Assembly (NCBI GenBank): GCA_027021615.1
Contig: JALUTY010000061.1
Coordinates: 1 to 36,611, forward strand
Origin: a bacterium
Lineage (GTDB): Bacteria > Desulfobacterota > Deferrisomatia > Deferrisomatales > Deferrisomataceae
Direction of reading: 5' to 3'
DNA length: 36,611 nt
The position numbers were made by a program, and so were the translations under genes. Below the pieces are notes generated by a model, which searched no databases, was not told the origin of the DNA, and saw nothing but the letters and a program-made list of their open reading frames with translations. How positions within the stretch are numbered: the first letter of the stretch is position 1; every line of letters begins with the position of its first letter. Positions 1 through 36,611 of this stretch are shown piece by piece.

Positions 1-126
1 GGCGTGCTCGCGCCTCGGGGCTCGACGTACCGTCCCGTACGCCTGCGCCCCTCGGCGCTGCGCTTGCCCCGATCTGACGCACACTCGACGGTTTCGCGAC
101 GAACGCTCATGAATAATGCGGGCTAG
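1..126 (-). mobile_element. MITE-like short repeat, copy 1, cut by the window edge
   Basis: This stretch is nearly the exact reverse complement of 24834-24957, and both copies end in the same tract, ATGAATAATGCGGGCTAG. Only one terminus lies inside the window. The complete copy at 24834-25017 shows the element is about 184 bp with terminal inverted repeats starting CTAGC. No open reading frame is credible, so it is probably moved in trans or spread by recombination. Confidence 0.8.
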
Positions 127-180
127 GGGGCCGTTCGTCGTTGGTCGTTCGTCGTCATCAACCCGGCGGATAAACAGGCG

Positions 181-405
181 CTATCGCTCCCTGCTCGGAG
201 GGGCGTGGGGCCTGCTGGAGCGCCGGGCGTGGCTCCTACAGTCGCTGCACCCGGCACTCAGCCTACGCTTGGTGCTCTTCCGACCTCGGGGACTCCGAAA
301 ATGCCCGCACTTCAACCGCGTTTCAGCCCATGGGGCTGAGTGCCGGGTGCAGCGTAAGCCGGATGCCGCACTCACGCACGGCCGGAAGCAGGCCCCACGC
401 CCCTG
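181..405 (+). repeat. Dispersed intergenic repeat, copy A
   Basis: The element starts with CTATCG..CCCTGCTC.GAGGGGC, runs through GTGGGGCCTGCTGGAGCGC, and ends with CACGGCCGGAAGCAGG then CCCCACGCCCC. The two ends are imperfect inverted repeats (GGGGCGTGGGGCCTGCT against AGCAGGCCCCACGCCCC). Related copies lie at 17937-18123 (opposite orientation) and 21821-22033, with fragments at 10056 and 32141. Bases 127-180 show nothing recognisable, and 406-463 is the short space after the binding-protein gene. Confidence 0.65.
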
Positions 406-463
406 CGGCCACCCGCGCGCCCTTAGAGTCGCCGGGTCAACAAGAACTTACGCAGCACAACAG

Positions 464-1702
464 TCAGCGTGCCAGGTTGCAGCCGGTCTCGGCCACCGAG
501 GGGGTCACCTGGTCGGCCGGGAACACCCGCACCGGGTTCAGGATGGGGATGGGGTAGGCCGGATCCCGGGCGGTGCGGCCCCACGTGGCCGGGGTCAGGG
601 CCTGGTGGTCCTCCGGCCGCAGGGTGATCCGGCCCACCGGCAGCTCCACGCTCAGCCCCTCCAAAGCGCCCACCACGGCCTCCTTGTCGATGGACCCGGC
701 CTTCTCGGCCGCGGCCTTGTAGGCGTACACCGCGCCGTAAGCGCCGTGGGCGTTGTACGACGGGTACTGGCCGTACCGCTTGCGGTAGGCCTCGACGAAG
801 GCCCGGTTCCGCGCCGAGTCGTTGGCCAGGAACCAGTACCGGGTGCCCACCCACACCCCCTCGGGCATCCGATCCTTCAGGGCATAGAGCACCTCGGTGG
901 CGCCCCCCAAGGACATGAGGACGTCGAACCGGCCGTCGAAGAACCCCAGGTCCCGGGCCTGTCGGACGAAGTCGATCAGGTTCCCGCCCCACAGGGAGAT
1001 GAACACCCCCTCGGGCTTGGCCTTCATGATCTTGGTGATGTACGAGCTGAAGTCCGTGGTCTTGATGGGGGCGAACGCCACCTGGTCGTCGGGCAGGAAG
1101 GTCACGTCGGGCCGCAGCTCCTTGAGGTACTTCCGGAAGTACTCCCAGGACTGATACCCGAAGGCGTAGTCCGGCCCCACGGTGGCCCACACCTTGGCCT
1201 TGCTCTTCGCCGCCACCAGGGCCCCTGCCTTGCAGTTCTGGTTGATGTTCACCGACACCCGAAACGTGTATCGGTTGCACACGCTCCCGGTGACATCGGG
1301 TGTGGCGGCGTGGGTGATGATCAGGGGGGTGCGCAGCTCCTTCATGGCAGGCACCACCGACTTGGCCACCCCGCTCGAGTCGAGCCCGATCACGCAGTCC
1401 ACCCCCTTCTGGTACACCAGCTTGCGGATCGCCCGGATCGCCACGTCGGGCTTACCGGTGGAGTCCTCGAAGTACCCCTCGACCTTGCGTCCCAGGATGC
1501 CTCCCGCCCCGTTGATCTCGTCGATCGCCAGCTGGGCTCCCTGTTTGGCAAACTCGCCGTAGGTGGCGAACGGCCCCGACATGATGTAGACGAACCCCAG
1601 CTTGACCGGCTTCTCGGCCCGGGCCGCAGGCGCGAGCCACGGCAGGGCCAGTCCCACGGTGATCCAGACGACGACGCGGCGCAACGATCGGTGCGTGCTC
1701 AT
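464..1702 (-). CDS. Branched-chain amino acid-type ABC transporter substrate-binding protein (LivK/Peripla_BP_6 family)
   Basis: A 412-residue periplasmic binding protein. A cationic, hydrophobic N-terminus (about residues 1-30, ending PAARA) looks like a Sec signal peptide. The mature part opens with KLGFVYIMSGPFATYGEF and then GAQLAIDEINGAGGILGRKV, the hallmark start of the LivK-like type I binding fold. I chose the ATG at 1702 because AAAGGAGGTGGCC precedes it; an in-frame start 18 bases upstream lacks this site. No LivHMGF permease or ATPase genes are adjacent, so it is an orphan binding component here. In anaerobic degraders this family takes up branched-chain amino acids, but also aromatic and fatty acids. 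Its position downstream of a LiuR-type regulator and acyl-CoA dehydrogenase fits delivery of a carboxylic substrate, which is inference. The C-terminal half (GVWVGTRYWF onward) is normal for the family. Confidence 0.9.
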   Translation of the reverse strand: MSTHRSLRRVVVWITVGLALPWLAPAARAEKPVKLGFVYIMSGPFATYGEFAKQGAQLAIDEINGAGGILGRKVEGYFEDSTGKPDVAIRAIRKLVYQKGVDCVIGLDSSGVAKSVVPAMKELRTPLIITHAATPDVTGSVCNRYTFRVSVNINQNCKAGALVAAKSKAKVWATVGPDYAFGYQSWEYFRKYLKELRPDVTFLPDDQVAFAPIKTTDFSSYITKIMKAKPEGVFISLWGGNLIDFVRQARDLGFFDGRFDVLMSLGGATEVLYALKDRMPEGVWVGTRYWFLANDSARNRAFVEAYRKRYGQYPSYNAHGAYGAVYAYKAAAEKAGSIDKEAVVGALEGLSVELPVGRITLRPEDHQALTPATWGRTARDPAYPIPILNPVRVFPADQVTPSVAETGCNLAR

Positions 1703-1802
1703 GGCCACCTCCTTTCCCAAGGGCGATGGGGCCGGTCCACCCGGCCCCCGGAATCAGCCGACCGATGGAGTATAGCTTCCAAACGCCGGTTGCCAAGGGG
1801 AC

Positions 1803-2489
1803 CTAACAGGACTCCCCCCCTTTTCTTCCACCGACCCGGTATTGAGGCGCCTCGCCCCAGCACAGGTAGGCCCATCCTCCGTAGAGCTCCTCCATACGGA
1901 CGTTTTCGAGGCATGCTGCCATGGCCTCCCAGGGCCGACGCTCGGCCGCCTCTACCGTGACCCCGAACCCGCGGGTCAGCCACACCCCGAGGCGGAACGT
2001 CCATTCCGGCCAGCCGGAGGCGCGCTTGAGGTCTAACAAGACCAGCCTGCGTCCCGGCTCCAAGGCCTCGGCCGCGTTCCGGATCACCTGCGCGTATTCC
2101 GGGATGAGGGTGATCGCAAACGTGGACAGCACCCCGTGGAGGGGGGACGGAAACCGGTACTGCGTGGCGTCACACCGAACCAGATCCACGTTCCTCCACC
2201 CGCACCGCCGCACCTTCCCCCGGGCCTGGTCCAGCATCCGGTCGGTCAGGTCGACCCCCACGACCCAACCTTCCGTCCCCACGGCCCGACGCAGCAGGGC
2301 GATGTTCAGGCCCGTACCGCACCCGATGTCCACCACGGTGTCCCCCCGCTCCAGGGCCAGGGCCTCGACGGCTCGACGTCGGTACGTGGGGAGCCGGAAC
2401 CCGGCCAACACGTACAGGTTGGAGGTCAGGTCGTAGAGCGCGGCCCGTTTCCGATAGACCTGCCTCACGTCCTCCCTAGAGAGCCCCAT
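1803..2489 (-). CDS. Class I SAM-dependent methyltransferase (UbiE/Methyltransf_11-like)
   Basis: A 228-residue protein whose residues 51-61 (TVVDIGCGTGL) are the glycine-rich SAM-binding motif I, followed by an acidic motif II region (VVGVDLTDRMLDQA) and the motif around LVRCDATQYRF. The N-terminus VYRKRAALYDLTSNLYVLAGFR resembles quinone/phospholipid methyltransferases of the UbiE type. The ATG at 2489 has GGAGGCGATCCG upstream. It starts 14 bases after the stop of the acyl-CoA dehydrogenase gene, so the two are co-transcribed. The methyl acceptor cannot be read from the sequence; lipids, quinones or small metabolites are all possible. Confidence 0.85.
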   Translation of the reverse strand: MGLSREDVRQVYRKRAALYDLTSNLYVLAGFRLPTYRRRAVEALALERGDTVVDIGCGTGLNIALLRRAVGTEGWVVGVDLTDRMLDQARGKVRRCGWRNVDLVRCDATQYRFPSPLHGVLSTFAITLIPEYAQVIRNAAEALEPGRRLVLLDLKRASGWPEWTFRLGVWLTRGFGVTVEAAERRPWEAMAACLENVRMEELYGGWAYLCWGEAPQYRVGGRKGGESC

Positions 2490-2503
2490 CGGATCGCCTC
2501 CGC

Positions 2504-3748
2504 CTACTCGTACACCTTCTCCTCCAAGGCGTCGGCCTCGGCCGCGTCCGCCTCGGGGTCCCGGGTCTGGCCCGCGGCCCGGTAGCGTTGGTACTCCTTG
2601 TACCACTCGTTGGCGATGATCATGGCCATGACCTCGTTGGTCCCGGTCCAGATCGAGGCCAGCCGAAGGTCCCGGGAGATCCGCTCCACAGGGAAGACGT
2701 TGGTGTAGCCGATCCCCCCCATCACCTGCATGGCGTGGTGCACCGCCTTCTGGCACGACTCGGTCACGAACTTCTTGGCCTCGGACACCATGCGACGGAC
2801 CCGCTTCGCCTCCACCCCGGCGTCCACCGCCTGGGCCGTCACCTGGATCATGGCCCGGGAGGCGTCGAGCAGGGTCACGGCCTCGGCCACCTGAAAGCTG
2901 ACGCCCTGGAACTCGCAGATCCGCCGGCCGAAGGCCTTCCGGCGGGCGGTGTAGCCGGTGGCCACCTCCACTGCCGGCCGGGCCGCCCCGATGGTCATGG
3001 CCGCCGTGCCGAGGCGCTCGGGGATCATCATGGTGTTGAAGACCGCCACCCCCCGGTTCAGCTCGCCCAACAGGTTCTCTTTGGGCACCTTCACGTCCTT
3101 GAACACCACCCGGCTCGCCCCCCCGCCCCGGCACCCCATGAGACCGTAGAGGTACGGGGTCTCCACCCCCGGGCCCCGGTCCACGATGAAGCACGAGATC
3201 CCCCGGTGGGGGTCGGCGTCGGGGTCGGTGCGGGCGTACACCAGGAAGAAGTCGGCCCGCTCGCCCCCCACGATGAACCGCTTTGCGCCGTTCAGCACGA
3301 AGTGGTCCCCCTTGTCCTCGGCCACGGTGGTGGTGCCGAAGAAATCCGACCCGCCCCGGGGCTCGGTGAGGCACTCGGCCGCGAACAGATCGCCCTTGAG
3401 CAGCGGCACGACGTACCGCTCCTTCTGCTCGTCGGTGCCATGGAGGATGATCGCGTCGCACACCAGCTCGGCCCCCACCCCGAAGGTGCAGGCAAAGATG
3501 TAGCCCAGGGTGCCGATCTCCTCCATCACCATGCAGGTGGTCACCCAGTCCATGCCCCGCCCCCCCCACCGTTTGGGGTAGCGGCATCCCATCAGGTTCC
3601 GCCGACCCGCCTCCCGGAGGAACTCCTCCGGGAACCGGATCACGTCCCGGTCCATGTCCAGGATCATCTGGCGGGGCACGCTCTTGACGAACTCGCGGAC
3701 CTCGTCCCGGAGCTTGATCTGCTCCTCGTTCAGAAGGTAGTCGAACAC
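2504..3748 (-). CDS. Acyl-CoA dehydrogenase family protein
   Basis: A 414-residue FAD flavoprotein that would oxidise an acyl-CoA to the 2,3-enoyl-CoA. Family landmarks are CLTEPRGGSDFFGT (FAD/substrate loop, about residues 127-139), RKAFGRRICEFQGVSFQVAE, and the C-terminal HAMQVMGGIGYTNVFPVER. At the place where medium/short-chain enzymes carry catalytic Glu in EGT, this protein has WTGTNEV. The likely base is instead E244 in MIPERLG, the position used by isovaleryl- and long-chain acyl-CoA dehydrogenases (inference by motif alignment). The start is GTG at 3748 preceded by AAGGAGAGGACC, which overlaps the last codons of the ligase remnant. It sits in a minus-strand run with a LiuR-like regulator, suggesting branched-chain or fatty acyl-CoA oxidation. 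Confidence 0.92.
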   Translation of the reverse strand: MFDYLLNEEQIKLRDEVREFVKSVPRQMILDMDRDVIRFPEEFLREAGRRNLMGCRYPKRWGGRGMDWVTTCMVMEEIGTLGYIFACTFGVGAELVCDAIILHGTDEQKERYVVPLLKGDLFAAECLTEPRGGSDFFGTTTVAEDKGDHFVLNGAKRFIVGGERADFFLVYARTDPDADPHRGISCFIVDRGPGVETPYLYGLMGCRGGGASRVVFKDVKVPKENLLGELNRGVAVFNTMMIPERLGTAAMTIGAARPAVEVATGYTARRKAFGRRICEFQGVSFQVAEAVTLLDASRAMIQVTAQAVDAGVEAKRVRRMVSEAKKFVTESCQKAVHHAMQVMGGIGYTNVFPVERISRDLRLASIWTGTNEVMAMIIANEWYKEYQRYRAAGQTRDPEADAAEADALEEKVYE

Positions 3749-3758
3749 GGTCCTCTCC

Positions 3759-4026
3759 TTACGCGTTGTGCTCCTGCCGGAGCTCGTACTTCATGACCCT
3801 GCCGCTCGGGGTGTGGGGAAGCTCCTCCACGAACCAAAATCAGGGATGCTTTGGCCCATGATCATGATGGCGGCGCGGCCACTCCGGGACACGCCCCACG
3901 CCAGGGGCCGCGCGGCCCCGGCCCAACAATCTGAGACCCAGGAGGTGCACCCGCCCCCTGGGCGCGGAGTGCCATCTTACGGGTGATCTGTCGGCCGTTG
4001 CGGTCGATGAGCTCAACAAGGTTCAT
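3759..4026 (-). pseudogene. Remnant of an AMP-forming acyl-CoA ligase with the core deleted
   Basis: The ATG at 4026 begins MNLVELIDRNGRQITRKMALR, a typical ligase N-terminus. At the other end the frame closing with TAA at 3759 reads FVEELPHTPSGRVMKYELR, the classic ligase C-terminus carrying the PTGK-like lysine loop. About 190 bp of unrelated-looking sequence with stops joins them, so roughly 450-500 codons, including the ATP/AMP motifs, are missing. The ATG has AAGGAG upstream and overlaps the end of the merR gene by 14 bases, and the TAA lies in the ribosome site of the acyl-CoA dehydrogenase gene. The ancestral order was therefore regulator-ligase-dehydrogenase-methyltransferase, tightly packed. 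Confidence 0.8.
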
Positions 4027-4438
4027 GGGATGCTCCTTCTTTCGAGAGGCGGTCGAGGGTCTCTTCCGGCGTCTCCATCGCGGCCCGGATGTCCTGCTCC
4101 AGCTCTGCCAGCTCCTTCTTCCGGCGTGCGATCTCCTCTAACTTCATTTTTCCGTACACCAGGCTTCGGCGGATCTGCTCGACCTCGGTCAGGTCCGTCT
4201 CGGGCATCCCGATCATCTCGGCGATCTCGTCCAGGGAGAACCCCAGCCGTTTACCCCGAAGGATCAGCCTGAGGCGGCGCCGATCCCCACGGGTGTACAC
4301 CCTCTGGTTGCCCGCGCTGCGGCGGGGCGTCAGCAGGCCCCTCTCCTCGTAGTACCGGATGGCACGGGGGCTGATGTCGAACTCCGCGGCCAGATCGGAG
4401 GTGGGATAGGTCCCCTCCCCAGATCGTCCTCCAGGCAC
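4013..4438 (-). CDS. MerR-family transcriptional regulator, LiuR-like
   Basis: A 141-residue DNA-binding regulator from the chosen start. The winged helix (LAAEFDISPRAIRYYEERGLLTP then GNQRVYTRGDRRRLRLIL) is followed by RGKRLGFSLDEIAEMIGM and a coiled-coil dimerisation helix rich in Glu/Lys (KMKLEEIARRKKELAELEQDI). That pattern is close to LiuR, which controls branched-chain amino acid and acyl-CoA catabolism in proteobacteria (established for LiuR, inferred here). No metal-binding cysteines are near the C-terminus; the single Cys is the last residue. The start is uncertain: GTG at 4438 gives the usual family length, but I see no good ribosome site. A half-palindrome TTGACG-CTC-CGTCGC at 4441-4456 may be an operator. 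Confidence 0.85.
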   Translation of the reverse strand: MPGGRSGEGTYPTSDLAAEFDISPRAIRYYEERGLLTPRRSAGNQRVYTRGDRRRLRLILRGKRLGFSLDEIAEMIGMPETDLTEVEQIRRSLVYGKMKLEEIARRKKELAELEQDIRAAMETPEETLDRLSKEGASHEPC

Positions 4439-4601
4439 GGCGCGACGGAGCGTCAACCTTGTCAAACAGGAGAAAACTCCAAAGCAGTACAGATGCCCGG
4501 TACCCGAGCTTGGCCGTAGCACGGCTCCTTCGTCCGGCGTCCTTGCACACTTCGATCCACCGTGTAGGCTACCGATCGGCAGCGGCTTCGGGGGCTCCTC
4601 C

Positions 4602-4629
4602 TTGACAAATGGACCACCGAGGCTATGAG
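4602..4629 (+). promoter_or_regulatory. Possible sigma-70 promoter for the small lipoprotein gene
   Basis: TTGACA at 4602-4607 and TATGAG at 4624-4629 are separated by 16 bases, giving a start about 190 bases before the lipoprotein ATG. The rest of the 390-base gap between the merR start and the lipoprotein gene (4439-4828) holds nothing else I recognise. Confidence 0.4.
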
Positions 4630-4828
4630 CAACTCTCGATGTGGAGAAACGGAGAAAGCATGAGGCAGAGAGTCCAGTCCGCGCATGGCGCGTTGGCCCG
4701 GGTGGCGGAAAAGCGGGCCGGTTTGCCAGCGTGCTGACCGGATACGAACTGGTGGCCGTAGGCCCAACCTCAACAGGGGTTTCTCGCGACTCGCAGGAGA
4801 GCCCCCAAAAACCCTCAGGAGGGAAGTC

Positions 4829-5005
4829 ATGAAAAAGATCCTCGCACTCACCGTCCTCGGCTTCGCCCTCGTGGCCTTCGGGTGCGCCGGCACCCAGACC
4901 CGCCAGGAGACCCCGATTACCAAGCAGACCAAGATCAAGTGTCCCAAGTGCGGCATGACCTTCACCGTGGGCGAGGGTCTGAAGGCGATCGAGAAGACAC
5001 GGTAG
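4829..5005 (+). CDS. Small lipoprotein with a CPKCG knuckle, function unknown
   Basis: A 58-residue protein. MKKILALTVLGFALVAFGC is a lipoprotein-type signal with Cys19 as the likely lipidated residue; the lipobox AFGC is slightly off consensus. The mature part is under 40 residues and carries KCPKCGMTFTVGEG, a single CxxCG knuckle of the kind that binds zinc or acts in thiol chemistry. AGGAGGGAAGTC precedes the ATG. A perfect 15-bp terminator stem follows, so it is transcribed alone. It converges with the selenopeptide maturase gene, but I see no direct evidence that they work together. Confidence 0.75.
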   Translation: MKKILALTVLGFALVAFGCAGTQTRQETPITKQTKIKCPKCGMTFTVGEGLKAIEKTR

Positions 5006-5035
5006 GCCCTACGTAACCGCGAAACGGCAACGAGG

Positions 5036-5077
5036 GAAGCGGCGGCCGGAGCAGGGATCCGGCCGCCGCTTCGGTTT
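5036..5077 (+). terminator. Rho-independent terminator after the lipoprotein gene
   Basis: A perfect 15-bp stem, GAAGCGGCGGCCGGA (5036-5050) paired with TCCGGCCGCCGCTTC (5058-5072), encloses a 7-base loop and is followed by GGTTTT. The T-run is on the plus side, so it serves the lipoprotein gene. Being convergent, it may also slow minus-strand transcripts leaving the maturase gene. Confidence 0.85.
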
Positions 5078-5112
5078 TGGGCCGGAAGCTCCCTGCAGCC
5101 GCGCGCATGGAA

Positions 5113-6582
5113 TCAGGACCGGGTCTGCGGCCGACCGGCGCAGTATGGATCGCGGGCCTCGAAGGTGTCGAGCCCGAACCCGCTCGTGCTGGCCAGGCAT
5201 CCCCCGCACACCGGTCGCACCGGGCAACCCCGGCAGGCGCTCGGGCCCGCCCGGTACCGGGCGGCCCGAGGGGAGTCGTAGATCTCGGCCAGGCTCTGGA
5301 CCCGCAGGGTCCCGATGGGAGAGGGGAACTTCCGGCAGGCGTGGACCTCGCCGTCCGGGAGGAGGCACACGAAGTTGAACGCGGCTCCGCAGCCGAACCC
5401 CGTGCACCCCCCGAACACCGGCTCGCCCCGCTGATACCGCAGCGGGTTGAGCAGGTTGTCCTTGAGCCCGAGCACAGGGTTCTCGCGGGCGGCAACCAGG
5501 TAGTCCTCGAGGAATGCCCGGTACCGCTCCCTCGGCACGACCGGCAGGTTGGCCCCCTCCCCCACGGGGGATAGGCGGTTGAAATGGAACCGGTCCGCCC
5601 GTGGCCGGAGCCGCTCGGCCAACGGCAGCACCTGGTCCACGTTGTCCCGGGTCAGGGTGAGCATGACCATCGAAAACACCCCGAGCCTGCGCAAGAGGCC
5701 GAGGAACTCCAGGGTGCGCTCGAAGTGCCCCGGGCCCCGAATCGCGTCGTTGTGCTCCTTGAGCCCTTCCAGGCTCACCTGGAACACCTCGGGGGGCCGA
5801 ATCGCGCACAGAGCCTCGATCGAATCGCGCGGGGAGGGGTTCCCCAGAACCGTGAGCCCGAAGCCCCGGTCCGCCGCCTCCCGGTAGAGGTCCAGGAACC
5901 GGGGGTGAAGCAAGGGGTTGCCGCCGGTGAAAGTCACGTGGCCCCGCACCCGCCGCTCCCGGCAGAACCAGTGGAGGTCGTCAAGAACCCGCAGGGCTCG
6001 ATCGTGGGGGAGGACATCCCGGGGGCTGCGGTCGTAGCAGTGCCGGCACCGCAGGTCACAGGCCTGGGTGAGGTGCCACTGCAGGGTGAAGACCGGTGCC
6101 ACCAGAAACTCCTTCCACCCGTGCGGCTCCACGCCGAGCTGTCGGGGATCGCGGCGCAGGAGCGGGGTCGGGGCCAACACCAGCCCCTCGTCCTGGGCCC
6201 GACCCAGGATCGCCTCGATCCGGCCCACCGGCACACCCCCCTCCCGGGCCGCTTCCTCGGGCCGGATCCCCTCCACCACGATCTTGAGGGCGAGCAGGTC
6301 CTCGGGGTCTGCGGCCTTGACTCGGGGCTCCTCCCCTGGGGGTCTCCACACCAAGACGAGCTGCTCTCCAGGGGTCGGCGACGGCGCCGAGGACGCGCCC
6401 GGGGCCAGCAGCTCGGGGAGGCCCCGCCACCCCACCCGCACGACCGAGAGAGTGGGGTTGGCCTCGGCCGCCCCAGAAGGGAGTTCCGGATCGGGCGCGG
6501 GCGCCGCCTGGGACAGAGTCCGCTCCAAACGGGCCAGGTCTGCGGCGTAAGGGGGCCTATCGGAATCCGTGGGCTTCGGCAT
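5113..6582 (-). CDS. sbtM: Radical SAM/SPASM peptide maturase, SbtM (selenobiotic) type
   Basis: A 489-residue radical SAM enzyme predicted to modify the selenocysteine peptide encoded just upstream. Residues 1-160 form an N-terminal domain with a helix-turn-helix-like stretch (LLALKIVVEGIRPEEAAREGGVPVGRIEAIL) that may bind the peptide leader. The radical SAM core starts at C175-x3-C179-x2-C182 (CDLRCRHCYD), followed by FTGGNPLLHP. The last 100 residues are a SPASM-type region with many Cys (GCTGFGCGAAFNFVC, ACRKFPSPIG, ACRGCPVRPVCGGC, final DPYC) that would hold extra Fe-S clusters. The ATG at 6582 has AAGGATAGGGACGG before it. From memory, public family models name this kind SbtM, partner of SbtA thio(seleno)oxazole-type precursors. 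The chemistry is not visible here, but the pairing with a Sec-rich peptide supports the call. Confidence 0.85.
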   Translation of the reverse strand: MPKPTDSDRPPYAADLARLERTLSQAAPAPDPELPSGAAEANPTLSVVRVGWRGLPELLAPGASSAPSPTPGEQLVLVWRPPGEEPRVKAADPEDLLALKIVVEGIRPEEAAREGGVPVGRIEAILGRAQDEGLVLAPTPLLRRDPRQLGVEPHGWKEFLVAPVFTLQWHLTQACDLRCRHCYDRSPRDVLPHDRALRVLDDLHWFCRERRVRGHVTFTGGNPLLHPRFLDLYREAADRGFGLTVLGNPSPRDSIEALCAIRPPEVFQVSLEGLKEHNDAIRGPGHFERTLEFLGLLRRLGVFSMVMLTLTRDNVDQVLPLAERLRPRADRFHFNRLSPVGEGANLPVVPRERYRAFLEDYLVAARENPVLGLKDNLLNPLRYQRGEPVFGGCTGFGCGAAFNFVCLLPDGEVHACRKFPSPIGTLRVQSLAEIYDSPRAARYRAGPSACRGCPVRPVCGGCLASTSGFGLDTFEARDPYCAGRPQTRS

Positions 6583-6620
6583 CCGTCCCTATCCTTTCCT
6601 TTCTTCCCTCACACCGCCCG

Positions 6621-6669
6621 AGAAACCGAGGCCGTTTCCCCGTCGGGCGGAACAGGGGAAACGGCCTCG
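6621..6669 (-). terminator. Terminator/attenuator between the sbtA and sbtM genes
   Basis: A perfect 15-bp inverted repeat, CGAGGCCGTTTCCCC against GGGGAAACGGCCTCG (6627-6641 and 6655-6669), has a 13-base loop and is followed on the minus strand by GGTTTCTC. It lies between the precursor stop and the maturase start. It probably ends most transcripts after the precursor and lets a fraction read through, giving many precursors per enzyme, a common arrangement in RiPP operons. Confidence 0.7.
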
Positions 6670-6718
6670 CGATCCTTTGAACGAGAAACTACCAAGAGCG
6701 TTCAGCCCCCGGCCGGGC

Positions 6719-6733
6719 AGCGCAGACCGCGCT
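6719..6733 (-). promoter_or_regulatory. SECIS-like hairpin for Sec71, overlapping the TAG stop
   Basis: AGCGC pairs with GCGCT around the loop GGTCT, with GG 25-26 nt after the third TGA. GGUCU is the same loop sequence as in E. coli fdhF. An outer pairing, CGGGC with GCCCG, can extend the stem. The TAG stop codon overlaps its 5' side, so the element continues past the coding end. Confidence 0.7.
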
Positions 6734-6965
6734 ACTGGTTCTTGGAGCCCGTTCAGGACCCCTGGCCGCCCGTCTTCTGTGCATCCTTGGTGCCGCCGGC
6801 ACCATCTTTGGCGCCCGTTCAGCCGGTGCTACCTGCACCGGTCTTCTGGCCGGATCAGCTCCCGTGGGCCCGACCCGCACAGCCCGTCAGGCCGAGGGTC
6901 GTCCCCGCCAGCAGCCCCGCCACGCTGAACCCGGCGAGGACCTTCTTCAGCAGGGTGCGGTCCAT
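6732..6965 (-). CDS. sbtA: Tri-selenocysteine RiPP precursor peptide, SbtA type (three recoded TGA codons)
   Basis: A 77-residue peptide if TGA is read as selenocysteine (U). The ATG at 6965 has a near-perfect ribosome site, AAGGAGGTGATGAC. Residues 1-29 (MDRTLLKKVLAGFSVAGLL onward) end in LTGC29, so the leader looks like a lipoprotein signal peptide. The rest is Gly/Ser/Thr/Lys-rich and contains in-frame TGA at codon 37 (6855-6857), codon 49 (6819-6821) and codon 71 (6753-6755). Their contexts are USGQK, UTGAK and UTGSK, i.e. a repeated U-[ST]-G-x-K. The frame closes at TAG (6732-6734). Each TGA is followed by a SECIS-like hairpin. The SbtM-type maturase gene lies 149 bases downstream. Ordinary gene callers would stop at codon 37 or miss it. 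Selenocysteine reading needs selA/B/C/D elsewhere in the genome, which I cannot see. Confidence 0.88.
6788..6804 (-). promoter_or_regulatory. SECIS-like hairpin for Sec49
   Basis: TGGTGCC pairs with GGCACCA around GGC (or one pair fewer around CGGCG), placing the loop GG again at 22-23 nt after the second TGA. The loop is tighter than the other two and lacks the GGT seen there, so it is the weakest of the three. Confidence 0.6.
6823..6841 (-). promoter_or_regulatory. SECIS-like hairpin for Sec37
   Basis: A 7-bp stem, CCGGTGC / GCACCGG, encloses the loop AGGTA. The loop GG is 22-23 nt after the first TGA, within the distance used by bacterial SECIS elements. The GGTGC-AGGT core resembles the apical part of the E. 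coli fdhF SECIS. The hairpin ends one base before the second TGA. Confidence 0.7.
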
Positions 6966-7038
6966 GTCATCACCTCCTTCTCGTGCCCGGCCGACGCCCG
7001 GACCGCCCCACCGGACCGACCGAGTCGGGATTCCCCAC

Positions 7039-7102
7039 GGAGCGCCGGCGCTGGATGAGGGCGCCCCAAAGCATCGAGGTTCCCGATGCGCGCCGGCGCT
7101 CC
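7039..7102 (-). other. Large nested inverted repeat in the sbtA leader region
   Basis: GGAGCGCCGGCGC (7039-7051) is exactly reversed as GCGCCGGCGCTCC (7090-7102). Inside it, GCATCG/CGATGC (7071-7076, 7084-7089) forms a second hairpin followed on the minus strand by TTTGGGG. It lies 74-137 bases before the sbtA start and 114 or more after the P-type ATPase stop. It could be the ATPase terminator or a structured 5' leader of sbtA. Confidence 0.6.
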
Positions 7103-7119
7103 CATGGGGTGGGTCGATC

Positions 7120-7147
7120 AGCGTACCCGGAGCCAGCGGATCGTCAA
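7120..7147 (-). promoter_or_regulatory. Possible sigma-70 promoter for the selenopeptide operon
   Basis: On the minus strand TTGACG (7142-7147) and TACGCT (7120-7125) are 16 bases apart. A start near 7113 would put the nested inverted repeat inside a leader of about 148 bases. The -10 match is weak. Confidence 0.35.
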
Positions 7148-7215
7148 GTGATGGCCGGGGGCATGGCAAGAGGGACGGTCCGCTCCCCAACCTTGGGAGC
7201 AAGGGGTACGGCGCC

Positions 7216-9681
7216 CTAGCGCCGCCCCCCAAAGGCGTGCAGGGGGCGGGCGACCCGGGAGAGGAAGTGGCGATGGCGCCGCACCTCGTGCCTCATGTGG
7301 CGGTAGACCTCCACCTTGACCAGATCGGTGACCACGGCCGATACGATGGAGTAGCCCCAAACCAGGGCGACCTCGGGCCAGGTGATGGGGGTGATCAAGC
7401 CGAAGCCGTACGCCGCCAGCAGGGTTGCAGCCAGCTTGGTGGCAACCGCCGACCAGATCACAATCGGGGCCGGCCAGGGTCTCTCCCAGAAATGCCCTTT
7501 CGTTCGGCCCACGAACAGCACGAGATGGCCGGCAACGGCCATCTTCAGGAACACGTAGGTCTGAATCTGGGCCACATCCAGCCTCAGCCAGTCCATGGCG
7601 ATCAGGAGCATGCCGAAGCTGCCCACCACGCCCACGAGACCCATGGCCGTAGCCACGGTGATCACCTGATGCATCTGCCACCGCACCGGCCGTTGCTCCG
7701 CCCGAGTGCGATCGTAGGCGATGGTCATGATCGGTACGTCGTTGAGAAAGGCGAGCAGGATGATCATGATGGCTGTGATCGGGTAGAAGTCAAACGCCAT
7801 CATGGCCCCCACCACGAAGAACATGATTCGGATGGTCTCGCTGATCCGGTACACGGCGTAGGCGTTCATCCGCCCGAAGATCCGCCTAGCCTCCTCGATG
7901 GCGCTGATGATCACCGAGAGACCCGGCTCCGTGAGCACCAGGTCGGCGGCGGCGCGGGCCGCGTCGGTGGCCCCGCTCACGGCCACGCCCACATCCGCCT
8001 GCTTCAAGGCAGGGGCGTCGTTCACCCCGTCTCCGGTCATGCCGGTGATGTGGCCCCGGCCTTGGAGCAGCTTGACGATGGCGAACTTGTGCTCGGGAAA
8101 GACCTCGGCGAAGCCGTCGGCTCGCTCCACCGCCTTGGCGTCGGCCGCTCCGATGTTCCCCCCAGGGTCGAGGGGGAGCCGGGAGGCCGGTAGGATGTTG
8201 TCCCCCAGCCCCAGCTTCCTGGCGATCTGGATCGCGATGGCCAGGTTGTCACCAGTGATCATCTTCACGTGCACCCCGTAAGCCTCTGCCCGGGCGATGG
8301 TCTCGGACGAGTCCTTCTGGGGAGGGTCGAACAGGGACAAAATGCCGAGGAAGACCCAGTGCTCCTCCCCCGCCTCCTTCCGCGCCACCCCCAGGGCCCG
8401 ATATCCTTGCGAGGCAAAGGCGTCCACAGCCTCCTGGATCTGCCGGCGCTCCTCCTCGCAGAGGTCTGACAACTCCATGATCACCTGGGGTGCCCCTTTG
8501 GCCACTTGGAACACCTTGCCTTCGGCATCCTCCACCGTCGACTCGGTGCGCTTCCGAACCGGGTCGAAGGGCACAAAGGTGCGGAGCCGGAAGCTCCGGA
8601 GCGCCGCCGGCTCCTTCAACCCCTCCAGCACCGCCTGGTCGATGGCGTCCCGGTCCTCCGGCCGGGACGCCAGGGCCGCAGCCACGAGCACCTCCTGGGG
8701 GCTCGCGGCACGGAAGACCCTGACCTCGCCCAGCGTCAGACGGTTCTGGGTCAGGGTTCCCGTCTTGTCCGAGCACAGCACGTCCATGCTCGCCATCTCT
8801 TCGATGGACTCCAGCCGGGTGACGATGGCCTTCTTCCGGGAGAGCGCGGCAGCCCCCACGGCCATGGTCATGGACAGGACCGCGGGCATGGCGACCGGGA
8901 TGGACGCCACGGTCAGGATCAAGGCGAACTGGATCAGGTCCAGCCACGGGGTGCCCCGGTGGAGCTGCTGGAGCAGAAGCACGGCCACCAGGGCGAGGCT
9001 CACGTAGATGAGGTAGTCGCCGATGGTCAGCACCGCCCTCTGGAAGTGGGAGACGGTCCGGGCCTGCTCCACCAGCCGGGCGGTCCTCCCGAACCGGGTC
9101 TCCTTGCCCGTGGCCACCACCTGGGCCACAACCTCCCCCTGCTTGGCCACGGTGCCCGAGTAGGCGGTGTCCCCCGCCCTGACGGTAACCGGCAGAGACT
9201 CGCCGGTGAGGGCCGACTGGTCCACGCTGAGGTAGTCCCCTTCGACGATCCTCACGTCAGCCGGGATCACGTCCCCGAGCCGGATGCGGATGATGTCGCC
9301 CGGCACCAGGCCGGCTGCCTCGATCTCCTGCCACCTGTCGTCGCGCAGCACCCTCGCCCTGTGGGCCAGCTGCCTTTTGAGGGCCTCCACCGCGTTGCCA
9401 GCGGTGTACTCCTGCCAGAACCCCACCGCCGCGTTGAAGATTAGGAGGCCCACGATGATCCAGAAGTCCGCCCAGTGGTGCACGATGGCCGAGAGCACCG
9501 CGGCCACCTCGATCATCCACGCGATGGGGCCCCAGAAGTACCCCAGCAGCCGCAGCAGGGTGGAAACACGCTCCTCCTCCAAGGCGTTCGGGCCGTACTT
9601 CTGAAGCCTCAGTGCCGCCTCTCGGGAGGTGAGCCCCCTGAGCGCTGCGGAGTCTTTCCGTGCCTCGCCACCCTCTCCCAT
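7216..9681 (-). CDS. Plasma-membrane proton-type P-type ATPase (P3A family)
   Basis: An 821-residue integral membrane cation pump. The actuator motif TGES is at 159-162, IPVAMPAVLSMTMAVGA at about 261-277 is the M4 signature typical of H+-ATPases, and phosphorylated D305 sits in DKTGTLT. Further landmarks are KGAPQVI (nucleotide site), MITGDN, and the hinge TGDGVNDAPALKQAD. Paired hydrophobic segments lie near residues 43-90, 222-285 and in the last 230 residues, consistent with about ten helices. The length is close to other bacterial and archaeal P3A pumps. The ATG at 9681 is preceded by GAGGAGGGTGTTTCC. It would export protons at the cost of ATP, although the transported ion is inferred from family. 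Its stop lies about 250 bases before the selenopeptide gene on the same strand, with a promoter-like and hairpin region between. Confidence 0.93.
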   Translation of the reverse strand: MGEGGEARKDSAALRGLTSREAALRLQKYGPNALEEERVSTLLRLLGYFWGPIAWMIEVAAVLSAIVHHWADFWIIVGLLIFNAAVGFWQEYTAGNAVEALKRQLAHRARVLRDDRWQEIEAAGLVPGDIIRIRLGDVIPADVRIVEGDYLSVDQSALTGESLPVTVRAGDTAYSGTVAKQGEVVAQVVATGKETRFGRTARLVEQARTVSHFQRAVLTIGDYLIYVSLALVAVLLLQQLHRGTPWLDLIQFALILTVASIPVAMPAVLSMTMAVGAAALSRKKAIVTRLESIEEMASMDVLCSDKTGTLTQNRLTLGEVRVFRAASPQEVLVAAALASRPEDRDAIDQAVLEGLKEPAALRSFRLRTFVPFDPVRKRTESTVEDAEGKVFQVAKGAPQVIMELSDLCEEERRQIQEAVDAFASQGYRALGVARKEAGEEHWVFLGILSLFDPPQKDSSETIARAEAYGVHVKMITGDNLAIAIQIARKLGLGDNILPASRLPLDPGGNIGAADAKAVERADGFAEVFPEHKFAIVKLLQGRGHITGMTGDGVNDAPALKQADVGVAVSGATDAARAAADLVLTEPGLSVIISAIEEARRIFGRMNAYAVYRISETIRIMFFVVGAMMAFDFYPITAIMIILLAFLNDVPIMTIAYDRTRAEQRPVRWQMHQVITVATAMGLVGVVGSFGMLLIAMDWLRLDVAQIQTYVFLKMAVAGHLVLFVGRTKGHFWERPWPAPIVIWSAVATKLAATLLAAYGFGLITPITWPEVALVWGYSIVSAVVTDLVKVEVYRHMRHEVRRHRHFLSRVARPLHAFGGRR

Positions 9682-9696
9682 GGAAACACCCTCCTC

Positions 9697-10320
9697 GGCC
9701 CGCGGGCCTCGTCCCCCGAGTTCTCAACTCCGTATCGCACCCCCTTTTGCCAAGGCCCCCCGAGCGGGCAGGAGCCTACCGGCGGGTCTCCCTCAGGGGA
9801 GACCCGCGCCCCTCGGCACGCTCCCGCACCCCCATCTTCACCAGCGCCCCGGTCCCCCTCGGCCCCAGATCTTCGGACCGGCCGAGAACTTCGAACCGGG
9901 GCAGGGCCACCCTCCCCCCCGACTGCCCTGCCCACCCGCACCGCAACCCATCGCCTGGCACCGTTGGCACCGCCCCACCCGGGGATGCAGGTGCCCCGTT
10001 CCGACGGCGTGAACCTTACCACTGCTCTGTAGCAGAGGGGGGCGAGGAAGCAAGGGGCGCACGGCCGGAAGTAAATCCCATGCCCCTTGGCCGCAACGCC
10101 CCGGACCAACGAGAGTTACCCTCCCTGCTTCCTGGCCCCGCAGGGGCCTGACAATGCTTCCCATCCACAACGTTTTTTTGCCTTGACAGGAGAGCTACGG
10201 TCTGACAGCTTGTTGACCGGGCGCCCAGTTACTTCGAGCGGGCGATGTTTTTGCTGGGTCCCAAAGATCAAACGCAGGTGTGCCGCGCCCCATACGGACC
10301 GCCCCCAAGCCCCAGCAGGG
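9697..10320. other. Intergenic region of about 640 bases between divergent genes
   Basis: This separates the ATPase (minus) from the acyl-CoA ligase (plus), so it must hold both promoters, but I see no convincing pair of boxes. A fragment of the dispersed repeat lies at 10056-10089. Candidate short frames here lack ribosome sites and similarity that I recognise. Confidence 0.5.
10056..10089 (+). repeat. Dispersed intergenic repeat, fragment B
   Basis: GCGCACGGCCGGAAG followed by a variant of the CCCATGCCCC terminus matches the right end of copy A. Only this half is recognisable. Confidence 0.45.
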
Positions 10321-10335
10321 AAAGGAGGACAGACC

Positions 10336-12009
10336 ATGACGGTTGCGACCGTGAAGGGGTTCCCGTCGACCTCGGGGGACGACTACCCGCTCAACCTGCT
10401 CGCGTTCCTCCAGCATGCGGCCCGCACGTACCCAGAGGTGGAGGTGGTGTCCCGCCGGCTGGACGGGAGCCTGGTCCGCTCCACCTACGGGGAGGTCTAC
10501 CGCCGGGTGTGCCGGCTGGCCAACGCCCTTCGGAAGCTGGGGGTGCGGCCCGGGGACCGGATCGGGGCCCTGGACTGGAACACCCACCGGTACTTGGAGT
10601 CGTACTTTGCCGTGGCCGGCCTGGGGGCCGTGCTCCTGCAGGTCAACCCGCGGATCTCGGCGGCCGAGCGCCGGTACGTGCTCGAGCACAGCGGTGCGAG
10701 GTTCCTGCTGGTGAGCGAGTCCCTGCTTCCCGTGATCGAGCCGTTGGCCGGGGACCTCGCCGGGGTGGAGGGGTACGTGGTCCTGGGCGATGGGGACGCG
10801 GGCGGGGTCCGGACCCGTCTCTCCCCGGTGTACGGCTACGAGGATCTGCTGGCGGACGCGCCGGAGGAGATCGGGTGGCCCGCGGTGGACGAGACCTCGG
10901 CCGCCACCGCCTGCTACACCTCGGGCACCACCGGCAGGCCCAAGGGGGTGTACCACTCCCACCGGGCCCTGTATCTCCATACCCTCACGATGGCCCTGAT
11001 GGTGGGGTTGCGGGCGCGGGACGTGGTAATGCAGACGGTGCCCATGTTCCACGCCCAGGGGTGGGGCCTCTTTTTCTGCGCGCCCCTGGCCGGGGCCACG
11101 CTGGTGCTCCCGGGGCGCTACACGCTGGAGGACCCCTCGCCCCTGGTGGGCCTGCTGGTGGCCGAGAAGGTGACGGTCACCTGCGGGGCGCCGGCGATCT
11201 TCCTGCCCATGCTGGAGCACCTGCGCCGGCTCGACCCCAAGCCCGACCTCTCGGGGCTCCGGATGCTCTCAGGGGCCACCGAGCCGCCCCTGTCGATGAT
11301 GCGCGGGTTCTGGGAGCTCGGGGGAGCCGAGGTGATCCACGCGTACGGCGCCACCGAGACCGCGCCCCTGGCCACGATGAACCTCCTCAAGCCGTCCCTC
11401 GAGGGCCTGGGGGTCGAGGAGCGCTGGGACCTTCGTCGCAAGCAGGGGCTTCCGGTGTGCGGGATCGACCTGAAGGTGGTGACCCCGGACGGTCGGGAGG
11501 CCCCGGCCGACGGGAAGACCGTGGGCGAGGTGTGGATCCGGGGGCCGTGGGTCACCACCTCGTACCACAACGACGAGCGCACGGCCGAGGCGTTCTCCGA
11601 GGGATACTGGCGCAGCGGCGACGCCGGCACCATCGACCCCAACGGCTACCTGAAGATCACGGACCGGTTCAAGGACCTGATCAAGAGCGGGGGCGAGTGG
11701 ATCTCGTCCATCGACCTGGAGAACGCCATCATGGCCCATCCCCTGGTGAAGGAAGCGGCCGTCATCGGCGTGCCCCATCCCAAGTGGGAGGAGAGGCCCC
11801 TGGCCCTGGTGGTGCTCCAGGAAGGGGCGAAGGGTCAGGTCTCCGAGCAGGAGATCCGGGAGTCCCTGCTGCCCCGGTTCGCCCGGTGGCAGCTTCCGGA
11901 CGAGGTGCTGTTCGTCGACGAGATCCCCAAAACGAGCGTGGGCAAGTTCGCCAAGCGGGTGCTCCGCGACATCTACCGCAACCGGTACGGCGGGGGGCCC
12001 GAGCGGTGA
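10336..12009 (+). CDS. AMP-forming acyl-CoA ligase (medium/long-chain fatty acid-CoA ligase-like)
   Basis: A 557-residue adenylate-forming enzyme that would activate a carboxylic acid with ATP and CoA. It has the phosphate loop [12 protein letters not shown], the substrate/AMP motif YGATETAP, the hinge region [15 protein letters not shown] and the C-terminal catalytic lysine context [11 protein letters not shown]. The order and spacing resemble the AlkK/DmdB type (medium-chain or methylmercaptopropionate ligases). ATG 10336 follows AAAGGAGGACAGACC; longer in-frame starts upstream have no ribosome site. It is the first gene of a plus-strand catabolic run, where a ligase would supply the CoA ester for the enzymes that follow. 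The true acid cannot be read from sequence. Confidence 0.92.
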
Positions 12010-12132
12010 TCGGTGACGGGTGACGGGTAACGGAGGCTCAGGTGACCCCTCACCTGCCACCTGTGACCCGTCACCTGTCACGGAAGTCCCCACCCGTCAC
12101 GGGTCACCGATCACCCGTCACCGACTTCCACC
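12006..12132. repeat. GTCACCCG-type short tandem repeat spacer
   Basis: The spacer is built from variants of GTGACGGGT and its complement (ACCCGTCAC, GATCACCCGTCAC), giving several possible hairpins. Shorter pieces of the same unit occur in the spacers at 15140-15175 and 16980-17010 of the same cluster. Confidence 0.7.
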
Positions 12133-12145
12133 GGAGGTTCCAACC

Positions 12146-13597
12146 ATGGCAGGCATCGTCGCGTTCGGGGCCCACGTTCCCCGCTACCGCCTGGACCGGG
12201 GCCGGATCCTGAAGGCCGTGGGCTGGGCCCAGCCCGCCACGGCGGCCCGAGCCCGGGGACAGAAGGCCGTGGCCAACCACGACGAGGACGCCATCACCGC
12301 GGCCGTGGCCGCGGCCCGAAACGCCGGGGCCTTCGGGCCCGGGGCCGGGGTGGGTTCCCTCTACCTCGCATCCACGAGCGCCCCGTACGCCGAGCGCCAG
12401 AACAGCGCCATCGCAGCCGAGGCCCTGGGCCTGGGCGACGCGATGCGCTCGGCCGACGTCACGGGCTCAGCCCGGGCCGGCACCACGGCCCTGCTGGCGG
12501 CCCTGGCCGACGTGACCTCGGGCCGGGCGGGGCGGGCCCTGGTGTGCGCGGGCGAGGTGCGCCGGGCCAGGCCAGGCAGCGTGGAGGAGCACCTCCTCGG
12601 CGACGGCGGCGCGGCCGTGTGCGTGGGGGCGGAGGGGGCGCTGGCCGAGTTGGTGGGCTCCCACTCGGTGTCCTGCGACTTCCCCGACCGGGTTCGGGGC
12701 TCGGACCGGCCCCTGGGGCGCTCCTGGGAGGAGCGATGGGTCCGGGACGAGGGCCTCCTGGGCCTTCTGCCGGGCGCCGTGTCGGCCTACCTGGAGCGGT
12801 GCGGCCTGGAGCCGGGGGTGTTCTCGAAGGTGGTGCTCCCGGTCGCCTCCCTCCGGGACGCGGCGCGGGTGGCCCGGGCCCTTGGGCTTTCCGTCGAGGT
12901 GCTCGTGGACCCCCTGGCCCACCGGGTCGGGCACACCGGGGCGGCCCATCCCCTGCTCCTGCTGTGCCGGGCCCTGGAGGAGGCCGAACCGGGCGAGGAG
13001 ATCCTGCTGGTGGGGTTCGGAAGCGGGGTCGACGTGCTCCACTTCCGGGCCACCGACGCGGTCCGGTCGTTCCGGCCGAGGCGCACGGTCGGCGAACTCC
13101 TGAAGATGGGCAAGGACCTGGGCTCCTACGAGAAGTACGCCGCGTTCCGGGATCTGCTGGCCGTGGAGACTGGCATGCGCGGGGAGTTCGAGCCCGAGAC
13201 CCCCATGTCGGTGGTGTGGCGCCACCGCCGGACCATCCTGGGGCTCGTGGGCAGCCGCTGCCGGCGGTGCGGGACGCCCCAGTTCCCGCCCCAGCGGGTG
13301 TGCGCCAACGGAGCGTGCCGCGCCGTGGACGAGATGGAGCCCCACCCCTTCGCGGACAGGCCTTGCCGGGTGTTCAGCTACACGGCCGATCTTCTGGCCT
13401 GGAGCCCGAACCCGCCGCTGATCTACGGCGTGGTGGACTTCGAAGGCGGCGGGCGGATGATGGTGGAGTTCACCGACTGCGACCTCGAGGACCTGGCCGT
13501 GGGCCTGCCGGTGGACCTCGTGTTCCGCCGGAAGTACCACGACCGACAGCGGGGCATTCACACGTACTTCTGGAAGTGCGTGCCGGCGGCCTCCTGA
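12146..13597 (+). CDS. HMG-CoA synthase-like protein fused to a DUF35 zinc-ribbon/OB domain, catalytic Cys absent
   Basis: A 483-residue two-part protein. Residues 1 to about 345 have the thiolase-superfamily HMG-CoA synthase fold (start IVAFGAHVPRYRLDRGRI, LLGDGGAAVCVGAEG, HTGAAHPLLLL, VGFGSGVDVLHF). Where archaeal HMG-CoA synthases have the nucleophile in ACKAGTAA, this one reads SARAGTTA, so A109 replaces the Cys. The C-terminus is a DUF35 module: a rubredoxin-like zinc ribbon, C-x2-C-x10-C-x4-C (SRCRRCG, VCANGAC), followed by an OB-fold (CRVFSYTADLL, PPLIYGVVDFEGGGRMM). DUF35 proteins bind acyl-CoA and support thiolases or aldolases, for example BbsA with BbsB. The thiolase gene follows directly, so this protein is probably its non-catalytic partner or a scaffold. 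ATG 12146 has CGGAGGTTCCAACC. Confidence 0.85.
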   Translation: MAGIVAFGAHVPRYRLDRGRILKAVGWAQPATAARARGQKAVANHDEDAITAAVAAARNAGAFGPGAGVGSLYLASTSAPYAERQNSAIAAEALGLGDAMRSADVTGSARAGTTALLAALADVTSGRAGRALVCAGEVRRARPGSVEEHLLGDGGAAVCVGAEGALAELVGSHSVSCDFPDRVRGSDRPLGRSWEERWVRDEGLLGLLPGAVSAYLERCGLEPGVFSKVVLPVASLRDAARVARALGLSVEVLVDPLAHRVGHTGAAHPLLLLCRALEEAEPGEEILLVGFGSGVDVLHFRATDAVRSFRPRRTVGELLKMGKDLGSYEKYAAFRDLLAVETGMRGEFEPETPMSVVWRHRRTILGLVGSRCRRCGTPQFPPQRVCANGACRAVDEMEPHPFADRPCRVFSYTADLLAWSPNPPLIYGVVDFEGGGRMMVEFTDCDLEDLAVGLPVDLVFRRKYHDRQRGIHTYFWKCVPAAS

Positions 13598-13810
13598 GGA
13601 AGGCCCTGGGGGCGTCTGCAGGCGCAGGTTCCTACCGGCGGGCAGAGCAGGCCGGCTGCCGCGGGCACGGTCGCCCGCAGCCCTCCCGCCAGCGCCGGAG
13701 GGTTTTCTTCGACCGACGACCAGCGACCGAGGACCGAAGTTCTTGGGAGCATCGTCAGAGACGCCTGCGGGGCCGTCTAGAGACTAGAAACTAGAGACTA
13801 GACCATGCTT

Positions 13811-13934
13811 CCCGGACCGTGAGGTGGAGGCGAAGAGGCATGGTAATGCCTAGAACATGTGAAAATCCGGGAGGTTTTCAAGCCTCCCAGCGTCCCAACC
13901 TCCTAGCGTCCTAGCGGAAGTTACATGGAAGGAG
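13811..13934 (+). repeat. Duplicated upstream block, copy 1 (before the thiolase gene)
   Basis: About 120 bases are nearly identical to 18121-18238. They include GGTGGAGGCGAAGAGGCATGG, the hairpin GGCAT-GGTA-ATGCC, GAGGTTTTCAA, a CCTAGCGTCCTAGCGG microrepeat and GGAAGTTACATG, ending in the ribosome site of the next gene. The two copies differ mainly in the number of CCTAGCGT-type units. The rest of the gap (13598-13810) has a CTAGAGACTAGAAACTAG simple repeat and nothing else I recognise. Confidence 0.85.
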
Positions 13935-13940
13935 ACGGCC

Positions 13941-15137
13941 ATGGCGAGCGGGATCCGGGACAAGGTGGCAATCGTGGGGATGGGGTGCACGCGGTTCGGC
14001 GAACGGTGGGACGCGGACGCCGCGGACCTGATCGTGGAGGCGTTCCAGGAGGCCGTGGAGGACGCCGGCATCGGGCCCGAGGAGATCCAGGCCGCCTGGC
14101 TCGGGACCTGCTTCGAGGAGGTCCACCTGGGCAAGAGCGGCATCCCCTTGGCCCAGGCCCTAAAGCTGCCCGGCATCCCCGTGACCCGGGTCGAGAACTT
14201 CTGCGCCACCGGCACCGAGGCGTTCCGGGGCGCGTGCTACGCCGTGGCCTCGGGCGCCTGCGACATCGCCCTGGCCCTGGGGGTGGAAAAGCTCAAGGAC
14301 ACCGGGTACGGGGGGCTCCCGGGGTTCGACACCGCCATGGGCACCCTGAACCGGTTCATCCTGCCCGCGTTCACGGCCCCGGGGGGGTTCGCCCTGATGG
14401 CCACCCGCTACTTTGCCGAGCACGGCATCTCCCCGGACGAGGGCAAGGCGGCCCTTGCGCGCATCTCGGTCAAGAGCCACCGGGCCGGGGCCATGAACCC
14501 CAAGGCCCACCTGCGCACCGAGATCACCCCGGAGCAGGTGCTCCAGGCGCCGATCGTGGCCTGGCCCCTGGGCCTGTTCGACTGCTGCGGCGTGAGCGAC
14601 GGGGCGGCCGCCGCCATCGTGACAACCCCTGAGATCGCCCGGTCGCTCCGGCCGGACCCCGTGCGGGTGAAAGCGCTCCAGATCGCGGCCACGTCGGGCG
14701 AGGAGCTCTACACCACCAACTGGGACGGCACCCACCTGCCCACCACGGCCCGGGCGGCGGCCCGCGCCTGCGAGGAGGCCGGGGTGCGCAGCCCCCGGGA
14801 CGAGATCGGAGTCCTCGAGGTCCACGACTGCTTCTCGATCACCGAGCTCGTCACCTACGAAGACCTGGGCATCTCTCCCCGGGGCCGGGCCATCCGGGAC
14901 GTGAACGACGGGCTGTTCGAGCTGGAGGGGGCGATCCCGTGCCAGCCCGACGGGGGCCTGAAGTGCTTCGGTCACCCCATCGGCGCCTCCGGGATCCGGA
15001 TGATCTACGAGGTGTACAAGCAGCTCCAGCACAGGGCCGGCCCCCGGCAGGTGAAGGACCCGAAGCTGGGGCTCACCCACAACCTGGGGGGCATCCCCCT
15101 GTTCAGTGTGTGCAGCATCGGGATCTTCGGGCTGTGA
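13941..15137 (+). CDS. Thiolase family protein (SCP-x/BbsB-like acyl-CoA acyltransferase)
   Basis: A 398-residue thiolase that would cleave a 3-oxoacyl-CoA with CoA. The nucleophile is C88 in ENFCATGTEAFRGAC, H295 lies in EVHDCFSITE, and H345 lies in CFGHPIGASG, where the family normally has this C-x-G-H-P motif. The sequence is of the sterol-carrier-protein/thiolase type without an SCP2 domain, the same group as BbsB, which works with a DUF35 partner. The HMG-CoA-synthase/DUF35 fusion gene lies immediately upstream. ATG 13941 follows AAGGAGACGGCC, and the duplicated block at 13811-13934 ends in that ribosome site. Confidence 0.9.
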   Translation: MASGIRDKVAIVGMGCTRFGERWDADAADLIVEAFQEAVEDAGIGPEEIQAAWLGTCFEEVHLGKSGIPLAQALKLPGIPVTRVENFCATGTEAFRGACYAVASGACDIALALGVEKLKDTGYGGLPGFDTAMGTLNRFILPAFTAPGGFALMATRYFAEHGISPDEGKAALARISVKSHRAGAMNPKAHLRTEITPEQVLQAPIVAWPLGLFDCCGVSDGAAAAIVTTPEIARSLRPDPVRVKALQIAATSGEELYTTNWDGTHLPTTARAAARACEEAGVRSPRDEIGVLEVHDCFSITELVTYEDLGISPRGRAIRDVNDGLFELEGAIPCQPDGGLKCFGHPIGASGIRMIYEVYKQLQHRAGPRQVKDPKLGLTHNLGGIPLFSVCSIGIFGL

Positions 15138-15263
15138 GCAAGTCACCCGTCACGGATCACCCGTCACGCGTCACCGCTTTTCGAGCCTCCCCGCCGTGCG
15201 ACCGACGAACCTCCTCCCGGGCGGCCCGGGGGCTCCCAACCCTTTTGGAGACAGGAGGTGGCC

Positions 15264-16976
15264 ATGATCCTGGCGTCCCAGAGGCAGATCCGCAGGTACA
15301 CCGAGCTGGGCTGTTGGGGGGAGCGCACCCTCCTGGACGACTTTCGGGAACACGTCCGCCGCACCCCCGAACGCACCGCCGTGGTGGACCCGCCGAACAA
15401 GGAGGATCTCATGGGGCTGGCCCCGGAGCGGGTCTCCTACAAGGCCCTCCACCGGGCGGTGGAAGGGGTGGCCACGGCCTTGCGGGCCGCGGGCCTGGAA
15501 AAGGACGACGTGGTCCTGGCCCAGATCCCCAACAGCTGGGAGCTGGCCATGCTCTACCTCGCGGTGGCCCGGGCCGGCGGGGTGCTCTCGCCCGTGCCCG
15601 TGCAGTGGCGCTCGCGGGAGCTCGCCTACGTGGCCCGGCTGACCCGGGCCAGGGCATTCGTGACGGTGGAGTCGCACCGGGGGTTCGATCACCTGGCCCA
15701 GGCCAGGGCCCTGGCCGAGCAAGTGCCCTCCCTCCGGCAGGTGCTCTCCGTGGCCGAGATCCGGCGCATGGCCCGGGAGACCCCGGATCCGGGGCTCGAC
15801 CGGATCCGGGTGGACGCCAACGACATCTTCACGATCTGCTGGACCTCGGGAACCGAGGCCCAACCCAAGGGCTGCCCCCTCAGCCACAACAACTGGAGGT
15901 GCCAGGCCTCCCTGGCCGCATCGGCCGGCCTGCGGCCGGGGGACGTCCTGCTCACCGCCGGGCCGCTGGTGAACATGGGGGCCCTGGGCACGGTGTACGC
16001 CCCCTGGCTGATCCTGGGGGGGACCATGGTTCTCCACCACCCGTTCGACCCGGCCCTGCTGCTTCGGCAGATGGTGGAGGAGAAGATCCACTACACGCTC
16101 CTGGTGCCGGCGGTGGTGAACCTGATCCTCAAGCACCCCGCGGCAGACTCCTTCGACCTCGGGGGGATCCGCAGCATCACGGTGGGCTCGGCCCCCCCGT
16201 CCCTGTGGGCCATGCGCGAGTTCAAGCGCCGATGGGACATCGACATCGGCAACATCTGGGGCCAGAACGAGGGAACCGGCCTCGTGTCCACCTCCGGAGA
16301 CGTCCCCGACATGGAGGTCCGGGTCGACCACTTTCCGCGCTACGGCGTCAAGGGCCGCACGTGGGCCTCGCCCGTCACCCGGTTCGTGGAGACCCGGGTG
16401 GTGGACGAGCAGGACCGGGAACTCGTCCAGGACGGGGCGGTGGGCGAGCTCCTGTACCGCGGCCCCAACGTGATGCCGGGTTACTTCAACCGGCCCGACC
16501 TGAACGAGCAGGCCTTCGACGAGGAGGGGTTCTTCCGCACCGGCGACCTGTTCCGGATCCGTGGGGAGCACTACCTGAGCTTCGTGGACCGGAAGAAGGA
16601 CATCATCATCCGGGGCGGGATGAACATCAGCGCCCAGGAGGTGGAGAACCTGATCCTCGCCCACCCCGACGTGCAGGACGCGGCCGTGGTGGGCATGCCC
16701 GACCAGGACCTGGGCGAGCGCTGCTGCGCCTACGTGGTGCCCCGGGCCGGCGCGCGGATCCGCCTGGAGGACCTGACCTCGTTCATGCGGGATCAGGGCG
16801 TGGCCGTGTACAAGCTGCCCGAGCGGCTCGAGCTCGTGGATCAGATCCCCCGGAACCCCGTGGGCAAGGTGCTGAAGGCAAGGCTCCGGGAGGACATCCG
16901 CGCGAAGCTGGCGCAGAGTGTGGAGGGGAACCGGGCAGATCCGAGAGAGGAAGACTCCGACACCAAGGAGACGTGA
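15264..16976 (+). CDS. AMP-forming acyl-CoA ligase, second copy type
   Basis: A 570-residue adenylate-forming ligase only distantly similar to the one at 10336. The phosphate loop is altered, TSGTEAQPKGCPLSHNN instead of the usual TSGTTGxPKG. The later motifs are intact: WGQNEGTG, GFFRTGDLF, DRKKDIIIRGGMNISAQEVE and NPVGKVLKARLR with the catalytic lysine. ATG 15264 is preceded by AGGAGGTGGCC; a GTG six bases upstream overlaps that site. It is flanked by CACCCGTCAC-type spacer repeats. Having two ligases in one cluster suggests either two substrates or two stages, such as re-activation of a shortened acid; this is inference. Confidence 0.9.
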   Translation: MILASQRQIRRYTELGCWGERTLLDDFREHVRRTPERTAVVDPPNKEDLMGLAPERVSYKALHRAVEGVATALRAAGLEKDDVVLAQIPNSWELAMLYLAVARAGGVLSPVPVQWRSRELAYVARLTRARAFVTVESHRGFDHLAQARALAEQVPSLRQVLSVAEIRRMARETPDPGLDRIRVDANDIFTICWTSGTEAQPKGCPLSHNNWRCQASLAASAGLRPGDVLLTAGPLVNMGALGTVYAPWLILGGTMVLHHPFDPALLLRQMVEEKIHYTLLVPAVVNLILKHPAADSFDLGGIRSITVGSAPPSLWAMREFKRRWDIDIGNIWGQNEGTGLVSTSGDVPDMEVRVDHFPRYGVKGRTWASPVTRFVETRVVDEQDRELVQDGAVGELLYRGPNVMPGYFNRPDLNEQAFDEEGFFRTGDLFRIRGEHYLSFVDRKKDIIIRGGMNISAQEVENLILAHPDVQDAAVVGMPDQDLGERCCAYVVPRAGARIRLEDLTSFMRDQGVAVYKLPERLELVDQIPRNPVGKVLKARLREDIRAKLAQSVEGNRADPREEDSDTKET

Positions 16977-17032
16977 CGTCATCCGTCACCGATCACCCGT
17001 CACCCATTACTGATTCTCCAGGAGTGAAGCCC

Positions 17033-17857
17033 ATGGAAAGGATGCTCGAAGGGAAGGTCAGCGTGATCACCGGTGCCGGCCGGGGGATCGGCCGCAGCGC
17101 CGCCCTCCTGTTCGCATCGGAGGGGGCCCGGGTGGTGGTGAGCGACCTGGACGAGGGCCCGGCCCGCGAGGTGGTGGACGAGATCCGCGCCCGGGGCGGC
17201 GAGGCCGTGGCCGTGGTGGGGGACGTGACCGCCGAGGGATTTGCCGAGCGGCTGGTGCAAACCGCGGTGGAGAGCTTCGGCCCTTCCATCGACGTGCTGG
17301 TGAACAATGCCGGGTACACCTGGGACGGGGTGGTCCACAAGATGACCGACGAGCAGTGGGAGGCCATGTGGAGGGTTCACTGCACCGCCCCGTTTCGCAT
17401 CGTGCGGGCCGCCGCCCCCTACATCCGGGGCGCGGCCAAGCGGGACATGGAGCAGGGCCGGCGGGTCCACCGGAAGATCATCAACGTGAGCTCGGTGGCC
17501 GGCACCGACGGAAACCCGGGCCAGATCAACTACTCCACGGCCAAGGCCGGGATCCTGGGGTTCACCCGGACCCTGGCCCGGGAGTGGGGCCGGTTCAACG
17601 TGAACGTGAACGCCGTGGCCTACGGCTGGATCGAGACCCGGCTCACCCGGGCCAAGGACGAGGACACCGTGATCGAGGCCGGGGGCACCCGCATCCCGGT
17701 GGGGGTACCCCGCCAGCAGCTCGAGGTGTTCCGGGCCCTGATTCCCCTGGGCCGGCCCGGCACCCCGGAGGAGGCCGCGCGGGTCATGCTGTTCCTGGCC
17801 TCTCCCCTGTCGGACTACGTGTCGGGCCAGGTGATCAAGGTCACCGGCGGCTGGTAA
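17033..17857 (+). CDS. Short-chain dehydrogenase/reductase (SDR), FabG-like
   Basis: A 274-residue NAD(P)-dependent oxidoreductase with a Rossmann motif TGAGRGIG (13-20), NNAG (91-94), Ser in INVSSVAG (about 153) and the catalytic pair Y167/K171 in YSTAK. D38 or D40 after the second strand (VVVSDLDE) points to NAD rather than NADP. ATG 17033 follows CCAGGAGTGAAGCCC. In this cluster it would fit 3-hydroxyacyl-CoA dehydrogenation ahead of the thiolase, as BbsCD do in benzylsuccinate oxidation; this is inference. Confidence 0.92.
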   Translation: MERMLEGKVSVITGAGRGIGRSAALLFASEGARVVVSDLDEGPAREVVDEIRARGGEAVAVVGDVTAEGFAERLVQTAVESFGPSIDVLVNNAGYTWDGVVHKMTDEQWEAMWRVHCTAPFRIVRAAAPYIRGAAKRDMEQGRRVHRKIINVSSVAGTDGNPGQINYSTAKAGILGFTRTLAREWGRFNVNVNAVAYGWIETRLTRAKDEDTVIEAGGTRIPVGVPRQQLEVFRALIPLGRPGTPEEAARVMLFLASPLSDYVSGQVIKVTGGW

Positions 17858-17936
17858 AGCCGGGAAGCCCCTCCGGCCCCTGCAGGACTGGGCAACAAGG
17901 GAAGGTAACTGGTGGGGTTCGGGGCCATTGCCGGCG

Positions 17937-18123
17937 GCGGGCATGGGGCCTGCTTCCGGCCGCGCGCGAAGCCGGGCGCGAGATTCGCCGCGCAGGCACG
18001 GGGCACCGACGGTGGTTTCATGACAGCCCGGTCGGGCACGAACGATTTCACGGTGCGAGCGTTGGAGGCGCTGCGCGGCGAGCAGAGGAGCCGCGCGCGG
18101 CGCTCCAGCAGACCCCATGCCCC
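17937..18123 (-). repeat. Dispersed intergenic repeat, copy C
   Basis: The ends are inverted repeats, GGGCATGGGGCCTGCT at the left and AGCAGACCCCATGCCC at the right. Read on the minus strand, it aligns with copies A and D, sharing CTCGCCGCGCAGCGCCTCC and CGGCGAATCTC with D and GGAGCGCCG and GGCCGGAAGCAGG with A. It is directly followed by copy 2 of the duplicated upstream block. Confidence 0.75.
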
Positions 18124-18238
18124 CGGACCATGTGGTGGAGGCGAAGAGGCATGGTGATGCCTAGAACACGTGGAAATCCGTGAGGTTTTCAATCCTACCA
18201 GCGTCCTAGCGTCCTAGCGGAAGTTACATGTAAGGAGT
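18121..18238 (+). repeat. Duplicated upstream block, copy 2 (before the MaoC-type gene)
   Basis: Nearly identical to 13811-13934, including the GGCATGGTGATGCC hairpin and the CCTAGCGTCCTAGCGGAAGTTACATG tract (written here in parts: CCTAGCGTCCTAGCGG, AAGTTACATG). It ends in the AAGGAG ribosome site of the next gene. Confidence 0.85.
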
Positions 18239-18243
18239 GCGTG

Positions 18244-19086
18244 ATGATCCATCTGGACGCCGTGGGGGAGGCGCTCGGGCCCTTCGTGCACCGCTACTCC
18301 TGGCGCGACGTGGTCCTGTACCACCTGGGCATCGGGGCCCGGGCCTCCGATCTGGAGTATGTGTACGAGGGGGTGGCGGGGGGGCTCCGGGTGTGCCCGT
18401 CCTTTGCCGTGGTTCCGATCCTGGCGCCCTACATGGCCGTGCTCCGGCGGATTCGGGTGCCCGTGGCGAGCATCCTCCACGGGGAGCAGACGATCCGGCT
18501 CCACGGCCCCCTCCCGCCCGAGGGGGAGTTCCACACCACGGCCCGGGCGTCCGCCGTGTACGACAAGGGCAAGGCGGCGCTGCTGATCGCGGAGAGCCGC
18601 ACCACCGACGCGTCGGGCGCCCTCCTGTTCGAGACCCGGGCCGCCGTGCTGTGCCGGGGCATGGGGGGATGGGGCGGGGACCCCGGGCCCCGACCGGAGC
18701 CTCGGACCGTCCCCGGCGACCGCCCCCCGGACTTCGAGGCCAGCGAGGCCACGGCCGAGAACCAGGCCGCGCTGTACCGCCTTTGCGGGGACACCAACCC
18801 CCTGCACATCGACCCGGCCGCGGCCCGGGCCGCCGGGTTTCCCCGGCCGATCCTCCACGGGCTGTGCACCTTCGGGTTCGTCTGCCGGGCCGTGGTATCC
18901 CGGGCCTGCGGGGGGGATCCGGCCCGTCTGCGGGAGATGGGGGTGCGGTTCGTCGCGCCCGTGTTCCCGGGCCAGACCATCACCACCCGGGGCTGGCGGG
19001 TGGGGCCGGGCACCTACCACCTGGGGGTGTCCACGGAGTCGGGGGAGGTGCTGAGCAACGCCTACGCCAGGGTGGACGAGGGGTGA
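18244..19086 (+). CDS. MaoC-like (R)-specific enoyl-CoA hydratase (hydratase 2, double hot-dog)
   Basis: A 280-residue protein with two hot-dog halves, as in the hydratase-2 part of multifunctional enzyme 2. The C-terminal half carries the active-site motif LCGDTNPLHIDPAAA with D183 and H188, followed by FPRPILHGLCTFGF. The N-terminal half lacks this motif, which is normal because it only shapes the acyl pocket. It would hydrate a trans-2-enoyl-CoA to the (R)-3-hydroxyacyl-CoA. ATG 18244 is favoured over a GTG three bases earlier because of its spacing to AAGGAG. The next gene begins 31 bases on. Confidence 0.9.
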   Translation: MIHLDAVGEALGPFVHRYSWRDVVLYHLGIGARASDLEYVYEGVAGGLRVCPSFAVVPILAPYMAVLRRIRVPVASILHGEQTIRLHGPLPPEGEFHTTARASAVYDKGKAALLIAESRTTDASGALLFETRAAVLCRGMGGWGGDPGPRPEPRTVPGDRPPDFEASEATAENQAALYRLCGDTNPLHIDPAAARAAGFPRPILHGLCTFGFVCRAVVSRACGGDPARLREMGVRFVAPVFPGQTITTRGWRVGPGTYHLGVSTESGEVLSNAYARVDEG

Positions 19087-19117
19087 CCGAATCTCGAAGC
19101 ACGAGGAGCGAGGGATC

Positions 19118-20254
19118 ATGTACCAGGCAGAGCATCGAATCTTCCGCGAGGCCTTCCGCCGGTTCCTGGACCGGGAGGTGGTTCCCCACATCGACCGGTG
19201 GGAGGCGGATGGGATCGTCCCCCGGGAGGCGTGGGCCAAGCTCGGCGCGGCCGGGTTCCTGTGCCCCTGGCTCCCCGCGGAGTACGGCGGCAGCGGGGCC
19301 GACTTCCTCTACTCGGTGGTCATCGCCGAGGAGCTGGCCCGGGCCGGCGCGGTGGGGCTCATGGCCCCGCTCCACAGCGACATCGTGGTCCCGTACCTCT
19401 ACCACCTGGGCACCGAGGAGCAGAGGCGCCGGTGGCTGCCCGGGTGCGCCTCGGGCGAGATCCTCACGGCCGTGGCCATGTCCGAGCCCAACGCGGGCTC
19501 CGACCTGGCCGCCCTCAAAACCTGGGCTCGCCGGGAGGGGGACGAGTACGTGATCAACGGCAGCAAGATCTTCATCTCCAACGGGATCCAAGCCGACCTG
19601 GTGGTGGTGGCCTGCCGCACCGACCGGGATGCCCCGCCCTCCCGGGGGATCAGCCTGATCTGCGTGGAGGCCGACGCCCCGGGCTTCAAGCGGGGCCGGA
19701 AGCTCGAGAAGATGGGCCTTCGCTCCCAGGACACGGCCGAGCTGGTGTTCGACGAGTGCCGGGTGCCGGCGGGGAACCTGCTGGGCCAGGAGAACCGGGG
19801 ATTCTATCACATGATGGCCCACCTCCAGCAGGAGCGGCTCATGTGCGCCGTGATGGCCCAGGCCATGGCCGAGGCCATGCTCGACATGACCGTGACCTAC
19901 GCCACCGAGCGCAAGGCCTTCGGCCGGCCCGTCGCGGCGTTTCAGCACAACGCGTTCAAGATCGTGGACATGGCCACCGAGATCAAGATGGGCCGGGCGT
20001 TCCTGGACCAGCTCATCCGCCGGCACCTGGCCGGGGACGACATCGTGACCGACGTGTCCATGGCCAAGGCGTGGATCGCCGAGATGGCCAACCGGGTGGC
20101 GTACCACTGCGTGCAGCTCCACGGCGGCTACGGGTACATGGAGGAGTACCCGATCTGCCGGTTCTACCGCGACGTGCGGCCCTTTGCGATCTTCGCCGGC
20201 ACCACCGAGATCATGAAGCTCATCGTGGCCCGGAACATGGGGCTCCTGGGTTGA
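19118..20254 (+). CDS. Acyl-CoA dehydrogenase
   Basis: A 378-residue flavoprotein that would oxidise an acyl-CoA to the enoyl-CoA, passing electrons to ETF. Features are MSEPNAGSDLAALKT (about 121-135), YVINGSKIFISNG, RKAFGRPVAAFQ, and VQLHGGYGYMEEYPICRFYRDVR. The C-terminal motif is FAGTTEIM, without Glu before GT. The base is probably E239 in LQQERLM, as in long-chain and isovaleryl-CoA dehydrogenases (motif-based inference). GAGGAGCGAGGGATC precedes ATG 19118. It is the oxidation step that pairs with the hydratase gene directly upstream. Confidence 0.94.
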   Translation: MYQAEHRIFREAFRRFLDREVVPHIDRWEADGIVPREAWAKLGAAGFLCPWLPAEYGGSGADFLYSVVIAEELARAGAVGLMAPLHSDIVVPYLYHLGTEEQRRRWLPGCASGEILTAVAMSEPNAGSDLAALKTWARREGDEYVINGSKIFISNGIQADLVVVACRTDRDAPPSRGISLICVEADAPGFKRGRKLEKMGLRSQDTAELVFDECRVPAGNLLGQENRGFYHMMAHLQQERLMCAVMAQAMAEAMLDMTVTYATERKAFGRPVAAFQHNAFKIVDMATEIKMGRAFLDQLIRRHLAGDDIVTDVSMAKAWIAEMANRVAYHCVQLHGGYGYMEEYPICRFYRDVRPFAIFAGTTEIMKLIVARNMGLLG

Positions 20255-20335
20255 CTCGGCCGGCCCGTCGCCCGTACCGTTCCGCTGGGCCCGACACGGG
20301 CCGGGGATGCAGCGCGTGAAGGCAGGAGAGATCCC

Positions 20336-20953
20336 ATGGGAATGGGCAGCACGGCCGGGGACACCTTTGGCCAGATCCTGGAGGCGGCCAAGGAGCTCTT
20401 CTACGAGAAGGGCTACGAGAACGCGACCACCCGCGAGATCACGGACCGGGCCGGCATCACCAAGGCCGCCATGTACTACCACTTCAGGAACAAGCAGGAG
20501 ATCCTCTACACCATCTGTCTGCAGGCGGCGGACGATCTCATCGGCAACATGCGCGAGGCCATCGCGGCGAGCCGTCAGGAGCCGGGGGGGGACCTGCGCG
20601 GCCAGATGAGGAGGATCCTACTGAGCTACGCCAACACCTACCTGAAGAACAAGATCTTCAACAAGATCCTGCTCCACGACATCGAGTACCTGGACGAGGG
20701 CAAGAAGCGGGTGATCCTGGACAAGGAGAAGGAGAACGTCCGCCAACTCCGGGATTTCCTGGAGGGCCTGATCGAGCGGGGCGCGCTCCGGCCCGTGAAC
20801 CCCACCGTGATGACCTTCAGCCTGATCAGTACCCTCCACTGGCTGTTCTTTTGGTACCGGGAGGGCGGCCCCCTGACCCTGGAGCAGGTGATCGACGAGA
20901 TCGTGGACCTGTTCCTGTTCGGAAGCGCGGCCGCCCGCCCACCGGCGGGGTGA
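20336..20953 (+). CDS. TetR/AcrR-family transcriptional regulator
   Basis: A 205-residue repressor with an N-terminal helix-turn-helix (ILEAAKELFYEKGYENATTREITDRAGITKAAMYYHFRNKQEIL, about residues 14-58, quoted in short pieces elsewhere as TTREITDRAG and YYHFRNKQEI). The helical ligand domain follows and ends LFLFGSAAARPPAG. Relatives of this kind (KstR2/FadR-like TetR proteins) sense acyl-CoAs. Lying inside the catabolic cluster, it is the obvious candidate regulator. AGGAGAGATCCC precedes ATG 20336. Confidence 0.9.
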   Translation: MGMGSTAGDTFGQILEAAKELFYEKGYENATTREITDRAGITKAAMYYHFRNKQEILYTICLQAADDLIGNMREAIAASRQEPGGDLRGQMRRILLSYANTYLKNKIFNKILLHDIEYLDEGKKRVILDKEKENVRQLRDFLEGLIERGALRPVNPTVMTFSLISTLHWLFFWYREGGPLTLEQVIDEIVDLFLFGSAAARPPAG

Positions 20954-21006
20954 GGTCGGGCCGGCGGGAAGGGGCCGCCCCTGTGCTCCCAAAGGAGACT
21001 TCGTTC

Positions 21007-21801
21007 ATGAGCGGCAAGGTCCGGATCGAGATGCGAGACGGGGTGGCCCACCTCACCCTCAACCGCCCCGAGGCCCTCAACGCGCTGGATCCCGAGATGG
21101 CCCGCGCCCTTCGGGTGGCCGCCGAGGCCGTGGGGGAGGATGACGCGGTGCGCTGCGTGGTGCTCCAGGGGGCGGGGGAGCACTTCATGGCGGGGGGCGA
21201 CGTCGGCTTCTTCCGGCGGCAGATCGAGACCGCCGGATCGGAGGCGGCCGTGATCCCCCGCGAGGTGTTTCGCGACGCCCACGGCGCGATCCTGGCCCTG
21301 CGGCGGATGCCCAAGCCGGTGATCGCCAGCGTGCGGGGGGCCGCGGCCGGCTACGGGGTGAGCCTGGTGGCCGCGTGCGACCTGGCCCTCGCGGCCGAGG
21401 GCAGCGTGTTCACCCTGGCCTACTGCCACATTGGTGCGAGCCCCGACGGCGGAGCCACGTACTTTCTTCCCCGCACCGTGGGGTTCAAGCGCACCATGGA
21501 GTTGATGCTCCTCGGCGGCCGCTACGACGCGCACGCTGCCCTTGCCATGGGCCTGGTCAACCGGGTCGTGCCCAGGGAGGACCTAGAGCGGGAGACCGCC
21601 GCCCTGGCCGCCCGGCTCGCATCGGGGCCCTCCGAGGCCTATGCCCGGGGCAAGGCCCTGGTGAACGCCTCGTTCCGACACACCCTGGAGGAGCAGCTGG
21701 ACGCGGAGGAGGAGGCGTTCCTGGCGTGCGCCGCCACCCCGGACTTTGCCGAGGGCGTCCGGGCCTTCTGCGAGAAACGCCCCGCGCGATTCCGCGGCTG
21801 A
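21007..21801 (+). CDS. Enoyl-CoA hydratase/isomerase (crotonase fold), PaaG-like active site
   Basis: A 264-residue crotonase-superfamily enzyme. The oxyanion-hole segments are HFMAGGDVGFF (about 59-69) and GAAAGYGVSL (111-120). In the active-site segment TLAYCHIGASPDGGATYFLPRTVG the first catalytic Glu of true hydratases is absent (AY instead of PE), while Asp147 is kept in SPDGG. That single-acid pattern is seen in isomerases such as PaaG and enoyl-CoA isomerases, so double-bond or ring isomerisation is more likely than hydration (inference). ATG 21007 follows AAAGGAGACTTCGTTC. Confidence 0.9.
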   Translation: MSGKVRIEMRDGVAHLTLNRPEALNALDPEMARALRVAAEAVGEDDAVRCVVLQGAGEHFMAGGDVGFFRRQIETAGSEAAVIPREVFRDAHGAILALRRMPKPVIASVRGAAAGYGVSLVAACDLALAAEGSVFTLAYCHIGASPDGGATYFLPRTVGFKRTMELMLLGGRYDAHAALAMGLVNRVVPREDLERETAALAARLASGPSEAYARGKALVNASFRHTLEEQLDAEEEAFLACAATPDFAEGVRAFCEKRPARFRG

Positions 21802-21820
21802 GACCAAGTTGCATCCAAAG

Positions 21821-22033
21821 CTATCGGCCCCCTGCTCAGAGGGGCAAGGGACCTGCCGGAGAGCCGGGCGCGGCCCCTTGGCTCGCCGCGCAGCGCCTCC
21901 GGCGTCTGGACTGCGAAAGGGCGCGGATTCCAACGGGTTGCCATGAAGCCAGCTCCCCCGCCCCGTGCCTGCACGGCGAATCTCAATGCCTGGCTTCGCG
22001 CCCGGCCGGAGGCAGGTTCCTTGCCCCGCCCCC
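21821..22033 (+). repeat. Dispersed intergenic repeat, copy D
   Basis: It begins CTATCGGCCCCCTGCTCAGAG and ends GGCCGGAGGCAGG then TTCCTTGCCCC. GGGGCAAGGGACCTGCC and GGCAGGTTCCTTGCCCC are the terminal inverted repeats. It lies between two converging genes. Confidence 0.75.
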
Positions 22034-22092
22034 GGATACGTATCCGATGGTTGGCAACTTGGTATGAGACCACGAGGGGAGGGTGTGTACCG

Positions 22093-23205
22093 TCAGCCCT
22101 TTTCCGAATCGAGCCCCGCCAACGCCAAGGCCTCCCCCCGGCCGAGCCCCACCCTCTCGCCGGCCTCGAGGATCTCCTCCCAGGTAACGGCATCCACCGG
22201 AATTCCATGCCTCTGCCGCTCGGCCGCGGCCAGGCGCTCGGGCTCCCCGGCCACGAGCACCGGCTCGGCCGGCTGGGCCGGAGGCGACGCCTTGGCGTAT
22301 GCCACCATGGCGTCGATCTCGGCCTGCATCCACTCCGGGTCGCCGAACCGCCCCGGGTCGATCAGAACGCTGAACAGGTTGTTTACGATCGCCCCCTTCC
22401 GGGGGATGGCCGGCTGGATCGTGCCGCCCCCCGAGAGCACCCCGGCCAGGAGCTCGGCGACCAGGGCGAGCCCATAGCCTTTGTGCTCCCCGACGGGGAG
22501 GAGCGCCCCTCGACGATCCTGCCGGAACATCACCTTCGGATCCCGGGTGGGCCGGCCTTCCTCGTCGACCAGGTGCCCCTCGGGCACGAGCTCCCCCTTG
22601 TTCATGAGCAGCCGCACCTTGCCCAGCGCGATGCGGCTCGTGGCCATGTCGAGGAGGATCGGGCCCTCCCGGCCCGGCCGGGGGATCGTCACGCACACCG
22701 GGTTCGTGCCGAACCGGGCGTCGCCTCCCCGGAACGGAGCCATCAGGGGCGGATGGTCCTGCACGTTGACCCAGTGGAGCGAGACCAGCCCGCCCTCGGC
22801 CGCCTGCTCCCCATAGGTGCCGACCCGACCCACGTGGTGGGCGTGCCGAAGGGTCACCACCGACACCCCGAGGGCACGGCAGCGCTCGATCCCGGCGGCG
22901 ATGGCCTCCCGGGCCACCCGCTGACCGTAGCCGCGCCCCCCCTCGAACCGCAGGATCGGCCCTTCGTCGGCGAGGAGCCGGGCCGGGGTGTTGGGGTGAA
23001 GCAGCCCCTCCCCCACGAACCGCACGTAGTAGGGGATCATCCCCACCCCGTGGCTGTCGTGCCCGGCCAGGTTGGCCCGGACGAGATGCTCGGCCACCAC
23101 CCGGGCCTCGCCGGGCTCGCTTCCCGCCCGGCACAGAACGGCCTCCGCCACCCTCTGAAGGGCACCGGACGGCATGCGCATCTCACGGTTACCGGACACG
23201 ATCAT
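22093..23205 (-). CDS. Malate/L-lactate/ureidoglycolate dehydrogenase family oxidoreductase (Ldh_2)
   Basis: A 370-residue NAD(P)-dependent oxidoreductase of the family that reduces 2-keto acids or imines (sulfolactate, ureidoglycolate and piperideine carboxylate enzymes). Landmarks are LVRANLAGHDSHGVGMIPYY, the conserved HHVGRVGTYGEQAAEGG, FGTNPVCVTIPRP, LLDMATSRIALGKV, and GEHKGYGLALVAELLAGVLSGG. The substrate is not predictable. The start is uncertain: ATG 23205 lies very close to AGGAGGAGG, and the GTG two codons on has better spacing. It converges with the crotonase gene and follows the nitrite reductase gene on the same strand. Confidence 0.88.
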   Translation of the reverse strand: MIVSGNREMRMPSGALQRVAEAVLCRAGSEPGEARVVAEHLVRANLAGHDSHGVGMIPYYVRFVGEGLLHPNTPARLLADEGPILRFEGGRGYGQRVAREAIAAGIERCRALGVSVVTLRHAHHVGRVGTYGEQAAEGGLVSLHWVNVQDHPPLMAPFRGGDARFGTNPVCVTIPRPGREGPILLDMATSRIALGKVRLLMNKGELVPEGHLVDEEGRPTRDPKVMFRQDRRGALLPVGEHKGYGLALVAELLAGVLSGGGTIQPAIPRKGAIVNNLFSVLIDPGRFGDPEWMQAEIDAMVAYAKASPPAQPAEPVLVAGEPERLAAAERQRHGIPVDAVTWEEILEAGERVGLGRGEALALAGLDSEKG

Positions 23206-23284
23206 CCTCCTCCTGCCCCAGGTTCCCGGCTCCGGCCCCCCATAGAAACGTGGGTGCTGGCAGCTACCGAGGGGCGCGGCTCGG

Positions 23285-24787
23285 CTACTGGTACGACATC
23301 CTGTCCTGGATTCCTTCCCTGGATGCCGGGTCAAAGATTCCCTTCTCCTTGGCCTCCTCAATCCACTGCTGCCGCAACCCCTTGAGAAACCTCTTCTTTT
23401 CCTCGACCAGCTTCCCGTAGGGAAGCCCGATCAACGCCTGGGCCTTCTCCTTGGTCGAGAAGTCGGGCGCCTCGTAGTCACCAGCCCCATACTTGGCGAG
23501 AATCGCCCGCAGCTTCACCCGCGCCTCCTGGGCCTTGGCGATGGCGCTGCCCAAGACCCGGAGCACCTCCTCCGGGGCGTGGAAGAACGCCCCGTGGGCG
23601 GCCACGGCGTAGTCCCAACGCCACTGCCCGTGACGGATGTCCTGCAGCGCCGGCCGCATCTCCTCCTCGGTGGCCCCCAGATCCCAGGCCTTGGCCGCCT
23701 CCAGGTGAGCCCGGGCGAGGATGTCCATGGCGAGGCGGGACAGCTCGTCCCTGCGCTCCCTCTTCCTCTTGACGACCGCCCTGAGCTCCTCCGGGTCCGA
23801 GTCGTGGCAGTTCAAACAGGTGTCTTCCATGTCGTCGAGGGGATTGCCGATCTGGTGGGAGGTGAAGCTGGCACCTCCTTCGCTCTTCGCGGGCATGTGG
23901 CAATCGGCGCACGTGACCCCGTTCCGGCCGTGGGTCCCGGTCACGAAGGTCTCGTAGCCCGGGTGCTGGGCCTTGAGCATCGGGGCCCTGCTGAGCTTGT
24001 GGGTCCAGTCGACGAATCCGCGCTCGTCGTAGTACGCCTCCATCGCCTCGGCCGACAGGCCCTTGTCCCACGGGAACGTCACCACCCCGGCGATCTTGTC
24101 CTCGCCGCTGGCGTCCTTCCACGGCGTTTTCTTGAAGTAGTACTCGGAGTGGCACTGGGCGCAGACCAGGGAGCGCATCTCCTCCCTGCCCGCGTCCGCG
24201 AACCTGAGGCTGCCCTCGGCATCCAGGGCCCGTTTCAGGTAGTCGCGGGTCACGGTCAAGGCCATGGTCTGGCTGTCGTGACAGTCCGCGCACCCGATCG
24301 GGTTGGCGATCTCGCCGCCGTGGCGCGCCCACTTGCCGGTGAAAAAGTCCTTCTCTCCGATCTTCGCGATCAGCCGCGGCACGTCGGGGGACTTGCAGGT
24401 CCAGCACGCGGTGGGCATGGGGCCGGAGTTGCCGTCCACCGGGGCGCCGGTGCGCAGGGTGTTGATGTTGTCTTCCAACGCGTAGGCGTGTCCCCTGGGG
24501 GCGTTGTAGTCCTTGGAAAAGCCGTACCCGGCCCATAACACCACCAGCGCCGGCTCCTTCTTCAACATGTCGGTGATACGGTCGCTCTTCCGGGTGCCCA
24601 GGAAGGTCGCGTACTGCCGGGGGTAGTACTTGCCCCACACGGAGCTGCGCGACTCGAATCTCCCGATCTGCGGCGCCGGCTCTTTCCCTTCCTGGGCGGC
24701 ATCGCCCTCCGCCACCACGAACCCGAGCAGGACCAGGGGAACCCCTAGGGCGGCGGTGCCCAACCACAACAGCGTGAGGCGCTTCAT
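23285..24787 (-). CDS. nrfA: Pentaheme cytochrome c nitrite reductase, ammonia-forming
   Basis: A 500-residue periplasmic enzyme reducing nitrite to ammonia. An N-terminal hydrophobic segment (about 4-26) is the export signal or anchor. Heme sites are CWTCK (128-132, the lysine-ligated active-site heme diagnostic of NrfA), CADCH (166-170), CAQCH (209-213), CADCH (293-297) and CLNCH (324-328). Y and K residues in HSEYYFKK and the AQHPGYETFVTGTHGRNGVT stretch fit the calcium site and active site. AAGGAGAGGATCCG precedes ATG 24787. No nrfH quinol dehydrogenase gene is adjacent, so the electron donor must be encoded elsewhere. A MITE-like element begins 47 bases upstream of the start codon and may have displaced the native promoter. 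Confidence 0.95.
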   Translation of the reverse strand: MKRLTLLWLGTAALGVPLVLLGFVVAEGDAAQEGKEPAPQIGRFESRSSVWGKYYPRQYATFLGTRKSDRITDMLKKEPALVVLWAGYGFSKDYNAPRGHAYALEDNINTLRTGAPVDGNSGPMPTACWTCKSPDVPRLIAKIGEKDFFTGKWARHGGEIANPIGCADCHDSQTMALTVTRDYLKRALDAEGSLRFADAGREEMRSLVCAQCHSEYYFKKTPWKDASGEDKIAGVVTFPWDKGLSAEAMEAYYDERGFVDWTHKLSRAPMLKAQHPGYETFVTGTHGRNGVTCADCHMPAKSEGGASFTSHQIGNPLDDMEDTCLNCHDSDPEELRAVVKRKRERRDELSRLAMDILARAHLEAAKAWDLGATEEEMRPALQDIRHGQWRWDYAVAAHGAFFHAPEEVLRVLGSAIAKAQEARVKLRAILAKYGAGDYEAPDFSTKEKAQALIGLPYGKLVEEKKRFLKGLRQQWIEEAKEKGIFDPASREGIQDRMSYQ

Positions 24788-24833
24788 CGGATCCTCTCCT
24801 TGTCGAGAAAAGGGGAAATTCGCCAAGAGCGGC

Positions 24834-25017
24834 CTAGCACGCATGATTCATGAGCGTTCGTCGCGAAACCGCCGAGTGTGCGTCAGATCGGGGCAAGCGC
24901 GGCAACCAGGGGCGCAGGCGTACGGGACGGTACGTCGAGCCCCGAGGCGCGAGCACGCCCCGAGATGGCGTGCAATCGGCGGTTGCAGCAGAAGGCTTCA
25001 TGAATAATGCGGGCTAG
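24834..25017 (+). mobile_element. MITE-like element, complete copy (184 bp)
   Basis: It is bounded by CTAGCACGCATGATTCATGA at the left and TCATGAATAATGCGGGCTAG at the right, which are inverted repeats with two or three mismatches over 20 bases. The interior has no credible gene. A truncated inverted copy occupies 1-126 of the window. The outermost CTAG at each end may be part of the repeat or of the target site. Confidence 0.85.
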
Positions 25018-25128
25018 TTTACCTGCTCGACAGACCAAGACAAGTGTTGAGGAAGCGAGTCGATCGGCCCTCTGCCAGAGAGCGGGGCGGACTCGCCCTT
25101 CGAACCTCCATGCGCGAGGGCAGGCCGA

Positions 25129-26502
25129 TCACGGGCGACGATCTGCAGCTCGGCAACCGGATCTCGAGGAGCCGGGGTGACCTCGCCTGGGCTCTGGGCG
25201 AGGAAGGTGCTTCTCTTTTGTGGAGAGGCCGTTTGACGGGGCCGCCCGGACCGCCCCCTCCCGCCGCGCCCGGTAGGCCCGAGCCAGGTCCAGGAACATC
25301 TCCAGGCGAAGGTCCAGGTCCCCGGCGGTCTCGTCCACGTAGAACACCCGGGTCGGGATGCCGCCGTGGTCGCGGCTGACCCGGAGGTACACGGCCTCGG
25401 AGACCACGCCGTTCATGCACCCGAAGGGGCTCACGTCCATCACCGCGTCCGCCCCGTGCCCCTGGAGGTACACGGCCTTGCCCACGCTCATCACCATCTC
25501 CCCCAGGGCCCCCTCCCAGGGCAGGTACGGGGCGGCCAGGTCCAGGATCTCCTCCACGCCGTGGGGCTCGGGCCGGTCGTCCAGGAACCCGGCGAACGCC
25601 GCCTCGAGCTCGTGCTCGTCCCGGCGCTGGACCCACTGGGACAGCCGGGCCCCCAGCATCGCCCGGGACAAAGCCCGGCCCCGGCGGCGAAGCTCGTACG
25701 CCTCCCACGCGTTCACGTACCACACCCACTCCCCGATCCCGGAGAGCCACGCCTCGGCTCCGAGGGCCTCGAGGCGGCGCACGATGCCGTGGTTGCTGAA
25801 CACGCTCAGGCGGCAGAAGATCTCCCCCACGACCCCCACGAGCACCCGGTCGGCGGGCGCCACCGGAACCGCCCGGAACCGCCCGGCCGCCCGCCGCAGG
25901 CCCTCCACCACCCGGTCCCGCCGCTCGGCCGTGGTGTCCGAGGGGGCCTCCAGGGCCTGGCACAGCTCCTCCAGGGACTCTTCGTAGGCCCGGTCGGCCC
26001 GGCCGGCCTCCGCCTCGTAGGGGCGCGTGCGCAGCAGGGCCCGGCGCAGCAGGTCGGCCCCCACCGTGGCCCACCACAGGGTCCGGCGGAGATCCCGAGC
26101 GGCGTCGGCCACGTCGCGGTACCCCTCGTCCGAGTTGGGAGAGACCAGGGCCACGTCGCCGTACCCGAGCCGGTCGAGCAGCCGCCGCAGAAACGGGGCG
26201 TACTGGCCGAACCGGCACGGCCCCGTGGTGGTGGGCATCATGAACGCGGCCCGGGCCGGGTCGAACCCCGGGCGGTCCATGGCCTCGAAGAGCTCCGCCA
26301 GGGTCACCACCTGAGGGTAGCACTCCTCCCCCGAGGTGTGCCGCTTGGCCAGCTCCAGGGCCCGGGCCCCGGCCGGGGGGCACACCCGGGCGTCCACCCC
26401 GACCGAGCGCAGGGCCGCGGCGTACGTCCGGCTGGCGCCCTCGCACATCCGCGGGATGAACACCACCCGGTCCCTCACGCGGTCTGCCGACGTGCCCACC
26501 AT
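25129..26502 (-). CDS. HgdB/COG3581-like protein, partner of the acyl-CoA dehydratase activase-type protein
   Basis: A 457-residue cytoplasmic protein. Conserved cysteine sites are PRMCEGASRTYAAALRSVG, TSGEECYPQV, TTTGPCRFGQYAPFLRRLL and SPFGCMNGVVSEA, which suit an iron-sulfur cluster. Together they resemble the HgdB-like/COG3581 group associated with 2-hydroxyacyl-CoA dehydratase activators. Members have no settled function; double-cubane reductases are the nearest characterised relatives. The ATG at 26502 lies inside the end of the upstream gene (28-base overlap), so the two are translationally coupled. The last 35 or so residues (from NGLSTKEKH) are low-complexity and may be drift past an older stop. 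Confidence 0.8.
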   Translation of the reverse strand: MVGTSADRVRDRVVFIPRMCEGASRTYAAALRSVGVDARVCPPAGARALELAKRHTSGEECYPQVVTLAELFEAMDRPGFDPARAAFMMPTTTGPCRFGQYAPFLRRLLDRLGYGDVALVSPNSDEGYRDVADAARDLRRTLWWATVGADLLRRALLRTRPYEAEAGRADRAYEESLEELCQALEAPSDTTAERRDRVVEGLRRAAGRFRAVPVAPADRVLVGVVGEIFCRLSVFSNHGIVRRLEALGAEAWLSGIGEWVWYVNAWEAYELRRRGRALSRAMLGARLSQWVQRRDEHELEAAFAGFLDDRPEPHGVEEILDLAAPYLPWEGALGEMVMSVGKAVYLQGHGADAVMDVSPFGCMNGVVSEAVYLRVSRDHGGIPTRVFYVDETAGDLDLRLEMFLDLARAYRARREGAVRAAPSNGLSTKEKHLPRPEPRRGHPGSSRSGCRAADRRP

Positions 26503-29500
26503 CGCAACACCCCTTTGCTGTCCAGGTACGCCTCGCACCGGGTCAGGAAGCCGGCGTCGTTGCCATGGCCGTCGAACTGGAGCACCAGGAACGGCTTGCC
26601 GGCGGCGTCCTCGCAGAACTGCTTCACGTAGGAGTCGGGACCGCACTTGAAGTTGGTCAGGCACACCAGGTGGAGCCGGTGCCGCCCCGAGGTCAGCCGG
26701 GCCGCCTGGAGGATCCGGCGGCCGTAGTGCCAGTACAGGTCCGGGTTCAGGTCCCGGATGCCCACCCGCTCCACCGGGAGCACGTCGAAGGGCAGCACGT
26801 TGGCCCCGTAGAAGCGCCGGAGCTTCTGGGGGATGTGGAGGTTGAGCCCGGGGTCGTACAGGTTGTAGGGCCTTCCCACGATCACCACCCCTGCCTCCCC
26901 GGTGCGCTCCAGGGTGGCCAGGGCCTCGCTGCCGGCCCGGGCCATGGCCCGCCGGAACCCCTCCCGGGCCGCGTAGGCCGCCCGTACGGCCCGGCGGTGG
27001 CGCGCCCGGGAGCCGCCGAAGCGCCGGAAGGTGCCCCACAGGGTCCGCTCCACCGCGGCCGGGCCCTCGCCGAACCGCACCAGGGGGGCGAGCATCCGGG
27101 CCCCCGCCCCCTCCACCTCCGGGCTCGCCCGGACCACGAAGGGCGCGGTCTGGCCCCACGGGCACAGGTAGGAGGGGATGTCCCCCTCCCCCTCGGCAGG
27201 CTCGGCATCGATCACGTTGGGCAAGAGCACCGCGTCCACGCCCCGGTCCATGAGGTCCAGCACGTGGCCGTGGGCCACCTGCACCGGGAAGCACGGCTCG
27301 GCCACGGCCGCCTCGGCCCCCCGGTCGGCCAGGGCCGGGGTGGTGGGGCCCGAGAGCCGCACCTCCAGGCCCAGGGCCTGGAGGTACGCCCGCCAGAACG
27401 GGAGCTGGTCGACGAAGTACAGGCACCTGGGGATCCCCACCGCCGGGCCCCGGGCATGCTCCCGGAGGGCCTGCCGGAGCCGCGGGTCCTCCACCAGCTC
27501 CGCCGGGTCGACCTCGAGCAGGGACTCCCGAAGGGCGAACAGGTCGGGGATGACGGGCTCCCGCGTGCCCTCGGCCGGCCGGCGGTACCGCTCGCCGCAC
27601 CGGTCGCCCCAGTAGCTCCGGCGGCCCCCCACCCGGTACTCCTGCACGTCGCAGCGGTTCGAGCACCCCCGGCACGTGAACACCCTCACCGGCCGGGCCT
27701 CGTCCCCCAGCCGGAAGCCCCGGAACCGGCTCGGGCTCCCCAGGGCCCGGCGCCGCTCCCGGGCGAGCAGGGCGGCCCCGTAGGCCCCCAGCACCCCGTT
27801 GTGGGGGGGCACCACGACGGTCTTGCCGAGCACCTTGGAGAAGGCCGCCGCCACGGCGTCGTTGTACGCGGTGCCCCCCTGGAAGAAGATCACGTCCCCG
27901 ATGCTCCGGCCCTTCACGACCCGGTTCAGGTAGTTCTGGACCACGGCGTAGGCGAGGCCGGCCACGATGTCCGCCACGCCGGCGCCCCCGGCCTTCAGGC
28001 CGGCCACGTCCCGCTCCATGAACACGGTGCACCGCTCCCCCAGGCGCGCCGGCCGCCGCGACGACAGGGCCAGCCGGGCGAACTCCCCCTCGACCCGGAC
28101 CCCGAGGATCGCGGCCTGCTCCTCCAGGAACGACCCGGTGCCGGCGGCGCACGCCTCGTTCATGGCGAAGTCCACCACCACCCCGTCCGTCAGGCGGATG
28201 AACTTGGCGTCCTGCCCCCCGATCTCGAAGATCGTGTCCACCACCGAGCCCAGGTGCCGCCGGGCGATGTCGAAGGCCCCGGTCTTGTGGGCCGTGATCT
28301 CGTCCACCACCAGGTCCGCGCCCACGAGCTCGCCCACGAGCTCCCGGCCGGAGCCGGTGGTGGCGCACCCCGCCACCCGGAGCCCGGGGCCCAGGTCGGC
28401 CTTGATCCGCCGGAGGCCCTCCCGCACCACCTGGACCGGCCGGCCCCGGGTCCGGAGATAGATCTCGTGGACCAGGTTCCCGTCGGCGTCGACGCACACC
28501 AGGTTGGTGCTCACCGAGCCCACATCGATGCCCACGTAGACCTCCGCCTCCGGCGGCACGGCCTTGGGCCGGACCCGGTCCCGGAGCACCACCACCCCGG
28601 CCATGTCCAGGGGCTCCCACGGCTCCCCGGGCCCGGGCGGCGCCGGCGCCCGCACCGCCACGCCCCCGGCCGGCTCCCGCCCGAGCCCCCCCAGGGCGGC
28701 GCCCACCGCCCCCCAGTGGCAGGGATGCTCGGGCACCAGGAGCCCCCCGTCCAGGGAGAACACCCCCCGCACCGCCTCCACCACGGCCCGGTTCAGGGCC
28801 ACGCCTCCCACCAGGGCCGCCGGCCCCTCCACCGGCCGGGCCTTCACCACGCTCGTGCGGAAGTTCCGGGCGATGGCCTCGCACAGGCCCCGGAGCACCT
28901 CGGCCGGGCTCGCCCCTTTTTGCTGGGCGTGGATCATGTCGCTCTTGGCGAACACGGAGCAGCGGCCGGCGATCTTGGCGACCCGCTCCGCCCGCAGGGC
29001 CTCGGGCCCCATCTCGTCCACCCCGAACCCCAGGCGCAGGGCCTGCTGGTCGAGGAACGCCCCGGTGCCCGCGGCGCACTCGCTGTTGGTGTCATAGTCG
29101 AGCAGGGGGACCTCCACGCCCTCCCCTGCCCCGTCGATCCGGAGGTACCGGGCGCTCTCGCCCCCGATCTCGAACACGGTGCGCACCCCCGGCAGCAGAA
29201 GCCCCACGGCCCGGGCCAGAGCCCGCAGGTCGTGCTCCCACACCGCGCCGGTCCGCGCGGCCAGGGGGCGGCCCGCGGCGCCGGTGAGTCGCACGGTCCA
29301 GCCCTCGGACGCCGGCCCCAGGGCCCGGCGCAGCCTCTCCAGCAACTCCTCGGCCGCACCCACAGGGTCCCCCCCGCCCCTCGTCGGCGCCACCGCGTAC
29401 AGGCGGTACCCCGGCGGGCCGGTGCCGAACGGGTCCAGCAACCCCGGGGCCCGAACGTCCGCCTCCGGAAGGACCGAGGGCACCAGCACCACGGCCTTCA

Positions 29501-29555
29501 CCGCCACGGACCCCACGTCGCAGCCCACCACGAGCCCCTTGCCCTTCCTCCTCAT
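26475..29555 (-). CDS. Double-domain BcrA/BadF/HgdC-type ATPase fused to a DUF2229/COG3580 domain
   Basis: A 1026-residue protein. Two ASKHA ATPase domains lie in tandem: the first starts VVGCDVGSVAVKAVV and the second VYVGIDVGSVSTNLVCV (about residue 335 on). Each has the cluster-binding pair of activators: SECAAGTGAFLDQQ with GRCSVFAKSD, and NEACAAGTGSFLEEQ with GERCTVFMERD. Such activators hold one [4Fe-4S] cluster between two subunits and fire low-potential electrons using ATP. The C-terminal part (from FTCRGCSNRCDVQEYRVGG) carries more cysteines and the DUF2229 motifs CFPVQVAHGH, SYLCPWGQT, GRPYNLYDPGLN and TNFKCGPDSYVKQFCED. ATG 29555 has AAGGAGGGAGGTCCAG. The substrate of the system is unknown. 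Confidence 0.88.
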   Translation of the reverse strand: MRRKGKGLVVGCDVGSVAVKAVVLVPSVLPEADVRAPGLLDPFGTGPPGYRLYAVAPTRGGGDPVGAAEELLERLRRALGPASEGWTVRLTGAAGRPLAARTGAVWEHDLRALARAVGLLLPGVRTVFEIGGESARYLRIDGAGEGVEVPLLDYDTNSECAAGTGAFLDQQALRLGFGVDEMGPEALRAERVAKIAGRCSVFAKSDMIHAQQKGASPAEVLRGLCEAIARNFRTSVVKARPVEGPAALVGGVALNRAVVEAVRGVFSLDGGLLVPEHPCHWGAVGAALGGLGREPAGGVAVRAPAPPGPGEPWEPLDMAGVVVLRDRVRPKAVPPEAEVYVGIDVGSVSTNLVCVDADGNLVHEIYLRTRGRPVQVVREGLRRIKADLGPGLRVAGCATTGSGRELVGELVGADLVVDEITAHKTGAFDIARRHLGSVVDTIFEIGGQDAKFIRLTDGVVVDFAMNEACAAGTGSFLEEQAAILGVRVEGEFARLALSSRRPARLGERCTVFMERDVAGLKAGGAGVADIVAGLAYAVVQNYLNRVVKGRSIGDVIFFQGGTAYNDAVAAAFSKVLGKTVVVPPHNGVLGAYGAALLARERRRALGSPSRFRGFRLGDEARPVRVFTCRGCSNRCDVQEYRVGGRRSYWGDRCGERYRRPAEGTREPVIPDLFALRESLLEVDPAELVEDPRLRQALREHARGPAVGIPRCLYFVDQLPFWRAYLQALGLEVRLSGPTTPALADRGAEAAVAEPCFPVQVAHGHVLDLMDRGVDAVLLPNVIDAEPAEGEGDIPSYLCPWGQTAPFVVRASPEVEGAGARMLAPLVRFGEGPAAVERTLWGTFRRFGGSRARHRRAVRAAYAAREGFRRAMARAGSEALATLERTGEAGVVIVGRPYNLYDPGLNLHIPQKLRRFYGANVLPFDVLPVERVGIRDLNPDLYWHYGRRILQAARLTSGRHRLHLVCLTNFKCGPDSYVKQFCEDAAGKPFLVLQFDGHGNDAGFLTRCEAYLDSKGVLRWWARRQTA

Positions 29556-29907
29556 CTGGACCTCCCTCCTTCTCACCGGCCGGCGGATGGGGCCAGCATA
29601 CCAACAGCGGACGGATAGGAAAGGAGCAGAGAGCAGGCTGGGACGTTGGGAGGTCAGACGCTCGGAAGCCAGGGGGGACCGCCAGCCAGGCTCCGATGGG
29701 GTTCGTCAAGTCCTCCCATCGGGCACGGGCGATCGGGGGAGGGGCAGAGGGTTCCGTGCCCACCCGCGGCGCGTACTCTCACGCCCCGCAGCGGACCAAA
29801 CCGAGGCGCCCCCTGCGAGGGTGTCAGCGGATCGGTTCAAGCCATCGACTCAAAGCGCTTTTTCAACAGATTCCCCCATCCACCAATGAATTCGTCATGT
29901 GCGGCTC
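29556..29907. other. Intergenic region of about 350 bases
   Basis: It holds the promoter side of the activase gene and the end of the next gene. At 29637-29680, GGGACGTTGGGAGGTCAGACGC is, on the minus strand, a relative of the CCTCCCAGCGTCCCAACC microrepeat found at 13882-13902. I see no gene and no clear terminator. Confidence 0.45.
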
Positions 29908-30426
29908 TCACGCGGTCAAGATGAACCCCGTGAGCGCGAGGGCCGCCGCGGCGCCCAAGCCGCAGAAGACGCCGAACAGCGCCACGGCATAGGTATCCAG
30001 CACCGGCCGACCGTTCACGGTCATCCACGGTGAGGCAAAGGCGTGGGCCACCCGGTCGCCTTTGGTGATCTCGTCGTAGACCGCCTCGGGCACCGTGAAC
30101 GTCTCGCCCCCGACCCCGATCTCGAACGTGTAGACGTTCCCAGCCCGGCCGAAACTCTGCTTCTCCCACACCTCGCCCGAGAACGAGGGGATCTTGAACA
30201 GCCACAGATGGACACACGCCGCGAGAACCAAACCCACCCCCCAGACGGCCAGGACCGCCTTTCCCTTGGCGACCGGGCCCATGCGCTCCAAGCCCTGAGA
30301 ACGGGGCTCCGGGCCCGGGCCGCGCCCCTGCCGCCGGGCGACCCATGCGATCGCCCCGCCGAGGGCGAGCAGGATTGCCAGGGTGGCGCCGAAGCTGGGC
30401 AAGAACACGTCCAAGAACGTCTGCAT
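29908..30426 (-). CDS. Small membrane protein with two or three transmembrane segments, unknown function
   Basis: A 172-residue protein I do not recognise. There are hydrophobic segments at about 8-25 (FLPSFGATLAILLALGGAIAW), 52-70 (AVLAVWGVGLVLAACVHLWLF) and the last 25 residues. Between the second and third is a soluble stretch, IPSFSGEVWEKQSFGRAGNVYTFEIGV (given here as family-free description), followed by TVPEAVYDEITKGDRV. The topology suggests a periplasmic or external domain held between membrane helices. ATG 30426 has GAGGGGAATC upstream. It follows the next listed gene on the same strand by about 35 bases, so they are likely co-transcribed. Confidence 0.7.
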   Translation of the reverse strand: MQTFLDVFLPSFGATLAILLALGGAIAWVARRQGRGPGPEPRSQGLERMGPVAKGKAVLAVWGVGLVLAACVHLWLFKIPSFSGEVWEKQSFGRAGNVYTFEIGVGGETFTVPEAVYDEITKGDRVAHAFASPWMTVNGRPVLDTYAVALFGVFCGLGAAAALALTGFILTA

Positions 30427-30461
30427 GATTCCCCTCGGTCCCGGCGGGTGCCCCGCCCCCC

Positions 30462-30965
30462 TCAGTGCCAACCCAGATCGGCGAGGAGCAGCCCCACCAC
30501 GCTGCGCCGGTTGTGGTCGCGGGTGTACCGCTCGGCCGCCTCCCGGGCCGTCTCCTCGCTGGCCCAGGCCCCCACCACGTCGTGGTGCGCCCCCTTGGGA
30601 TAGGGCTCCCGCAGCACCACGAACAGATGGTTGGGCCACCGTTCCCGGGGGAGCTCATCAAAAGACGGATACGGAACGGGTGGATCCGGAAGGAGCGGGG
30701 AACGCCGCGGAGCACGCCGCTTGCTGCCCGGCGGAGGGTGGAACGCAACTCGCTTCTCCAGCAGCCAGAGCTGAGTGTAGCCGTAAGGGAAGCACCGCTC
30801 CGCCGCTTCCATCCAGCCCTCCGACGGCGGGAACAACCCGGTGAACCGCTGCTCCCGGTTCGTCAGGTAGAGGAACCAGAGGGGATCGGATGGCTCGCCC
30901 GCGGTGCCGAACGGCGTCCGCCAAGGGCGAACCGAGAAGGGGAACTCCTTCTGGTAGATCGGCAC
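30462..30965 (-). CDS. Hypothetical protein, cytoplasmic
   Basis: A 167-residue protein from a GTG at 30965 (GGAG eight bases before it); a longer start at 31037 is possible. It has no signal or membrane segments. The sequence is rich in aromatic residues (PLWFLYLTNREQRFTGLFPP, FPYGYTQLWLLEKRVAF) and ends YTRDHNRRSVVGLLLADLGWH. I know no family for it. Its coding character matches the neighbouring genes, and it is probably in one transcript with the membrane protein that follows. Confidence 0.6.
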   Translation of the reverse strand: MPIYQKEFPFSVRPWRTPFGTAGEPSDPLWFLYLTNREQRFTGLFPPSEGWMEAAERCFPYGYTQLWLLEKRVAFHPPPGSKRRAPRRSPLLPDPPVPYPSFDELPRERWPNHLFVVLREPYPKGAHHDVVGAWASEETAREAAERYTRDHNRRSVVGLLLADLGWH

Positions 30966-31231
30966 GGGAAGGACTCCAAGCGGAGGGGCAACATGGACCC
31001 ACGTCTTGCCGGGAAGAGGACATCCTACCGGTAGCACAGAGCGGGATAGGACTCAACCGCCGAACTGCGAGCGAAGATCCCCGGGTACCAGCCCCCTACC
31101 AAGACAAACCGGTCGAATGGCGCAGGCACGATGGGGACGGGCGGTCGGAGGCTGGGCACGAGGCCCCTCTCCGGCCGAGAGGGCAGGATCGGAACACGTC
31201 GGAGGGGCTACCACCGTGGCACGGCTCGGGA

Positions 31232-31684
31232 TCAAGCGGACTCGGGCGGCCGGACCACCAGCACCGGACATGGCGCTTGCCGGAGCACGCGGTCCGTGAC
31301 ACTGCCCAGGAAGAACCGCGGCACCGCGGGGCGGCTGTGTGACGCCATCACGATCAGGTCCGCCCTCTCCTGCCGCGCCCGAGCCAGGATCGAGGTCACG
31401 GGGTCGCCCTTCTCGATCACGGTGGTGGTGGCCACCCCCTCCGCCACAAACCGCTCGTGGGCCCGATTGAGGGTGTTCTCGTGGTGTGCTCGGATCTCCC
31501 GCTCGAACTCCTCCGGCACCGACAGCTCGTAGTACAGCCCGAACCGCTCCGGAGCGAAGTCAAACGCCGAGCACAAGACCACCCGGGCGCCGAACGCCTT
31601 GGCCAACGGCAGCGCGGCATCCACCGCCAGGCTGCACAGCTTTGATCCGTCCAGGGGGATCAGGATCGTCCGGTAGGCTTTCAT
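31232..31684 (-). CDS. Universal stress protein, UspA family
   Basis: A 150-residue single-domain Usp. It starts MKAYRTILIPLDGSKLCSLAVD and ends FLGSVTDRVLRQAPCPVLVVRPP. In the nucleotide loop, ASHSR stands where ATP-binding members have GxHGR, so the first glycine of G-x2-G-x9-G is lost and ATP binding may be weak. ATG 31684 follows GAGGAGGGTTGCC. Bases 30966-31231 downstream of it hold nothing I recognise. Confidence 0.93.
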   Translation of the reverse strand: MKAYRTILIPLDGSKLCSLAVDAALPLAKAFGARVVLCSAFDFAPERFGLYYELSVPEEFEREIRAHHENTLNRAHERFVAEGVATTTVIEKGDPVTSILARARQERADLIVMASHSRPAVPRFFLGSVTDRVLRQAPCPVLVVRPPESA

Positions 31685-31917
31685 GGCAACCCTCCTCTTT
31701 CGCATTCGCTGTGGCAGCACCGCCCAAAGCAAGGCGCGCGCTGCCTCACCTTCACTCATTTGGATGCGGGAAAAGGAGGGGCGTTACATGCCGTGCAGGG
31801 CGACGGAGGTGGGTAGTTGCCGCAAAGCCGTTCCCTGCGTCACCCCGAGGAGGTGCGCAGGCCCTCCACAACCGGGCACAACGTGCTCCCGACCCTACCG
31901 TCTCGCCCGATTCACCT

Positions 31918-31995
31918 TGCGGGCCACCCCACCGCACGCTCACATGCCGCAACAGCCCAGGCAGGTCGATCCTGGCGCTTCCCCGCATACGCCAC
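31918..31995 (+). repeat. Short direct repeat flanking the PEP-CTERM gene, copy 1
   Basis: GCGGGCCACCC, CCGCAC, TGCCGCA, CCAGGCA and GGCGCTTC occur here in the same order and spacing as at 33488-33567, about three-quarters identical by eye. Confidence 0.6.
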
Positions 31996-32140
31996 CCCTT
32001 CCCGCGCATTCCGCGACCTTTGCGGCAGCGCAGCATCCCATGCGCCCGCCAGCCTGGGTCGCCCTATGCCCGTTGGTCCAGGCCTCGAAGCACGCATGCC
32101 GAGCGTACTGTTACTCCGGCGACCCAATAGACGCGCTTGA

Positions 32141-32180
32141 GGGCGCGGGGCCTGCTTCCGGCCGTGCGGCCGCTTGCGCG
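32141..32180 (-). repeat. Dispersed intergenic repeat, fragment E
   Basis: GCGGGGCCTGCTTCCGGCCG matches one terminus of copy C; the other end is missing. Confidence 0.5.
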
Positions 32181-32196
32181 TCTTTATCGCCCCCGG

Positions 32197-32233
32197 GGTA
32201 ATAAGAAACCGCCCGGGGGTACCCCCCGGGCGG
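32197..32233 (-). terminator. Rho-independent terminator of the PEP-CTERM gene
   Basis: On the minus strand a GC-only stem, CCGCCCGGGG with CCCCGGGCGG around GTAC, is followed by TTTCTTATT. It begins 38 bases after the stop codon. Confidence 0.85.
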
Positions 32234-32270
32234 CTTACACCGGACACTCGATCGGTCGGGAAAACGGGCG

Positions 32271-33167
32271 CTAATCGGACTGATTCCTGCGGCGCCTCCG
32301 GGCCGCCCCGAACCCGGCCAGGCCCGCGCCGAACAGGAACAGGGTACCCGGCTCGGGCACGGGCTGGAACGGATCGCCGAACCGGGCCACAGACCAGTTG
32401 CCCGATCCGATCTCCGCGGGATCCGAGGCGTACACCTCCATGTAATACGTGATGGGCACAGCGGTTCCAGCGTAGCTCGACAGGTCGACGCTGTGGGTCT
32501 GCTCGGCGAAGTCGACCCACACGTCCGCATAGCTGTTATCCCCATAATCGCTAACCGCTCCCCCAAGGCTGTCGTTGGAATCGTCATACGACCAGGTCCA
32601 GCCAATGGGGTTCCCGCCGCTGTCATATTGATATACGGCTTTGAGCGTCGCAGCGGAGGTCCATTTGAGCACGTTGTCCACCCAGATCTTGATCAGGTAC
32701 GAGGCGACCAGAGTCCCCGAGCCCTCGGCATCGCCCCCCACGCTAAGCGAGCCCTGGCTAACGGTAAACGTGAAGAAGGGATCCGAGCTGCTCACAGCCC
32801 ACGCAGGCTCGTACCACGTAACCGATGCAAGGCCATATCCATCCGCCGGTTCTCCCAAGTACTCCGCTCCGAGGGCATGCCCGGCCCCCACCCAGACGTT
32901 GCCGCTAGCATCTCCGTAGGCCGCAGCAAGGGCTGCCTCCCAGTCGCCGCAAGCATAGTCCTGACACTCCCACGGCGGCGTCCCCGCCCATTGCTCGGCC
33001 CACGCCCTCGCCCGCTCGGTGCCGGTTCCGAGGTCGCTGACTGTGCCGCCGTTGGCAGCCGCTACGTACGCCTCGGCATAGCTGGTGATGGTCACGGCCT
33101 GGGCCGTGCCGGTCCATCCGGCACCCCACAGACCTACGCACAGGGTAAGGACCAGGATCTTCCGCAT
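32271..33167 (-). CDS. PEP-CTERM sorting-domain protein, exported
   Basis: A 298-residue secreted protein. Residues 1-24 (MRKILVLTLCVGLWGAGWTG, then TAQA) are a Sec signal peptide. The middle is Ser/Gly/Asp/Tyr/Trp-rich beta-type sequence without a known catalytic motif. The C-terminus from residue 270 is the tripartite sorting signal: VPEPGT, a hydrophobic helix LFLFGAGLAGFGA, and ARRRRRNQ. PEP-CTERM proteins are cut and handled by exosortase (EpsH), usually in exopolysaccharide or floc/biofilm contexts; no exosortase gene is in this window. ATG 33167 follows TGAGGAGGAACCC. Confidence 0.92.
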   Translation of the reverse strand: MRKILVLTLCVGLWGAGWTGTAQAVTITSYAEAYVAAANGGTVSDLGTGTERARAWAEQWAGTPPWECQDYACGDWEAALAAAYGDASGNVWVGAGHALGAEYLGEPADGYGLASVTWYEPAWAVSSSDPFFTFTVSQGSLSVGGDAEGSGTLVASYLIKIWVDNVLKWTSAATLKAVYQYDSGGNPIGWTWSYDDSNDSLGGAVSDYGDNSYADVWVDFAEQTHSVDLSSYAGTAVPITYYMEVYASDPAEIGSGNWSVARFGDPFQPVPEPGTLFLFGAGLAGFGAARRRRRNQSD

Positions 33168-33228
33168 GGGTTCCTCCTCAGTGGTGGAAGTGGAGTGGAC
33201 CGGTAACCGGGTCTACCCTGCAGGAGAC

Positions 33229-33246
33229 ATGCAAGACGAGGGCCAA
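33229..33246 (-). promoter_or_regulatory. Sigma-54-type promoter for the PEP-CTERM gene
   Basis: The minus strand reads TTGGCCCTCGTCTTGCAT: the invariant GG and GC are exactly 10 bases apart, matching TGGCAC-N5-TTGC with two changes. The predicted start gives a leader of about 50 bases. RpoN control through PrsR-type activators is known for PEP-CTERM genes in other bacteria. Confidence 0.65.
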
Positions 33247-33285
33247 CAGTCGACATACCGCACGACCACCCGGATGCGGGGTTTT

Positions 33286-33319
33286 CCCAGCCCGGGCCCG
33301 GCGTGCACGCCGGGCTGGG
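33286..33319. promoter_or_regulatory. Inverted repeat upstream of the sigma-54 promoter, possible enhancer site
   Basis: CCCAGCCCGG (33286-33295) is mirrored by CCGGGCTGGG (33310-33319), with GGCGTGCACGCC nested on the right side. It lies about 40-90 bases upstream of the -24 box, where an enhancer-binding protein would sit. It could instead be a transcription terminator, but no T-run follows on either strand. Confidence 0.45.
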
Positions 33320-33487
33320 CAAGTGAGTGTGAAACGTTTTTCCTCAAAGCGGAAACCGGCTGCCAGCCCCCTCAGCCCCTACCCGTCTCTGGAGAGGCCG
33401 CAGACCAGGAGACGAAACGGGACAAACCCAGAACGAGATCAACCAACCACAGAACTCCCCACAGCCTCCTTGGTTCGCGAGGCCACC

Positions 33488-33567
33488 TCGCGGGCCACCC
33501 GCCGCACAACCCCTTGCTGCCGCAGTCCAGGCAACCTGATGCGGGCGCTTCTCGGCACACCCGTGCC
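33488..33567 (+). repeat. Short direct repeat flanking the PEP-CTERM gene, copy 2
   Basis: The partner of 31918-31995. The rest of 33320-33790 has no gene that I can support. Confidence 0.6.
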
Positions 33568-33791
33568 TCCCGCCCCCGGAGTCTGACACTTCTTGGTATG
33601 CGAGTTCAGTGATTCAATGGGTTGAGGTTCTGAGGTCTCCTATTTTTGCACTACACGATGGGCCTCAAGGGCGCTTGGGGACAGGGGCGAGCCCAGAGCC
33701 CGGAGAATTCGGCCTGGTCCCTCGTGGACCGGGTGCCAACGCGGGTCGTCATGCCGCCCACCACCAGCTCTACATCCCTTCCCGCACGTCT

Positions 33792-34466
33792 TCAAAAAAC
33801 TGTTGCGCGTCCGCCTACCGATCGGACCGACGCCAGAGCTTCCCGGTTCCCTCCCGAGTCATCCCCACCCCGATCACTACCTGTTCCGGTCTTTTCGGCC
33901 GTCCCGGCTCGCCTCACGTCCTCCTCCCCCAGGGAACGGTCCCCCTCGAAGTCGGTGGACGTGATGTCGTAGAACACCGGGTCCGTGACCGCACCCTCGT
34001 CGAGTACGCGCCAGGCCACGGCCTGCTCCACCTCCTCCTTCGCCTCAATCAGCCGGTCCCTGGCCCGCAGCAGGTGGTGGTACGACGGGGGTCCCCCACC
34101 CCGGACACTCCTTCCATCCAGTCCAGCAGGGCCCATTGGCCCGTAGGCTCACCCAGCCGGTTCACCACCAGAAGCCGGACCATCTCGGCCGCCCCGAAAG
34201 AGGACTGCCCCTCCAAATCACACGCCCGGAGGGCCTCCGTCAACCCGAGGCGATCCCACGCCCCGGCCACCGCGTACACATGACCATAATCCCAAGCGCT
34301 TACCCCGGCAGGCTTCCTCTTGTCCCCTCCTTTGCCAGAGGGCCTGCCCGCACCGCGGCTTTCCTGGGCGGCGCGCAAGAACCCCTTGCCCAGCTTCTGG
34401 AAGGTGTTGGGACCGAGGTTGAGGAGCACCTGGTGCGGGAAAAAATATTTCTTCTGCAATAGCAAT
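33792..34466 (-). pseudogene. Decayed transposase, IS4/IS1634-like
   Basis: Pieces of one transposase are spread over different frames. The first reads DYGHVYAVAGAWDRLGL, AAEMVRLLVVNRLGEPTGQW and ALLDWMEGV; a second frame continues HLLRARDRLIEAKEEVEQAV and VFYDITSTDFEGD; a third carries EQVVIGVGMTREG. There are at least two frameshifts (near 34090 and 33885), and the C-terminal catalytic part is gone. No intact terminal inverted repeats are evident. Confidence 0.75.
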
Positions 34467-34480
34467 GAGTTACAACTCAC

Positions 34481-35160
34481 ATACCTTCAATAAAGTGTCA
34501 AACTTCGGTCTCCCGTCTCCCTTTTCGTCCCCGGAGCCGCGATCCCCAAGGGGCGCCCTACGAACGGGGCGAAACATCCCCGACCCCGCCACCGGCGCCT
34601 ACCGGACCGGACTGCGGGGCCAGTCCCCCGACCCATGCTGGGCTCGCCCCCCGGGATCGTTGCCTCGAGGCGTGGGAACGAGTAGGGTCAACACCGTGTC
34701 AAGCCCCTCCCGGGGGGGTTGGTCCCGAGTGGCTCCGTTGTGCCGATTGTGACCCGGCCCCACCGGCCCGATCGCGGCTGGTTCCGGCAGCAGGCTGCCG
34801 AAAGGTCGGCCTGCGGTGCACCCCGAGGGGGGATGCCAAATCACAAGCCGTGAGAACCGGGTGATTTGCGAGACCCAGACGATTCCGCGGGATAGCGGAA
34901 GTCAGACGCGCCGGAAGGACGAATCCCACGGACGGGACGAGTGACAGGACCGTTCCCGAGAGGCCGCCGCCGAGAGATCCGTTCTTCAGCATCGTGGGCA
35001 GTAGTGCGATCCGTGCCACGGGGTGGGGAGCGCCCCCGGGGTGAGATTGCCCCCCTCAACCCGGAAGCACTCGGGCGCCGGCAGTGTGCGTTCGCGCCGG
35101 GAGCTGGAGCCCCCTCGGGAGCACAGCAGAAGCCCATTGACCCGGTGCGGCTTGCCCCCC
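34481..35160. other. Intergenic region of about 680 bases, no recognised gene
   Basis: It lies between the transposase remnant and the exporter gene. The frames present are low-complexity Arg/Pro/Gly shadows without ribosome sites. It could be decayed mobile DNA or carry a structured RNA, but I cannot identify either. Confidence 0.4.
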
Positions 35161-35182
35161 AGTAGACTTGAGTGCTTGCAGG

Positions 35183-36133
35183 ATGACATCAAGAATAATC
35201 GGCATCGATCGAAATACCTTCTACGGGCTGTCGGCAATCCTGCTCTGGAGCACAACGGTTGCGTTGGCTCGGAGCATTGGGGAACAAATCGGCCCGCTCA
35301 CAGCGGGAGCATCTGTATACCTGGCTGCCGGATCGGTTTTCGTACTGCATGCGGTTCTTGACAAACATTTCACCAGAAGACTAAAGAACCTCCCCCCCCT
35401 ATACCTATTTGGTTGCGGAGCACTGTTTCTTATATATACGATAGCCCTTTTTATCGGTCTGGGCCTTGCCGCCAACCGCCATCAAGCCATTGAAGTGGGA
35501 CTGGTCAACTACCTGTGGCCTGCTCTCACTATACTGCTCTCTCTGTTCATTCTATCCAAGAGAGCCCGTTTTGGGTTGATACCAGGAACCGTGCTGGCGG
35601 TTTACGGAGTTTTTGTTGTGTTGACCCAGGGTTCATCAGTCTCGTGGAAGTCTTTCTCGACGAACTTCGCAAGCAATCCCATGGCCTACGGCCTCGGCCT
35701 CGTTGCAGCGGTCTCGTGGGCCCTTTACTCCAATCTTGCCCGTCGCTGGGCCGAAACCGACGGCGATGGTGCCGTGCCGTTGTTCCTCTTGGTCACAGGT
35801 CTTGCATTGCTGCTCATGCGCCTCCTGCATCCGGAACAAGGCGTGTACAGCGTGCGTGTGGCTGCTGAAATAGTATTCATGGGCATGGCAACAGCACTCG
35901 CTTATGTCTTGTGGGATATCGCCATGAGGAAGGGAGATGTCGTATTTGTTGCAGCTTGCTCATACTTAACCCCGTTCTTCTCCACGGTAGTAAGCTGCAT
36001 TTACCTGAAGGTTGTCCCATCGCAAAGCTTGTTGTTTGGATGTTTGTTGATCATTATCGGCTCGATCATGAGCTGGCGTTCCGTTGATGACAAGGAACCT
36101 GCTGAGTCCACACGACAGCCCGTTCCGGAATAG
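35183..36133 (+). CDS. yddG: DMT-superfamily exporter, YddG-like (aromatic amino acid efflux)
   Basis: A 316-residue inner-membrane EamA/DMT transporter with about ten hydrophobic helices. NRHQAIEVGLVNYLWPALTIL closely matches the diagnostic stretch of E. coli YddG (HHQAIEVGMVNYLWPSLTIL), and the N-terminal ILLWSTTVALAR and C-terminal SYLTPFFSTVVS segments fit too. YddG exports aromatic amino acids and related compounds. The gene is clearly less GC-rich than its neighbours, with A/T-ending codons, which suggests acquisition from another lineage. The start is uncertain: ATG 35183 has only CAGG before it, and a TTG at 35168 is an alternative. Confidence 0.85.
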   Translation: MTSRIIGIDRNTFYGLSAILLWSTTVALARSIGEQIGPLTAGASVYLAAGSVFVLHAVLDKHFTRRLKNLPPLYLFGCGALFLIYTIALFIGLGLAANRHQAIEVGLVNYLWPALTILLSLFILSKRARFGLIPGTVLAVYGVFVVLTQGSSVSWKSFSTNFASNPMAYGLGLVAAVSWALYSNLARRWAETDGDGAVPLFLLVTGLALLLMRLLHPEQGVYSVRVAAEIVFMGMATALAYVLWDIAMRKGDVVFVAACSYLTPFFSTVVSCIYLKVVPSQSLLFGCLLIIIGSIMSWRSVDDKEPAESTRQPVPE

Positions 36134-36274
36134 CCATTCGATGCGCCACTGCCGATGCGGTATGCCCGTGCAACGGACGGCCGAACACATCAATGTCCTC
36201 CATCGGTTCCACCGTGCGAAGGGAAAGCTAAAGTGCAAAGGGGGAACACTGCTGCGTAGTTGCCTAGCGCTTCC

Positions 36275-36610
36275 TCACGCACCCTCTACCGTGTCTCCGC
36301 CCAAAACGTCCCGAAGCACCTCCGGCTCCTCTTGTGCCACCTTCCGCCCACGCGCCAAGCACCGGCTCGCGTCCGATCGTCCAAGCCCTAGAATCCGCCC
36401 CACCTCCGTAGCCTTCAGCCCCAGCACGTCCATCCCGACGTGGCACACCAGCCCCCGTGCGCCGCTCACCCGCGAATCCGTGCTCCGCCGGCCCTGCTTC
36501 ACCCCGGCGGCCACGAACCGCTCGTATTCTTGCCTCGCCTCCCGGACCGTTCGGCCGAACCGCCGCAGAACCTCTTCCTCCGCCTGTCCCGGAAGCTCCC
36601 GCGCCCCCAT
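36275..36610 (-). CDS. C-terminal part of a possible REP-associated (Y1-type) transposase, cut by the window edge
   Basis: A 111-residue frame runs to the right edge, so the N-terminus is probably outside the window. The stretch EYERFVAAGVKQGRR and the helix-turn-helix LGLKATEVGRILGLGRSDASRCLARGRK resemble the C-terminal tails of REP-associated tyrosine transposases in this group of bacteria. The catalytic HUH/Tyr domain is not in view, so the call rests only on the tail. A different helix-turn-helix protein is possible. Confidence 0.45.
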   Translation of the reverse strand: MGARELPGQAEEEVLRRFGRTVREARQEYERFVAAGVKQGRRSTDSRVSGARGLVCHVGMDVLGLKATEVGRILGLGRSDASRCLARGRKVAQEEPEVLRDVLGGDTVEGA

Positions 36611-36611
36611 C

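Follow-up and report, generated by a model that had tools for sequence, protein, structure and literature searches.

The sbtA-sbtM gene pair on the minus strand of the window, as we call the whole 36,611-nucleotide stretch of DNA analysed here, very probably encodes a peptide precursor, SbtA, with three SECIS-backed selenocysteine (Sec) residues, and a maturase, SbtM, which would likely oxidise Sec to 5-selenooxazole; the product may be exported and bind metal. The conclusion that this sbtA is an ordinary three-Sec member of the already known SbtA family is well supported, and our comparison suggests two new inferences, namely that the SbtA leader is an export signal and that SbtM has an RRE of a kind similar to that in MNIO partner proteins. 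Natural products containing genetically encoded selenium are few. The SbtA/SbtM thio(seleno)oxazole RiPP system was reportedly described by Lewis et al. in 2021, in Biochemistry 60:3347.

The sbtA frame and its surroundings

The minus strand holds, from position 6965 to 6732, a frame of 234 nucleotides or 77 codons with in-frame UGA at codons 37 (6855..6857), 49 (6819..6821) and 71 (6753..6755), all three predicted to specify Sec, and with a TAG stop at 6734-6732; a ribosome-binding site read from the sequence, AAGGAGGTGAT (6969..6979, minus strand), stands immediately 5' of the ATG. The frame that a preliminary description had proposed, with a strong ribosome site, TGA at codons 37, 49 and 71 and a TAG end, is therefore present, and its strand is the minus strand. 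Its translation reads MDRTLLKKVLAGFSVAGLLAGTTLGLTGCAGRAHGS-U-SGQKTGAGSTG-U-TGAKDGAGGTKDAQKTGGQGS-U-TGSKNQ-stop, in which the pattern U-[ST]-G-x-K, noticed earlier at all three sites, indeed occurs three times (USGQK, UTGAK and UTGSK), and the core sites GSUS, TGUT and GSUT fit the [SGT]-[GSA]-[UC]-[STG] sites of relatives. The sbtA leader scored 38.6 bits against the NCBIfam model TIGR04081 (cut-off 30.5) and was the sole match to that model genome-wide at E 0.001. Because NCBIfam has an SbtA model that already covers the family, calling this a 'hidden' gene was only partly right. Directly downstream, on the same strand, sbtM starts 149 nt past the sbtA stop and matches TIGR04082, which agrees with the early reading that sbtA lies directly upstream of an SbtM maturase.

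The plus strand at 6732-6965 was also considered and rejected as a candidate: its frame 1 is open, yet without any described feature, and the scanned plus-strand ORFs overlapping sbtA (5584-8193, 6569-6928 and 6068-6550) had no Pfam match. The 869-residue ORF at 5584-8193, which lies opposite portions of sbtM, of sbtA and of the ATPase gene described below, is probably a chance ORF from GC-rich DNA, since it lacks a Pfam match. A comparison of the window with Rfam at gathering thresholds gave no match.

Between sbtA and sbtM lies a 15-nt perfect inverted repeat (6627..6669, minus strand), possibly a transcript processing or attenuation element. The longest perfect repeat in the sbtA-sbtM gap has a median of 7 versus 6.1 in shuffled sequence, and because a repeat of at least 10 nt occurs at only 9/60 loci, the window included, we rejected a conserved hairpin in this gap as a general feature. 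On the other side of sbtA, directly 5' and on the same strand, is the gene of a P-type ATPase of the plasma-membrane proton-efflux type (7216-9681, minus strand; TIGR01647, 985.8 bits), and between the two genes we noted a 13-nt perfect inverted repeat with a 38-nt spacer (7039-7051 / 7090-7102). A MerR-type regulator is encoded 3' of sbtM (4013-4522, minus strand; PF13411, below the ZntR, MerR and CueR cut-offs). Elsewhere the window encodes, at 10087-16976 on the plus strand, four consecutive proteins, an acyl-CoA ligase, a protein resembling HMG-CoA synthase that carries a ChsH2-type OB domain, a thiolase and a second acyl-CoA ligase, and further an acyl-CoA dehydrogenase at 19118-20254. 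It also encodes a cytochrome c552, likely a nitrite reductase (23285-24844, minus strand; PF02335, 564.5 bits).

Sec machinery of the source genome

A search for selA, selB, selC and selD in the source genome (G000; 4.25 Mb in 134 contigs) found all four, and the Sec machinery on which the proposed gene depends is thus at hand: a tRNA-Sec with anticodon UCA (72.6 bits), SelB (336.7 bits), SelA (582.9 bits) and SelD (356.4 bits). As the selD match (L128, G000:C78:237566-238486) carries one in-frame TGA, SelD is likely a selenoprotein itself. SelA was found in 88/99 genomes, G000 counted, and being so common across the set it makes the Sec machinery necessary but weak evidence; the congeneric genome G001, which is 81% complete, gave no SelA match.

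SECIS-type hairpins after the UGA codons

By the bacterial SECIS model given in a 2026 review (PMC13188914), a stem of 4-16 bp bears a loop of 3-9 nt with an early G[G/U], stands 16-37 nt from the UGA and folds at no more than -7.5 kcal/mol; we applied the energy limit to the hairpin alone. In the window, hairpin 1 (6823..6841, minus strand; 7 bp, loop AGGUA, -12.5 kcal/mol) follows UGA37 by 20 nt, hairpin 2 (6788..6804, minus strand; 7 bp, loop GGC, -10.5 kcal/mol) follows UGA49 by 21 nt, and hairpin 3 (6717..6735, minus strand; 7 bp, loop GGUCU, -10.6 kcal/mol) follows UGA71 by 24 nt and holds the TAG stop of sbtA in its 5' arm. The second can alternatively be drawn with 6 bp and the loop CGGCG, and single-sequence folding favours a different hairpin at this place. 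In the window and both congeneric genomes, each of the three sbtA UGAs satisfies the SECIS model at -10.5 to -12.5 kcal/mol and 20-25 nt, with a loop that begins with G[GU].

The association of hairpins with UGA codons extends to the relatives. With a looser hairpin rule, 186/213 in-frame UGAs passed versus 5.85 in codon-order shuffles, while Cys codons passed in 51/688 cases in SbtM and in 10/116 cases within the precursors. At the published energy limit the corresponding figures were 146/213 UGAs versus 5.05 in codon-order shuffles, with 4/688 SbtM Cys codons passing, as did 71 of a sample of 2,310 TGA triplets, some of which may be true sites. By the looser rule 23 UGAs were without a hairpin; many of these resemble a real gene stop or fall past the stop, and some are not stop-like, for example both inner UGAs of locus L020. 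These hairpins, together with the Sec genes, the TIGR04081 match and the adjoining SbtM, bear out the early assignment of the precursor to the Sec type. Reading UGA as another amino acid, by genome-wide recoding or through a suppressor, would equally leave the frame open once UGA is a sense codon; this is extremely improbable given a dedicated UCA tRNA-Sec accompanied by SelA, SelB and SelD, and given SECIS-type hairpins that come after UGAs and seldom after Cys codons (the 10/116 and 4/688 above).

In 57 of the 186 hairpin-backed UGAs the hairpin either overlaps a TAA or TAG stop (24) or comes after the stop (33). Such a stop-spanning last SECIS is neat but reveals no new mechanism, because a Sec near the C-terminus forces this placement and because families named UXPK-star and KCU-star appear in PMC13188914; we read 'star' in these names as marking the stop. 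The SECIS of E. coli fdhF is a small stem with GGU in its apical loop. The sbtA elements are like it in their small stem, GGU-type apical loop and similar distance from the UGA, and unlike it in that several elements share one short gene and the last contains the stop codon.

Covariation and the origin of the spacer motif

For covariation we used 71 distinct sites in a gap-free alignment with a helix of six pairs. The covariation score was 0.552 versus 0.209 for shuffles, a value as high being reached in 0/500 shuffles, and structures slid along the alignment scored at most 0.148; RNAalifold returned the same six-pair helix unprompted. Double changes were seen in 5/6 helix pairs, a number that 126/500 shuffles also reach, and in 79 cells versus 18.6 in shuffles, none of which reaches 79. 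The paired percentage across the 71 sites, 96.7, is biased upward, since the presence of a hairpin there was the criterion by which the sites were chosen. We therefore also carried out a choice-free test on 120 sites selected on amino acids alone, by the motif x-[AT]-[GV]-[GSR]-x after U. The first and last codons of the motif were exact reverse complements at 103/120 sites and could pair at 117/120 when G-U was allowed, and among distinct motif DNAs 45/59 were exact mirrors, where 10,000 shuffles gave 12.4 on average and never more than 24. The mirrored codons account for residue pairs that co-vary at the two ends of the motif: G...T, S...T, G...A, S...A, G...S, D...V and D...I.

Judged from the codons, the G-A-G-[SG]-T repeat between Sec residues is thus mostly the SECIS read as protein. 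The preliminary description had taken the shared pattern for a peptide motif, and this holds for one part of it. The residues immediately flanking U do look like a peptide motif, because Cys-type precursors (P0003-P0008, L050 and L087), judged by eye, retain S-C-[GS] sites and are without the spacer at the same distance. The longer repeat between U residues is, by contrast, largely the SECIS hairpin, as mirror codons and covariation indicate.

Conservation past codon 37 and the number of Sec residues

SbtM scored above its cut-off in 10/99 genomes, G000 counted and both congeners included, and sbtA was present at nine of these ten by the leader HMM, which did not find it at L102. All three UGAs are retained in G001 and G002, the two genomes of the same genus. 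When the three congeneric copies are compared in pairs, codons 1-36 are 94.4-98.1% identical and codons 37-77 are 94.3-95.9% identical; the amino-acid changes, few overall at 2 or 3 codons per pair, all lie 3' of UGA37, and the codon after UGA37 varies between S, A and T and that after UGA49 between T and G. Coding conservation is hence found beyond codon 37, in congeners as well as in relatives, and identity is similar on both sides of the UGA. These data bear on the simplest alternative, in which UGA37 is a true stop and a 36-residue peptide is followed by non-coding or decayed sequence. Translation table 11 does end the frame at codon 36, and single-sequence folding of the hairpins is unexceptional, but in three congeneric genomes the frame runs on unbroken beyond UGA37 and identity is alike on both sides, the position keeps UGA and never shows another stop, and hairpins, covariation and Sec machinery are all present, which makes a stop at UGA37 very unlikely.

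A scan with SbtM gave 201 places, from which the best 80 loci were kept; 66 of these 80 have an sbtA that the leader HMM recognised. No recognisable sbtA was seen at the other 14/80 (L029, L034, L036, L037, L039, L046, L055, L056, L064, L067, L068, L075, L089 and L094), some being contig edges and others having full flanks. At L038, L045, L052, L070 and L071, sbtA lies downstream and not upstream of sbtM, and at L050 (733-2148, plus strand) a stop codon falls inside the matched sbtM frame, next to a Cys-only precursor.

SECIS-backed UGAs were counted in 75 precursors, where the highest counts may include UGAs past the true stop and near-identical relatives were counted separately: there were none in 3, one in 6, two in 30, three in 29, four in 4, five in 1 and six in 2. 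Three Sec residues are accordingly common in the family, 36/75 precursors carrying three or more SECIS-backed UGAs, and the early suggestion that three Sec sites mark a rare class is not supported. Multi-Sec SbtA precursors are encoded by many genomes, most of which are MAGs with titles that name deltaproteobacterial/desulfo- or Nitrospirae lineages. The 2026 review has an entry 'Selenobacteriocin' for TIGR04081 with 2 Sec (PMC13188914); compared with that known entry the window gene has three and is otherwise an ordinary member.

Two single precursors stand apart. At L104 (1150-1467, minus strand) the precursor is mixed, with Cys at the inner sites, none of whose six Cys codons passes the hairpin rule (0/6), and a single terminal UGA followed by a hairpin past the stop; it is possibly an intermediate between Cys- and Sec-type precursors. 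At L082 (5497-5763, plus strand) a UGA stands at codon 29, the lipobox Cys in close relatives, with no SECIS hairpin after it, and may be a sequencing error, decay or something odd.

The SbtM maturase and its predicted RRE

The sbtM gene (5113..6582, minus strand) encodes a radical SAM/SPASM maturase of 489 residues, which scored 663 bits against TIGR04082, above the equivalog cut-off of 350, and matched PF04055 and PF13186. The radical SAM motif CxxxCxxC is present at residues 175-182 (6037..6060, minus strand), its three Cys being invariant in 34 sequences, and a SPASM region is present as well. For another SbtM, acting on a Cys substrate, a loss of four hydrogens has been recorded and the product identified as a thiooxazole by NMR (PMC11002830, section 14), and the pair in the window is like that SbtA/SbtM system in its leader profile, its adjoining SbtM, its UGA-encoded Sec and its SECIS past the UGA.

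Residues 37-140 of SbtM (6163..6474, minus strand) form a predicted RRE domain, of which the order, three strands then three helices, matches known RRE structures. Foldseek with this N-terminal domain gave NGO1945 (3dee) as the sole match below 0.001, a sequence search of the PDB with its profile gave nothing below E 0.4, and NGO1945_C (PF22106) was found in none of 59 genomes including G000, the controls likewise showing no match. We thus predict that the N-terminal domain of SbtM is an RRE similar to the ones found in MNIO partner proteins.

The leader as a putative export signal

The SbtA leader, codons 1-28 (6882..6965, minus strand), fits the SbtA leader profile and reads also as a putative signal peptide. 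By pattern it could be that of a lipoprotein, with KK followed by a hydrophobic stretch and an L-T-G-C lipobox-like motif at codons 26-29 (6879..6890, minus strand). A lipobox-like Cys, at residues 22-34 with G, S or A before it, was found in 48/76 precursors, 43 of which have Gly in that place, and the Cys is at residue 29 in 33 precursors; the remaining 28/76 have an AxA-type match, under a loose pattern that leaves several calls doubtful, L082 and L038 among them. Lipobox and AxA states changed 11 times on an SbtM tree of 65 rows, and starred branches force at least five of these changes. Judged by its sequence, the leader resembles an export signal of the lipoprotein or signal-peptidase-I type. 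A literature search, the primary SbtA paper lying outside its scope, gave no printed statement that SbtA leaders are signal peptides.

The N-terminal segment might instead serve as a RiPP leader only, never processed as a signal peptide, with a cytoplasmic product. We consider this the less probable course, though a real one: in its favour, RREs bind RiPP leaders and SbtM has a predicted RRE; against it, lysines precede the hydrophobic stretch, a Cys after G, S or A stands near residue 29 in 48/76 precursors, and lipobox and AxA states swap on the SbtM tree, in 11 changes.

Clustering of 2,560 neighbouring ORFs of at least 100 residues from 81 loci (the best 80 of 201 and the window) grouped sbtM at 81/81 loci; three further clusters, with members at 64, 19 and 11 loci, consisted of ORFs antisense over sbtM, and no other neighbour of at least 100 residues was conserved in more than 9/81. 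There is consequently no sign of a dedicated exporter, as no gene of that size besides sbtM is widely shared. The same survey bears on the proposal that the product is a secreted antimicrobial and not a metal ligand of the cell envelope. The 2026 review does file the family under 'selenobacteriocin' (PMC13188914). However, among genes of at least 100 residues, none for immunity, a protease or an exporter is conserved at the 81 loci, and in the 48/76 precursors with a lipobox-like Cys the product would stay anchored, because the leader reads as an export signal with such a Cys; an antimicrobial role is therefore improbable.

Comparison with bufferins and a proposed pathway

In PMC12452194, signal peptides are described as rare in RiPP precursors and usual in MNIO substrates, and about 16% of Buf2 are predicted to have lipoprotein signal peptides. 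Compared with the bufferins of that account (BufA, the MNIO BufB and the partner BufC), the sbtA-sbtM system is alike in its expected thiooxazole-type product, its putative signal-peptide precursor and its predicted RRE-type recognition domain, and differs in that SbtM is a radical SAM/SPASM enzyme and not an MNIO, that Sec replaces Cys and that enzyme and RRE are parts of a single protein. A further parallel is DybA, a RiPP-lipoprotein that has a lipoprotein signal peptide as its leader (PMC12636315), as is only predicted for SbtA; unlike SbtA, DybA is modified by MNIO chemistry to a macrocycle, and its lipidation was shown in E. coli. At E 0.001, G000 contained no MNIO (PF05114) and no DUF2063 (PF09836), both of which were matched in a Caulobacter control, and sbtA-sbtM is therefore not a bufferin. 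Nevertheless, the signal peptides of MNIO substrates, the lipidated DybA and the shared 5-thiooxazole product lead to the hypothesis of a bufferin-like metallophore, and an export-type leader with an MNIO-partner-like RRE suggests that it is exported and based on selenium. We tentatively put forward, as a possibility somewhat short of even, that sbtA-sbtM parallels the bufferins with radical SAM chemistry and selenium, turning a precursor with its own lipoprotein or Sec export signal into a membrane-anchored or periplasmic multi-selenooxazole metallophore, with an SbtM RRE of the MNIO-partner type and a spacer dictated by SECIS elements and not by what the peptide does.

The pathway we favour for the pair would run as follows. 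Sec-tRNA would be formed with SelA, SelD and tRNA-Sec(UCA) and brought by SelB to each UGA; the genes of all four are present. Following the published SbtM chemistry, the N-terminal RRE of SbtM would bind the SbtA leader, and the U of each [SGT]-[GSA]-U-[STG] site would be the target of the radical SAM/SPASM part, each Sec likely being oxidised by four electrons to 5-selenooxazole. Export directed by the leader would come next, LTGC giving a lipid-anchored periplasmic peptide and the AxA of relatives a free one. In the weakest step, the modified SbtA would most likely act like a bufferin and bind soft metal ions within the cell envelope.

Four points are of general value: the SECIS-dictated spacer, the stop-spanning last SECIS, the export-type leader and the kinship of the RRE. 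The comparison supplies an RNA reason for the repeated spacer motif of multi-Sec SbtA precursors, so that a spacer motif in a selenopeptide needs to be checked for SECIS elements before it is read as a peptide signal, and it places the last SECIS of these precursors over or beyond the stop codon. An exported metal ligand would moreover give a testable function to a family whose alternative name implies an antibiotic.
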